Origin: Candidatus Gallionella acididurans
GTDB lineage: Bacteria; Pseudomonadota; Gammaproteobacteria; Burkholderiales; Gallionellaceae
Length of the DNA: 58,000 nt
Reading direction: 5' to 3'
Assembly: GCA_001577345.1 (NCBI GenBank)
Contig: LSLI01000011.1
Span: 1-58,000 of the forward strand
Shown here: in pieces, positions 1 through 58,000 of the stretch
Layout of the letters: each line of letters begins with the position of its first letter
How positions within the stretch are numbered: the stretch's first letter is position 1
Program-made: the position numbers and the translations under genes
Notes under the pieces: generated by a model
Told to the model about the DNA's origin: nothing
Seen by the model: only the letters and a program-made list of their open reading frames with translations
Database searches by the model: none

Positions 1-810
1 CACGTCGCTCTCATAATTGTCCGGCAATCCGCCATTGCGCTTGGCTGATTCCGCCTCCTCGACAGTCAGGCCGAATACGCTCTGTATCTGCTGGGTCAAC
101 TGATTGCCGCCCACCTGCTGGTCTCTTGAATATACCGATTCACCATTGCGCAACACATTGACATTCATCACACCCGCACCAATGTCTATCAGTGCCACGC
201 ATTTGTCCAACGCGCCGTCCGGCAATTGAACACGAATCTGCTCGAATGCCGTTTCGGCGGCATAGGGTTCAACATCCATGACCACGGTTTTCAGCCCGGC
301 AGACTGCGCGGCTGCAACCCTATCCTCCACATTTGCTTTGCGGGAAGCCGCCAGCAACACTTCCAATTCCTCGGTATTGCTGGGCGCGGGGCCTATCACC
401 TGAAAATCGAGATTTACCTCTTCCAGTGCAAAGGGTATGTACTGATTGGCTTCCGACTCAACTTGATATTCCAGGTCTTCGTCGCTCAAACCGGCAGGAA
501 GAAGAATTTTTTTGGTTATCACGGCTGCCGCCGGCAAAGCCAAGCTGATATTTCTGATGCGCGACCCCAGTCTTTTCCAGGCTCGCTGCATGCAATCCGA
601 AACTGCATCAAGATTGTTAATGTTGCCGTCGGTAATCGCATCTTTGGGCAATAACTCGATTGCATAACGCTCAATGATGTAAGTCCCTTTTTTCTTTGCC
701 TGGCTCAATTCCACCATCTTGACAGATGACGAACTGATATCCACCCCAATCAACGGGGGGGTCTTGGCCCACAAAAAATCCAGAGGTATATCGAAATTTA
801 CTTTAACCAT
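1..810 (-). CDS. pilM: Type IV pilus assembly protein PilM (3' part outside window)
   Basis: Actin-like cytoplasmic protein that recruits PilN/PilO to the type IV pilus inner-membrane platform. The reading frame is open from the ATG at 810 to the window edge (270 codons), so the C-terminus is missing. The N-terminus reads MVKVNFDIPLDF, followed by the actin-fold phosphate-1 motif PPLIGVDISSSSVKMVEL, which is typical of PilM. Near the edge it encodes EEAESAKRNGGLPDNYE, also typical. It is divergent from mrcA, the usual pilM/ponA arrangement, and pilNOPQ would be expected beyond position 1. A sigma70-like promoter lies about 30 bases upstream. The pilus link fits the Pil-Chp cluster further along. 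Confidence 0.93.
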   Translation of the reverse strand, partial: MVKVNFDIPLDFLWAKTPPLIGVDISSSSVKMVELSQAKKKGTYIIERYAIELLPKDAITDGNINNLDAVSDCMQRAWKRLGSRIRNISLALPAAAVITKKILLPAGLSDEDLEYQVESEANQYIPFALEEVNLDFQVIGPAPSNTEELEVLLAASRKANVEDRVAAAQSAGLKTVVMDVEPYAAETAFEQIRVQLPDGALDKCVALIDIGAGVMNVNVLRNGESVYSRDQQVGGNQLTQQIQSVFGLTVEEAESAKRNGGLPDNYESDV

Positions 811-847
811 TGACCGTTTAGCACTTTATTTGTACAAAGTGGTTTAA

Positions 848-876
848 ATCCTAGCAATAACTATAAATTGTGTAAA
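848..876 (-). promoter_or_regulatory. Predicted sigma70 promoter for pilM
   Basis: On the minus strand there is TTTACA (876-871), a 17-base spacer, then TAGGAT (853-848). The start of transcription would fall near 841, giving a leader of about 30 bases before the pilM ATG at 810. The spacing is ideal and the hexamers are good but not perfect. It lies in the 151-base divergent region shared with mrcA. Confidence 0.55.
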
Positions 877-961
877 GTTATTTTTGGGGGTTATTTATAA
901 GCACGGAGCCTATATAATTCGAGGCAGGATCCCATTTTTACCATTTTTTGGACAACTGCAC

Positions 962-3274
962 ATGTCTTCCCGCCGCTGGCTTTACCTCCTCTTTGCTACG
1001 TTAGCCCTGCTTTTACTCCCTGCGATTTTGCTTGGTGTCGCCGCACTGGTGGCTTATCCCAACCTGCCGTCACTGGAAGCCCTTACTGATTATCGCCCCA
1101 AAATCCCCCTGCGCATATACAGTGCTGAGGGCACGCTGATTGGCGAATTTGGTGAAGAGCGCCGCGCATTGGTCCAAATCTCTGAAGTCCCCGAAATAAT
1201 GAAGCAGGCCATTCTGGCCGCTGAAGATGATCGATTCTATGAGCATGGCGGCATAGATTACACGGGAGTGTTGCGCGCAGCGCTGTCCAACTTCACTTCC
1301 GGCACGGTAAAGCAGGGTGCCAGCACGATAACCATGCAAGTGGCGCGTAATTTCTTTCTGACCAAGGAAAGAACCTTTTCCCGCAAGTTCAACGAAGTCT
1401 TGCTTACCTTGAAGATCGAGCACAGCATGAGCAAGGATGAAATCCTGCAGCTTTATATAAACCAGATTTATCTGGGCCAGCGGGCATACGGCTTTGCTTC
1501 GGCATCACAGGTTTATTTTGGCAAGCCTCTCAGCCAAGTGACGATAGCCGAGGCGGCCATGCTGGCCGGGTTACCTAAAGCGCCTTCCTCCTACAACCCG
1601 GTCGTCAATCCCAAGCGTGCAAAGCTCCGCCAACTTTACGTTCTGCGCCGTATGCACGATTTGAATTATATTAATGACGAACAATTCCAAACCGCGCAGC
1701 AACAACCGATTGTGGCCCTGCGCGGCAGCCAGGGTTTCGCCGTGAAGGCCGACTACCTTACAGAAATCGTTCGACAGTCTGTTTTTGAAAAATACAAGGA
1801 TGACACCTACACGCAAGGCTTCAAGGTTTACACCACGGTACGCCAACTGGACCAGCAGGCAGCATACCAGGCCGTCCGCACCGGGGTACTGGATTATGAC
1901 CGTCGCCATGGTTACCGGGGCCCGGAGGGCTTTATCGACCTTCACGGTGACAGCAGTAATATCGAACAGCTTGATGACGCACTACTGGAGGTAGATGACA
2001 GCGATGACCTGATTCCGGCGGTGGTTCTGGCTGCATCGCCAAAACTGGTTCAGGCTTATTGCAAGGGCGGAGAAATTGTTGAAATCAGCGGGGATGCCCT
2101 GCTTTTCGCACAACCCGCCTTAACCAAGAAACTTCCGATGAATCAACGTATTAACGTGGGCTCGCTGATTCGGGTCCAAAAGGACGACAAGGGTATCTGG
2201 CAAATCAGCCAACTTCCCCAAGTCGAAGCGGCTTTTGTTTCAGGCAATCCGCATGATGGCGCGATCTACTCACTGATAGGCGGCTTCGACTTTAATCGCA
2301 GCCAATTTAACCATATCACCCAGGCCTGGCGGCAACCCGGGTCAAGTTTTAAACCTTTTGTTTATTCCGCCGCCCTGGAAAAGGGCTTCACCCCAGCCAC
2401 AATAATCAATGACGCGCCCCTTGTCTTTGATGCAGAGCAAACCGGCAACGAGCCTTGGGAACCAAAGAATTACGACGGGAAATTTGAAGGGCCGATGCGC
2501 ATGCGCGAAGCGCTGATAAAATCAAAAAACATGGTTTCGATCCGCATCCTGCAATCCATCACCCCGGAATATGCACGCGATTACATCACCAAGTTTGGTT
2601 TTGATCCGACCAGGTATCCCCCATACCTTACCATGGCCCTTGGTGCCGGTTCAGTCACACCGATGCAAATGCTGGCTGCCTATTCGGTATTCGCCAACGG
2701 CGGTTATTCGGTCCAGCCCTACTTCATCGATCGCATCGAAGACGATCATGGCACCGTACTTTACAAGGCAGCACCTGACGTGGCCGGAAACGGGGCGAAG
2801 CAAATCATTGATGTGCGCAACGCCTACACCATGGTCAGCATGATGCAAGACGTGGTCAAGCACGGCACGGGCATTCGTGCCATGCAGCTTGGACGCCAGG
2901 ACCTGGCTGGCAAGACCGGAACCACCAATGACTCAATCGATGCATGGTTCTGTGGATTCCAGCCTACCGTGGTTGGCATCGCATGGATGGGCTACGACCA
3001 GCCGCGCAGCCTGGGCGACCGGGAAACCGGCGGCGGCGCGGCGTTGCCGATCTGGATGAGTTACATGGGAAAGGTGCTCAAGGATGTGCCAGAAGCTACA
3101 TACAACATGCCAGGCAACATGGTTGCCGTGCATATCAATAACGATGGGTATCGCGATGACAACAGCCCATTGGTCGAATATTTCTACCAGGAAAACATTC
3201 CTTCTGAACACCCCATGGTTACTCCCAGCGAGGAAGTAAAACCGGCAGACACGATCAAGGATCAGTTGCTCTAA
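962..3274 (+). CDS. mrcA: Penicillin-binding protein 1A (bifunctional transglycosylase/transpeptidase)
   Basis: Class A PBP that polymerises lipid II and cross-links peptidoglycan in the periplasm, anchored by an N-terminal membrane helix (about residues 6-30). GT51 motifs appear in order: EDDRFYEHGGID, GASTITMQVARN, the KIEHSMSKDEILQLYIN region and YLGQRAYGFASASQVYFGK. Transpeptidase motifs follow: SSFKPF (catalytic Ser), SKN and KTGTTND. The ATG at 962 gives 770 aa and begins MSSRRWLYLL just ahead of the membrane helix. A TTG at 884 would add 26 residues that do not look like a signal anchor, so 962 is preferred. It is divergent from pilM, as ponA is in pseudomonads. Confidence 0.96.
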   Translation: MSSRRWLYLLFATLALLLLPAILLGVAALVAYPNLPSLEALTDYRPKIPLRIYSAEGTLIGEFGEERRALVQISEVPEIMKQAILAAEDDRFYEHGGIDYTGVLRAALSNFTSGTVKQGASTITMQVARNFFLTKERTFSRKFNEVLLTLKIEHSMSKDEILQLYINQIYLGQRAYGFASASQVYFGKPLSQVTIAEAAMLAGLPKAPSSYNPVVNPKRAKLRQLYVLRRMHDLNYINDEQFQTAQQQPIVALRGSQGFAVKADYLTEIVRQSVFEKYKDDTYTQGFKVYTTVRQLDQQAAYQAVRTGVLDYDRRHGYRGPEGFIDLHGDSSNIEQLDDALLEVDDSDDLIPAVVLAASPKLVQAYCKGGEIVEISGDALLFAQPALTKKLPMNQRINVGSLIRVQKDDKGIWQISQLPQVEAAFVSGNPHDGAIYSLIGGFDFNRSQFNHITQAWRQPGSSFKPFVYSAALEKGFTPATIINDAPLVFDAEQTGNEPWEPKNYDGKFEGPMRMREALIKSKNMVSIRILQSITPEYARDYITKFGFDPTRYPPYLTMALGAGSVTPMQMLAAYSVFANGGYSVQPYFIDRIEDDHGTVLYKAAPDVAGNGAKQIIDVRNAYTMVSMMQDVVKHGTGIRAMQLGRQDLAGKTGTTNDSIDAWFCGFQPTVVGIAWMGYDQPRSLGDRETGGGAALPIWMSYMGKVLKDVPEATYNMPGNMVAVHINNDGYRDDNSPLVEYFYQENIPSEHPMVTPSEEVKPADTIKDQLL

Positions 3275-3282
3275 AGTCACTC

Positions 3283-3891
3283 ATGTCTAAAGAACGCGTT
3301 TCAAGGGAATATATTAATAGACGCGACCTGATGCGCGAGCAACTGGCGCATCAGGCTGCCAAATTGATGGCTGAGGATGGCATCACCGACCACGCCTTTG
3401 CCAAGCGTAAGGCGGCACGTCAATTGGGCGCGGCAGACACGCAACACTTGCCCAGCAATCAGGAAGTGGATGATGCGCTGCACAGCTACCGTGCGCTCTA
3501 CCAACAAGGAAGCCACCCGGGTATCCTGCGTCGCTTGCGGGAAGATGCGCTGTGCACCATGCGTGTGCTGGCGGAATTTCACCCCTACCTCACAGGATCG
3601 GTGCTGAACGGCACGGCCGGCGAACAATCGGATATCAACCTGATGCTGTTCAGTGACGACACAAAAGCCGTACTGCTTTTCCTCCTCAAGCACGGGATCG
3701 ACTTCGAAGATGGCGAGTGGAAAGTGCGTGTCGGTGGCCACGAGGAAACCGTGCCCAGCTATTCCCTGACCGGTGAATCCGGCACACTGATACACGTTAT
3801 CGTGTTACCCGAGAACGCCCGCTACAGCGGCAGCCGCCACCCCGAGACACATGCAAACATCACGGCGCTGGAATCGTTATTGTCCAGTTAG
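3283..3891 (+). CDS. Conserved hypothetical protein with a nucleotidyltransferase-like motif
   Basis: A 202-aa cytoplasmic protein starting 8 bases after the mrcA stop, so probably co-transcribed. The N-terminal half is charged and helical. The C-terminal half contains LTGSVLNGTAGEQSDINLML, which resembles the G-S-x(3)-G-T-A-x(3)-S-D-(I)-(D/N)-L signature of small minimal nucleotidyltransferases. The usual second catalytic Asp appears as Asn (DIN instead of DID), so catalysis is uncertain. No signal peptide or membrane helix is visible. I do not know a demonstrated function for this protein, and the nucleotidyltransferase-fold assignment is an inference from that motif. Confidence 0.8.
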   Translation: MSKERVSREYINRRDLMREQLAHQAAKLMAEDGITDHAFAKRKAARQLGAADTQHLPSNQEVDDALHSYRALYQQGSHPGILRRLREDALCTMRVLAEFHPYLTGSVLNGTAGEQSDINLMLFSDDTKAVLLFLLKHGIDFEDGEWKVRVGGHEETVPSYSLTGESGTLIHVIVLPENARYSGSRHPETHANITALESLLSS

Positions 3892-3949
3892 CACGTAGGG
3901 TGCCACAAGGGATATGATCGAAACCAAAGAGCCATCCTTCCGGAATCCA

Positions 3950-4969
<1,020 letters not shown>

Positions 4970-4977
4970 TTAAATTC

Positions 4978-5006
4978 TTGGAACTAATTCAGGAATTGCT
5001 TATCTT
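4978..5006 (+). promoter_or_regulatory. Predicted promoter of the small-RNA candidate
   Basis: TTGGAA (4978-4983), a 17-base spacer, then TATCTT (5001-5006) on the plus strand. Predicted transcription start is near 5013. No protein gene follows in this orientation, but a strong terminator stands about 100 bases downstream. Confidence 0.45.
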
Positions 5007-5012
5007 ACACAC

Positions 5013-5118
5013 TGAATGATGCGAGTCATTCCACGTTTCTCCTCCCTGAGCGTGCGTCTTGACACTTGTTGAGACTTTTGCCCCCGGCCTACCTCCCCTT
5101 GGCTGGGGGTATTTTTTT
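5013..5118 (+). ncRNA. Candidate small RNA with three hairpins and C-rich anti-Shine-Dalgarno motifs
   Basis: A transcript of about 106 bases is predicted in the 311-base hemB/engB gap, where both flanking genes are on the other strand. Hairpin 1 (5014-5031) has a 7-bp stem closing a GCGA tetraloop. A single-stranded linker contains CTCCTCCC (5039-5046). Hairpin 2 (5056-5075) has an 8-bp stem with loop ACTT. Hairpin 3 is the terminator (5081-5109), whose 11-base loop holds CCTCCCC. Exposed CCTCCC can pair with Shine-Dalgarno sequences, as in several known C-rich-loop small RNAs. No plausible peptide is encoded. I do not recognise the family, and transcription is inferred. Confidence 0.55.
5081..5118 (+). 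terminator. Strong intrinsic terminator
   Basis: The 9-bp stem CCCCCGGCC (5081-5089) pairs with GGCTGGGGG (5101-5109), including one G-U pair, around an 11-base loop. TATTTTTTT follows (5110-5118). It is oriented for the plus strand only, because the minus strand has no T-run after the hairpin. No plus-strand protein gene lies upstream of it. Confidence 0.85.
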
Positions 5119-5262
5119 ACCTGAATTTCACGCTGGGCTACCTTTACCTTCAAGAATTCGCCCTCGTAGGGTGTTTGTTGCTGGCTTGGTCTGGCAATTA
5201 CCCCGTTACTTGGTGTCGTGTTTGGCAGAGGGCCAGATTGGCAGTTCGTCAGCTATCATGAA

Positions 5263-5859
5263 TTAGCTTTGCCCAAGCCACTTGGCGATTACAGCTTCCG
5301 CCTCATCCACCCCCAGCTTTTTCAAGCTGGAAAACAATTGCACCGAGCAATGTGGAAAATGTTCTGCCAGATGGGATTTTACACGACTCAACGTCAAAGC
5401 AGCTTGTTGCCTGCTGAGCTTGTCCGACTTGGTGAGCAGGATATGAACCGGCTTGCCGGTCGGCGCAAACCAGTCGAGCATATTCTCGTCCAGTTCGGTC
5501 AACGGATGACGGGAGTCCATGATTACGACCAAACCGCACAGTTCATCGCGTGTCTGCAGATATTCGCTCAGCAGCCCCTCCCAGTGGCGCTTGCTTTCGG
5601 GTGGAACCTTGGCGTAGCCGTAACCGGGCAGATCCACCAGAAAATTATTGTTGCCCAGCGAAAAGTAATTCAGGTGCTGGGTACGACCGGGTGTCTTGCT
5701 GGTATAGGCCAGACGCACATGATTCGCCAGCGTATTGATCGCGCTCGATTTGCCCGCGTTGGAACGGCCGACGAAGGCCACTTCCCTGCCGACATGCGGC
5801 GGCAGATCCTTGATGTGATTGACGGTGGTAAAGAACGCCGCTTGTGAAAACAGTCCCAT
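5263..5859 (-). CDS. engB: Ribosome biogenesis GTP-binding protein EngB/YsxC/YihA
   Basis: Essential cytoplasmic GTPase for 50S subunit assembly, 198 aa and full length. The P-loop is [12 protein letters not shown] (G1), switch II reads [10 protein letters not shown] (G3), and TKSD is the base-recognition G4. The ATG shares its A with the hemL stop (5'-TAATG-3'), so the pair is translationally coupled. It is probably the last gene of a thiD-thiE-hemL-engB transcript. Confidence 0.95.
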
Positions 5860-7142
5860 TATTTCCAGGCCGAAAAAATCTTGTCCGCGGCCGCGACAGT
5901 CGCGGCGATATCCGCCCCGGTGTGGGCGGCGGAAACAAAACCGGCTTCAAAGGCCGATGGCGCGAGATACACACCCGCGTCCAGCATCGCGTGGAAGAAA
6001 CGGTTGAACGCTTCCTTGTCGCAACTCATCACCTCGGCATAACTGGCGGGTATGCCCCTGCTGAAGTACAAGCCGAACATGCCGCCTATCGATTGTGCGC
6101 AAAACGGGATGTCATGCTTTTTGGCACTAGCCGACAAGCCTTCGGTCAACTGCCTGGCCAGTCTGGACAGGTTTTCATAAAAACCTTTTGCCTGGATAAG
6201 CTTGAGTGTGGCCATACCGGCCGCTACCGCGACCGGATTACCGGATAAAGTACCGGCTTGGTAAACCGCGCCAAGCGGGGCCAAGCATTGCATGATGTCA
6301 CGCCGCCCGCCAAATGCCGCAGCCGGCAACCCCCCACCCATCACCTTGCCCAGCGTCACCAGGTCCGGCTTGATACCGTAATAGCCTTGCGCGCCCTGCA
6401 GACCGACGCGAAAGCCAGTCATCACTTCGTCCAGGATCAATACCGCACCATATTTGGTGCACAGGCTGCGCAGGGCTTGCAAAAATTCCGGCTCGGGCGT
6501 GATCAGATTCATGTTGCCCGCCACCGGCTCGACGATCACCGCCGCGATCTCCTTGCCCATTTCGGCAAAAGTTTTTTCCAATCCGGCAGCATCGTTGTAA
6601 TCCAGTACCGTGGTCAGGGCGGCGATTTCCGCCGGCACGCCGGACGAACTCGGCTGGCCGAAGGTCAGCGCGCCGGAACCGGCCTTGACCAGCAAACCAT
6701 CGGAATGGCCGTGATAACAACCCTCGAACTTGATGATGCGGCTGCGCCCGGTGTAGCCGCGCGCCAGACGGATCGCCGTCATTGTTGCCTCGGTGCCGGA
6801 ACTTACCAAGCGCACCATCTCCAGACTCGGCAGCAGTTTGCACAGCAATTCCGCCATTTCCAGTTCGCCCGCAGTCGGCGCGCCGAAACCCAAACCCCGG
6901 GAGGCGGCATCCTGTACCGCCTTGACCACCTCCGGATGGCAATGCCCGACGATCATCGGCCCCCATGAGCCCACATAATCAGTGTAACGTTTGCCATCCG
7001 CGTCCCATACGTAAGCACCTTGGCCGCGCTCAAAAAACAACGGGGTGCCTCCAACCGAACGAAATGCGCGCACCGGCGAATTCACCCCGCCCGGAATCAC
7101 TTTTTGGGATAGCTCGAATAGCTGTTGATTATGCGAAGTCAT
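5859..7142 (-). CDS. hemL: Glutamate-1-semialdehyde 2,1-aminomutase
   Basis: PLP enzyme that converts glutamate-1-semialdehyde to 5-aminolevulinate, the precursor used by HemB encoded 1 kb away. At 427 aa it is the normal length. Class III aminotransferase signatures are visible: NSPVRAF near the N-terminus, [10 protein letters not shown], and the PLP-lysine region [18 protein letters not shown]. It sits 26 bases after thiE on the same strand and overlaps engB by one base. Confidence 0.97.
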
Positions 7143-7168
7143 ATTGCTTACTTTCTGTCGAAGTAATT

Positions 7169-7804
7169 TTAATAAAAATTCAAGGTTGAAAATTGCCGTG
7201 CCGCACTTTTGATGTCCGACGTAGCAAACACAGCGGAAATCACGGCCAAAGCATCTGCGCCTGCTTCAATCAGCTGGCCGGCATTGTGCACCGTGATGCC
7301 TCCTATCGCCACCAGTGGAACCGCGATCTCGCGGCGCGCCCGCAACAACAGATCAGGTGTGGCCGACACCGCATCCGGCTTGACTGTCGAGGGAAAAAAA
7401 CTGCCGAATGCCACATAATCGGCTCCCTGCTGGACAGCCATGCGCGCCAATTCCAGTCGATTATAGCAAGACACCCCGATCAGTCTGGTGCTGCCCAGCA
7501 TCTCGCGGGCAGCAGCCACACTGCCGTCCTTGCCGCCCAGATGCACGCCGTCAGCATCCGTTCGCTGCGCCAGTATCACATCGTCATTGATAACAAGCGG
7601 CACAGAAAACTCATACGTCAATTCGCGTAATGCGCCGGCTTGCTCCAATCGCATTGCATCATCGGCGATTTTGTTACGGTATTGCAGTACCCGTGCACCA
7701 CCCATCAAAACCAGACGAACTTTGCGCAACAATTCTGGCGTGTCTGTTTCGTCTGGGGTGATTGCGTACAAGCCCCTAATTAGGCAGTTCCGGCTGCTGC
7801 TCAT
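7169..7804 (-). CDS. thiE: Thiamine-phosphate synthase
   Basis: Joins HMP pyrophosphate and thiazole phosphate to thiamine phosphate. TIM-barrel motifs seen: [43 protein letters not shown] and VAIGGI. The ATG at 7804 has AGAGG six bases upstream and gives 211 aa with the family N-terminus. A longer reading frame begins at 7876 but the extra residues are not family-like. The chosen start lies inside the thiD C-terminus (29-base overlap), which suggests translational coupling. Confidence 0.94.
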
Positions 7805-8618
7805 CGTCCTCTTCGCCGCGCGCCCAAAACAAACGGTCAGGAATATGTTGCCCCATACCGGGCCGAAAGCCGGCATTCAAAGTTTGCCACGTATATTCCT
7901 GCGCCTCCTTGACCGCCTCGGGCACGCTAACACCCTGTGCCAATAGCGCCGCAATCGCGGCCGCCAGGGTGCAGCCCGAGCCGTGATAAATTCCCGGCAA
8001 ACGCGTCCAGCTGTCACTGCTTACTACGCCGTGCGCGCTGTACAGGGTATTGATAACCTTCGGGGTCTGTTCATGGGTGCCGGTGATCAGCACATATTCA
8101 CAGCCCATGTTCAAAAGCCGTTTGGCGCATTCTTCCAGCGATGGATCATCTTCTTCGTTATCTTCGTTCAGTGCCAGCCTGCGCGCCTCGATGCTGTTCG
8201 GCGTGAGAATGGTAGTCTGCGGAATCAGCAATTCTCGCATTGCGTCCAGCATGTCGTCATTCGCCAGCTCGTCACCGCGTCCTGACGCCAGTACCGGATC
8301 GAGCACCAAGGGAATATCGGGATAATCCGATAACACCTCGGCAATCGCGGCAATGTTTTCCACGCTGCCCAGCAAACCGATCTTGAACGCAGCCACCGGA
8401 ACGTCTTCCAGCATGGCCCGCGCCTGATCAGCGACCCATTCCGGATCTATCGGCAACACATCGTCTACCCCGCTGGTGTCCTGCACGGTGATGGCCGTTA
8501 CAACCGACAGCGGATGGCAGCCCATGCTGGAAATGGTCAACAGATCCGCCTGCAAACCGGCTCCCCCGCTGGGATCGGTGGCGGCAAAACTCATTACTAG
8601 CGGAAATGGTTCGGTCAT
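7776..8618 (-). CDS. thiD: Hydroxymethylpyrimidine/phosphomethylpyrimidine kinase
   Basis: Phosphorylates HMP and HMP-P, supplying the pyrimidine half of thiamine for ThiE encoded just downstream. Ribokinase-fold features: [16 protein letters not shown] at the N-terminus (substrate/cation site), [20 protein letters not shown] and the anion-hole/catalytic motif [17 protein letters not shown]. Length 280 aa, with an acidic tail that overlaps the thiE start. No THI-box (TPP riboswitch) is visible in the short upstream region, but an 8-bp inverted repeat is (8632-8662). Confidence 0.95.
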
Positions 8619-8631
8619 GTTGTAGGCTAAT

Positions 8632-8662
8632 GGTAAAATACATTACAGGTTGGCATTTTACC
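8632..8662. promoter_or_regulatory. Inverted repeat in the divergent thiD/gloA promoter region
   Basis: GGTAAAAT (8632-8639) and ATTTTACC (8655-8662) are exact reverse complements, 15 bases apart and about 14 bases upstream of the thiD ATG. This could be an operator for a dimeric regulator or an RNA hairpin in either leader. Confidence 0.35.
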
Positions 8663-8716
8663 CTATGTAGCAGGGCTACCGAACACAAAGTCATACTTCA
8701 ACATGAAAGGAATCTG

Positions 8717-9106
8717 ATGCGAATTCTTCACACCATGCTGCGCGTAGCCGATCTGGAAAAATCGCTTTCCTTTTATACAGGCGTGCTCGGCATGAAATTG
8801 CTGCGCCGCAACGACTATCCTGACGGGAAATTTACCCTGGCCTTTGTAGGTTACACCGACGAGGATCGCGGCGCGGTGATCGAACTCACCCACAACTGGG
8901 GCGTGGGGAAATATGAACTCGGCAATGCCTACGGTCACATCGCGATCGAAGTGGAAGACGCCTATGCAGCCTGTGAGAACATCAAGCAACGCGGAGGCAA
9001 GGTGGTGCGCGAGGCCGGAAAAATGAAGCACGGCAGCACGGTGATCGCTTTTGTCGATGACCCGGATGGATACAAGATCGAATTGATCCAGAAGAAAACG
9101 GGCTGA
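8717..9106 (+). CDS. gloA: Lactoylglutathione lyase (glyoxalase I)
   Basis: Isomerises the methylglyoxal-glutathione hemithioacetal to S-lactoylglutathione. The 129-aa protein is full length with two beta-alpha-beta3 modules. Metal ligands are recognisable: His5 in [10 protein letters not shown], Glu in VIELTHNWG, His in YGHIAIEV and Glu in GYKIELIQ. The ATG at 8717 follows AAAGGAA and the family N-terminus starts there, so the longer in-frame extension upstream is discarded. It is divergent from thiD and convergent with rsmA. Confidence 0.96.
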
Positions 9107-9155
9107 GGGTTAGCTGGTAAACACCGGATGCCGGACCACACCCGGCGGACTTGCT

Positions 9156-9944
9156 CTATGCCTTCTCATCCAGATAATTCGCCACTTTCGAAAAATCCTC
9201 CACACTCAAATTCTCGGCACGCAATTGAGGATTGATCCCCAGCTTTTCAAAATCCGTCTCTTCCAGATAACTCCTCAGCGTATTGCGCAAAGTCTTGCGG
9301 CGTTGCCCGAATGCAGTCCTCACTATCGCGGCAAGCAGCTTTTCGTTGTGCACCGCAATTTCGCTGGCGGGCAGCGGAATCATGCGCACAATTGCCGAGT
9401 CCACCTTGGGGGCGGGCCGAAAAGATTCCGGGGGCACGTCGAGCAGTTTTTCCATGTGAAACCGGTATTGCAGCATCACCGACAAGCGCCCGTATTCCGG
9501 CGTGGAAGGCGCGGCCACCATGCGCTCCACCACTTCGTTCTGCAGCATGAAATGCATGTCGGTAACGCGTTCGGCATAAGTTGCAAAGTGGAACAACAAC
9601 GGCGAGGAAATGTTGTAAGGCAAGTTGCCGACGATGCGCAGCGGTGTTCCAAGGCGGGCAAAATCAAACTCCAGCGCATCTCCGGCATGGATAATCAGTT
9701 TCGAATTTTCCTTGTCCTGGGGGTAGTCGTTTTCCAGGCGCGCGATGATGTCGCGGTCTATCTCCACCACATGCAGATGATTCAGCCTCTTCAGCAACGG
9801 GCGCGTCAGCGCGCCCAGCCCAGGCCCGATCTCGACCATATTGTCTTCCGGCTCCGGGTGGATCGCGTTGATGATGTCTGCAATGATCCGCTCGTCGACC
9901 AGGAAATTCTGGCCGAACTTTTTCTTTGCTTTATGCGCGCTCAT
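9156..9944 (-). CDS. rsmA: 16S rRNA A1518/A1519 dimethyltransferase RsmA (KsgA)
   Basis: Dimethylates the two adjacent adenines in helix 45 of 16S rRNA. SAM-binding motif I is [11 protein letters not shown] and the catalytic [11 protein letters not shown] (motif IV) is present. The start [15 protein letters not shown] is the family N-terminus, which gives 262 aa. The ATG overlaps the pdxA stop in an ATGA junction (9941-9944). It is the last gene of the lptD-surA-pdxA-rsmA block. Confidence 0.96.
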
Positions 9945-10963
9945 GTGTTTGACCGTGCACCATTTTGCGCCGGTTCGCATTCCGCCATTTGTGCCGCCAG
10001 CCTCACCGCCTCGATCAGGCTGCCGCTGTCGGCCTTGCCGGTACCCGCCAGGTCCAGGGCCGTGCCATGATCCACCGATGTGCGGATGATGGGCAGGCCG
10101 AGCGTTACGTTCACACCCTGGCCAAAACTGGCGTGCTTCAACACCGGCAGTCCCTGGTCGTGATACATGGTCAATACGCAGTCGCACTGCGCCAGCTTTT
10201 GCGGTGTAAACAGGGTATCGGCGGGCAGCGGTTCGCTGATATTCATGCCTTCTGACCGCAACCTGTCGAGGACAGGTATCATCACTTCGATCTCTTCACG
10301 CCCCAGATAACCGCCCTCGCCAGCATGAGGATTTAAACCGGCAACGAGAACTTTCGGATTCGGGATGCCGAAGCGGCCTTGCAGGTCCCGCTGGAGAATG
10401 CGCAACACGTTTTCCAGCAAGGGTGCTGTTATCGCGGCGGATACGTCCCTCAAAGCCAAGTGAGTGGTGGCCAGTGCCACGCGCATCCCGCCGCCGACCA
10501 GCATCATCACCACCTGGCTCGCGCCGGTTTGCTCGGCAAGGAATTCGGTATGCCCGGTAAATGGAATGCCCGCATCATTGATGATGCCCTTGTGTACCGG
10601 AGCCGTAACCATGCCCGAGAATTCGCCCCCCAGACAGCCTTGCAAAGCTCGCCTCAATGTTGCCAGCACATATCCGCCGTTGGCCGCGCTCAGCACACCG
10701 GGATAGCATTCCGCCGCCAGCGGCACATCGACAACCGACATGGTGCCGGGTTGCCGGACAATTTTCTGCCCTGCGACAAAATCTGTTATTTCAACGGCAA
10801 TGCCGAGTTGCGCGGCCCGTTGTTGCAGCAATTTCTTGTCGGCTATGACGACGAACGGGATACTGAATGATGTGTCGGCAAGCTGCACGCACAGATCGGG
10901 ACCGATACCCGCGGGTTCGCCGGAAGTAATTGCCAGTGGGGCGAAATGCACAGCGATGCTCAC
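9941..10963 (-). CDS. pdxA: 4-hydroxythreonine-4-phosphate dehydrogenase
   Basis: NAD-dependent step of pyridoxal-5'-phosphate synthesis. The metal-binding histidines are recognisable in [18 protein letters not shown] and [12 protein letters not shown]. The N-terminus [15 protein letters not shown] is family-typical. Length 340 aa, full. It begins 3 bases after the surA stop and overlaps rsmA by 4 bases, the conserved proteobacterial order. Confidence 0.96.
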
Positions 10964-10966
10964 CGG

Positions 10967-12340
10967 CTACTTGTTGGCGCCAAGATGGTATTCAATGAAA
11001 GCCCGGTCGCGCAATTGGCGCAGCCAGTCCTGAAACTGGTCATCTGACTTGAACGTGCCTATTGCGATACGCGCCTGCTGGCGCTTCTGCTCGACACTGA
11101 CATCGGCGTCGCGACGCCCCAGCACCTGGATAAGGTGCCAGCCGAATTGGGTTTGAACGACCCCCATTTGACCGGGTTGCAGCTTGTTCATCTCGTCCTC
11201 AAAACCCGTCACAGTCTGGCCGGGAGACAGCCAGCCCAGATCACCGCCTTCCTGCGCGCTGCCGTCCTGCGAATATCTTTTGGCCTGCGCGGCAAAATCA
11301 GCGCCCGATTCGATACGCTGCATGATTTCCAGGATTTGAATCTTGGCCTCGGTTTCCGGCACGAGCTCACTGGTCTTGATCAAGATATGCCGCGCATGAG
11401 TCTGGGTGATCAGAACCGGCGCATTAGCGCTGCGCTTGTCTATCAGCTTGAGGATATGAAAACCGCTCGGGCTGCGCAACACATCAGTAATTTGGCCAAC
11501 TTTAAGGTTTTGCAACTCATTCGAAAATAACGGTGGAATTCGATCACCGGGCAGCCAGCCCAGATCACCGCCCTTTAATGCGTCCTTGGCATCCGAACTG
11601 CCCGCTGCCACCTGGGCAAAATCAGCACCCCCCTTCAACTGGCTCAGCGCATTTTCGGCACGCTCGTGCGCAGCCTGGATATTTGCAGCGCTGGCCTGTT
11701 CCGGTATCACCACCAGTATGTGGGCGAGGTGGAACTCTTCCCCGGAATTACCCATCCTGGCTTTGTTGGCGAGGTAATTATCAACTTCACCATCGCTGAT
11801 AACGAGCTTGCTTTCAATTTCCCGTTCGCGCAACCGCGTCGAAATAATCTCGCCGCGAATTTCCTCGCGGAACTTGTCAAAATCAACGCCGCTGGCTTCC
11901 AGCTTGGCGCGGAAGGCTGCCAATGACGGGAATTTGTTCTGCTGGGCGATACGCGTCATCGCCTGGTTCAACTGCGCATCATCCACACGCACACCGGTTT
12001 CCCTGGCGTACTGCGCCTGCAACATATCCATGACCATGCGCTCGAGGATCTGCTTTTCCAGCACGTCGGCAGGGGGCAATGGTGTATTCTGCTTTTGTAA
12101 CTGGCGCACCACTTCGCGAATCCGCTCATCCAGTTCGTTGCGGGTGATCACATCATCATTGACCACCACAACCACCGAATCGATCACCCCGACTTGTTGT
12201 TGCGGGTCAATTTTTGGAGGCTCAACGGCCGGTGACACGTTCTTTGGCGATGGAATGTCCTGGCCGGGTTGCATACCGGCACCATAAGCGGTTTGCAACA
12301 GGGAAAATGCACAGCACAGCATGAGGGTCATAATTCGCAT
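10967..12340 (-). CDS. surA: Periplasmic chaperone and peptidyl-prolyl isomerase SurA
   Basis: Escorts outer-membrane proteins, LptD among them, across the periplasm. A Sec signal peptide is visible (MRIMTLMLCCAFSLLQTAYG). It is followed by the SurA N-terminal chaperone domain and two parvulin domains, the first opening at EEFHLAHILVVIPE and the second at THARHILIKTSE. The start is ambiguous: ATG 12340 (chosen, after GGAAAGAAG), ATG 12355, or GTG 12361, which would overlap the lptD stop as GTGA. With the chosen start the length is 457 aa. Confidence 0.93.
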   Translation of the reverse strand: MRIMTLMLCCAFSLLQTAYGAGMQPGQDIPSPKNVSPAVEPPKIDPQQQVGVIDSVVVVVNDDVITRNELDERIREVVRQLQKQNTPLPPADVLEKQILERMVMDMLQAQYARETGVRVDDAQLNQAMTRIAQQNKFPSLAAFRAKLEASGVDFDKFREEIRGEIISTRLREREIESKLVISDGEVDNYLANKARMGNSGEEFHLAHILVVIPEQASAANIQAAHERAENALSQLKGGADFAQVAAGSSDAKDALKGGDLGWLPGDRIPPLFSNELQNLKVGQITDVLRSPSGFHILKLIDKRSANAPVLITQTHARHILIKTSELVPETEAKIQILEIMQRIESGADFAAQAKRYSQDGSAQEGGDLGWLSPGQTVTGFEDEMNKLQPGQMGVVQTQFGWHLIQVLGRRDADVSVEQKRQQARIAIGTFKSDDQFQDWLRQLRDRAFIEYHLGANK

Positions 12341-12357
12341 TTTTCTTCTTTCCATAA

Positions 12358-14664
12358 TCACTGAATACCCTGGGCAGGTTTGTTGACGGGCTGATTGTTT
12401 AAATTGGTATAACCGGTAATGCCCTGTTTTAGCACATCCATGGGATCTGAGCCGACCTTGATCACATCGCTCAAATCAAGCTGCACAAAAAAAGTGGTAT
12501 TGGTTTGCAATGTGGCGATTGCAAAACGCTGCGCAACGATACGCAGCGTCCAACAGGACTGGGTATACTCAAGACCCGCAATCGCATTCAAAATCTGGCG
12601 ATCCTGTATCGAATAGTTCCATCGTCCCAGCATATGCCAGCGATTGAATACCGGCCATTGTGTAGAGAAATCGACCTGCCGCACCGTATTTCGGTCAAAG
12701 CGATAACCCAGGTTGAGCACCTTCCCCGCTTCGGGATTGTAATGTGTCGCGACATTGTAAAGTTGCGCCTGTGATTGGGTCGGATCGTACTGCAACTCGC
12801 TGTCCACCGACGCCGCCCTCGACACCTGTCCGGAAGCCGCCAGCAAAATATCGGACCTGCCTATCGTTGTGGCCGGAATATAAGAGGGTGTGGTTGTGGT
12901 GGTGACATTGGTGGTGGTATTGGTAGTGGTGGTTCCAGTGGCGGTGGCAAGGGTTGTGGCTGGCAGCGCTGGCAGCGTTACACGCGGCGTTATAAAACTG
13001 ATGCGCTCACCCAGCATCAATTTTAACCTTTCCATGCCGGTGTTCTGCTCCACCAAACGGGACGTGGTCGCCAGGGTGATTTGATTGGCATCGCCGATAC
13101 GGTCACTGCCGGAAAACCGGTTTTCAGTGAATATCTGGGTAAAATTGAAATCGGCCAGATCCGAATCAAAATTGGGCAACATCGATTGGTCCCGGTACGG
13201 CACATATACATAATAGGCGCGCGGCTCCAGCGTTTGCTGATAACCCCCGCCGAACATGTTCGTTTCGCGGTCAAAAGCGACACCGCTATCCAGGCTAAAA
13301 AGCGGCAATACGCGCGCGGCATTCGGCAAATTTGCGACGTTGTTGGCACCCAACGCATAATATGCGGCGCTCAAAGATACTTTTGGCGTGAGATAAAACG
13401 GGGAATTGCTGATCAACGGGTAACTGACACTGGGATTGAGCACCAGTCGCGATCCGTTCACCGCAGTCGGATGAGTGAAATCGATATACTCGCTGGCCAG
13501 AACAATGTCCGCACCGGAATGAATTTGTTCAGTGCCAATAGTCAGTTGCGGCGAAAGTGTATAGGGTTGAATGATAGGCGCGTAGAGATTTTGCAGGGTC
13601 TGATAGTGTTGTACGCGCAGCGTGGAAGTCCAGTCGCCCGGGTTATAGTTAAGCCCAACCTCCTGTAGCAGGTCTACCTGCGATGTGTCGGCTATGGTAT
13701 TGCCCAGGTCGATGAAATAGGCGCTGTCGCTGACATGGGTGTAATTTACATAACCGCTCAGATCTTTTCCTAATGTCTGGTTATCCTGCCAGGCAAAGCG
13801 GGATCGGCTGGTGTGGGTAATGGCATCATTCGGCAGCACATCGGCATTCAGCATGCCGCTATACCCGACCCCCATATAGCGGAATTCATCGTTGAGCATC
13901 AAACCGCGCTTGAGCAGATAGCGGGGGGCAATCGTCGCATCAAGATTCGGCGCGATATTCAAGTAATACGGCACGGTCAGTTCGGGACCGCCCGTTACCG
14001 TAGTCCCGTATATCGGCGACAGAAAGCCGGACTTGCGCTGGTTGTTAAGCGCAAAGTTCATCCACGGCGAATACAAAATCGGCACGCCCTTAAAATCGAG
14101 GACTGCGCTGTGGGCTGTGCCAATCTGCGTTTCGCGGTTGATTGCCAGCGTGCCCACATCCAGATACCAGTCCTGGTCCCCCGCGGGACAGGTGGTGTAG
14201 GTGGCATTATCCATAGTGTAGTGCTGCTTATCCTGGATGCGCACAATGCCAGCCGTGCCGCGCCCGCCGTTATCCTTCAAGCTGTATTGCGGCTGGTCCA
14301 TCGTTCCTGCACCGCTATCCATATTGAATTGCAGGCGCGGGCCGCTCAAGATGCTGCCCTCCTGTATGAGCACAACCGAACCTTGGGCATCGACTTGATG
14401 CGTGTTTTGCTGATACAGCAATTGGTCTGCGCGAACCGACTGGCTGCCCTGGCGCAGGGTCACATTGCCTGTCGCCTTGATTTGACCTTCCTTCTGGCCC
14501 GCCAGATTGTCCGCCTCGATCACAGCGGGCGCTCCCGGATCTATGCCCGTCGCGGTCAGGGGTGTCCGATCCATGCGCAGCCCAAGCGAATCCTCACCGG
14601 CACAAGCCTGATGCGCAAAGAAACCCAGTAAAAATATGGCGAGAGATTTATGACGGACCCGCAT
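12358..14664 (-). CDS. lptD: LPS-assembly protein LptD
   Basis: Outer-membrane beta-barrel that inserts lipopolysaccharide in the outer leaflet with LptE. The signal peptide ends about HQACA|GEDS. An N-terminal OstA/LptA-like beta-jellyroll (about residues 45-150, with VIEADNLAGQKEGQIKATG) precedes the large barrel. Outside the signal peptide I see only one cysteine in the N-terminal half (YTTCPAG) and one near the C-terminus (QSCWTLRI). That allows a single inter-domain disulfide rather than the E. coli pair. A threonine-rich low-complexity stretch interrupts the barrel at about residues 565-593. The start at 14664 gives 768 aa; a longer frame to 14790 lacks a signal peptide. Confidence 0.95.
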   Translation of the reverse strand: MRVRHKSLAIFLLGFFAHQACAGEDSLGLRMDRTPLTATGIDPGAPAVIEADNLAGQKEGQIKATGNVTLRQGSQSVRADQLLYQQNTHQVDAQGSVVLIQEGSILSGPRLQFNMDSGAGTMDQPQYSLKDNGGRGTAGIVRIQDKQHYTMDNATYTTCPAGDQDWYLDVGTLAINRETQIGTAHSAVLDFKGVPILYSPWMNFALNNQRKSGFLSPIYGTTVTGGPELTVPYYLNIAPNLDATIAPRYLLKRGLMLNDEFRYMGVGYSGMLNADVLPNDAITHTSRSRFAWQDNQTLGKDLSGYVNYTHVSDSAYFIDLGNTIADTSQVDLLQEVGLNYNPGDWTSTLRVQHYQTLQNLYAPIIQPYTLSPQLTIGTEQIHSGADIVLASEYIDFTHPTAVNGSRLVLNPSVSYPLISNSPFYLTPKVSLSAAYYALGANNVANLPNAARVLPLFSLDSGVAFDRETNMFGGGYQQTLEPRAYYVYVPYRDQSMLPNFDSDLADFNFTQIFTENRFSGSDRIGDANQITLATTSRLVEQNTGMERLKLMLGERISFITPRVTLPALPATTLATATGTTTTNTTTNVTTTTTPSYIPATTIGRSDILLAASGQVSRAASVDSELQYDPTQSQAQLYNVATHYNPEAGKVLNLGYRFDRNTVRQVDFSTQWPVFNRWHMLGRWNYSIQDRQILNAIAGLEYTQSCWTLRIVAQRFAIATLQTNTTFFVQLDLSDVIKVGSDPMDVLKQGITGYTNLNNQPVNKPAQGIQ
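12885..12970 (-). repeat. Thr-coding imperfect trinucleotide repeat inside lptD
   Basis: On the plus strand this is a run of GTG/GTT/GGT triplets. In the gene it encodes a stretch of mostly Thr, with Asn, Ala and Val. It probably lies in an extracellular loop of the barrel. Confidence 0.6.
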
Positions 14665-14733
14665 AACGCGCAGCAATATAGTAAGGTGATAAACTCGCGG
14701 CAGTTTAACATCAAGTGCAATTGAGAACCCAAC

Positions 14734-15864
14734 ATGCAACGCCAGAAACAACTTGCCGGGTGGCTGCAAAGCCTGTTCCCGGACCAACAATTCACGCTTG
14801 CTCCCGCTTCCGCCGACGCCAGCTTCCGCCGCTACTTCCGCGCTACATTTGCCGACGGCGTCGCCTGCGGCACGTTGTTGACGAAATCATCCGACCCCGG
14901 GAACAAGCGCCAAGTTGCCCCCGATCAAATAACTGATAGAACCACCCCCGCACCGGACGGTTCCACCGCGCCGTGCCGGGGCTGCACCCTGATCGTGATG
15001 GATGCCCCGCCGCAGCACGAGGATTGCCGCCCCTTCCTGCATGTCGCAAAATTGCTCGAGGACGCCGGGGCGCATGTACCGCACGTGTATGCGCAAGACC
15101 TGGAACAGGGATTCCTGCTCCTGTCGGACCTCGGCAACACCACTTACCTGCAAGCCCTGGTTGAGGGAGACGCCGGCACCGCAAAAGAACTTTATGGTGC
15201 CGCCACCGACGCACTGCTCAGGATTCAGCTCGCCTCCCGCGAGAACGAGTTGCCCCACTACGACGAAGCCATGCTGTTGCGCGAAATGCGATTGTTTCCG
15301 GAGTGGTACATAGGCAGGCACCTCAATGTTGTGCTCAGCGAGGCGCAGTCCGCAAAACTGGAGACCGTCTTCAAGCGCATCATCGCCAACAACCTCGCCC
15401 AGCCGCGCGTGTATGTGCACCGCGACTACCACTCGCGCAACCTGATGCGACTCGAAGAAAACAACCCGGGCATTATCGACTTTCAGGATGCCGTGTACGG
15501 CCCGATCACCTATGATCTTGCCTCGCTATTCAAGGATGCCTACATCCGCCGCGAGGAAGCTGAAATCATCGACTGGCTCGTGCGTTACTGGGAAAAGGCG
15601 CGCAAGGCCGGCCTGCCGGTACACAACGATTTTGCGGAGTTTTATCGCGATTACGAATGGATGGGCGTGCAGCGCCACCTCAAGGTGCTGGGAATCTTCG
15701 CGCGCCTTTATCACCGCGACGGCAAGGACGGCTACCTGAAAGACCTGCCCCTGGTGATGTCCTACCTGCGCGCGGCCTGCGCGCGCTACATCGACCTGAA
15801 ACCGCTGCTGAACCTGCTCGACACGCTGGAGCCACAAATTAACAGGGAAGGTTACACGTTTTGA
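14734..15864 (+). CDS. amgK: N-acetylmuramate/N-acetylglucosamine kinase AmgK, with an N-lobe insertion
   Basis: Anomeric sugar kinase of the cell-wall recycling shortcut that feeds MurU. Aminoglycoside-phosphotransferase fold: ADASFRRYFR at the N-lobe, IVMDAPPQHEDC, the catalytic loop VYVHRDYHSRNLM and the metal motif GIIDFQDAVYGP. Family members normally run almost directly from the FRRYFR strand to the LIVMDAPP strand. Here about 38 extra residues (about 45-82) intervene, rich in Pro, Asp, Thr and Ser. The frame is intact at 376 aa. It is divergent from lptD (69 bases) and followed by murU. Confidence 0.9.
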   Translation: MQRQKQLAGWLQSLFPDQQFTLAPASADASFRRYFRATFADGVACGTLLTKSSDPGNKRQVAPDQITDRTTPAPDGSTAPCRGCTLIVMDAPPQHEDCRPFLHVAKLLEDAGAHVPHVYAQDLEQGFLLLSDLGNTTYLQALVEGDAGTAKELYGAATDALLRIQLASRENELPHYDEAMLLREMRLFPEWYIGRHLNVVLSEAQSAKLETVFKRIIANNLAQPRVYVHRDYHSRNLMRLEENNPGIIDFQDAVYGPITYDLASLFKDAYIRREEAEIIDWLVRYWEKARKAGLPVHNDFAEFYRDYEWMGVQRHLKVLGIFARLYHRDGKDGYLKDLPLVMSYLRAACARYIDLKPLLNLLDTLEPQINREGYTF

Positions 15865-16685
<821 letters not shown>

Positions 16686-16696
16686 CACAATGCGCC

Positions 16697-18004
16697 ATGA
16701 ACTTTAACCCCTCTGTTTACATGGACCGCCGCACCCGCCTGCTGGCGCAAATGCAGCGCGGCATCGCGATCATCCCCACCGCACCGGAAGTGGCGCGCAA
16801 TGCCGACACGCATTATGGATACCGCCATGACAGCAATTTTTATTACCTGAGCGGCTTCGCCGAGCCTGAAGCAGTGCTGGTAATGGTCGCCGGGGGCACG
16901 CCACGATCGATATTGTTCTGCCGCGAAAAAAACCTGGAACGCGAAATCTGGGATGGCCACCGCTTCGGCCCGGATGCCGCGCAGGAACAATTCGGCTTCG
17001 ACGCGGCTTATCCGATAGAACAGCTGGATGAAAAACTGGCCGAACTGATGGGCAACCAGCCCGTTCTGTTTTACCCGTTGGGCTTTGATGCCGGCTGGGA
17101 CCAGCGCATCCTCGGGTTGCGCAACTCGGTTCTGCAGAAGGTGCGCGGCGGCATCCGCGCTCCTGACGATATCCGCGACGTGCGCGCGCTGCTCAACGAG
17201 ATGCGCTTGTTCAAGGATGAACATGAGCTTGGCATCATGCGTGGCGCGGCCGCGATTTCCACGGCAGCGCATAAACGCGCGATGCGTTTTACCCGCCCCG
17301 ACCAGTTCGAATACCAGGTCGAGGCCGAACTGCTGCACGAGTTCTGCAGCCATGGCGCACGCAACCCTGCCTACACCTCCATCGTCGCCGGCGGCGCGAA
17401 TGCCTGCGTGCTGCATTATGTCGGCAACAACGCCGTGCTCAAGGACGGCGACCTGCTGCTGATCGACGCCGGCTGCGAGCTGGACGGCTACGCCTCCGAC
17501 ATCACGCGCACTTTTCCCGTCAACGGAAAATTCAGCGCCGCACAGAAGGACGTCTACGAGATCGTGCTCGCCGCACAGAGCGCAGCGATTGCGGCTGCAA
17601 TGCCAAAGCGGGCCTGGAACGCGCCGCACGATGCCGCGCTGCGCGTTCTGGCACAGGGCTTCATCGACCTCAAGCTCTGCAGCGGCAGCGTGGATGGAGT
17701 TCTGGAAAGCGAAGCCTACAAGAAATTCTACATGCACCGTACCGGCCACTGGCTGGGCATGGACGTGCACGATGTCGGCGATTACAAGATCGGCAACGAC
17801 TGGCGCGCGCTGCAACCCGGCATGGTGCTCACCGTCGAGCCCGGCTGTTACATCCGCCCCGCCGATGACGTGCCGATGGCGTTGTGGAACATCGGCATCC
17901 GCATCGAGGACGATGTCGTGATCACGGAAAATGGCAATGAAGTGTTGACCGATGCCGCACCCAAAACGGTGGCGGATATCGAAGAGCTGATGAAAAGAAC
18001 GTGA
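16697..18004 (+). CDS. pepP: Xaa-Pro aminopeptidase (aminopeptidase P)
   Basis: Removes an N-terminal residue preceding proline using a dinuclear Mn centre. An N-terminal AMP_N domain (RHDSNFYYLSGFAEPEA) is followed by the pita-bread fold. The five metal ligands are recognisable: Asp in LIDAGCELDG, Asp in ASDITRTFP, His in TGHWLGMDVHD, Glu in TVEPGCYI and Glu in IRIEDDVV. The ATG at 16697 (MNFNPSVYMDRR) gives 435 aa; an earlier in-frame ATG at 16625 lies inside murU. Its TGA stop overlaps the GTG start of ubiH. Confidence 0.95.
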   Translation: MNFNPSVYMDRRTRLLAQMQRGIAIIPTAPEVARNADTHYGYRHDSNFYYLSGFAEPEAVLVMVAGGTPRSILFCREKNLEREIWDGHRFGPDAAQEQFGFDAAYPIEQLDEKLAELMGNQPVLFYPLGFDAGWDQRILGLRNSVLQKVRGGIRAPDDIRDVRALLNEMRLFKDEHELGIMRGAAAISTAAHKRAMRFTRPDQFEYQVEAELLHEFCSHGARNPAYTSIVAGGANACVLHYVGNNAVLKDGDLLLIDAGCELDGYASDITRTFPVNGKFSAAQKDVYEIVLAAQSAAIAAAMPKRAWNAPHDAALRVLAQGFIDLKLCSGSVDGVLESEAYKKFYMHRTGHWLGMDVHDVGDYKIGNDWRALQPGMVLTVEPGCYIRPADDVPMALWNIGIRIEDDVVITENGNEVLTDAAPKTVADIEELMKRT

Positions 18005-19161
18005 ACGCACAGTTCGATATAGCAATCATCGGAGGTGGCCCGGTCGGCGCCGCGCTGGCGCTGGCATTGCGCAACAGCAAACTGAAAGCCTGCGTGCTGG
18101 AAGCGCGCCCTGCGGATTCCGCCAGCAGCGATGCCCGCGCACTGGCCTTGTCCTACGGCAGCCGTTTGTTGCTGGATCGCCTGGGTGTGTGGAATTCGCT
18201 GCATGGTATCTCACCGATACGGGCGATACACATTTCGCAAAAACAAAGTTTCGGCCGTGCCGTGCTGCGTGCCGGCGAACTGAACGTGCCGGAACTCGGC
18301 TATGTACTGCCCTATCCGTCGTTGCAGGATACATTGACCGGTGCTCTGCAACACAGTGATGTTGCATCCATCTACGGCGCCAGCGTCACTCAATTGACAA
18401 ACAAGGAAGATCACGCCGTGATCGGCTACCAGCAGGACGGCGCAGAACGTACCCTGCACACCCGTCTCGCGGTAGTCGCCGACGGCGGCAAACTGTTGGC
18501 GCATCAATTTCCGCCTGACGTGCACGATTACGGACAGAGCGCGCTGATCACCCACATCACCTGTTCCGCGCCCCAGACCAGTACCGCGTTTGAACGCTTC
18601 ACCCCGCAGGGGCCGCTGGCGCTGCTGCCTTTCAGGAACGGATACGAGCTGGTGTGGACTGCGCCGCATCAAGCCGCGCAGGACATGCTGGCATGGGAAG
18701 ACGCGAAATTTTTGCGCGAACTGCACCGGCACTTCGGCGATCGCGTCGGGGAATTCCTGAGCGTGGGCAAACGCACCTGCTTCCCGCTAGTCCTGAGGCG
18801 CGCGCCTCAGCAGTCGCCGATGCCCCACGTCGTACTGCTCGGCAACGCAGCGCAAACCATGCATCCGGTCGCCGGGCAGGGTTTCAACATGGGGCTGCGC
18901 GACGCGTGGGAACTGGCTCAGGAGATACTCGATGCCAAGCCGGAACAGCTGGGTACCGAAGCAATGCTTGCAGCCTATCGTTCGGATCGCCGCACTGACC
19001 GTGAAGCGGGAATACGATTTACCGATGGGTTGGTGAGATTATTTTCCAACGACCTGCCGCTGGTCAGCGCGGGTCGCGCTGCGGCACTGACCGCGCTGGA
19101 CTGTTTGCCGCTTGTGAAGAAGTTTGTCGCGAAGAGGATGATGTTCGGGGCGAATGGGTAG
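18001..19161 (+). CDS. ubiH: UbiH/UbiF/COQ6-family FAD-dependent ubiquinone hydroxylase
   Basis: Flavin monooxygenase of aerobic ubiquinone biosynthesis. The Rossmann FAD motif IAIIGGGPVGAALALAL is at the N-terminus, DARALALS is in the family second motif position, and the FAD/ribityl motif GNAAQTMHPVAGQGFNMG is at about residue 280. Length 386 aa. It starts with GTG in a 4-base GTGA overlap with pepP, the usual partner of ubiH. The exact ring position (UbiH versus UbiI/UbiF) cannot be fixed from sequence alone; the pepP linkage favours UbiH. Confidence 0.88.
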   Translation: MNAQFDIAIIGGGPVGAALALALRNSKLKACVLEARPADSASSDARALALSYGSRLLLDRLGVWNSLHGISPIRAIHISQKQSFGRAVLRAGELNVPELGYVLPYPSLQDTLTGALQHSDVASIYGASVTQLTNKEDHAVIGYQQDGAERTLHTRLAVVADGGKLLAHQFPPDVHDYGQSALITHITCSAPQTSTAFERFTPQGPLALLPFRNGYELVWTAPHQAAQDMLAWEDAKFLRELHRHFGDRVGEFLSVGKRTCFPLVLRRAPQQSPMPHVVLLGNAAQTMHPVAGQGFNMGLRDAWELAQEILDAKPEQLGTEAMLAAYRSDRRTDREAGIRFTDGLVRLFSNDLPLVSAGRAAALTALDCLPLVKKFVAKRMMFGANG

Positions 19162-19192
19162 TTGAATTTTGGCAGTTCGTGCTAGGAGCAGC

Positions 19193-19557
19193 GCACGTAG
19201 GTTGGGTTAGCAGATTTACCGCGTAACCCAACATCAACCAACGAAACTACAAATCAACTTCGCCGGGGGTTGCCCGGCAGCAAGTTACCTTTCTTGTCTT
19301 GCCAAGAAAGGTAACCCAAAGAAGGCGCCCCCGGTTTGCCGCCCCTGCGGGGTACCCTGCGTTGCTCGACTGGTCAGGCGGCTGCGGAACTCGCACTGCG
19401 TGCCGTGCTCAGACATAACCAGCGACTTGGCTGGCGTCGTTTGCCAGCTTAGTCGAATGGCTAGTTGTTTCATCAGTCCTCGCCGAAATCCCCTGACCAG
19501 CCTCCGCTACTCGGCGGCGCACAGGGGATGAAATGCGAAAACCCAAAACCGTAAATT
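19193..19557 (+). repeat. Structured intergenic repeat, copy A (inverted relative to copy B)
   Basis: About 365 bases without a plausible gene, beginning 31 bases after the ubiH stop. Order: a hairpin GTTGGGTTA/TAACCCAAC (19201-19209/19224-19232); GCCGGGGGTTGCCCGGCAG; a perfect 13-bp hairpin (19284-19296/19303-19315, loop TCTTGC); GCCGCCCCTGCGGGGTACCCT; a variable middle; then GGCGGCGCACAGGGGAT and a conserved end CGAAAACCCAAAACCGTAAA. The same blocks recur in reverse order and orientation at 20709-21037. Confidence 0.75.
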
Positions 19558-19577
19558 CGTAGGGTGCAATAAGCAGG

Positions 19578-20087
19578 CTACATTGCATTAAGTTGATCAA
19601 TTGCAATAGTGTAATTGGAGTTTATTGCAGTGATATATCCATTTGCAGATATCTCTGCTGCTGTGAAAGTACAATTTCCCACTGCAGTTGACGTACTTGA
19701 CGATATAATCCACGCTACATCTTCGGATTGGTAGGTATTAAAAAGTGAAGCGATTGCGGTTTTATCAATTTGGTTATTGGTTTTTTCAAGTTGAATAAAT
19801 GCGATGCCCGCATTTAGAAAAGTTTGCACATGTGCCTCTTTCAGGCTTGCTACAGCGTAAAGTTCGTTGGCACTACAATTTCCATAACCTTGTGACACTT
19901 CCGTAGCCACAACTGCTTGCAAATCAGCTGCCAAAGTTGTTTTATCACTGGAATACCCTGTACTCATGTAAGAGGATATTGCTGTGGTAGAGGCAAGCGG
20001 GGTACTTGCACCGCCACCCCCGCCACAGCCATGTACAAACAACAATGCGGCCAAAATACTTATACCAAATCGAATCTGCATGCCCAT
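19578..20087 (-). CDS. Predicted lipoprotein of unknown function
   Basis: A 169-aa protein with a lipoprotein signal: MGMQIRFGISILAALLF, then VHGC at residues 18-21, followed by a Gly run (CGGGGG). The mature part is small and rich in Ser, Thr, Ala and Asn, with two further cysteines (GNCSANE and GNCTFTA) that could form a disulfide. I recognise no family. The DNA is clearly more AT-rich than its neighbours. The start at 20087 is preferred because the lipobox then sits at the usual distance and AGAGAAG precedes it. It lies between the two inverted repeat copies and downstream of the cassette-like gene. Confidence 0.75.
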   Translation of the reverse strand: MGMQIRFGISILAALLFVHGCGGGGGASTPLASTTAISSYMSTGYSSDKTTLAADLQAVVATEVSQGYGNCSANELYAVASLKEAHVQTFLNAGIAFIQLEKTNNQIDKTAIASLFNTYQSEDVAWIISSSTSTAVGNCTFTAAEISANGYITAINSNYTIAIDQLNAM

Positions 20088-20155
20088 GATTTCTTCTCTC
20101 TGAGAATGAAACGGTTGCAATAAGTACAAAGATGTCGTTGTGTCATGAGCGAGGA

Positions 20156-20162
20156 GTTAGGC
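20156..20162 (-). other. attC-like R'' box at the gene end
   Basis: On the minus strand GCCTAAC (20162-20156) contains the TAA stop of the adjacent gene and is followed by TCCTCGCTCATGAC. That resembles the start of an integron attC site (RYYYAAC, then a TTCG-TCAAG-like L'' box). No matching GTTRRRY is seen before the lipoprotein gene, so any attC here would be truncated. Confidence 0.35.
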
Positions 20163-20600
20163 GCCACTCTTGAACCCCGGTAGCTTACGAATGGTTTCGT
20201 AGGGCGTGTTAGCTGCACGACAAGCGAGTTCAATAACGCGGCGCGTCTGCGTCTTTTTTGCGTTGGTGCCGAACCAGTAGCCCTTGTACTCCGTAGACAG
20301 TGATGTTAGGTAATCAACGTCGGTCGAGTAGAGTTCATCTCGGCTCTTTGCAATGTACCTTCGCGTTCTGTGTGGACTCGCGCTCTTATCGGCCGCGTCG
20401 AGTTCGCACATTCGTTTCAAAACTTCAGGTCGTCCGCCTGTCACATGCTCGACCACAGAAAGCATCAACTCCGTGAGGCCTTCAGGGTTGTACTGATCGA
20501 ATCTCGCATGCCCGGGCTGCGGGCGACTATGAACGATCACGAAGTAAGGCTTTTGAACGAATTCGCCATACACCCCAAGGACAGCGCTGCGAATTTGCAT
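20157..20600 (-). CDS. Hypothetical protein in a cassette-like layout
   Basis: A 147-aa, basic, probably cytoplasmic protein (N-terminus MQIRSAVLGVYGEFVQKPYF; aromatic-rich C-terminal part with YKGYWFGTNAKKTQTRR). No signal peptide, membrane helix or known motif is evident. AGGAA precedes the ATG by 8 bases. The coding sequence starts 18 bases after GTTAGGC and its TAA stop is embedded in GCCTAAC, which is the architecture of a promoterless integron gene cassette. No integrase gene is present. Function unknown. Confidence 0.65.
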   Translation of the reverse strand: MQIRSAVLGVYGEFVQKPYFVIVHSRPQPGHARFDQYNPEGLTELMLSVVEHVTGGRPEVLKRMCELDAADKSASPHRTRRYIAKSRDELYSTDVDYLTSLSTEYKGYWFGTNAKKTQTRRVIELACRAANTPYETIRKLPGFKSGA

Positions 20601-20618
20601 GGTGGTGGTTCCTGTGGT

Positions 20619-20657
20619 GCCTAACGTAAGGTTCTAATGTACCGGAGTTGAATTGTT
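20619..20657 (-). other. attC-like R' core and possible degraded attC upstream of the gene
   Basis: On the minus strand the segment opens with AACAATTC (20657-20650) and closes with ACGTTAGGC ending at 20619. This matches the expected ends of an attC site (AACAATTC-like left end, GTTAGGC core on the right). The middle is short and poorly palindromic, so it would be a degenerate site. Confidence 0.3.
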
Positions 20658-20674
20658 TTGCCTATCTACCTCTT

Positions 20675-20702
20675 TATGGTGGGCAACAAGTTGCCGACCA
20701 TA
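20675..20702. repeat. 28-bp near-perfect palindrome
   Basis: TATGGTGGGCAAC (20675-20687) pairs with GTTGCCGACCATA (20690-20702) with a single G-G mismatch and a 2-base centre. The style is that of a REP-like or cruciform-forming element, just inside repeat copy B. Confidence 0.5.
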
Positions 20703-20708
20703 TGGGGG

Positions 20709-21037
20709 TTTACAGTTTTAGGTTTTCGTTTTTATCCCCTGTGCGCCGCCTTGATCATCCGCGAGTGAGCGGAGGTTTAGGCGAGCACTGTTCGAGTCCC
20801 GCAGTGGGGCGCGGGGTGTGCGCCACGCCAGGTCGAGTTGCGCAGCCCCGCTTGCTGGCGGCTGGTCGAGGGTACCCCGCAGGGGCGGCAAACCGGGGTC
20901 GCCTTTTCTTTGGCTACTTTATTTTGGCGAAGCAAAAGAAAGTAGCTTGCTGCCGGGCTACCCCCGGCGAAGTTGACTTGATGTTTTGTTAATTATTGTT
21001 GGGTTACGCGATAAAACTGCTAACCCAACCTACGCAC
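20709..21037 (-). repeat. Structured intergenic repeat, copy B (inverted relative to copy A)
   Basis: About 330 bases without a gene, starting 32 bases beyond the xth stop. Read on the minus strand it repeats the block order of copy A: GTAGGTTGGGTTAGC with hairpin (20998-21006/21021-21029), GCCGGGGGTAGCCCGGCAGC, a long hairpin (20913-20926/20933-20946), GCCGCCCCTGCGGGGTACCCT, a diverged middle, then GGCGGCGCACAGGGGAT and CGAAAACCTAAAACTGTAAA. The stem bases of the long hairpin differ from copy A but largely stay paired. Confidence 0.75.
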
Positions 21038-21069
21038 TTATTCGGCGTTGGGCGCGATGAATCGCGCCC

Positions 21070-21831
21070 CTACAACCCCACCACCACCGGCGTATGATCC
21101 GAAGGCCGCTCCAATTTCCTCGGCGCCTTGTCGATCACGCAACTCCTGCACTGCTCCACCAGCGGCTCGCTGATCAGGATATGGTCGATGCGCAGACCGT
21201 GGTTGCGGCGGAACGCCATCATCCGGTAGTCCCACCAGGTGAAGGATTTTTCCGCCTGCTCGAACAGGCGAAAACTGTCGCGCAGACCCAGCTTGATCAG
21301 GTTCTGAAAATAGATGCGTTCAGCTTCGCTGACCAGCACGTTGCCCTGCCAGACCACGGGGTCGTGCACGTCGCGGTCTTCCGGCGCGATGTTGTAGTCG
21401 CCCAGCACCACCAGCTTGGGGTGGCGCGTCAGCTCTTCCTTCAGCCAGTTGCGCAAGGCATTGAGCCAGGCCAGTTTGTAGTAATACTTGTCGGAATCGA
21501 CGGCCTGTCCGTTCGGCACGTACACGCACACAACGCGCACATCGTTGCAGGTGGCCGCGATGACGCGCTTCTGTTCGTCAACGAAATCCGGAATGCCCGT
21601 CTGCACATCGCTTGCCGGAGTGCGGCTCAGGATCGCCACGCCGTTGTAGGTTTTCTGTCCGCTGAATACACTGTGGTAACCCGCCGCCTGCAACTCAGCC
21701 TGCGGAAAATCCCCGTCCTGCTGTTTGGTTTCCTGCAGGCACAGCACATCGATCGGATTCGCGGCAAGCCATTCCAGCACATGCGGCAGGCGCACTTTCA
21801 GAGAATTGACGTTCCAGGTGGCCAGCTTCAT
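21070..21831 (-). CDS. xth: Exodeoxyribonuclease III (AP endonuclease)
   Basis: DNA repair enzyme that cuts at abasic sites and degrades 3' ends. Endonuclease/exonuclease/phosphatase fold: MKLATWNVNSLKVRLPH at the start, metal-binding Glu in CLQETK, catalytic Asp/Asn in VVLGDYNIAPED, RIDHIL, and the final catalytic His in SDHTPVVV. Length 253 aa with the start at 21831, where the ATG overlaps the upstream gene's stop as ATGA. It is the last gene of the pyrC'-prlC-glutaredoxin-like-xth run, ahead of repeat copy B. Confidence 0.95.
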   Translation of the reverse strand: MKLATWNVNSLKVRLPHVLEWLAANPIDVLCLQETKQQDGDFPQAELQAAGYHSVFSGQKTYNGVAILSRTPASDVQTGIPDFVDEQKRVIAATCNDVRVVCVYVPNGQAVDSDKYYYKLAWLNALRNWLKEELTRHPKLVVLGDYNIAPEDRDVHDPVVWQGNVLVSEAERIYFQNLIKLGLRDSFRLFEQAEKSFTWWDYRMMAFRRNHGLRIDHILISEPLVEQCRSCVIDKAPRKLERPSDHTPVVVGL

Positions 21832-22367
21832 TGCGCAGCAGGCTCGGCCTGGGCCGGAGGCGTGAACGGCACCGGCTGCACCGGGGGGGCAAGGCGCTGA
21901 CGGTAGCTTGCGGTCTTCGGATAGCCCGCGACATCCAGCTCGGTATTCCATTGCGATTCCGCATAACCTTTCAGGAAATCCTTGCCCACCTGCAGCACCG
22001 GAACCACGCTGTCTATACCGGAAAGCTGTTTGAAGGCGGCTATATCCTCCCTGGTTTGCAGCAATTTCTCGCTGTAGGGTATGCCGCGCTTGCCCAGCAA
22101 ACTGTTTCCCTGGGCACAGGGTTCGCCGCAGTCCTTTCCCACGTACAGCGTGACCGGGAAGTTCTCCCGGGCACGGCGGGTTTCATAGGGCAAATCCTCG
22201 TTCTGCGACGAATTCACGGAAAGCTTCAGGCGCTCCACGTCCCTGGCATCCGCGGGAGGGACATCACCGTAATTCATCTTGCCGGCCTTATCCATCCAGC
22301 GGAACATATCCCCTGCCTGGGCAGGCATGACCAGCAAGCAGGCCAGCAGGCAGGCAAGGCGCTTCAT
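21828..22367 (-). CDS. Exported DUF4124/glutaredoxin-like protein
   Basis: A 179-aa periplasmic protein. The signal peptide is MKRLACLLACLLVMPAQAG. A DUF4124-type segment (DMFRWMDKAGKMNYGDVPP) follows, then a glutaredoxin-fold region (VTLYVGKDCGEPC, later SVVPVLQVGKDFLKGY). The putative redox centre is C-x3-C (CGEPC) instead of the usual C-x2-C, so thiol-disulfide activity is uncertain. The C-terminus is a Pro/Ala-rich tail. Both ends overlap neighbours by 4 bases (prlC upstream, xth downstream), so it is translationally coupled to both. Confidence 0.85.
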   Translation of the reverse strand: MKRLACLLACLLVMPAQAGDMFRWMDKAGKMNYGDVPPADARDVERLKLSVNSSQNEDLPYETRRARENFPVTLYVGKDCGEPCAQGNSLLGKRGIPYSEKLLQTREDIAAFKQLSGIDSVVPVLQVGKDFLKGYAESQWNTELDVAGYPKTASYRQRLAPPVQPVPFTPPAQAEPAAQ

Positions 22368-24517
22368 TTCTCATCCAGCGAGGTTTCGAGCAAACCGTTA
22401 TGCCGCAACAGTGCATCCATGTCCGGTTCGCGGCCCCTGAAGGCGGTGAAGGATTGCATCGCGCCGCGGCTGCCGCCCATCGCCAGTATCTCGCTGCGAA
22501 AACGCGCGCCGACGTCGGGGTTGAGTACGCCGTTCTCCTCGAACAGGCTGTAGGCATCGGCGGACAGCACCTCGGCCCACTTGTAGCTGTAATAACCCGC
22601 CGCATAGCCGCCGGAAAAGATGTGCGAAAAACTGTGCGGGAAACGCTGGAACGCTGGCGGGATCAGCACCGCCACTTCCGCGCGCACTTCGTCTAACAAT
22701 TGCAATATCGATTTTGCCCCGCCCGCCTCGAAGTTGCTGTGCATCAGCATGTCGAACATCGAGAATTCGATCTGGCGCAGTGTCTGCAAACCGCTCTGGA
22801 AATTCTTCGCGGCGAGCATCTTGTCGAACAGCGCGCGCGGCAACGGCAGGCCGCTATCCACATTGCGCGACATACCCATTACCACATCCCACTCCCAGCA
22901 GAAATTCTCCATGAACTGGCTGGGCAGCTCGACAGCATCCCATTCCACCCCGTTGATGCCGGACACGGCGAGGTCTTCGACTTCGGTGAGCAGGTGATGC
23001 AGGCCGTGGCCGAATTCATGAAACAGCGTGATCACTTCATCATGCGTGAAGGTTGCCGGGCGTCTGCCGTCAGGGTGCAAGTTCTTCACGTTCATTGAGG
23101 CAGCCGCTGCAACCGATTCGCGGACGCTCCCATCCCGCTGCGCGGGACCCTGGTCACTGCTCACAGTTGCGCCCCCAACCGGCGGGGAGAAATTGCAGTT
23201 CAGGTATGCGACCGGCGTCTGGATGCCGCTCCCGGTGCGACGCCGCGCGATCACGTCGTCCATCCATGCGCCGCCGCGCTTGCTGTCTCGCGCGTACAGG
23301 TCGAGATAGAACTGCCCGACCAGCTGATCCTGCTGGTTGCGGATGTCGAAAAAACGCACATCCTGATGCCAGACAGGCGCGGCGGATGCCTTTATCTGCA
23401 GGCCATACAGCGTTTCTATCAACTTGAACATGCCGGGCAGCACCGCGTCTTCGGGAAAATATTGCTTCACTTCCTGTTCGGAAAATGCGTAACGCTGCTC
23501 GCGCAATTTTTCCCCCGCATAACTCATATCCCAGGAAAGCAATTCGGGCAAGCCCAGCCGGTCGCGCGCGAAGGCGCGCAGTTCGGCCAGATCTCTTTCC
23601 GCAAAAGGCCGCGCGCGCTGCGCCAGCTCGCGCATGAACTCGACCACCTGCTGCGGCGAGTTCGCCATTTTGCTGGCCAGCGACAATTCGCCGTAGTTGG
23701 CAAAGCCGAGCAGGCGTGCTTCCTCGCCGCGCAGTTTGACGATCTCATCCATCAAGGCGGTGTTATCGAACTCGGGTTTGCCGAACTCGCTGGCGCGCGT
23801 GCTGTAAGCGCGATACATTTGCTCGCGCAATTTTCGGCTGTCGGCATATTGCATCACCGGCATAAAGGATGGCGCTTTCAAGGTGAACAGCCAGCCGGGC
23901 TTACCGGCGGCCTGGGCGGCTTCCCGGGCAGCCTGCAATACGTCATCCGGCAAACCGCTCAGTTCATCCTTGTTCTCGACAACCAGCGTGAAATCGTTGG
24001 TGGCATCGAGCAGATTATCGGAAAAGCGCGAAGACAGTTCGGCCAGACGCTCCTGAATCTGCAGGTAACGCGCCTTCTGCGCATTCGGCAACTCGGCCCC
24101 GCCGAGACGGAAATCGCGCAGCTCGTTCTCGATGATCTTCTTGCGCGCCGCGCCCAGCCCCGCGAATTCCGGACTGCTGTGCAAGGCCTTGAATTTGTCG
24201 AACAGTGCCAGGTTCTGGCCGAGCTCGGCATAATACTGGGTGATCTTGGGCAGCGTGGCGTTGTATGCCTCGCGCAATTCGGGACTGTTCATCACCGCGT
24301 TCAAGTGCCCTACCGGCCCCCATGCACGCGACAAACGCTCGTTGGCATCCTCCATCGGCGCGACAAAATCCTGCCAGGTTGGCGGCGTGCCATCACTCAG
24401 CAGCCGCGCGATCAGCGCGCGATTTTCCGCAAGCAGTTGCTCTATCGCGGGAGCGACATGTTCGGGTTTGATCTCCGCAAAACGCGGCAGACCGGTGAAA
24501 TCGAGTAGTGGGTTCAT
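22364..24517 (-). CDS. prlC: Oligopeptidase A (M3 metallopeptidase), with an insertion before the active site
   Basis: Cytoplasmic zinc oligopeptidase that degrades signal peptides and other peptides. The start MNPLLDFTGLPRFAEIKPEH is family-typical and gives 717 aa. The zinc motif HEFGH is at residues 500-504 in ITLFHEFGHGLHHLL. The family normally runs from CNFTPPVG almost directly into the FTHDEV helix. Here about 35 extra residues (VSSDQGPAQRDGSVRES and following) are inserted just before it, encoded by DNA that contains a 6-bp perfect hairpin. The frame is maintained. It follows pyrC' by 41 bases. Confidence 0.94.
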   Translation of the reverse strand: MNPLLDFTGLPRFAEIKPEHVAPAIEQLLAENRALIARLLSDGTPPTWQDFVAPMEDANERLSRAWGPVGHLNAVMNSPELREAYNATLPKITQYYAELGQNLALFDKFKALHSSPEFAGLGAARKKIIENELRDFRLGGAELPNAQKARYLQIQERLAELSSRFSDNLLDATNDFTLVVENKDELSGLPDDVLQAAREAAQAAGKPGWLFTLKAPSFMPVMQYADSRKLREQMYRAYSTRASEFGKPEFDNTALMDEIVKLRGEEARLLGFANYGELSLASKMANSPQQVVEFMRELAQRARPFAERDLAELRAFARDRLGLPELLSWDMSYAGEKLREQRYAFSEQEVKQYFPEDAVLPGMFKLIETLYGLQIKASAAPVWHQDVRFFDIRNQQDQLVGQFYLDLYARDSKRGGAWMDDVIARRRTGSGIQTPVAYLNCNFSPPVGGATVSSDQGPAQRDGSVRESVAAAASMNVKNLHPDGRRPATFTHDEVITLFHEFGHGLHHLLTEVEDLAVSGINGVEWDAVELPSQFMENFCWEWDVVMGMSRNVDSGLPLPRALFDKMLAAKNFQSGLQTLRQIEFSMFDMLMHSNFEAGGAKSILQLLDEVRAEVAVLIPPAFQRFPHSFSHIFSGGYAAGYYSYKWAEVLSADAYSLFEENGVLNPDVGARFRSEILAMGGSRGAMQSFTAFRGREPDMDALLRHNGLLETSLDEK
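23133..23147. repeat. Hairpin inside the prlC insertion
   Basis: TCCCGC (23133-23138) and GCGGGA (23142-23147) around TGC form a perfect short palindrome in the centre of the extra segment of prlC (about 23070-23172). Confidence 0.5.
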
Positions 24518-24558
24518 ATCATCCAGAGAAAACAAATGTCCTCGAACGAGGACGCGAA

Positions 24559-25833
24559 TTATTGTTGAAACACGATCTGTCCGTCGAGCAGCGTATAGCG
24601 CACCCGTCCCTGCATTTCGTAACCGTTGAACGGTGTATTCTTGCCCTGGCTTTTCAGCGCGGCGGGCTCCACCTTCCATGAAATTTTCGGATCAAACAGG
24701 CAGATATCCGCGTGAGCGCCGACCGACAGATGCCCCATTTTTTGCCCGAGCAATTGCGCGGGCTTGATCGTGACGTGTGCCAGCGCATCCAGCAATGGAA
24801 CGCGTTCCTGCTCCGCCCATTTCAGCACCAGCGGCAGCAGCAACTCCAGCCCTGTTGCACCCGCTTCGGCTTCGGCGAACGGCAATTGTTTTGCATCATC
24901 GTCCACCGGTGAATGATTGGAACAGATCGCGTCTATCGTGCCATCGAGCAGCCCTGCACGCAGGCCCGCCTTGTCCCGCAGGCTGCGCAGCGGGGGCACC
25001 AGATGACAGTTGGCGTCGAAGTACCCGATATCCATTTCGGTAAGGTGCAGATGGTTAATCGAAGTATCGCAGCTTACCTTCAATCCTTCTTTTTTGGCTG
25101 AACGGATCATGTCCACAGCGGCCGCGCTGGATACGAGACTGATATGCAGGATGACGCCGGTTTCACGCGCGAGTTGCAGGGCGGTGGCCAGCGCGATGGT
25201 TTCCGCTATCACCGGGATGGCTGGCAGACCGAGGCGGGTTGCCACTTCGCCATCATGCGCCACGCCGTTCTTGGCAAGAAAGCTGTCCTGCGGCCGCAAC
25301 CACACGCGGTACCCGAAAGTGGACGCATATTGCATCGCACGCAACAGCACGCGCGTATCTGTCAGGGGTGCATCTGCCTGGCTGAAAGCTTTGCATCCGG
25401 CTTCGGCCAACTCGTTCATTTCGGTTAATTCCGCACCCTTCAGGCCGTAAGTCAGGGCGCCCACCGGGAACACCCGCGCCTGGTTCAGGGATCGCGCACG
25501 GCGCTTGAGCATCTCCACCAAACCCGGTTCATCGAGGGGCGGATCGGTATCCGGGGGGCACACCAATGAAGTTATGCCGCCCGCCACCGCGGCGGTCATT
25601 TCCGATTCCAGCGTGGCTTTGTACTCGTAACCGGGCTCGCGCAGGCGCGCTGCAATATCCATCAGCCCCGGCATCAGGATCAGCCCGCCGGCGTCTATCG
25701 TCTGGTCGGCAACGAAACCCGGGGGTGCCTTGCCGATCGCCGCGATGCGCCGGTCTGCGATGTACACATCCTGTTGTGCGTCGATGTTGTTCTTCGGGTC
25801 TATCAGTCGCCCGTTCCTGATATGAATATTCAT
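24559..25833 (-). CDS. pyrC': Dihydroorotase-like protein PyrC' lacking catalytic residues
   Basis: A 424-aa amidohydrolase-fold protein of the dihydroorotase family. The family motif D-x-H-x-H-L-R-E-P-G appears as [10 protein letters not shown] (residues 59-68), so both metal-binding histidines are replaced (Ala61, Arg63). The later T-D-H-A-P-H motif reads SNHSPV, without the catalytic Asp. This matches the inactive PyrC' that serves as a structural partner of class A aspartate transcarbamoylase in pseudomonads. Its ATG overlaps the pyrB stop (ATGA), fitting a stoichiometric complex. A genuine dihydroorotase should be encoded elsewhere. The start at 25833 begins [13 protein letters not shown]. 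Confidence 0.93.
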
Positions 25834-26786
25834 GCCTTCACTCCCGCCAGCATGCTCATTACCGCCATTCGCACCGCGATACCGAAGGTCACCTGGGGCA
25901 GAATCACGGAATGCTTGCCGTCTGCCACGCTGGAATCTATCTCCACGCCGCGGTTCATCGGGCCAGGATGCATCACGATCGCGTCCGGTTTCGCGCGCGC
26001 CAGCTTCTCTTCGGTAAGGCCGTAGTATTTGAAATATTCCTGCGCTGAGGGCAATGCCCCGCCCTGCATGCGCTCGTTCTGCAGCCGCAGCATCAGCACC
26101 ACATCGACATCCTGCAAGCCCAGCGCCATGTCGTGATAGACCTGCACGCCAAGATTTTCCACCATCGTCGGCAGCAGCGTCTTGGGTGCAATGACGCGCA
26201 CTTCCGGCACACCCAGCGTGGTCAGCGCGTGGATCTGCGAGCGCGCCACGCGCGAATGCAGCACGTCTCCGACGATGGCGACACGCAGGTTGTGGAATTC
26301 CTTCTTGTAGTGGCGGATAGTGTACATGTCCAGCAGCGCCTGGGTGGGGTGCGCATGGCGCCCGTCGCCGGCGTTGATGACGTGTATCTCGGGCGCGACA
26401 TGGCGCGCGATGAAATGCGCCGCGCCGCTTTGCGCGTGGCGTACCACGAACATGTCTGCATGCATCGCGCACAAATTGTCCACGGTATCCAGCAATGTCT
26501 CGCCCTTGCTGGTCGAGGATGAACCGATATTCAGGTTGACCACGTCGGCCGACAGCCGCTTGGCGGCGATTTCGAAAGTGGTGCGGGTACGGGTGCTGTT
26601 CTCGAAAAAAACATTGAATACCGATTTGCCGTGCAGCAGGGGGATTTTTTTGATCTCGCGTTTATCACTGACTTCGACGAAGGTCGCGGCTTTATCGAGA
26701 ATGTCGCGCAGGATACGCGCCGGGAGCCCCTCCGTCGTCAGCAGGTGCTGGAGTTCGCCGTGTTTATTCAGTTGCGGATTATTCAT
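25830..26786 (-). CDS. pyrB: Aspartate carbamoyltransferase catalytic subunit
   Basis: Makes carbamoyl-aspartate, the first committed step of pyrimidine synthesis. The carbamoyl-phosphate motif is STRTRTTFE and [10 protein letters not shown] is present. At 318 aa it is a bare catalytic chain. No PyrI-like gene follows; PyrC' takes that position. It overlaps ruvX and pyrC' by 4 bases each. No pyrR lies between ruvX and pyrB, unlike in pseudomonads. Confidence 0.96.
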
Positions 26787-27253
26787 GCGAGTATTCCCGC
26801 TGAGGGTTCATCAAAGTAAGCCTGCAATATCTGCTGCGCGGCATACTGGTCGATCAGGGATTTTTGCTTCACTCCGCGGATTCCCTCCTCGTTCAATTGG
26901 GCGCTTGCGGCGGTCGAAGTATACCGCTCATCCATCAGAATCGTCGGCAATTTAAACCGCCCCTTGAGGCGGTTGGCGAAGCGGCGGCACAGCGCCGTCA
27001 CCTCGTGCGGCGTGCCGTCATCGTTGCTCGGCAGGCCGACCACCAGCGCGCTCGGCTGCCATTCCTTCAGCAATGCCTCGATCCTGGCGAAGCGCGTGCC
27101 GGTTTTCTCGTCGTTGATCGTGGTCAGGGGGCTAGCCCGGCGCAACAGGGTATTGCCGACTGCGATACCGACACGTTTGGTGCCGAAGTCGAATCCGAGG
27201 AGTGTGCCCTGGGGGACAAAAACTGAAGGTGGTGCAAGGGCCCCCTCAGGCAT
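26783..27253 (-). CDS. ruvX: Putative pre-16S rRNA nuclease YqgF/RuvX
   Basis: RNase H-fold nuclease linked to 16S rRNA 5'-end maturation. The N-terminal catalytic motif [15 protein letters not shown] is followed by [14 protein letters not shown] and the C-terminal DERYTSTAA. The ATG at 27253 has GGAGG nine bases upstream, whereas at the ATG at 27262 the GGAGG abuts the start codon, so 27253 is chosen (156 aa). It overlaps yqgE by 8 bases, the conserved yqgE-ruvX pairing. Confidence 0.93.
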
Positions 27254-27806
27254 GTCCGGCATCCTCCATCAGTGTCGCGTAGCTCACCCCAAGCAACTCC
27301 ATCGCCGCGGCAAGCCGTTCTTCAGCAGCCAGGTCGAACAGGATGTGTTCAGATGCGGGAACGGTCAGCCAGGTGTTCTCCGTGATCTCGTGTTCCAGCT
27401 GCCCCTGGTCCCACCCCGCATAGCCCAGCGTGACAATCGCATTTCGCGGCCCCTTTCCGGCACCCATCGCATTGAGTATATCCCTGGATGTGGTCAAGGC
27501 CAGTTTGTCGTTGATGTGCAGCGTGGATTCCCAGTTCCCGGGCGTGTCATGCAGCACGAAACCCCGCTCAGTCTGGACCGGGCCGCCAAAATGCACCGGC
27601 ATCTTCACCAGCCCGGGCTGGTTCAGGGGAATGTTGACCTGCTCGAACATCTCGCCCAGCGTGAGGCTGATCGGGCGATTCACCACGAGGCCCAGCGCAC
27701 CGTTCTCGTTATGCTCGCAAATGTAGGTCAGCGTGCCGGCAAACACCCCCTCCTGCATGGCTGGCATAGCGATCAAAAAGTGGTGGGTCAAATCCAAATC
27801 CGGCAT
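27246..27806 (-). CDS. yqgE: UPF0301/YqgE-family protein
   Basis: Conserved 186-aa cytoplasmic protein (DUF179) of unknown function. Typical sequence: [45 protein letters not shown] and [15 protein letters not shown]. The start [15 protein letters not shown] is the family N-terminus, so the upstream in-frame extension is omitted. First gene of the yqgE-ruvX-pyrB-pyrC' run. Confidence 0.94.
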
Positions 27807-27877
27807 GCTGCCATTGTAGCTCCTCTGTGCCTGGTCGCACAAATGGATGAGGGTTGATGGCAAGCCCGCCGCGAATG

Positions 27878-27895
27878 GCACGGGTAAACCCGTGC
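27878..27895 (-). terminator. Hairpin directly after cheB
   Basis: GCACGGG (27878-27884) and CCCGTGC (27889-27895) form a perfect 7-bp stem with a 4-base loop, one base beyond the cheB stop. There is no T-run, so it may be a 3'-end stabiliser or repeat element rather than an intrinsic terminator. Confidence 0.4.
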
Positions 27896-27896
27896 A

Positions 27897-28994
27897 CTAT
27901 CCTAAATACGGCCGGTTTTTTGCGCCGGTCAGGGCAAAATTTTCCATCGTTCGGCGCGCAATATTCTGCAACGGCATCACTTCGCACACCGCACCGGCAG
28001 CTATCGCCTCCTTGGGCATACCGAATATCACGCAGGTCGCCTCGTTCTGGGCGATGGTAAATGAACCTGCCTGCTTCATTTCCAGCAATCCCTGCATGCC
28101 GTCTTTCCCCATGCCGGTGAGAATGATTCCGGTCGCGTTGGCGCCCGCGACATTGGCCGCCGAACGAAACAGCACATCAACCGATGGACGATGACGATTC
28201 ACCAACGGGCCCTGATCCAGCTGGATCAGATAATTTGCGCCGCTGCGCTTGAGCAGCAAATGCGAGTTTCCCGGTGCAATATAGGCATGGCCCGGCAGGA
28301 CACGCTCGTTATGCGCCGCTTCCCTGACCGAAATCTTGCACAGAGCGTCCAAGCGATTCGCAAATGACTTGGTAAAATGTTCCGGCATATGCTGGGTTAC
28401 CAGCACACCCGGCGCATCGGCAGGGAGCTTGGCCAGCACCTCCTTGATCGCCTGGGTTCCCCCGGTTGATGCGCCGATGACAATCAATTTTTCCGTGGAG
28501 GAATACCGACCGGCAACGCTGGGCAGAATCACATCCGCGGAAAAGTTTTCCTGGGTTGCCAGCGCGGTCGTCTTATGCACCCGCGCCTGTGCGACTGCGC
28601 GTATCTTTTCGGTAATCTCGCCTGCCGACTTTTCCATGCCATCGGCAATACCCAGTTTCGGCTTGGAGATAAAGTCTACCGCGCCCAATTCCAGCGCACG
28701 CAGAGTTATGTCAGAACCCTGTTCCGTCAGCGTGGAAATCATCAGCACCGGCATCGGACGCCAGCGCATCAGCCTTTCAAGAAAATCCAGCCCGCCCATC
28801 CCGGGCATTTCCACATCCAGTGTCAGCACGTCCGGATTGCGCTCCATGATCATTTCCCGCGCCGACAGGGGATCGGGTGCGGTGCCGACGCACTCCATAT
28901 CCTTTTCGCGATTGATGATCACCTTCATCAGGCTGCGTATCAGTGCGGAATCGTCGATCACCAACACCTTCAGCTTGCGATTTTTCATGGGCAT
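27897..28994 (-). CDS. cheB: Chemotaxis protein-glutamate methylesterase/deamidase CheB
   Basis: Demethylates and deamidates receptors after phosphorylation by CheA. The N-terminal receiver has phospho-acceptor Asp60 in [12 protein letters not shown]. The C-terminal methylesterase has the catalytic Ser in [10 protein letters not shown], His in TQHMPEHF and Asp in GMGKDGMQG. Length 365 aa. It is the last gene of the che operon after cheR and cheD. Confidence 0.96.
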
Positions 28995-29043
28995 ATTCGC
29001 GTAAAGAGTCCCGGCATGTCACATGGATCAAGGCAGGGGGGAG

Positions 29044-29658
29044 TCAATCAAACAGCTCCACATCACCTTCCAATTTGGCATATTGCAGGCGCGTGTTGTA
29101 TTCCGCCTCACGGCTGATGATCGTATCGTTATGCACCTGCTTCAGGTTCTTCACCCTGACCAAACCGGTAGCGGGAAAGTAATACACTTTGCGCGGATTG
29201 ACATCCAGCATATCCTGGGCGACAACAGGTATTTTTTCCGTCTTTAGAAATTGCGTGACGAATTCGGCATTGCGTTCGCCCACATTGTTGACGGTAAAGC
29301 CCCTCAGCACCGAGGCTCCGCCGAACACCTTGGCCTCAAAGTTACTCCGTTTTGCACCCATCTTGAGCAACTGGTTTATCAGTATTTCCATCGCATAAGC
29401 GCCATAGCGTGCCGATGCGCCAAGCGGATTGTTGCGGTCCTGTCCGCTATGCGGCAGCATGAAGTGGTTCATTCCGCCGATTCCATTGACCTTGTCGCGT
29501 ATGCACGCGCAAACGCAGGAACCCAGAACCGTGACCAATACCATGTTCCGCGCTGTTGCATAGTATTCCCCGGGAAGTATCTTGGCCGCCTCGGTATTAT
29601 GTTCGCGGTCAAAATACAGATGCGGAGACAATATCTCTTCATAACCTTCCCTGGACAT
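29044..29658 (-). CDS. cheD: Chemoreceptor glutamine deamidase CheD
   Basis: Deamidates receptor glutamines and can interact with CheC-type phosphatases. The catalytic Cys is in VLGSCVCACIRD and the catalytic His in GGMNHFMLP, followed by KVFGGASVL. The ATG at 29658 follows GAGAGGG and gives 204 aa. ATG 29682 and TTG 29697 are alternatives. It lies between cheR and cheB. No CheC or CheX is seen in the window. Confidence 0.94.
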   Translation of the reverse strand: MSREGYEEILSPHLYFDREHNTEAAKILPGEYYATARNMVLVTVLGSCVCACIRDKVNGIGGMNHFMLPHSGQDRNNPLGASARYGAYAMEILINQLLKMGAKRSNFEAKVFGGASVLRGFTVNNVGERNAEFVTQFLKTEKIPVVAQDMLDVNPRKVYYFPATGLVRVKNLKQVHNDTIISREAEYNTRLQYAKLEGDVELFD

Positions 29659-29697
29659 AGCGGAACACCCTCTCTGCCCCATCTTCAGGGCAATCAA

Positions 29698-30573
29698 TTA
29701 TTTTTTAGCCTGCCGGTACGCATGAGCTCCGGAATCAGTCAACTCATACACCGTCTTGCCGCGCGACTTGAACAGGTGTTTTGCATTGTATAAGCTTTCC
29801 GAATGCCCGGAGAAGACCAGTCCGTCCGGCTGCAGCAGGGGGGCGAAACGCTGCAGTATCCTGAGCTGCGTTGCCTTGTCGAAATAGATCATCACATTGC
29901 GGCAAAATATCGCATCCAAAGGACCGCGTATCGGCCAGACATCATTGAGTAAATTAACCTGCATGAAAGTTATCATGGCACGCAATTCGGGCCTTACCCT
30001 GACGAACCCCGATTGCTTTCCGGTTCCCATGAGGAAGTGTCGTTTTACCACTGCCTCGGAAAGCTTTCCGACACGCTCGACAGGATAAATTCCGGCGTCC
30101 GCTGTCGCCAGCACACTGGTATCCACATCAGTGGCGATAATGGAAATGTCGGGCGCAAAGCCGCCAAATGTGTCTGCCAGCGTCATCGCCATCGAGTATG
30201 GCTCCTCGCCGGTCGAGGCGGCCGAGCACCAAAGAACAACCTTGTGTTTTCCCCTTTGCCTGGCGACATGCTCCGCCAAAATCGGGAAATGGTGGGGTTC
30301 GCGAAAGAACGAGGTCAGGTTGGTGGTTAGCGAATTGACGAATGCCTGCCACTCTGCATCGTTGCCTTCCAGCAACGCCAGATAATCCTTGAAATTATTG
30401 ACCCCCGTCGCGCGCAAGCGGCGTGCCAGACGGCTATAAACCATGTGCTGTTTGGATGGCTTCAGCGAAATACCGGCATGCTCGTAAATCAGCTTGCAAA
30501 TTCTTTTGAAGTTCTCCTCGGTGAACACGAATTCACGTTCGCGCCCGTCGCTGGTTTGCAGCTTAATGGTCAT
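29698..30573 (-). CDS. cheR: Chemotaxis protein methyltransferase CheR
   Basis: SAM-dependent methylation of receptor glutamates. An N-terminal helical domain (FKRICKLIYEHAGISL) is followed by the Rossmann domain with VVLWCSAASTGEEPYS, ATDVDTSVLATA and IFCRNVMIYFD. Length 291 aa. The preceding receptor ends in a CheR-tether-like pentapeptide. A terminator lies between the receptor gene and cheR, so cheR-cheD-cheB may also have its own promoter. Confidence 0.96.
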   Translation of the reverse strand: MTIKLQTSDGREREFVFTEENFKRICKLIYEHAGISLKPSKQHMVYSRLARRLRATGVNNFKDYLALLEGNDAEWQAFVNSLTTNLTSFFREPHHFPILAEHVARQRGKHKVVLWCSAASTGEEPYSMAMTLADTFGGFAPDISIIATDVDTSVLATADAGIYPVERVGKLSEAVVKRHFLMGTGKQSGFVRVRPELRAMITFMQVNLLNDVWPIRGPLDAIFCRNVMIYFDKATQLRILQRFAPLLQPDGLVFSGHSESLYNAKHLFKSRGKTVYELTDSGAHAYRQAKK

Positions 30574-30594
30574 AACACCCCGGACTGAATGCGC

Positions 30595-30624
30595 AAAAAA
30601 TAACCCCGCAAAAATTCGCGGGGT
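30595..30624 (-). terminator. Intrinsic terminator between the receptor gene and cheR
   Basis: On the minus strand ACCCCGC (30624-30618), loop GAATTTTT, GCGGGGT (30609-30603), then TATTTTTT. This is a 7-bp GC-rich stem with a good T-run. It lies about 250 bases downstream of the receptor stop and about 22 bases before the cheR ATG. It could be partial, letting some transcription into cheRDB. Confidence 0.75.
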
Positions 30625-30872
30625 ACAGGCTAAATATTTTCTTCATGAACCCCCGGGCATTGTGCCAGTCCCGGAAGAATCGAATATATCCAGTATCACC
30701 AATATACATTCCGCCATAGTGGCCAGAGTAACCCGGATCGCGGCGACTCATCCTGCCCGGCGAATCGGATTGCATCCTCAATTCTGTCTTAACAATTCAG
30801 GCAGTTTTCATGACAGATTGTCACGCCATTGCACCGGCCAAAGTTTACACGGACTGGCAAGTTTTAGCGAGA
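30625..30872. other. Gene-free interval downstream of the receptor gene
   Basis: I see no convincing gene, tRNA or repeat here. A 70-72-codon minus-strand frame spans it but runs through the terminator and into cheR. The interval would be a long 3' untranslated region of the receptor transcript. Confidence 0.4.
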
Positions 30873-32594
30873 TTAGAACTCGCGCCACTCCCCGTCCCGG
30901 TCATCCTTGCCGTCTTTAATTTCGGCCACTCTTCGCCCCTTCCCCTGTTGGGTCAGTGCAGCCAACCGGGCGGCCCGTGGAATTGCAATAACCGCAGGTT
31001 TAACGGGATTTGCAACAGCCATCCGGAATTCTTCACCGCCCGCCTGCAGCTTGAACACGTCTACCGCTTGTTTCAATGCTTCCGCCTGCCCCTGCATCGC
31101 CTCGGCAGCGGCGGCCGCCTGTTCCACCAGCGCGGCGTTCTGCTGCGTCATGTCGTCCATTTGCACGATCGCCTGGTTGACTTCCTCTATGCCCGCGCTC
31201 TGCTCGCTCGAGGCCGCCGAGATCTCGGCCATGATATCGGTGACGCGCTTCACCGCATCGACGACTTCATGCATCGTGGCCCCGGCCTGGTCCACCTGTT
31301 TCGAGCCGGCATAGATTTTGTCCATTGAGGTGTCGATCAGGACCTTGATTTCCTTGGCCGCCGCCGCCGAGCGTTGCGCCAGGTTGCGCACCTCGGATGC
31401 CACTACCGCGAAGCCGCGCCCCTGTTCGCCGGCGCGCGCCGCTTCCACGGCGGCGTTCAGCGCCAGGATGTTGGTCTGGAAGGCGATGCCTTCGATGACG
31501 CCGATGATGTCGGCGATCTTCCCCGAGCTGGCGCTGATCAGGGCCATGGTCCGCACCACGTCGTCCACCATCTGGCCGCCTTTGGCGGCGATATCCGAGG
31601 CGTTGACCGCCAGTTGTTTGGCCTGCTTGGCGTTCTCTGCGTTCTGCTTCACGGTCGAGGTCAGCTCTTCCATGCTGGAGGCGGTCTCTTCCAGGCTGGA
31701 GGCCTGTTCTTCGGTGCGCTGCGACAGGTCGCTGTTGCCCGCGGCAATTTCCTGCGCGGCAGTGCTGATGGAATCGGTGGTATTGCGCACCTTGCCGACG
31801 ATGCCGGTAAGTTTGTTGATCATGTCCTTGACTGCGAACAGCATGCTGCTGTTGTCGCTTCCCCTGGTGCTTACTTCAACCGCCAAGTCTCCATCCGCCA
31901 CGCGCTTGACCACTTCGGCGACATAAGCCGGTTCTCCGCCGAGTTGCACTACGACGCTGCGGGTGATGAGCCAGGAGATGAATGCTCCCAGCAGCAGCGC
32001 TATGGCCGCCAGTGAAATCACCATCACGCGCGCGGTGAAATAGGCCGTGTGGGCCGACTCCACGCTTTTTGCAGTATCTTGCTCCTGGGATGAAATCATT
32101 TCGGACAGCTCTGCCAGCCACTTGTCCTGGTTAGGCTGAACTTCATAGATCAGAACCTGTGTCGCCTCGAATTTTTTGCTGTCTCTGCCCAACCGGATGG
32201 CTTTATCGATCTGCGGCTGGGTCTGGTTTCGAGCTTCCGCGATTTTCGCAAGCTGCGCCATCTCGGATTCATTCTTGATCATCGAATTCAATAGCCTGGC
32301 ATTTTCGTCATATTCTGCCCGTGCCTTGGTGATGAGTGCGGCTTGCGCCTCCACACCCTCCTCTTCGAGGATCAACGCGATATTGCGCACCGCAATTGAA
32401 ATGGTGTTCAAATCTCCGCGCATGGCATATAGACGTGCTATTTTCACCATGTTGTCCTGGGTAACGCCGTCCATCTTGTCCTGTATTTTCGCCATCAGCG
32501 ACAGGCCCAAGCCTGCCAGCATGACCATCAGCACCAGCACTACACCAAAGCCCAAGCCCAGGCGCACTCCTACTTTCAGATTCCCCAGCGACAT
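30873..32594 (-). CDS. Methyl-accepting chemotaxis protein with C-terminal CheR-tether motif
   Basis: Inner-membrane chemoreceptor of 573 aa. The first membrane helix (about residues 10-32) is followed by a periplasmic four-helix-bundle-like domain (about 35-185), a second helix (about 188-212), HAMP, and the cytoplasmic hairpin with the tip [20 protein letters not shown]. The last residues are GEWREF, which fit the W-x-x-F tail that tethers CheR/CheB in enteric receptors (NWETF). GGGGGGAAGT before the ATG at 32594 decides the start. It follows cheW, so it is probably the dedicated receptor of this che operon. The ligand cannot be told. Confidence 0.94.
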
Positions 32595-32641
32595 ACTTCC
32601 CCCCGACTTAAGCAATGATTTTGAAACTTGATGCGGGCAAT

Positions 32642-33133
32642 TTAGGCGGCGGATTCTGCCGCCTCGACCAGTTCCATTTCGCGGCTGGTCATCAGCTTCT
32701 CGATGTCCACCAGGATCAGCATGCGCTCGTCCACCGTGCCCAAGCCCTGCAGGTAGCGGGTGTCCATGCCGGCCCCGAATTCCGGGGCCGGCTTGATCTG
32801 CTCCGCTTTCAGCGTCAGCACGTCGGACACGCCGTCCACCACCATGCCCACCACCCGGTTCGCCACGTTCAGGATGATCACCACCGTGGTTTCGTCGTAG
32901 CTGACCCGGCCCAGCCTGAATTTGATACGCATGTCCACGATGGGCACGATGCTGCCGCGCAGGTTGATCACGCCCTTGATGAATTCGGCGGTGTTGGCGA
33001 TGCTCGTCACCGCATCGTAGCCGCGGATCTCCTGCACCTTGAGGATGTCGATGGCGTATTCCTCGGCGCCCAGCGTGAAGGTCAGCAGCTCGCGACCGGA
33101 TCCCGCCGCTCCCGGTTCCTGATCAGATTGCAT
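32642..33133 (-). CDS. cheW: Chemotaxis coupling protein CheW
   Basis: Links the receptor to CheA. A single CheW domain of 163 aa: [52 protein letters not shown] and [18 protein letters not shown]. It lies between cheA and the receptor gene on the same strand. Confidence 0.95.
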
Positions 33134-33232
33134 GGCATCTCCTCCTGCTATTTAAAAATTTGAAAAATTATCGCCTTCAGGTCGCCTTCATCTCGCGGAG
33201 AGAATTTGCCCGGTAGCGAAAGTTTCGCCAAG

Positions 33233-35365
33233 CTAATCCCCATGCTCCCGCGACATGAACCGCTGCGACAATTTGACCAGCGAACTCACGTCCATGATCA
33301 TGGCGACCCGTCCATCACCCATGATCGTGGCTCCGGACACGCCATCCACCTTGCGGTAATTGGTTTCCAGGCTCTTGATTACCACCTGATGCTGCCCTAC
33401 CAGTTCGTCCACGAACAGGGCGACCTTCCGGCCTTCCGTTTCCAGCAGCACCAGTATCCCTTCGCAGGGATCGGTTATTTTTGGTTTGATATTGAACACT
33501 TTATGCAGCGTAATGATCGGCAGATATTCGCCCCGCACTTGTACCAACTTGCCTTGCCCGCCGACTTCATTGATATCGCCGGCCCCGGGCCGGAACGACT
33601 CTATGATGAAGCCGAGCGGAATGATATATATCTGCTCGCCCACGGCCACAGACAAGCCATCCAGAATCGCCAATGTCAGCGGCAGGCGGATAGCGACGGT
33701 GCTGCCTTTTCCCTGCCGGGATGTTACATCGACACGGCCGCCGATACCCTCGATATTTCTTTTCACCACGTCCATGCCCACGCCGCGCCCGGAAACATCC
33801 GTGATGGCGATTGCTGTTGTAAAGCCGGGGGCATAAATCAATTTCCAGACATCTTCATCGCTCATGCCGTCACTGACGGATATGCCATTCTCCCTGGCTG
33901 TTGCCAGTATCCGCTCGCGGTTCAAGCCCGCCCCGTCATCCGACACCTCAATGACGATATTGCCGCCCTGATGAGCGGCACGCAGTGTGATGGTGCCTTG
34001 CGGGTCCTTGCCCCTGGCGACACGGTCCCCGGGAAGTTCGATACCGTGATCCAGGCTGTTGCGCACCAGATGGGTGAGCGGGTCGCTGATTTTTTCGATC
34101 AGTCCCTTGTCCAGCTCGGTACTCTCACCAATGATTTTGAGTTGCACCTTCTTGTTGAGCTTGCCTGCACTGTCCCGCACCACACGCTGGAAGCGGTTGA
34201 ATACCAGGCTGATCGGCATCATGCGCACCGACATCACCGAGTCTTGCAGGTCGCGGGTGTTGCGCTCGAGCTGCGCCAAGCCATTGATCAGCTGTTCGTG
34301 CAACACCGGGTCCATACTGGATACGATTTCCGCCAGCATGGACTGGGTGATGACCAGCTCCCCGACCAGATTGATCATCGCATCCACTTTGCCCACGCTG
34401 ACACGGATGGAAGTGTCGCTTCCTGTTACTGCAGAAACCCTGTCCGCAGCACGGCGGCCGGGGACGTCATCGTGCCGCGCATCCAACCGGGGCGGCGGCT
34501 GGATCCGGGATACGGGTTCTTCGAAGAAACCATAACCCTGAGCATTTTCCCTACCCGATTTTATCGCCCCGGGTTCCACGAAAAAACCATAGCCCTCGCC
34601 ATCCGCACTGACCGGGTACGATTCATCAAAAAGGCCGTATCCCTGCCCGACACCGACCGCGTTGTCGGGGATGGTCTCCCGGACCGAAATTGCAAGCTGT
34701 TCCGGCTTTAGAAAGAACGAGAATATCTCGCGCAAATCCGCTTCGGATGCGTAAGCGGTCAGTGACAAATCCACCGCATCATCGGTAATTATTTTATTTT
34801 CGATCTTGCCCAGATTGCCCAGGTCATCAAGCAAATTCTCGAGGTGAAGCCGGTCAGGAAAGATGCCGGGCGAATTGGCAAACCGGATTCTGTAAACATG
34901 CCGCACGGAAGTATGCGTCTTTGCGGCGGGCGGATGGGCACTTCCCACCGCGGGAGCCCCGCCTGAATTATTGGCCAGGCGCTCCAATGTTGCGCAAATC
35001 TCCATGGAGGCCGCTTCGTCGGCAACAGTTCCATTCTGGTGCGCCTCCAGCAAGCCACGCAGCACATCGCCCGCGTGCAGAATTGCGTCCACCATTCCGC
35101 GCGTGAGTGCAATCTCATTTTTGCGTATGCGGTCCAGCAACGTTTCCAGAATATGGGTCACATCGGCCATATCGGTAAAACCGAAAGTGCCGCTGCCCCC
35201 TTTTATGGAATGGGCAGCACGGAAAATTGCATTTAGCTGGTCCGCATCCGGCGCATCCGGATCGAACGCAAGCAACAGACTCTCCATGCTCGCGAGATGT
35301 TCGGCGGCCTCGTCAAAAAATACCTGGTAGAACTGGCTCATGTCGATGGACATAGGCTCTTCCAT
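33233..35365 (-). CDS. cheA: Chemotaxis histidine kinase CheA
   Basis: Phosphorylates CheY and CheB. The 710-aa chain has P1 with phospho-His52 (RAAHSIKGGSGTFGF), a P2-like region (about 155-240), a linker with three GYG(L/F)F repeats, P3 dimerisation, and P4 ATPase with H-box LVRNSLDHGIE, DDGAGLN and SGRGVGMDVVK. A C-terminal CheW-like P5 follows. No receiver domain is fused, which separates it from the two hybrid CheAs upstream. Start: ATG 35365; ATG 35353, preceded by GGAAGAG, is equally possible. Confidence 0.95.
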   Translation of the reverse strand: MEEPMSIDMSQFYQVFFDEAAEHLASMESLLLAFDPDAPDADQLNAIFRAAHSIKGGSGTFGFTDMADVTHILETLLDRIRKNEIALTRGMVDAILHAGDVLRGLLEAHQNGTVADEAASMEICATLERLANNSGGAPAVGSAHPPAAKTHTSVRHVYRIRFANSPGIFPDRLHLENLLDDLGNLGKIENKIITDDAVDLSLTAYASEADLREIFSFFLKPEQLAISVRETIPDNAVGVGQGYGLFDESYPVSADGEGYGFFVEPGAIKSGRENAQGYGFFEEPVSRIQPPPRLDARHDDVPGRRAADRVSAVTGSDTSIRVSVGKVDAMINLVGELVITQSMLAEIVSSMDPVLHEQLINGLAQLERNTRDLQDSVMSVRMMPISLVFNRFQRVVRDSAGKLNKKVQLKIIGESTELDKGLIEKISDPLTHLVRNSLDHGIELPGDRVARGKDPQGTITLRAAHQGGNIVIEVSDDGAGLNRERILATARENGISVSDGMSDEDVWKLIYAPGFTTAIAITDVSGRGVGMDVVKRNIEGIGGRVDVTSRQGKGSTVAIRLPLTLAILDGLSVAVGEQIYIIPLGFIIESFRPGAGDINEVGGQGKLVQVRGEYLPIITLHKVFNIKPKITDPCEGILVLLETEGRKVALFVDELVGQHQVVIKSLETNYRKVDGVSGATIMGDGRVAMIMDVSSLVKLSQRFMSREHGD

Positions 35366-35422
35366 GGGGTTTTCATTCCGGGAACTCCGGCTGGGACAGG
35401 CATCAGTTTGCAGGCGGTGACA

Positions 35423-35788
35423 TCAGCCAATCACCTTTTTGACCACCTCCAGCAATTTATGCGGGTCGAACGGCTTGACCAGCCAGCCCGTCGCTCCGGC
35501 CGCCCTGCCCTGATTTTTCATGTCGTCACTGGATTCGGTGGTCAACATCAGTATCGGCGTGGACACGAACTGGGGAAGCGCCCGCAACGCTTTGATCAGC
35601 GCCAAGCCATCCATCCTTGGCATGTTCTGGTCAGTCAGTATCAGATCGATGGCATTGGCCCCGGCCTTGTCCAGCCCTTCCTGGCCGTCAGCCGCCTCAA
35701 TGACGGCATAGCCGGCAGATTTAAGGGTAAAAGCCACCATCTGACGAATGGAGGTGGAGTCATCAACAGCCAAAATAGTTTTCGCCAT
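35423..35788 (-). CDS. cheY: Chemotaxis response regulator CheY
   Basis: Single-domain receiver, 121 aa. Acidic pair in LAVDDSTS, phospho-acceptor Asp53 in ILTDQNMPRMDG, conserved Thr in LMLTTESS and Lys in WLVKPFDP. The start MAKTILAVDDS is chosen at 35788. It is followed by cheA and preceded by the membrane CheZ-like gene. Confidence 0.95.
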   Translation of the reverse strand: MAKTILAVDDSTSIRQMVAFTLKSAGYAVIEAADGQEGLDKAGANAIDLILTDQNMPRMDGLALIKALRALPQFVSTPILMLTTESSDDMKNQGRAAGATGWLVKPFDPHKLLEVVKKVIG

Positions 35789-35891
35789 TTTTTCCCGCTC
35801 AGAATGTATAGTTAAAATGGTAATTCCAGAGTACTGAACCAGGGCATTAATTACCAAAAAATGCCGTCGGCCATTGCCATGCTTCCCAAAA

Positions 35892-36782
35892 CTAAAACAA
35901 TTCTATATCGCCCGTGCCAAAGTTTTTCTGCGCGACAGGATTGGCTTTCTGCCTGTTCAGCGACACAACGTATTTGTCCAGCAGGAGATTATAGGCGGCG
36001 ATTTGCTCCATATACTCCTTGTGTGTCGGGCTGCCCGATTTGCCTTTGCCCTTGCCCATTTCACTTGCCACCTCCTGCAGTGCGGCCATGCGCATTCTGG
36101 CGTGCTCAATCAGCTGTGAACTCATATCCTGAAACTGCAGGGTGGATATGACCACCAGCACATTCTGTTCCACATTGGCGCTGATCATATTAAGCTCAAG
36201 CGCATTATCAGCCACGATTTGATTGAAAGAATTCAGGTACGCCGTCATGGCCTGAATATGCCGACTGGATTCCGCTGCCAACGCAGCATTGCTTTCCGCA
36301 GGGTTGCTGCCGGGATATTCCGGAACCGCCAGAGAGCGCCCGACATCGGCTGCCAGGTCCTGGATCTGTTTGCTGAAATCATTGGTATGGCGGGAAAGAT
36401 CGCGCACTCCGTCGGAAATCGCGATGAAATTGCTTACCAGCCTGGATATGGCATCATTGAGTATCGCCTGCGTGTTGCCCAATTCGGTGTGTGCCGAGCT
36501 GAGTTGTTCGGATATCTCATTGCCCAGCTGCACGTGAAAGGCACTGCTCTCCTGGAGGAACTCGTGCCCGCTCGATGATAACGAATCTGACGCGTTCCTG
36601 AAATTTTCGCCGGCTTGCCTGACCAGATAGCCCAAACACACCAGCATGGTCAAGAACACCAGCACATCGGCCAGCAGATATCTTGAATTGTGCAGATACA
36701 GTATTACGTCCCCTCCCAGCAAGATGCCGCTAATCAATGCACCGGCTGCGGCAAGGCGGGAGTAATTTTTAATGCTTGTCAT
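35892..36782 (-). CDS. Membrane protein with CheZ-like D-x3-Q motif, possible tethered CheY phosphatase
   Basis: A 296-aa protein with two N-terminal membrane helices (about residues 9-30 and 36-55) joined by a very short loop. A long, mostly helical cytoplasmic part follows, without HAMP or the canonical receptor tip. Near the end of the helical region it reads LQFQDMSSQLIEHA, with Asp219 and Gln223 spaced as the catalytic D and Q of CheZ (FQDLTGQ in E. coli). A Gly/Lys linker (GKGKGKSG), a second helix pair and the extreme C-terminus GTGDIELF follow. That acidic/hydrophobic tail recalls the CheY-binding tail of CheZ. It sits directly upstream of cheY, and no classical cheZ is present. Function is inferred. 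ATG 36782 is preferred over GTG 36812. Confidence 0.75.
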   Translation of the reverse strand: MTSIKNYSRLAAAGALISGILLGGDVILYLHNSRYLLADVLVFLTMLVCLGYLVRQAGENFRNASDSLSSSGHEFLQESSAFHVQLGNEISEQLSSAHTELGNTQAILNDAISRLVSNFIAISDGVRDLSRHTNDFSKQIQDLAADVGRSLAVPEYPGSNPAESNAALAAESSRHIQAMTAYLNSFNQIVADNALELNMISANVEQNVLVVISTLQFQDMSSQLIEHARMRMAALQEVASEMGKGKGKSGSPTHKEYMEQIAAYNLLLDKYVVSLNRQKANPVAQKNFGTGDIELF

Positions 36783-36986
36783 TTCCTGAATTCCACTCGT
36801 TTTCCCGCACACAATTTGTTATCCCCCGGGATACGAACCCGGCCCCGCGAAGCCTTGCACCATCGCGTCAAATACTAACGTGTTTAAGTTGGTGTAACAA
36901 CCGAATGTTACCGCGTTTGCCGCACGGGAAACCGGCCGGGAGCGGGTTTTCGCAACCGGTCACAGCGGAAGAATATCGCGAGAAAT

Positions 36987-39869
36987 TCAAGCCGGTGCAG
37001 CCTTCTCATGGGCGCTGCCGGCTTGCAGGGCAGCATGCACATGCCGCAGCAAATCAGTATCGGTATAAGGCTTGGTCAGGTAGATATCGACCCCGGCGCG
37101 CCGGGCCTGCTCGCGATGCTTTTCTGTCGAACGTGAAGTGATCATGATGATGGGCAGGTGCCGGGTGGTCTTTTCCAGGCGCAAATGCTGTGCGAGTTCC
37201 ATGCCATTCATGTTGGGCATTTCCAGATCGGTGCAGATTATGTGCGGATCGAAGGATTTAAGCACGCGAATCGCCTCCATGCCATCTCCCGCACCCTTGA
37301 CTTCATAGGCTGCATCCTGAAGTAGCTGCATCAGTCCCCTGCGTACGGAAAGCGAATCGTCCACAACCAGTATTCTGCGCACATGGCGACGGGCGGCCGC
37401 GGCCAGATCGGCGGCGGCCTTAACTGCGATCGGCGAGGCAAGCAATTCCGGAACGTTGAGCAGCGGCACCAGAGAACCGTCGCCCAGTATGGTCACGCCG
37501 GAGAGGCCGTGCACACGGGGCAGATATTTTCCCATGCTCTTTACCATTACGCTGCGGCTGTCGATGAGTTTGTCGACCAGGATCGCCTTGATGCCGTCTA
37601 TTGTGCGGATCAGGACTTTAGGCATGGCGGCAAACCGTTCAGAGCCCGGCGGCGGGGAAGGATAGCCGGTCAGCAGGGACAGATCATGCAGCGGAAAACT
37701 CTCGTCCCGCATTATGAATTGCCAGCCGGCACTGCCTGTATTTTTTTCTCCGGCGGTTTCAGCGTAATGGATCCTGCCCAGTCCGGCGGGGAACGCTTCC
37801 TTGATGTAATGAATTGGAATGGCAAAGACCTGTTCCCCCGCCTCAACCAGCAAGGTGTGCTGTGTCACCAGCGATGCCTGGAAGCGCAATACGACTTCGC
37901 ATCCGTTTCCCGGCTCCGAGCCGAGCTCTACCGTTCCCTTGATATTAGCCAGGCGAGATGCCACCACATCCAGGCCCACTCCACGCCCGGAAATTTCATT
38001 GACCTGATCCCGGGTTGAAAATCCCGGCAGCAGGACCAGACGGGCAAGTTCAGGGTAAGTGAGTTGTTGTTCCTCGCGTATCAGATTCCGTTCGACCGCC
38101 TTGGCGCGGATACGGACATAATCCAGGCCCCGACCATCATCGCGGATGGTGACGATAATTCCGGATCCCTGCCGGGAAAAATCAAGTTTGACCATGCCTT
38201 CCGGCGGCTTTCCTGCAATTGTTCTTTCCTCGGGTAATTCGATGCCATGATCAACCGCATTACGCAGGATATGCAGCAGCGGATCAGCCAGCTTGTTAAG
38301 CACATCGCCATCTATCTGGATTTCGCCGCCGGTAATTACCAGCCGTGCCTGTTTTCCCGTTTGCTGGCAAGTCTGTCGAACATTGCGCATCAGGCGCGCT
38401 GTCAAAACGCTAGCCGGGGCAAGCCGCGTTGCCGCGACCTGATACTGGAGTTCCTTGTTGATGTTGGCCTGTTGCACAACCTCGCTGCGCAAGCTGGACA
38501 CGCCGGCTTCAAGGCTGCCCGTCATTTCGCGGGCATCGGCGGTAACCTCGACCAAGGCCTGGGTAACGCCATGCAACTCTGTGTAGCGGTCCAGTTCCAG
38601 CGGATCGAAAGACCCGTCTTTTCCGGAATCGGTCCGTGCCAGCGACAGGCCGCGCAACATCACTATCTTCTCAATGTCGGTTACCTGTTGCCGGAGCGCA
38701 TAATTGTGCGATAGCAACGCGGCTGCGCGGGCAGTCAAATTCGCCACCTGCGATTCAACCCTGGCGATTACTGCGGTCATCTCGCCAACCAGCCTGAAAA
38801 TTTCATCCACGGTATTGACCGGCACACGCAGCGTTGCCTGTGCTTCGATTTCCGGTGCGGGGGCGGAGGTGACTTCCGGTTGCGGCACATCGGGTGATGC
38901 CGGCTGAACCTCGACATCGCCATCGTCGGTCATGTTGGCAATGTCGCCCGATTTGACTTTGTTTGCCCAGGCCACGATCTGATTCAAAACTTCAAATGAA
39001 TTCTCGGGCTGATCCTCGTCACCGCGAAGATAGCCCACCATTTGCGCGAGGCAATCGCTTGCCATAACCAGAGACCGGCCAAGTGCGCGCGGGGGCTTTA
39101 CCGGATTCTTTTCGAAGTATTCAAGCACGTCTTCGGTATGGTGTCCAAGTGCCGCTATTCCTCGTATCCCGACGATGCTGGCCGATCCCTTGAACGAATG
39201 CGCGATTCGTTTGGCGCTGCGCATGTCGTCAATATCCGCATCCCCCGCCGCGATCCTCGAAGTCAGCACCGCGAACTGCTCCACGCTGCCCGGAGCCTCG
39301 TCCAAAAATGCGTCATAAACTTCGCGGTCTGCATTCTCCGGCACGGCAAGGGATATGTCTTCGATACTCACGCTGGCGGGCGTATCGGCCCCGTCAAGCT
39401 GTGCCACCAGTTCCTCCGGTTCGAGCGGCGGAGTAGTCAGCAATTCGATCAAATCCAGTCTGGCAGACTCGCCAAAAGATTGCGCAAACAATGGATTCGA
39501 CAAGTACTCGGCAAGCTCCATCGATGCGTTGAAATTTGCGGGATCCTGCAAATACCCGTCTACCAATACCGGCCAGACGGCCAGATGCCGGCAGGCCAGC
39601 GCACGGACATCCCCCTGCAGAAAAATGATGCCGGGCAATATCCCGTTCAATGCGGCGCACCAGGCGCCCAACCCGGCCAGGCCGATCAGCTCGGCTGTTT
39701 GGCCGATACGCTCCAGCTGGGTGGCGTAATCTTCCAATGCTTCCATCAACCGCGGATCGTCATCGGCGGCAGTGGCTATTGCATTTGTCCAGCGCTCGAA
39801 ATCTGCGGTGGTTTGCGCAAGCTCCTTGCGCATTTCGGAAAAAAACGGGGTGAGCGCTTCTATAGCCAT
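36987..39869 (-). CDS. Hybrid CheA-type histidine kinase with receiver (ChpA-like, second module)
   Basis: A 960-aa kinase. The N-terminal helical region (about 1-140) is HPt-like but lacks the histidine. A functional-looking HPt has His224 (RIAHSFKGSASIVG). Then come dimerisation and ATPase domains (ILRNAVDHGIELPEE, IRDDGRGLDYV, ISGRGVGLDVVASR), a CheW-like domain and a C-terminal receiver with Asp881 (ICTDLEMPNMNG). The receiver end (IIMITSRSTEKHRE) closely resembles that of the large ChpA-like kinase at 43569-49184 (IIMITSRTAAKHRE), pointing to paralogy. It follows its own PilJ-like receptor gene by 37 bases. Confidence 0.92.
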   Translation of the reverse strand: MAIEALTPFFSEMRKELAQTTADFERWTNAIATAADDDPRLMEALEDYATQLERIGQTAELIGLAGLGAWCAALNGILPGIIFLQGDVRALACRHLAVWPVLVDGYLQDPANFNASMELAEYLSNPLFAQSFGESARLDLIELLTTPPLEPEELVAQLDGADTPASVSIEDISLAVPENADREVYDAFLDEAPGSVEQFAVLTSRIAAGDADIDDMRSAKRIAHSFKGSASIVGIRGIAALGHHTEDVLEYFEKNPVKPPRALGRSLVMASDCLAQMVGYLRGDEDQPENSFEVLNQIVAWANKVKSGDIANMTDDGDVEVQPASPDVPQPEVTSAPAPEIEAQATLRVPVNTVDEIFRLVGEMTAVIARVESQVANLTARAAALLSHNYALRQQVTDIEKIVMLRGLSLARTDSGKDGSFDPLELDRYTELHGVTQALVEVTADAREMTGSLEAGVSSLRSEVVQQANINKELQYQVAATRLAPASVLTARLMRNVRQTCQQTGKQARLVITGGEIQIDGDVLNKLADPLLHILRNAVDHGIELPEERTIAGKPPEGMVKLDFSRQGSGIIVTIRDDGRGLDYVRIRAKAVERNLIREEQQLTYPELARLVLLPGFSTRDQVNEISGRGVGLDVVASRLANIKGTVELGSEPGNGCEVVLRFQASLVTQHTLLVEAGEQVFAIPIHYIKEAFPAGLGRIHYAETAGEKNTGSAGWQFIMRDESFPLHDLSLLTGYPSPPPGSERFAAMPKVLIRTIDGIKAILVDKLIDSRSVMVKSMGKYLPRVHGLSGVTILGDGSLVPLLNVPELLASPIAVKAAADLAAAARRHVRRILVVDDSLSVRRGLMQLLQDAAYEVKGAGDGMEAIRVLKSFDPHIICTDLEMPNMNGMELAQHLRLEKTTRHLPIIMITSRSTEKHREQARRAGVDIYLTKPYTDTDLLRHVHAALQAGSAHEKAAPA

Positions 39870-39906
39870 AGGGGTTTAATTATGAGCCCATACTCCGCTG
39901 ACTGGT

Positions 39907-41745
39907 TCAGCGGATAAAAATCTGGGTTTGTTCACTTTCCGTTTCCAATGTGGACGGCAACTTGAACACCGAAATCGCACTCACCAATTTCTGCGATGCC
40001 GACACGAGGCTCGCGGCACTCTGGTTTTGTGCAACCAGCTGTTCGGCAGTTTTCTCGGTGAACTGTGCGATCTCATCCGCGGCGGCGCGCAACACCACGG
40101 CAATCTTGGTCTGCTCAGCGGAACTGTTGGCAATCGTGGCAACCAATCGCACCAGCCGCGCCGTGGCCTCATGCGTCTCGCGCATCCTTTCGCCGGCGTT
40201 GTGCGCCAGTTCGGATTCCTTGATCACCTGCTCGATGGTCTTGTTCACCGTTGCAATGGTATCGTTGGTTTCGACCTGTATGTTCTGAACCAGTTTGGCA
40301 ATTTGCCCGGTGGCCTGGCGCGAATTCTCCGCAAGGCGCTGAACCTCTTCCGCCACCACAGCAAATCCGCGCCCCGCCTCTCCAGCCATCGCGGCCTGCA
40401 TCGCGGCATTGAGCGATAGCACGTGGGTGCGCTCGGAAATGGTATTGATCAGGTTGACAATCTGGGATATCTCCTGGGAACGTTCGGCGAGACGCTTGAT
40501 GCGTTTTTCCATTTCCGAAATGGTTTCGCGAATGGCATTCATACCGCTCAGTGTTGCCTGCACCGTCTCCATCGCGCTTTCCGTGGACTTGGTGGCCTCC
40601 GCCGCGGCCCGGTTCGAATCCCTGGCAAATATCGCCACCTCGCCTATCGAGGCCATCGCGGTTTCAAGGTTGGAAATCAGCCTCACGACGATGACATCCT
40701 CCTCCTTGGCCATCTCGTTCACCACATCCGACTGTTGTTTCATGCGCTCGGATGCATCCTCCACAACTCCCGCAACCTTGGTCACATGATGCAACACGGT
40801 TGCAGTGACATCGGTCAGCTGGTTGATCGCATCACCCAGGGTGCCGATGATGTCGTCTGTCACCGGCGCACGAACCGTCAAATCCTTCTGTGCCAATGCG
40901 CCCATGGCTGAAAACAGCCCGATCACGGAATTGTTAAGACGTTCATTTTCACTCACTGTGGATTTGAGAGACGCGATACGCTCATCCAGCAACTTGTCGA
41001 ATGCGCGTCCGACTGCCGAAAGCTCATCACGCTTACGCATATTCATGCGCACCTCGTAAACACCGCTCTCGACTTTTCTGATCCCCGACAACAAGTGATT
41101 CAACGGATTCGAGATGCCCCGATAAACGTAGGTGGCAAGGAACACAAGCAGCACGCATACCACACCAGCCCCGGCGATATAAGCGGTGCTTTCGATTTTC
41201 ATGGTCTGTTCCGCGTTTTTGCGAAAATCCCCGGCATCGGCAGCAATCAGGGCGTTCAGCGTTGTCCGGGCTGCTTTCAGCTTGCTGAACTTGTCGGTGA
41301 ACTCGGTTAGCTGGACATCGGTGCCCGCACCACCTGCCAGTGCTTGAGTTGCGACACTGCGCGCCGATTTTGCAAAATCATCCGCCCCCGCGCGAATAAT
41401 CCCGACCGCCTGCCGGGTTTTTTCCGGAAATGCTTCGGAGTTCATCTGTATAACGATGCCGCTGAGTGACTTGAGGGTGCCATCCAGGCTTTTTAATGCC
41501 TCACCGTAAGTCACCGTATTGCCGATTTTGGCCTCGCGCACGATCTGCAGCACTTCGCTTTGCGCCTGTTCGAGAACCTGGTTCAGCTGCAATTGGGTAT
41601 TGATCGCACCGAAATTATCCTGTGTACGAGAGACAACATCGCCCAGCCAGGACGTTACGCAGTAGCCTGCCGCGCTCACCAGGATGGTGAACGACAGCGA
41701 GACGAAGCTAAAGGCTATCAATTTGGCGCGTACAGTTGCAAACAT
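39907..41745 (-). CDS. PilJ-like methyl-accepting protein (second module)
   Basis: Inner-membrane receptor of 612 aa with helices at about residues 8-30 and 192-212, a periplasmic domain between them, HAMP, and a signalling hairpin. The tip reads [19 protein letters not shown], followed by [13 protein letters not shown], matching the PilJ type rather than the chemotaxis type. The start at 41745 follows CAGGAGA. It is paired with the hybrid kinase just downstream. The C-terminus has no CheR tether. Confidence 0.92.
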
Positions 41746-41777
41746 GACTTTCTCCTGAAATGCCAATCAAAATTTCA

Positions 41778-41800
41778 GGGCGCAGCCTGTCGCTGCGCCC
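41778..41800 (-). terminator. Strong hairpin between the CheW-like and PilJ-like genes of the second module
   Basis: GGGCGCAGC (41778-41786) and GCTGCGCCC (41792-41800) form a perfect 9-bp stem around 5 bases. On the minus strand it is followed by TGAAATTTTG, a weak T-run. It may attenuate transcription into the receptor and kinase genes or protect the upstream mRNA end. Confidence 0.5.
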
Positions 41801-41849
41801 CGATGCGGAATGTGGTTGTCGAGCACGAATATTGCGGTCATCAAAGGTG

Positions 41850-42383
41850 TCAGAGGGGCGCAGGCTCGACAAGAAAAACCGAATCGAAAAACGCGTCGGT
41901 ATCAAGGTCGATCCAGATATCCCGTCCCTCCCTGTACGCACCCTTGGCGCAAGCGGCAATGGGATGGCCGATTTCCGCAAGGCTGACGCGGTCATCGTCC
42001 ACGAATTTTTTGCGTTCCGGCAGGCTGCTGGTGGTTATCCCCACTGCCCCGTCCCCGCGCCCGCACACCAGCAACCACGGGTTCTCCGCGCCTTCGTGAC
42101 GGACGCCAAACAGGTCGGCCATGTCTATCACCGGCACCACCCGTCCATGGCGATTCACCAGGCCTTTTACTCCGCGGGGCGCTCCGGGCAGGCGGAACAG
42201 CGGCGGCATAGCCACCACTTCGCTGGCACTCTCCATGCTCACGAGCAACCTGAGGTCCCCGACTTGAAATCCCCGGCGATGGATGTGGAGCGCGTGTTCA
42301 GCTTCAACAAGCAGGCGAGCTGCAATTTCGGCATCGACCTGCGACTTTAGAACATTTATATCTATAGATTGGACAGAATTCAT
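41850..42383 (-). CDS. PilI/CheW-like coupling protein (second module)
   Basis: A 177-aa protein with a single CheW domain after a short helical N-terminal extension. FQVGDLRLLVSMESASEVV, GVKGLVNRHGRVVPVIDMADLF and LLVCGRGDGAVGI fit the PilI/FrzA type. It lies between the regulator gene upstream and the PilJ-like receptor gene. ATG 42383 and GTG 42392 are both possible, and neither has a good ribosome site. Confidence 0.87.
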   Translation of the reverse strand: MNSVQSIDINVLKSQVDAEIAARLLVEAEHALHIHRRGFQVGDLRLLVSMESASEVVAMPPLFRLPGAPRGVKGLVNRHGRVVPVIDMADLFGVRHEGAENPWLLVCGRGDGAVGITTSSLPERKKFVDDDRVSLAEIGHPIAACAKGAYREGRDIWIDLDTDAFFDSVFLVEPAPL

Positions 42384-42588
42384 CTGTGGCACTTGTCAGA
42401 AATTAAATATATTGCAAATTGATTATATCGGCGTATTGCCCTGTACGCACAGCACGTTTCCCGTTCCCGTTTGCATCCGCTACCCGCCGTTTTTCAGACC
42501 AGCCGAATCCCCCGGGCAGTTAAGGTACTTCTGTCGCTCCGGGCCGGAATTAGCCCGCCGGATCATAATGCGCTGCAGATATTCATGA

Positions 42589-43458
42589 TCAATTGAGCCG
42601 CAGAAACCTGGCTATCGTTGCTAGCAACTTTTCTTCGTCGACCGGCTTGGTGAGATAGGCATCGCAACCTGACATCGAGCCGCGGATCTTGTCGAAAGGC
42701 GAGTCCTTGCTGGTCAGCATAACGACCGCCGATTTTTGTGCGGACCTATTGGACTTGATCAGTTTGCACACCTGGTATCCGTCTATCCCCGGCATGACGA
42801 CATCCAAAAAAATACAGGTGTAATGTTTCTGTCCGGTAAAACCGATCGCTTGTTCGCCGTTCTCGGCATAGTCCACGTTGAAATTGAACGGGGCCAGTTT
42901 ATTCTTCATGAATTCCCGCACTGTCAGGTTGTCATCCACCACCAGCACGGATTCGATCCGGGGATTTTGCGCGCGCCAGACACCGGAAATCTCGCCTGCC
43001 GACATTTGTGCTTTTGCGGCGGGAATCTGCAAGGCAGCTTCTTCGATCCCGGCATCCGGTTGCATGTCCGGACTTTTTGCCGCGCCCAAGGGTCTTGCCG
43101 TGCCGGGTGCCAATGCAGGTGCCGGTGTTTCGCTTGGCCGCGATCCGATCGCAACGTCAAACGCCTGAAAGAGTTTCATCCATCTTATCGGGCGCGCAAG
43201 GAGGGGCCAGCCGGTTCCGCGGTTTGAGTCGCCAACCATGATCGTCGGGATGACGCCCGACGCATTACGTTCGCCCAGCAACCTGACTGCCGCGATGTCA
43301 TTCGCATCGACCAGAAGAATATCCGGGGGTATTTCGAACGCATTATGCCGCGCAAACTTCGGCACGCGACGCGAAGACAGGTCGAACACGCTGGTCAACG
43401 CCATCAGCTCGGTCTGGTTGAAGCCGATCACTTCAACCGAATAGGTATCTTTTTTCAT
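42589..43458 (-). CDS. Response regulator with N-terminal pseudo-receiver and C-terminal PilG-like receiver
   Basis: A 289-aa protein. The first about 100 residues have a receiver-like alternation (PDILLVDANDIAAVRLL) but no acidic pocket or conserved Thr/Lys arrangement. A Pro/Ala linker follows, then a complete receiver: VLVVDDNLTV, phospho-acceptor Asp219 in IFLDVVMPGIDGYQ, and MLTSKDSPFDKIRG. That last stretch matches PilG here (MLTSKDTLFDRARG), so this is probably the PilG equivalent of the second module. There is no output domain. Confidence 0.9.
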   Translation of the reverse strand: MKKDTYSVEVIGFNQTELMALTSVFDLSSRRVPKFARHNAFEIPPDILLVDANDIAAVRLLGERNASGVIPTIMVGDSNRGTGWPLLARPIRWMKLFQAFDVAIGSRPSETPAPALAPGTARPLGAAKSPDMQPDAGIEEAALQIPAAKAQMSAGEISGVWRAQNPRIESVLVVDDNLTVREFMKNKLAPFNFNVDYAENGEQAIGFTGQKHYTCIFLDVVMPGIDGYQVCKLIKSNRSAQKSAVVMLTSKDSPFDKIRGSMSGCDAYLTKPVDEEKLLATIARFLRLN

Positions 43459-43568
43459 TGCGTTCTTTAGTATTCTGGAACTTGATCAGCAGGATTTAAA
43501 TTTACCAGGTCCGCCAGCCAACAAGTTTTCGGGGGGGGTCAGTGCTATTCGGGATTTAACACCCCCGC

Positions 43569-46500
43569 CTATTTATGCACGGCCATAAAGTCGGCGATAT
43601 TCTGCAACAGGACATCTTCCTGGTAGGGCTTTCCAAGATAGGTATTGACGCCCAGTTGCATCGCGTATTCACGATGTTTGGCTGCCGTACGGGAGGTGAT
43701 CATGATAATCGGCAGATCAAGAGTTTTGGGATCACGACGCAAATGTTTTGCAAGCGCGAATCCGTCCATGCGCGGCATTTCGATATCCAGAAGCATCACA
43801 TCGGGAGTGAATTCCGCCAGTTTTTCCAGCGCATCGACGCCGTCCGTTGCGGTAATCACCTGATAGCCGGCACGCAGCAGCATGCGCGTGGTGATCTTGC
43901 GCACGGTGAGGGAATCATCAACCACCATGATCAAGGGCTGGGTAACAAGCGGCTTGACGCTGGCCGCCTTGCCTGACTTCCCGGTGACGCCGCTACGCTG
44001 CGCCAACTGGATCGGGTTCAGGATCAGCAACACCCCGCCGCTGCCCAGCACCGTTGCACCGGCTACCCATGGCATTCTCGCCAGTTGCGGGCCGATATTT
44101 TTCACCATGACTTCCTGCTTGCCCAGAAACTCGTCAACATGCAAAGCAATTCTTTGTTCACCGCTGCGCAACAGCAGAATTGCGTTCCGCGGCAAATTTT
44201 CCTCGTCCGCATCCTGTTTTCCAAGAATATGGGGCAAGTAGTGCAAAGGATAGATGGCGTCCCGCCATTCGATTTGCCCGGCGCTGTGCAAGGACTCCAT
44301 ATCCGCCAATTTCACCTGCTGGACTTGTTCGATCATCGTGGCAGGGATGCCGTAGTTTGTTTCACCGGCACGCACCAGCAATATCTGCGAGACTGCAAGT
44401 GTCAGCGGCAAATGAATGACAAAACTTGTACCCTGCCCGCTCCTTGAGCTGACATCGATGCGTCCGCCCAGCGCCGATATCTCGCTACGAACCACATCCA
44501 TACCAACACCGCGTCCTGCAATCTCTGTGACTTCAGTCGCCGTGGAAAGTCCGGGCGTGAAGATCAATTGGGTCAATTGATCCTCGCTCAACTGTTCACC
44601 TGCCTGCAGCGTGCCGTTGATTATGGCTCTCTCGCGCAATTTCGCAAAATTCAAGCCGGCCCCGTCATCGCTGAACTCAAACACGACTTCATTGCTCTCC
44701 TGACGCAAGTTCAGGCGAATCTCGCCGATCGGATGCTTGCCGCTCTGCGCGCGCAACTGCTCGCTTTCCAGGCCGTGCACTATGGAGTTGCGCAGCAGGT
44801 GCTCGAACGGCGCAATCATTTTTTCCAACACGCTGCGATCCAGCTCCACATTCGTGCCCTGCAACTCAAGGTTGGCGCGCTTGTTCAGTTCCTTGCCGGT
44901 TTGCCGCACGATGCGGTACAGGCGATCTGCAATACTGTCGAACGATACCATGCGCACATTCATCAAACCCTGCTGCAGCTCGCGGCTAAGCCGCCCTTGT
45001 GCCAGCATCGAAGCGGCGGTTTCATTCAGGTGCTCCAGCATGGATTGCTGGACGGTTTGCACGTCATGCACACTCTCGTTCATGAAGCGCGTCAATTCCT
45101 GCAGGCGGGTGAACCGGTCGAATTCGAGTGGGTCGAACTGATCCGCGTGATCTTTTGCCAGCGAGACCCGCGCCTGCATCTGGCTTTCAGCCTGAATTTC
45201 AACCTCCCGCAACTGCTGGCGCAACCGTGCAACACTGGCAGTCAATTCCAGCAAGCCCTCCTTGTAGACGCGCATCTCGGTTTCCATGCGCGAACGGACC
45301 ACGCTGATTTCACCGGCTTCATTAACCAACCTGTCCACCACGTCGGCGCGGACACGCAACATGTTGCCGAGCGCAGCGCCCGGTTCCCCTCGCCGGTCAG
45401 CTCTGCGCTCCAAACCGGCAGGCTGATCCGCTGCGCGCCTGAATGGGGTAGCGGCAGGAATTTTCACCTGCATGATTTCGGCCGCGGGCTTGCCACCGCG
45501 CAATTCCTCGAGCAAGGCGGTGATCCGGTCATAATCACTTTCCAGCGTATCCCAATATCCCGCCTGACCACGCTGGTGCGAAGCCGCCACGCGGCCTTCC
45601 ATTTCATGGGCAATTTCACCGATACGCATCGCGCCTACCATGCGCGAACTGCCTTTCATGGTATGCAGCAGGCGCTTTAATGATTGCACCTGCAGTTCAT
45701 CCAGCGGGGATTCGCGCAACAGGCGCAGCCCCTCGCCGATCCTGGGGCCCAATTCATCGGCTTCCTCGATGAACACGGGTAGAAGTTGTTCGTCCAGATC
45801 GTCGTAGACTGTGGGTTCGCTACCTTCCTCAACCGCAATGGCGGGCTCTGCGATAAGCAGCGTATTCCGCAGTATTGCCGCGAAGTCGGCGGCCGGCACT
45901 TCTCCGGTGGTTGTGCCGCGATCGCCGCCACTTTCGTCACCGGACAGGATTGTGTTCATATCATCGCCGGCCTGGAATTCGACCGCATCGATATACGTTT
46001 CAAACCGCTCGACAGGCAGGGTCGGATGCAACGCCATATCCTCCGCCATGACCGGCTCCTCAGGCAGGCTGCTTTTGCCGGCATCGCCCAGCCACTGCGC
46101 TGCCGATTGCTGTTCCGCATGCGGAATGGCTGCCGCATCATTTTCTTCCGGGACAGCGGCAAATTTGCCCATATCAGCCAACAGGCCGGCAAATAGCTCG
46201 TCGTTGATTTCGGGCTTGTCCGTTTCAGGTTGCCGGTTTTGCGATAGCGATGGTGAAGCGTGAGTCGTGGCTTCCGGCGAGTCGGCGACTTCCATGGCTG
46301 CATCGCCAAGCCTGTCCTTGTCGGCCAATAATTGGGCAACCAGGTCGCTGCGCACCGCCGGTATCTGCTGGTCACCGATGTCATGCAACATTCCATCCAG
46401 TGCGGCAATCGACTGGTCCAGCATATTCAACTGGCTGTCGCCCAGCGTGAATACGTGATCCACGCGCACCACCAGCCAGCCTTCCAGCGCGGACGCCAAC

Positions 46501-49184
46501 TCTGCCACTGCGGCAAACCCCATGGTGCGACTCACTCCCGCCAACGTGTGCGCGGCGCGCATGAAATCATAATGCACCACCGGCGGGTGGGTAACACGCA
46601 GCTCCGCAAGCTGCTGGAACAAAATCTCGAGTTTCTGTTTGGCTTCTGTACTCGCGATACTGAATAGCCCGGGAGAGAAGTTCTTCTCCGCCGAGACGAC
46701 TTCTCCGGGTGGAGTCACTTCGTGCCCGGGTTCGACCTGGGGTTCGGTTTCAAATTCGAACTCGGCTTTGGGTTCCGTTGCCGCTTCGGGTTCGAGTGCA
46801 GAACCCGATGCCGAAATGCCCGGCGGCAATCCGAAATCAGGATCGTTCTCGACCTGTTGCGCAACTGCCACCAGTTCAGTCGCATCGATGTGTGCCACGC
46901 CCTCCCTGCCCAGCGTTTCCACCCAGCCAAAAAAACTCTGGGCAGCATTGTCGATAAATTTCAACATGCCGGGATTGGCCGGCTTGCCGTCCTGCAACCA
47001 CTTGTTCAAGGCACGTTCTACGTTCCATGCGACCTCGCCCAAATCGGTCAGGCCAACCATTCTGCCGCTGCCCTTGAGAGTATGAAAACCACGCCTGATG
47101 GTCACCAACGACTCGTGATTGTCGGGATGGGACCGGCAGATTTCCAGATTGGAATGGATAGCGCCCAGCACTTCCTGCGCTTCCTCAAGAAAGATATCCA
47201 GCAATTCCTGGTCTTCTTCCGATTGGGTTTGCGTTAACGGTGGTTTCGCAACACCTGCCACAAGGGATATTTCCAGCGGCGCCGGAACCGGTTTTTCGGA
47301 TGGGGAGATTTCGACTGGGGCGGGTGTGACTGGCTCGACCGGGGAAACGTTCAGCGGTGTATCAAACTCGAGTGGCGCAACCGAATCGCTTCCCGTCGGG
47401 GCGGCAACCGGAGGCTGCTTGACCGGCATGGGTACTACCTGCGCCAGCGCAACCTGAGGTTGCTGCACGACCGGAGCCGACACTGCCGGTTCTGGCACCT
47501 GATCCAGCTTGACCATCTCGGACAATGCCTGATCCAAACCCCTGACGTCGCCCGATTGGCCATGAGTCAGATGCTGCATGTAATTCTCAAGCGCGCTTAA
47601 AGCATCGGCCAGGGCATATCTTTCCGCAGCTCTGGGAATGTCGTTACCTCTGTCAAAACCACGCAACCTGTCCTGGACTGAAGCCAGCAATTGCTCGGCG
47701 TGGGTCAGGGACGAGATCCGGAAGCCGCCCTGTATCTGGCCCAGCAGGCGCAACAATTCGGGCAGCCCGTCGCGCTTCGCGACGTCACTGAAAAATGCAT
47801 TCAATCCCTGCTCGACATGCTGCAGGTTCACCAGCATTTCTTTGGCCAGCGGGCCCATCACATCGCCGCGTTGCTCCAGCTGGTAATTCAAATTGACCAG
47901 TTCCGCCAGCTGTTTCATATCCTCGGGCTGCTGCTTTACCGCTGCATGCATGCGCTCTGTCAGGATGCGCGCCTGCTCCTGGAAACCGCTGCCGAGGCGG
48001 CTGTAATTTTCTATGCCGCTGGCCAGCAGCAGAAGCGCCATCGCCATATCCATGCCGATGGGCCGCGAATAATCCGGGGAACTTGCATACTGCGACAGTT
48101 CATGAATCTGCCTGGTCAGATATTGCAGGACATCCCGGTCGAGTTTGGCACTCTGCGACACCAGCTGCTCGACATACTTGAGGAATTTTTCACACGAGGC
48201 CTGGTCGCCTTGAACGCACAGCTCCCAGCTTTCTTCGGCAACACGCAATTGATCACGCATGACGGCCAGAACCTGCTCCACTTCCCCGGGGGGCATGGCC
48301 GATTGTTCGGGCAGATAGCTGTGCAGAGCGTAAGCCCTCTTGATTTCCTCCGCCAGTTCACTGGTCGCGTGACTGCGCCCAACCAGATAAAGCATCTCAT
48401 TCATGACCGGCGCTGCATCACTGGCGCTGGTATCGGCGGCAGTGCGGATTTGCTGGTCTATCCGTCCCAGCAATTTACGTATGTTGGTTTCCGGGGGCAG
48501 CCCATCCAGTTTAAGGCATTCCAGCAATCCGCAGGAAATCCACCAGAAGGCCCTGCTGTGATCCTGCGGCACACAGCGCATCGCGCCTTCCAGGGCCTGC
48601 TGCATCTGCTGCAATGCTGTCGCGGCATCATCCTGACGCAACCAGCGCAGCAATCCCTGCTGATACTGGCTGCGTATCATCTTCAGGCGGGCCATTGCAT
48701 CTTTTGGCTGCGGCCCGCTCAATACCTGCTGCGGCAGAACCACGTCAAGATTGGGGTAAAACAAATCCAGCTCGAACGCAATTTCCAGGCCGCGCAACTG
48801 CTGCATTTCCTGATACAGGGGGAACAAACGCAGTGCGGCGTTATCAGCGCCATTGTCGAGCGCATCAAGGAAGTGCGTAATCGCGAACAGGGCGCGGCGC
48901 AATACATCGCGATGCATCACGGAAACCTGTTGCGGGTTCGCCGCCAGGTCGCTCAGCATGGTTGCCAGCTCGGAGCAGAATGTTGCAACACCATCCAAAC
49001 CGACCATTTTCAGCACGCCGAGCATGCTGTGCAACTCGGTGCGCGCCCTCTCCAGCGCGACCATATTGGAACCGGGGGCAGCCAGATACCGTTCCATCAT
49101 CTCGGTAATCTCTGCAAGCGTGCTGTTCAGCCCCGGCTTAACGCTAGCCAGCGTGTTGCGGTCGAATTGTGCTTTGTTGGACAT
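43569..49184 (-). CDS. chpA: ChpA/PilL-type hybrid histidine kinase with multiple HPt domains
   Basis: The core kinase of the Pil-Chp system controlling type IV pili, 1871 aa. HPt-type histidines are visible at about His52 (ELHSMLGVLKMVG, divergent), His701 (FHTLKGSGRMVG), His879 (AAHTLAGVSRTMG) and His1174 (LHTMKGSSRMVG). Long Pro/Glu-rich linkers separate them. Then come the ATPase domain (LLRNSIVHGLES, FSDDGAGLNF, IAGRGVGMDVVRSE), a CheW-like domain and a terminal receiver with Asp1800 (LLDIEMPRMDG). It is shorter than Pseudomonas ChpA, with fewer phospho-transfer modules. It follows pilJ by 18 bases. Confidence 0.94.
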   Translation of the reverse strand: MSNKAQFDRNTLASVKPGLNSTLAEITEMMERYLAAPGSNMVALERARTELHSMLGVLKMVGLDGVATFCSELATMLSDLAANPQQVSVMHRDVLRRALFAITHFLDALDNGADNAALRLFPLYQEMQQLRGLEIAFELDLFYPNLDVVLPQQVLSGPQPKDAMARLKMIRSQYQQGLLRWLRQDDAATALQQMQQALEGAMRCVPQDHSRAFWWISCGLLECLKLDGLPPETNIRKLLGRIDQQIRTAADTSASDAAPVMNEMLYLVGRSHATSELAEEIKRAYALHSYLPEQSAMPPGEVEQVLAVMRDQLRVAEESWELCVQGDQASCEKFLKYVEQLVSQSAKLDRDVLQYLTRQIHELSQYASSPDYSRPIGMDMAMALLLLASGIENYSRLGSGFQEQARILTERMHAAVKQQPEDMKQLAELVNLNYQLEQRGDVMGPLAKEMLVNLQHVEQGLNAFFSDVAKRDGLPELLRLLGQIQGGFRISSLTHAEQLLASVQDRLRGFDRGNDIPRAAERYALADALSALENYMQHLTHGQSGDVRGLDQALSEMVKLDQVPEPAVSAPVVQQPQVALAQVVPMPVKQPPVAAPTGSDSVAPLEFDTPLNVSPVEPVTPAPVEISPSEKPVPAPLEISLVAGVAKPPLTQTQSEEDQELLDIFLEEAQEVLGAIHSNLEICRSHPDNHESLVTIRRGFHTLKGSGRMVGLTDLGEVAWNVERALNKWLQDGKPANPGMLKFIDNAAQSFFGWVETLGREGVAHIDATELVAVAQQVENDPDFGLPPGISASGSALEPEAATEPKAEFEFETEPQVEPGHEVTPPGEVVSAEKNFSPGLFSIASTEAKQKLEILFQQLAELRVTHPPVVHYDFMRAAHTLAGVSRTMGFAAVAELASALEGWLVVRVDHVFTLGDSQLNMLDQSIAALDGMLHDIGDQQIPAVRSDLVAQLLADKDRLGDAAMEVADSPEATTHASPSLSQNRQPETDKPEINDELFAGLLADMGKFAAVPEENDAAAIPHAEQQSAAQWLGDAGKSSLPEEPVMAEDMALHPTLPVERFETYIDAVEFQAGDDMNTILSGDESGGDRGTTTGEVPAADFAAILRNTLLIAEPAIAVEEGSEPTVYDDLDEQLLPVFIEEADELGPRIGEGLRLLRESPLDELQVQSLKRLLHTMKGSSRMVGAMRIGEIAHEMEGRVAASHQRGQAGYWDTLESDYDRITALLEELRGGKPAAEIMQVKIPAATPFRRAADQPAGLERRADRRGEPGAALGNMLRVRADVVDRLVNEAGEISVVRSRMETEMRVYKEGLLELTASVARLRQQLREVEIQAESQMQARVSLAKDHADQFDPLEFDRFTRLQELTRFMNESVHDVQTVQQSMLEHLNETAASMLAQGRLSRELQQGLMNVRMVSFDSIADRLYRIVRQTGKELNKRANLELQGTNVELDRSVLEKMIAPFEHLLRNSIVHGLESEQLRAQSGKHPIGEIRLNLRQESNEVVFEFSDDGAGLNFAKLRERAIINGTLQAGEQLSEDQLTQLIFTPGLSTATEVTEIAGRGVGMDVVRSEISALGGRIDVSSRSGQGTSFVIHLPLTLAVSQILLVRAGETNYGIPATMIEQVQQVKLADMESLHSAGQIEWRDAIYPLHYLPHILGKQDADEENLPRNAILLLRSGEQRIALHVDEFLGKQEVMVKNIGPQLARMPWVAGATVLGSGGVLLILNPIQLAQRSGVTGKSGKAASVKPLVTQPLIMVVDDSLTVRKITTRMLLRAGYQVITATDGVDALEKLAEFTPDVMLLDIEMPRMDGFALAKHLRRDPKTLDLPIIMITSRTAAKHREYAMQLGVNTYLGKPYQEDVLLQNIADFMAVHK

Positions 49185-49202
49185 GTGCAGTTTTGCGCGA
49201 AA

Positions 49203-51224
49203 TTACAGTCTGAAGCCCGCTACCGAATCTTTCAGGTCAACTGCCAATCCGCTCAATTCAGCAATAGAATTTGCCGTCAAACGCGTGCCTTCCGTGGTTT
49301 GCACGGTAATTTGCAGAATATCCTGCATCACATTGGCCACTTCGCCGGCCATGTCGGTTTGCACCTGGGTGGACACTGAAATGCTGTTGATCAGCGTCGC
49401 AAGCTCGTTGGACACCTGCTCGATTTCCCGCAGGGATTGGCCGGCCACATCGGAAAGCTTGGCCCCTTCCACCACACCCAAAGTGCTTTTCTCCATCGCC
49501 GCCACCGCATCGTGTGTGTCGCCCTGTATAGTTTTCACCAGCGCGCCGATCTGCTTGGTCGCCTCCGCGGAACGTTCTGCCAGGCGCTGCACCTCTTCCG
49601 CAACCACAGAGAACCCTCGTCCGGCATCGCCGGCTGAAGCCGCCTGAATTGCCGCATTCAATGCCAGCACGTTAGTCTGCTCGGTAATGTCCGAGATCAG
49701 GTCAACGATTTCACCGATCTCCTGGGAACTTTCGCCGAGCCGCTTGATGCGCTTTGAAGTTTCCTGAATCTGCTCGCGGATGCCGTCCATGCCGCTGATC
49801 GTGTTGCGCACCGCCTGGGCACCTTGCTCGGTCACCATCAAGGTGCGGCGCGCCACCTCGGCGGACCTTGCCGCGCTCAAATCCACTTCCTTGATCGATC
49901 TGGCCATCAGTTCCACCGCCTCGCCGGCCCCCTGGATTTCATTCGCCTGCTTCTGCGTTGCGTCCAGAAGGCCCTTCGAAACAGCTTCGGCATCCCTCGT
50001 TGCGCCCCCCATCTGCTCGACAGCCGCGGTGATGCGCGTCACGAGTTTGCGGAACTCCTCGGTTGTGTAATTCAGGGAATCTGCGATCGCGCCGGTAACG
50101 TCTTCCGTCACCGTGGCGCGTACCGTCAGGTCTCCATCCGCCAGATCACCGAGTTCGTTCATCAGGCGCAAAATCGCATTCTGGTTCTGGCTGTTGACAC
50201 GCGACGCTTCCGTGGCACGCTGGCGCGTTTCATCCGTATAAGTCTTGAACAGCAACAACAGGGAAACCAATAATAACAGGCCGAAAAGCAGGGGGGCCAA
50301 AGTAGTCAGCCGCGAGGTGGTAGATGACTGATAGGCATTCACCAATCGCTGGGCACCGGCCAGCAACGCGTCAGAATTATCCACGATTGCCTTGGAAGCG
50401 TTCTTTGCCGCCACCAGATTGAGCACCTGTGAAACCAGGACCTCGACGCTGCTGCGATAGGAATCAAAAAGCTTCTGGGTACGCACCACGTTCGCATTTG
50501 TTTCCGGTAGTCCGTTAAGGCTGTCTTCTGCAGCGATGGTATCAATACCCAGCTGAGCCACCTGATTGACGGTAACCTCCACCCCCAAAAGCTCGCTCGC
50601 GTCCCTGCCGATACGTTCCACCGACAAGGCCAGACTGATCGCATGTTGTTGCTGGCCTGCGCCGAGGGTTTCGGTCAAGGTCTGCGTCAGACCCCGCAAT
50701 TCAGCGTTCACCTTGTCGATCTTCGCCACCGTGGCCCCGAGCGTAACCAGACCGGTACGTCCGTCTTGCAGTGTTTGCACATCCTGCAGCGTTTTGTTCG
50801 CGCTTTTCATGAAGGCATCCAGCTCGACACGCGCACCACCCCTGGTGGCGGGTAATGATCCATCGCCCTGGTCGAGCGCGGCCAGAACATTCGACAGGCT
50901 GGTCTTGCTGTCCGCCAGGGCATCAAACGCCGCGGGGTTTCCGGTCAAAGCTTGCTGGGCATCCTTGGCAAGCAATTGTGTCAGCATCAACAGCCGGCTG
51001 GACAGCGCCACATAGCGCACGTTATGACTTTCTTCCCGGTTGCTCATGTATGCGGCAATCGCAGTCAGCACAAAGAAAACTGCCGCTGCCATGCCATACA
51101 GCTTCAATCTGGATCTTGTTGAACCCGCCTCCCCCGAAGCGGGTGCGGGGCCCGCTTTCACCGGTGCAGGGGCGTTTTTTTTGCCGGATTGATTTAACCT
51201 GGGTAATGCGAGCTTGAAAGCCAT
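49203..51224 (-). CDS. pilJ: Twitching motility chemoreceptor PilJ
   Basis: Inner-membrane receptor of the Pil-Chp system, 673 aa. A Pro/Ala-rich cytoplasmic N-terminus precedes the first helix (about 42-60). A periplasmic domain with two PilJ-type four-helix segments runs to the second helix (about 305-325). HAMP and the hairpin tip TNVLALNAAIQAASAGDAGRG follow. GGGAGGG lies nine bases before the ATG. Order pilI-pilJ-chpA as in pseudomonads. Confidence 0.95.
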   Translation of the reverse strand: MAFKLALPRLNQSGKKNAPAPVKAGPAPASGEAGSTRSRLKLYGMAAAVFFVLTAIAAYMSNREESHNVRYVALSSRLLMLTQLLAKDAQQALTGNPAAFDALADSKTSLSNVLAALDQGDGSLPATRGGARVELDAFMKSANKTLQDVQTLQDGRTGLVTLGATVAKIDKVNAELRGLTQTLTETLGAGQQQHAISLALSVERIGRDASELLGVEVTVNQVAQLGIDTIAAEDSLNGLPETNANVVRTQKLFDSYRSSVEVLVSQVLNLVAAKNASKAIVDNSDALLAGAQRLVNAYQSSTTSRLTTLAPLLFGLLLLVSLLLLFKTYTDETRQRATEASRVNSQNQNAILRLMNELGDLADGDLTVRATVTEDVTGAIADSLNYTTEEFRKLVTRITAAVEQMGGATRDAEAVSKGLLDATQKQANEIQGAGEAVELMARSIKEVDLSAARSAEVARRTLMVTEQGAQAVRNTISGMDGIREQIQETSKRIKRLGESSQEIGEIVDLISDITEQTNVLALNAAIQAASAGDAGRGFSVVAEEVQRLAERSAEATKQIGALVKTIQGDTHDAVAAMEKSTLGVVEGAKLSDVAGQSLREIEQVSNELATLINSISVSTQVQTDMAGEVANVMQDILQITVQTTEGTRLTANSIAELSGLAVDLKDSVAGFRL

Positions 51225-51250
51225 TCTATATATCCCTCCCTAGCGGGAAA

Positions 51251-51748
51251 CTAACTGCCGATTTGTAAAAATTCCGCCTGTTCCAGCAGGCCCTGCACAT
51301 CCAGCCTGCTCCAAGCCCCCCCCTGCTCATCGTGATACACGACTTGCTTTTCCAAAACCTCGCTTTGGCTCCAGTTCCGGGCATCGCGCAGACCAAATAT
51401 CTTATCAACCAGCAATGCCGCGTTGAATGCATATCGTTCAGCAACCAGCAGCACACGGTTATCGGCATCTCCGCTTGCCGTCCCGCTGTGATCATAGGCT
51501 GCCATGTCGATCACACCAAACAAATTGCCCCGCACATTCGCCACACCGCGAAACCATGGCTTGGCAAAGGGCACCGCGGTCATCGGCGGCATTGGAGAAA
51601 TCTCGCTGATGTCCGCCATATCCACCAGCCAGTTAGCTCCCGCAATTTGCACACCCAGTGTTGATACACGGAACGCCGACACGTCGGTTTCCTGCAGCCG
51701 ATCTATCAGGTTCTGCTGGAATTCCCGCAAGTTGAGACGCTTCGACAT
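51251..51748 (-). CDS. pilI: Pil-Chp coupling protein PilI
   Basis: CheW-domain adaptor between PilJ and ChpA, 165 aa: VQIAGANWLVDMADISEI, PWFRGVANVRGNLFGVIDM and VLLVAERYAFNAALLVDKI. The start MSKRLNLREFQQNL at 51748 is chosen. It is 26 bases ahead of pilJ, and the gap to pilH upstream is 177 bases with no gene in it. Confidence 0.92.
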   Translation of the reverse strand: MSKRLNLREFQQNLIDRLQETDVSAFRVSTLGVQIAGANWLVDMADISEISPMPPMTAVPFAKPWFRGVANVRGNLFGVIDMAAYDHSGTASGDADNRVLLVAERYAFNAALLVDKIFGLRDARNWSQSEVLEKQVVYHDEQGGAWSRLDVQGLLEQAEFLQIGS

Positions 51749-51925
51749 GGCACTGGCCTCTAAAAAATGGGGGCTCGCCGCAATGCTTCGCGGGGAAACA
51801 TTGATTCGGCGCAGCCCGGATGCTGCGCGCAAACGCCGGCCGAACCCAGGGGAAATCTTATTTTGGCCAGCCGTACCCGTACGGTTTCCATAAAGTTACG
51901 GCATTCGGTTTGCATAATGCGCCGC

Positions 51926-52291
51926 CTATCCCAATGCGGCGATCTTGCCCAGCAGTTCGGCTGCGTCTATCGGCTTGACCACGTAATCTTTGGCTCCCTG
52001 CCTCACCCCCCAAACTTTATCGGTTTCCTGATCTTTGGTCGTGCAGATGATCACCGGTATATGTTGCGTCTCCGGTTCCTTGGTAATCGCCCTGGTTGCC
52101 TGAAAACCATTCATTCCGGGCATCACCACATCCATGATGACCAAATCCGGCTTGGTCAGCCTGGCTTGTTCCACACCCGTTTCGCCGTCTTCGGCAAAAG
52201 AGACCTCGAATCCATTCTTGCTCAATAACTCCCCTATGACATGGCGTTCTGTCGCGGAGTCATCAACCACCAGTATTCTTTTAATGGCCAT
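51926..52291 (-). CDS. pilH: Pil-Chp response regulator PilH
   Basis: Single receiver of 121 aa: ILVVDDSATERHVIGE, Asp54 in VIMDVVMPGMNGFQ, IICTTKDQ and YVVKPID. PilH is associated with pilus retraction control. The start overlaps the 3' end of pilG by 11 bases with AGGGAGA upstream, so it is translationally coupled. Confidence 0.93.
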   Translation of the reverse strand: MAIKRILVVDDSATERHVIGELLSKNGFEVSFAEDGETGVEQARLTKPDLVIMDVVMPGMNGFQATRAITKEPETQHIPVIICTTKDQETDKVWGVRQGAKDYVVKPIDAAELLGKIAALG

Positions 52292-52694
52292 AATCTATCT
52301 CCCTTTTCTCTTGTGTATGCATGATGACAGCCTCAATCAGGCTCTTTTTGTTGAACGGCTTGAGTAGATATTGATCCGCGCCGACCAGCTTTCCTCGCGC
52401 GCGATCAAACAGGGTATCTTTGCTGGTTAGCATGATCACCGGGGTATTCCTGAAATGTTGATGTTTTTTGATGAGGGCACAGGTTTGGTAGCCGTCCAGG
52501 CGGGGCATCATCACGTCCACGAAAATGACATTCGGGTGGTTGTCCACCACCTTGGCCAAGCCGTCAAATCCGTCTTCTGCAAGAATTACCTGGCACCCGG
52601 CCTGAGACAGGAATATCTCGCCGCTGCGCCTGATGGTATTGCTGTCGTCTATCAGCAGTACCTTTATCCCCGACAAAGGCAGGTCCTCGCTCAT
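52281..52694 (-). CDS. pilG: Pil-Chp response regulator PilG
   Basis: Single receiver of 137 aa: VLLIDDSNTIRRSGEIFL, Asp60 in IFVDVMMPRLDGYQT, MLTSKDTLFDRARG and YLLKPFNKKSL. PilG is associated with pilus extension and cAMP control in pseudomonads. The ATG at 52694 follows AGAGGGAACAAG; an upstream in-frame extension is not family-like. First gene of the Pil-Chp run, 104 bases after trkH. Confidence 0.94.
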   Translation of the reverse strand: MSEDLPLSGIKVLLIDDSNTIRRSGEIFLSQAGCQVILAEDGFDGLAKVVDNHPNVIFVDVMMPRLDGYQTCALIKKHQHFRNTPVIMLTSKDTLFDRARGKLVGADQYLLKPFNKKSLIEAVIMHTQEKREIDYGH

Positions 52695-52798
52695 CTTGTT
52701 CCCTCTTGCATAGGCACTGGTGTACTCATCCACATGATGTTCTGAACGGCTGTCGGGCGACAATGCTAACGTATCTAGCCCATGCTGTCATGGCGATT

Positions 52799-54256
52799 TT
52801 AGCGCCGCCAGAAATGGGGCGTGAATAAAATCAGCACCGTGAAAATTTCCAGCCTTCCAACCAGCATCGCGATCGTGCAAATCCATATCTGAAAATCGCT
52901 CAGCACGCCATAGTTGCTGGCCGGGCCCACCACCCCCAATCCGGGCCCTGCGTTGTTGATGCAGGCGATAACCGCCGAAAACGCGGAGATAAAATCCAGC
53001 CCGCTGATCAGCAACGCAAAAGTCAGGGTCGCCACCGTCATAAAATACAGAAAAATAAATCCCAGCACCGCGAACACGATGTTGTTGGGCACCACACTGC
53101 CGCCTATCTTCATCGGGTTGACCGCGGCGGGATGCAGCAACTTGAGAAATTCGCGCCCGGCCTGTTTGAACAGAACCAGTGTGCGCACCATCTTGATGCC
53201 GCCGCCGGTTGAACCCGCGCTGACAGTAATGCAACTCAGGAACAACATCCACATCGGGGCAAAAATCGGCCAGCGGTTGAAATCCGCGCTGGAAAACCCG
53301 CAGTCCGTCGCCATGGAAACAAGATTGAAGCTGGCGTAGCGCAAGGACGTCCAGAAAGTCGGGTATGTGCCCTGCCACCACAGGAATACCGCGATGCCCA
53401 TGCAGCTTGCCAATACCAGCGCCACGGTTGCGACAGCCTCGGCATCCTGCAAATACAGCTTCAGGCTCTTTTCCCGCCACACCAGAAAATGCGTGGCGAA
53501 GTTCATCGCCGCCAGCAGCATGAATATGATCAGCACGAACTCGATGGCGGGGGAATTGAAATAACCGATATTGGCATCATGCGTCGAAAATCCGCCCAGC
53601 CCCATCGTTGCAAACGCATGGCAGATCGCGTCCAGCCAGCTCATGCCCACCGTCTTCAACGACGCAATGCAGGCAATGGTGATAGCCAGATAAACCAGCC
53701 ACAAATTGCGCGCCGTCTCGGTGATGCGCGGTGCAAGCGCGGCATCCTTCATCGGCCCCGGGGTTTCCGCCTTGAACAACTGGCGCCCGCCGACGCCCAG
53801 CAGCGGCAGGATCGCCACTGCCAGCACGATGATTCCCATCCCCCCCAGCCAGTTCAACTCATGCCGCCAGATGTTGATGGCGGGCGGCAGATCATCCAGC
53901 CCGGTCAACACCGTCCCGCCGGTGGTGGTCAACCCGGACATGGTTTCAAAATATGCGCCGGTAAACGACAAGCCCTTGATAGTCATGAGCAGCGGCAGCG
54001 TGGCGAATGCCGGCATCGCGGCCCACATGGTCACCACCAGCAGGTATCCGTGCCTGACCGACAACTCGCCTCTGTAGCGGCGTGTCAACAGCCACATCAC
54101 AAACCCGGTGGACGCAGTCCAAACCATTGCCAGAAGAAATTCGGCCAGAGTCCCGTCGTGATTTATCCATGAAGTCGCCAGAGGCAACACATAGCTGGCG
54201 CTGAACACCATCAGCATCAAGCCCAAAGCACGGATAACTGACAGGGTGCGCTGCAT
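52799..54256 (-). CDS. trkH: Potassium uptake protein TrkH
   Basis: Inner-membrane K+ translocating subunit with four pseudo-repeated pore units. Filter-like segments are visible: TTTGGTVLTG, ATMGLGGFSTH, ATDCGFSS and INNAGPGLG. The gating-loop region SAGSTGGGIKM is also present. Length 485 aa. The ATG at 54256 shares a base with the trkA stop (TGATG), so the two subunits are translationally coupled. Confidence 0.95.
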   Translation of the reverse strand: MQRTLSVIRALGLMLMVFSASYVLPLATSWINHDGTLAEFLLAMVWTASTGFVMWLLTRRYRGELSVRHGYLLVVTMWAAMPAFATLPLLMTIKGLSFTGAYFETMSGLTTTGGTVLTGLDDLPPAINIWRHELNWLGGMGIIVLAVAILPLLGVGGRQLFKAETPGPMKDAALAPRITETARNLWLVYLAITIACIASLKTVGMSWLDAICHAFATMGLGGFSTHDANIGYFNSPAIEFVLIIFMLLAAMNFATHFLVWREKSLKLYLQDAEAVATVALVLASCMGIAVFLWWQGTYPTFWTSLRYASFNLVSMATDCGFSSADFNRWPIFAPMWMLFLSCITVSAGSTGGGIKMVRTLVLFKQAGREFLKLLHPAAVNPMKIGGSVVPNNIVFAVLGFIFLYFMTVATLTFALLISGLDFISAFSAVIACINNAGPGLGVVGPASNYGVLSDFQIWICTIAMLVGRLEIFTVLILFTPHFWRR

Positions 54257-55629
54257 CAAAAAAACCCGATATTGACCTGAAAAAGTTTTTCAACCTTGCG
54301 CACCATGGCCTTGTTGATGACGAACACGATGACGTGGTCCTCGGCTTCGATGACAACATCATGATGGCCCATGATGACGTCGTCGGCGCGCACCAATGCA
54401 CCGATGGTCGCACCCTTGGGCAGGTCGATCTCGTCAATGCGCCGCCCGACCACGCGGGAGGACTGGCGATCGCCGTGCGCCACCAGCTCGAGCACCTCGG
54501 CAGCGCCCCGCCGCAACGAATGCACCGCGACCACGTCGCCCAGCCGCACATAGGCAAGCAAGGAACCGATCGTAACCTGCGCCGGCGAAAGCGCGATATC
54601 GATATTGCCGCCCTGCAGCAGATCCACGTAGGCGCTGCGGTTGATCAGTGCGATCACCTTGCCCGCGCCACCCTGTTTGGCGAGCAATGCCGACATGATG
54701 TTGTTTTCATCGTCGTTGGTGAGCGCACAGAACACATCCACATCGCCCACGTGCTCTTCTTGCAGCAGCCTTTCGTCCGTGCCATCACCATTCAGCACCA
54801 GCGTGCGGCTGAGCTCCCCGGCTAATTTCTTGCATGCATTCTCGCTGTACTCGATCAGCTTGACTTCATAATCGCGCTCCAGCGCCTTTGCCAAACGCCG
54901 GCCGATATTCCCGCCGCCAACGATCATCACGCGCCTGGCGGGCTTATCCATCCTGCGCATTTCCTTGAGCACACTGCGGATATTGTCGGTTGCGGCGATA
55001 AAGAATATTTCGTCGCCTTCCTCGATCACCGTGCTGCCCTCCGGAATTAGCGGGCCGTTCTTGCGAAAAATCGCCGCAACGCGGGTTTCAACTTGCGGCA
55101 TGTGAGTACGCAAATAACTCAGCGGCTTGCCGACCAGCGGCCCGCCGTGGAAAGCGCGCACGGCCACCAGCGACGCCCTGTCCTGAGAAAATTTGAGCAC
55201 CTGCAGAGCCTCGGGGAACTCGATCAGCTTGGCGATGTAATCGGTGAGTATCTGCTCGGGACAGATCGAAAAATCCACGCAAAAATTATCCTTGCTGAAC
55301 ACCTCGGGGCGGGCCAGGAAATCCGCCGAACGGATTCTGGCGATCCGTGTCGGCGTGTTATAAAGGCTGGAGGCCAGCTTGCACGCCACCATGTTGACTT
55401 CGTCGCTTTGCGTAACAGCCAGCAGCATGTCCGTATCCGCAATGCCGGCCTGTTCGAGCACCGAGGGATGGGCGGCGTTGCCAACCAGGGTGCGCAAATC
55501 CAGCCTGTCCTGCAATTGGCGCAGTTTTTCCCCGTCGGAATCCACCACGGTAATATCGTTCGCCTCGCTGACCAGGCTTTCGGCCACAGAGGAACCCACC
55601 TGTCCCGCTCCCAGTATCAATATCTTCAC
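54256..55629 (-). CDS. trkA: Trk system potassium uptake regulator TrkA
   Basis: Peripheral NAD(H)-binding RCK subunit gating TrkH. Two KTN/RCK repeats: KILILGAGQVGSSVAESL at the N-terminus and VMIVGGGNIGRRLAKAL at about residue 232, each followed by a TrkA_C segment. There is no ATG. The GTG at 55629 gives the family start MKILILGAGQVG with GGGGAT eight bases upstream. A TTG two codons earlier is the alternative. Length 457 aa. Confidence 0.94.
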   Translation of the reverse strand: MKILILGAGQVGSSVAESLVSEANDITVVDSDGEKLRQLQDRLDLRTLVGNAAHPSVLEQAGIADTDMLLAVTQSDEVNMVACKLASSLYNTPTRIARIRSADFLARPEVFSKDNFCVDFSICPEQILTDYIAKLIEFPEALQVLKFSQDRASLVAVRAFHGGPLVGKPLSYLRTHMPQVETRVAAIFRKNGPLIPEGSTVIEEGDEIFFIAATDNIRSVLKEMRRMDKPARRVMIVGGGNIGRRLAKALERDYEVKLIEYSENACKKLAGELSRTLVLNGDGTDERLLQEEHVGDVDVFCALTNDDENNIMSALLAKQGGAGKVIALINRSAYVDLLQGGNIDIALSPAQVTIGSLLAYVRLGDVVAVHSLRRGAAEVLELVAHGDRQSSRVVGRRIDEIDLPKGATIGALVRADDVIMGHHDVVIEAEDHVIVFVINKAMVRKVEKLFQVNIGFF

Positions 55630-55656
55630 TGCCAATCCCCGAATCTATGCCGAATC

Positions 55657-56484
55657 TTACGATTGCGCCCTTACCCAGCTCTTCCATTCGCCGAATAATT
55701 TTTTATCGTGCGCGGCGATGACAGATCGTTGCCATATGTCGCATTGCCCGAAATCATCACTCTCGATGCAGCAAACGTGCCCGCCGGTTTCCTGCAACAC
55801 CAGCAGGCCGGCCGCATAATCCCACAGCTTTTGCCCTCCATGCAGATAAATATCGTAACGGCCTGCCGCGGTGTAGCACCAGTCAAGCGCGCTTGCACCG
55901 AAATTCCGCTGCGAACTGTAGGGCGGATTGGTCGCCAGTTGCGTAACCAGTTTTTTCTTGAGTCGCTTCAAATCCACACTGGCCAGTGCCTGCTCCAATG
56001 TAACCGCGGCTTCGCGGCCGACCAGCTTCTCGCCGTTCAGGAACGCTCCCTTGCCATGCTCGGCCGAGAACATCTCGTTCGCCACCGGGTCGTACACCAC
56101 ACCCAGCACGCTCTTGCCTTCGCGGACCAGGGCTACCGATACCGCGAAATAGGGCAGGCCGCGCACGAAGTTTGATGTGCCGTCGATCGGATCGATGCAC
56201 CATATCCCGTCCTGTCCCGTTTCCCACAGCGCGCGCTGCTCTGTGGCAGTCATCTCTTCACCCAACACCGGCACGTTGAGTATCGCCTGCAGTTTTTTGG
56301 TCAGTGCGTTTTGCGCGGCAATATCAGCCTCGGTGCACAGGCTGCCGTCGCTCTTGTGCTGGTGCGCCACCTTGAGATAGCGCGGCATGATCTCTTCCGC
56401 CGTCACCAGCTTGACTGCCGCGACCGCCGCCTTTAGCAAGGCCCCCATGGTGTGATTCATGTTGCCGCCAGAGGGAAGGTTCAT
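55657..56484 (-). CDS. Inositol monophosphatase family protein
   Basis: Mg-dependent phosphatase fold, 275 aa. Metal-binding motifs: Glu pair in PVLGEEMT, IDPIDGTSNFVRGLPYF, and LWDYAAGLLVL near the C-terminus. The substrate (inositol phosphate, fructose-1,6-bisphosphate, histidinol phosphate or PAP) cannot be settled from sequence. The ATG overlaps the stop of the redox gene upstream (ATGA). It lies 27 bases before trkA. Confidence 0.88.
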   Translation of the reverse strand: MNLPSGGNMNHTMGALLKAAVAAVKLVTAEEIMPRYLKVAHQHKSDGSLCTEADIAAQNALTKKLQAILNVPVLGEEMTATEQRALWETGQDGIWCIDPIDGTSNFVRGLPYFAVSVALVREGKSVLGVVYDPVANEMFSAEHGKGAFLNGEKLVGREAAVTLEQALASVDLKRLKKKLVTQLATNPPYSSQRNFGASALDWCYTAAGRYDIYLHGGQKLWDYAAGLLVLQETGGHVCCIESDDFGQCDIWQRSVIAAHDKKLFGEWKSWVRAQS

Positions 56485-57068
56485 GCCGGATTCAACCTGC
56501 CGTGTTGCGATTCATTTTTCCACTTGATGGAACAACCCATGCTGGCAATCTGCTCGCGCGGCCCCTGCCCGGTACGCGCCACCTGCAGCATGGCATTGAA
56601 CAGGTCGCGCGGCGCATCGGCTGCCGCTTCCTTGCGCGACGCGTCCAGCCTGCCGCGATACTGCAACTCCAGACCGGCGTTGAAACCGAAGAAATCCGGC
56701 GTACATACCGCACCGTAATTTTTGGCGGTCTGCTGTGTTTCGTCCCACACATAAGGGAAGGGGTAGCGGTATTGCCGGGCGACCGCCTTCATGTTGTCGA
56801 AAGAATCTTCCGCATAATCGGCGGGATCGTTGGACATGATCGCGATGCTGTTGATGCCATGCTGCTGCAATTCGCGGACATCACGAATGATGCGCTCGCG
56901 TATCGACTTCACATAGGGGCAATGATTGCAGATGAACATCACCAGCAAACCGTTGCTGCCGCGCGAAGCGGCCAGGTTATAGCGCTTGCCGTCGGTACCG
57001 GGCAGATCGAAATCCCGGGCTTTCCAGCCGAAATCGCAGAGAGGGGGTTGCAGACTGACCATTTCCAT
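56481..57068 (-). CDS. Thioredoxin-fold redox protein (peroxiredoxin/AhpC-TSA-like)
   Basis: A 195-aa cytoplasmic protein of the redoxin superfamily: FDLPGTDGKRYNLAA, then VMFICNHCPYVKSIRER with a C-x2-C pair where peroxiredoxins have the peroxidatic Cys. NDPADYAEDSFDNMK and YGAVCTPDFFGFN follow. Conserved proteins of this type are widespread and poorly characterised; thiol-disulfide exchange or peroxide reduction is likely. It is divergent from rsmE (70 bases) and coupled to the phosphatase gene downstream. Confidence 0.88.
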   Translation of the reverse strand: MEMVSLQPPLCDFGWKARDFDLPGTDGKRYNLAASRGSNGLLVMFICNHCPYVKSIRERIIRDVRELQQHGINSIAIMSNDPADYAEDSFDNMKAVARQYRYPFPYVWDETQQTAKNYGAVCTPDFFGFNAGLELQYRGRLDASRKEAAADAPRDLFNAMLQVARTGQGPREQIASMGCSIKWKNESQHGRLNPA

Positions 57069-57138
57069 ATTCCTGACAATATTCCTGAAGCCGTTATATT
57101 ATCACGGTGACACTTAAATATTCGTTTGCGTCCCGACC

Positions 57139-57870
57139 ATGCCGCGTTTTTATTGCCCGCCGCCGTTGCCTTCCAGCGGCTCATTTGATTTGCCGCCGGA
57201 TGCGGCACACCATGCTTCGCGCGTGCTGCGTTTGCGCGCGGGTGATCCGGTGCAGATCTTCGACGGCCTGGGCAACGAACGCCACGGGACGATCGTCGAA
57301 CCCGGTGGCAAACGCGTCGTCGTCGACAACATCGCCGCAGTCCACGGCGACCGCGAATCCCCGCTTAAAGTTATACTGGCACAGGCTTTGGCCAGCAGCG
57401 AAAAAATGGACTGGGTGGTGCAGAAAGCCACCGAGCTGGGGGTAACGGAGATCCAGCCCATCGATACCGAACGCAGCGTGGCCCGTTTGTCTGCGGAGCG
57501 TGCCGCCAAGCGCCTCGAGCATTGGCGTCAAGTCGCGATCTCCGCCTGCGAGCAGTGCGGGCGCAACACGTTGCCGCAAATACATGCCCCTCGGGACATC
57601 ATGGCATGGCTGCAACAAGTGCAGAATGTGGCAGATACAAAATTCATCCTGATGCCGCAGGGTACGGCCGCGCTGCACACGCAGGCCCAACCACAAGGCC
57701 GCATCGTGTTGCTGATCGGTGCCGAAGGCGGTTTCACCCAGGCGGAAAGCGATACCGCGCTGCGCTGTGGATTTGTCCCGGTACGCATGGGCGCGCGCGT
57801 GCTGCGCACCGAAACTGCGGCAATTGCCGGATTGGCGGCATTGCAAACGTTGTGGGGCGATTTCCAATAA
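57139..57870 (+). CDS. rsmE: 16S rRNA m3U1498 methyltransferase RsmE
   Basis: SPOUT-class methyltransferase modifying U1498 of 16S rRNA. N-terminal PUA-like domain (MPRFYCPPP, HHASRVLRLRAGD), then the knotted SAM domain with KMDWVVQKATELGV, LIGAEGGFTQAE and LRTETAAIAGLAAL. Length 243 aa, full. The start MPRFYCPP is chosen at 57139. Confidence 0.95.
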   Translation: MPRFYCPPPLPSSGSFDLPPDAAHHASRVLRLRAGDPVQIFDGLGNERHGTIVEPGGKRVVVDNIAAVHGDRESPLKVILAQALASSEKMDWVVQKATELGVTEIQPIDTERSVARLSAERAAKRLEHWRQVAISACEQCGRNTLPQIHAPRDIMAWLQQVQNVADTKFILMPQGTAALHTQAQPQGRIVLLIGAEGGFTQAESDTALRCGFVPVRMGARVLRTETAAIAGLAALQTLWGDFQ

Positions 57871-58000
57871 TTGTGAATTGAAATGCATGCGTCCGCAGAT
57901 TACACAGACTAACGCAGATTTATTTGTGGATATGACACAAGCTTATTCACAATCGCCAGTCCGATCACGCCACATCGCTATTGTTTAATCTTGCCTAAGG

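Follow-up and report, generated by a model that had tools for sequence, protein, structure and literature searches.

McpA/CttP-like receptors (P. aeruginosa PA0180, V. cholerae VCA1088, and S. oneidensis SO_2117) have two membrane helices and a conserved C-terminus without the CheR pentapeptide, and their genes lie beside an F7 cheY-cheA cluster. The available part of PMC7184735 calls this C-terminus highly conserved, with a role that was unclear as of 2020, and makes no mention of a phosphatase role for these receptors. In the literature we covered, seen in part and with bioRxiv and most subscription journals outside the coverage, there was no statement of the McpA C-terminus as CheZ-like. 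McpA of S. oneidensis was found together with CheA3, which belongs to the F6 array, and overproduction of McpA raised swimming, as did that of three other receptors (from the accessible portion of PMC9855816). The word CheZ is absent from the main text of that paper. The V. cholerae gene list places cheZ in cluster II only (available section of PMC11940527).

Here we describe P0001, a protein encoded in the window (the whole 58,000-nucleotide stretch of Candidatus Gallionella acididurans DNA that was analyzed; Table 1). P0001 is like these receptors in its two membrane helices, in a conserved C-terminus without the CheR pentapeptide, and in its place beside a cheY-cheA cluster, the F7 class of which was inferred from gene order and not from a class model. 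It is unlike them in having no MCP signaling hairpin. We think it likely that P0001 is a CheY-P phosphatase anchored in the membrane and acting as CheZ does, and this reading starts from what the sequence itself provides, which is the anchor, motif, tail, conservation, cheY pairing, and descent of P0001. The cytoplasmic parts of CheZ and MCPs are both antiparallel helical hairpins that dimerize into four-helix bundles. The CheZ proteins of Helicobacter and Campylobacter are reportedly remote or atypical, keep the D-x3-Q pair, and have no membrane helices. Azorhizobium CheZ resembles P0001 in that it keeps the D-x3-Q pair despite little overall similarity, but it is described without membrane helices, whereas P0001 is anchored and receptor derived. 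CheC, CheX, and FliY are CheY-P phosphatases of another fold with an E-x3-N motif, and no match to them was among the Pfam matches of P0001.

Table 1. Coordinates of P0001, its parts, and the downstream che genes in the window
Feature	Position	Strand	Basis
Gene P0001, 296 aa + stop codon	35892..36782	-	Open frame; dN/dS to three near relatives
Membrane helix 1, residues 4-29	36696..36773	-	Model helix; hydropathy segment 10-28
Membrane helix 2, residues 33-54 of model helix 33-67	36621..36686	-	Model; hydropathy 36-54
First long helix of predicted cytoplasmic hairpin, residues 70-152	36327..36575	-	Model
Second long helix, residues 164-247, bears the motif	36042..36293	-	Model
CheZ-like motif LQFQDMSSQLI, residues 215-225	36108..36140	-	Conservation in 38 rows; profile alignment to CheZ
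D219	36126-36128	-	Within LQFQDMSSQLI of P0001
Q223	36114-36116	-	Within LQFQDMSSQLI of P0001
C-terminal tail GDIELF, residues 291-296	35895..35912	-	Family conservation; disordered in model
cheY, presumed substrate	35423..35791 (ATG at 35791)	-	PF00072; F7-like CheY group
cheA with CheY-binding P2 domain	33233..35365	-	PF01627, PF09078, PF02895, PF02518, PF01584
cheW	32642..33133	-	Open frame; matched by CheW neighbours in relatives
Operon MCP	30873..32615	-	PF00015, PF12729
cheR	29698..30573	-	By eye and gene order
cheD	29044..29697	-	By eye and gene order
cheB	27897..28994	-	By eye and gene order

An earlier note, made from the DNA alone, had proposed two N-terminal membrane helices and a long helical body. 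Both were recovered, as hydropathy segments at residues 10 to 28 and 36 to 54 and as a hairpin in an AlphaFold2 model (62-row alignment, for which 61 of the 80 named loci were drawn on; mean pLDDT 79.4, pTM 0.50). The model has helices at residues 4 to 29, 33 to 67, 70 to 152, 164 to 247, and 254 to 279 and a disordered C-terminal end. The note's LQFQDMSSQ is at residues 215 to 223, has D219 and Q223 at the CheZ spacing as claimed, and falls on the second long helix of the model, so that the motif is helical there, contrary to one of the note's refuting conditions. GDIELF is indeed the last six residues. We rejected this tail as a CheR tether because the second of the last five residues is isoleucine, which is not aromatic. 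The C-terminus of the operon MCP, EWREF, fits the published tether pattern x-[HFYW]-x(2)-[HFYW], and this MCP has a four-helix-bundle sensor domain (PF12729). P0001 is under purifying selection, with dN/dS values of 0.141, 0.141, and 0.137 against L132, L133, and L134 (synonymous sites were saturated against L135 to L137). A consensus promoter scan of positions 35200 to 37100 gave nothing informative.

As the note had said, P0001 heads a same-strand run of cheY-cheA-cheW-MCP-cheR-cheD-cheB. A hybrid CheA gene (Hpt, kinase, CheW, and receiver domains) is directly upstream of P0001 and is preceded by a PilJ-like MCP gene. Positions 36987 to 52763, upstream of the che operon, hold a run of PilL/ChpA-like, PilJ-like, CheW-like, and response-regulator genes, apparently two such sets, with a 1871-aa ChpA-like kinase and a 960-aa hybrid CheA. 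The proposal that P0001 replaces a classical cheZ holds no further than its own gene cluster: contig C2 of the same genome encodes a canonical CheZ (PF04344, 256 bits). That CheZ belongs to a second che cluster (L052), one that has CheY-like and CheA-like genes of its own, and its presence rules out P0001 as the sole phosphatase of the genome. No second copy of P0001 was found in the genome.

A whole-protein search found relatives of P0001 in 78 of 200 genomes of the order, and a profile of the C-terminal part matched in 102 of the same 200 genomes and in 115 of 369 genomes of the class. The nearest named relatives are from Gallionella and Gallionellaceae assemblies and one Nitrosomonadales assembly. 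Plasmids gave no match in tblastn searches with a short form and with a Pseudomonas C-terminus. The order-level search yielded 40 larger stretches, in which 37 open frames match P0001. Alignment A1 (38 rows) comprises P0001, 36 of these frames, and the more distant L069; L068 was left out. All 37 frames, 80 proteins from the named loci, and P0001 make up 118 collected family proteins.

Q216, F217, D219, and Q223 are invariant in all 38 rows of A1, including the D/Q pair to which the earlier note had drawn attention. A bare D-x3-Q would be common, but because these four residues are invariant and dN/dS is low, the motif goes beyond chance. The tail is conserved too, with a final Phe in 118 of 118 family proteins and GDIELF in 49. 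When the nine motif columns were masked, the family profile still recovered 30 proteins from the 30 class-level loci, among which L103 is the window, and 118 from the remaining loci; every one has QFxDxxxQ (30/30 and 118/118). This control is only partly selection-free because the class-level loci were fetched with a motif-containing profile and the 80 named loci with a motif-containing pattern, leaving only the order-level rows free of motif selection at fetching.

P0001 and CheZ (E. coli, PDB 1kmi) share the motif FQD-[LM]-x-x-Q-[LV]-I. Counting along the alignment puts this D and Q at positions 143 and 147 of 1kmi_Z, and QDFQDLTGQVIK is invariant in 19 canonical CheZ proteins of these genomes. 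The two proteins also share a helical hairpin (predicted in P0001), then a linker and an acidic/hydrophobic C-terminal tail ending in Phe, and the gene adjoins cheY in both cases. From the D to the C-terminus there are 77 residues in P0001, 63 to 83 in the family (median, 74; n = 118), and 68 to 75 in canonical CheZ (median, 70; n = 19). An AXXFQ motif lies next to DXXXQ in CheZ (available part of PMC7750401), and its position reads TLQFQ in P0001. However, P0001 differs from CheZ in being membrane anchored and receptor derived, its tail is GDIELF rather than ...DLLESLGF, and the similarity is confined to the region around the motif. By the Pfam test, P0001 is outside the CheZ family, with no PF04344 match at an E value of ≤10 (gathering cutoff, 30.7 bits). 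PF04344 matched 10 of the 38 relatives at an E value of ≤1, the best at 0.0016 and 18.8 bits against that cutoff.

In hhalign, the short forms and the whole family each scored 27.0 against CheZ. When columns were shuffled (30 times for each), the highest scores were 18.7 and 19.8, and reversed CheZ scored 13.0 and 14.3. The alignment to CheZ at the motif covered 24 to 31 columns with a probability of 11 to 21%. Against MCPs, the short forms scored only 13.7, and the whole family scored 24.2, as would be expected from an MCP helix common to both. We also searched 3646 open frames, 118 of them family members, with a CheZ profile. The top ranks were 14 clear CheZ proteins, the canonical L055, and two divergent CheZ-like proteins (L230 and L231), and the next 16 matches at an E value of ≤1 were 13 family members, two other LQFQD receptors, and one other protein; the matches are related to each other, so this ranking carries no P value. 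P0001 itself had an E value of 2.3. The two divergent CheZ-like proteins (L230, 5029 to 5571; L231, 4383 to 5048) have FQDLAGQAL and a tail, SLLKDLMP, without the final Phe, and L231 adjoins a CheY. Foldseek and VIA-align searches of the PDB returned mixed helical bundles, with MCP cytoplasmic domains in some lists, and were uninformative either way; CheZ (1kmi) was not among the best 50 matches listed in any of the four lists. A PDB profile search with the C-terminal alignment returned repeat and coiled-coil matches only. A model of the short form L210 was poor and was not used (pLDDT, 61.8; 8 alignment rows, including two fragments).

The shortness of the sequence likeness to CheZ, together with a tail and motif that are equally well kept in the family, would suit a noncatalytic role. 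The tail and motif helix might hold CheY or CheY-P at the membrane as an anchor or sink, or compete with CheA or an output protein, with the D and Q used for docking. We consider this unlikely, since the two invariant residues are those that CheZ uses for catalysis, set in the same FQD..Q surroundings, and docking would not need this exact pair.

The pairing of the family with cheY was examined from the side of the response regulator. The window's CheY had 143 matches at an E value of ≤1e-30 in the 200 genomes of the order, and they fell into two groups: 91 F7-like matches of at least 160 bits and a second group of 52. A family match lies upstream, on the same strand and within 3.5 kb, of 81 of the 91 F7-like cheY genes, and for 77 of these it is within 700 bp. 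Searches of the ten exceptions with phmmer and the motif pattern found no family candidate in any. In one of them (G122), 0.5 kb of contig precedes cheY, and elsewhere in that genome a family gene is truncated where a different contig stops; in another (G164), an MCP-like fragment is upstream of cheY. The second group may be the F9 class, and VC1394 of the V. cholerae F9 cluster has McpA topology (available part of PMC7534058). A family match is upstream of 34 of its 52 members. Seven of the 18 exceptions were inspected; L226 has a FQDRISQ...DITFF receptor that the profile missed, and six show none. Directly upstream of this second kind of cheY, L053 (8244 to 9449), L069 (9123 to 10337), and L226 (1865 to 3052) encode MCPs roughly 400 aa long that have LQFQDRVSQ-like motifs and end in tails such as DITFF.

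Counted from the side of the family, 115 of 147 matches in the order genomes adjoin such a cheY, and 67 of the 80 named loci have a CheY of >100 bits within 2.7 kb downstream. The other 32 of the 147 matches are not beside a cheY (E value of ≤1e-30). Several are strong (e.g., G002:C37, G045:C59, and G162:C29), and these proteins may serve other response regulators. PF04344 matches occur in 127 genomes but not in G022, G113, or G180, three genomes of 97 to 99% completeness in which a family match adjoins cheY. Otherwise, the genomes of the order mostly hold both.

The note had offered no characterized example of this layout. However, P0001 is not a one-off; it is a shortened relative of the McpA/CttP-like receptors that has lost the MCP hairpin. 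Of the 38 rows of A1, 25 match PF00015, the Pfam MCP signaling domain, and P0001 has no match to it at an E value of ≤10. In the alignments, P0001 is without the ascending MCP helix and tip, and its residue 119 leads directly into what is the descending helix in its relatives. An MCP hairpin precedes the module in 93 of the 118 proteins; the remainder are either short and soluble or built as P0001 is, with membrane helices but no hairpin. (Our build labels are A, 93; B, 13; and C, 12, and are to be read with caution, as B includes L176 and L181, fragments with frames starting inside the MCP hairpin, and the 412-aa L195 is counted as C through a strict pattern.) One soluble member of 153 aa, at L044 (8655 to 9113; G029:C4), has no che gene around it by the queries used.

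In a tree of the module, P0001 and L132 to L137, seven proteins that all lack the hairpin, form one clade with support of 100/100, nested inside hairpin-bearing Gallionella-group proteins. Therefore, the hairpin was lost once here. Starred branches of the whole tree, which has few columns, many open forks, and an unsettled bootstrap, require the hairpin label to change at least four times. By its sequence, P0001 is thus a descendant of McpA/CttP-like receptors and not itself a receptor of that family. Loss of the MCP hairpin in some lineages while the motif and tail stay counts in favor of the CheZ-like phosphatase reading.

The window shares its immediately upstream hybrid CheA gene with all five hairpin-less loci of the Gallionella group for which flanking sequence is present (L132 to L135 and L137; L136 has no flank). 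In contrast, none of the nine hairpin-bearing loci L138 to L146 has a strong match to it (L139 has one weak 53-bit match). Seven of these nine have another CheA (250 to 300 bits) in the upstream stretch, and the same seven hold a canonical CheZ in the locus. From this contrast, loss of the receptor tip accompanied loss of an F6-like neighborhood, and a single event of this kind fits the reports of the McpA receptor part serving the F6 array. The same contrast could be taken to mean that P0001 acts on the receiver of the hybrid CheA, or links the PilJ/PilL-like system to the che operon, rather than acting on the adjacent CheY. We find this quite improbable, because pairing with a downstream cheY (81 of 91) is far wider than the hybrid-CheA neighborhood. 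Least probable of all is that P0001 is a leftover of an McpA-like receptor, either decaying or structural, without an independent role, because, although it lacks the hairpin and is nested among relatives that have it, the seven hairpin-less proteins form one clade with motif and tail kept, the frame is intact beside cheY, and the dN/dS values (0.137 to 0.141 where computable) rule out a pseudogene or remnant as the main reading.

A CheY phosphatase fits P0001 because of its motif, its D-to-C-terminus distance, and its place beside cheY. We infer its dimer, CheY binding, catalysis, and place in the cell as follows. The two N-terminal helices hold P0001 in the membrane, and the cytoplasmic part, a predicted long helical hairpin, probably pairs with a second copy to make a four-helix bundle. 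The GDIELF tail would bind the product of the adjacent cheY, whose phospho-Asp would then be attacked by water with the help of D219 and Q223 in the second helix. In McpA-like proteins, the module may be the membrane-proximal end of one continuous hairpin, the far end of which is the MCP tip, and removal of the MCP part would shorten the hairpin and leave a CheZ-like one. Since the MCP hairpin and tip are lost, P0001 should no longer join the CheA/CheW array through the tip, and it would be a phosphatase tied to the membrane and not to the array through a tip of its own. Such a phosphatase probably descended from receptor-phosphatase fusions, and the Gallionella proteins amount to a natural deletion experiment in which the receptor tip is dispensable and the CheZ-like module stays.

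A wider and more interesting claim concerns the McpA-like receptors themselves, and here we see the balance as even. They could be receptor-phosphatase fusions, with the conserved C-terminus as the built-in CheZ of F7-type (perhaps also F9-type) systems that have a cheY and no cheZ of their own. McpA is reported to reside in the F6 array, so one chemosensory system would carry in its array the phosphatase acting on the CheY of another, which would wire the two together, and the Gallionella protein would be that phosphatase freed from the receptor tip. If true, this would propose the missing CheY phosphatase of F7-type systems, give a role to the receptor tail discussed in PMC7184735 (in its available part) as highly conserved and of unclear role in 2020, and provide a physical link between two chemosensory systems.

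Two further loci bear on published layouts. In P. nitroreducens (L152), downstream of the family gene come cheY, cheA, cheW, and the gene for a receptor matching Pfam McpB HAMP domains. This gene order is the Pseudomonas F7 layout, with McpA/CttP and Aer2/McpB receptors, given in the available part of PMC7184735, and the C-terminus EVELF fits the valine published for the second position, as far as the source extends. At L038, the family gene is separated from cheY by genes for a STAS protein and a receiver-SpoIIE-ATPase protein, and these resemble the anti-sigma antagonist and serine phosphatase that the same part of PMC7184735 lists with mcpA in stages 1 and 2.
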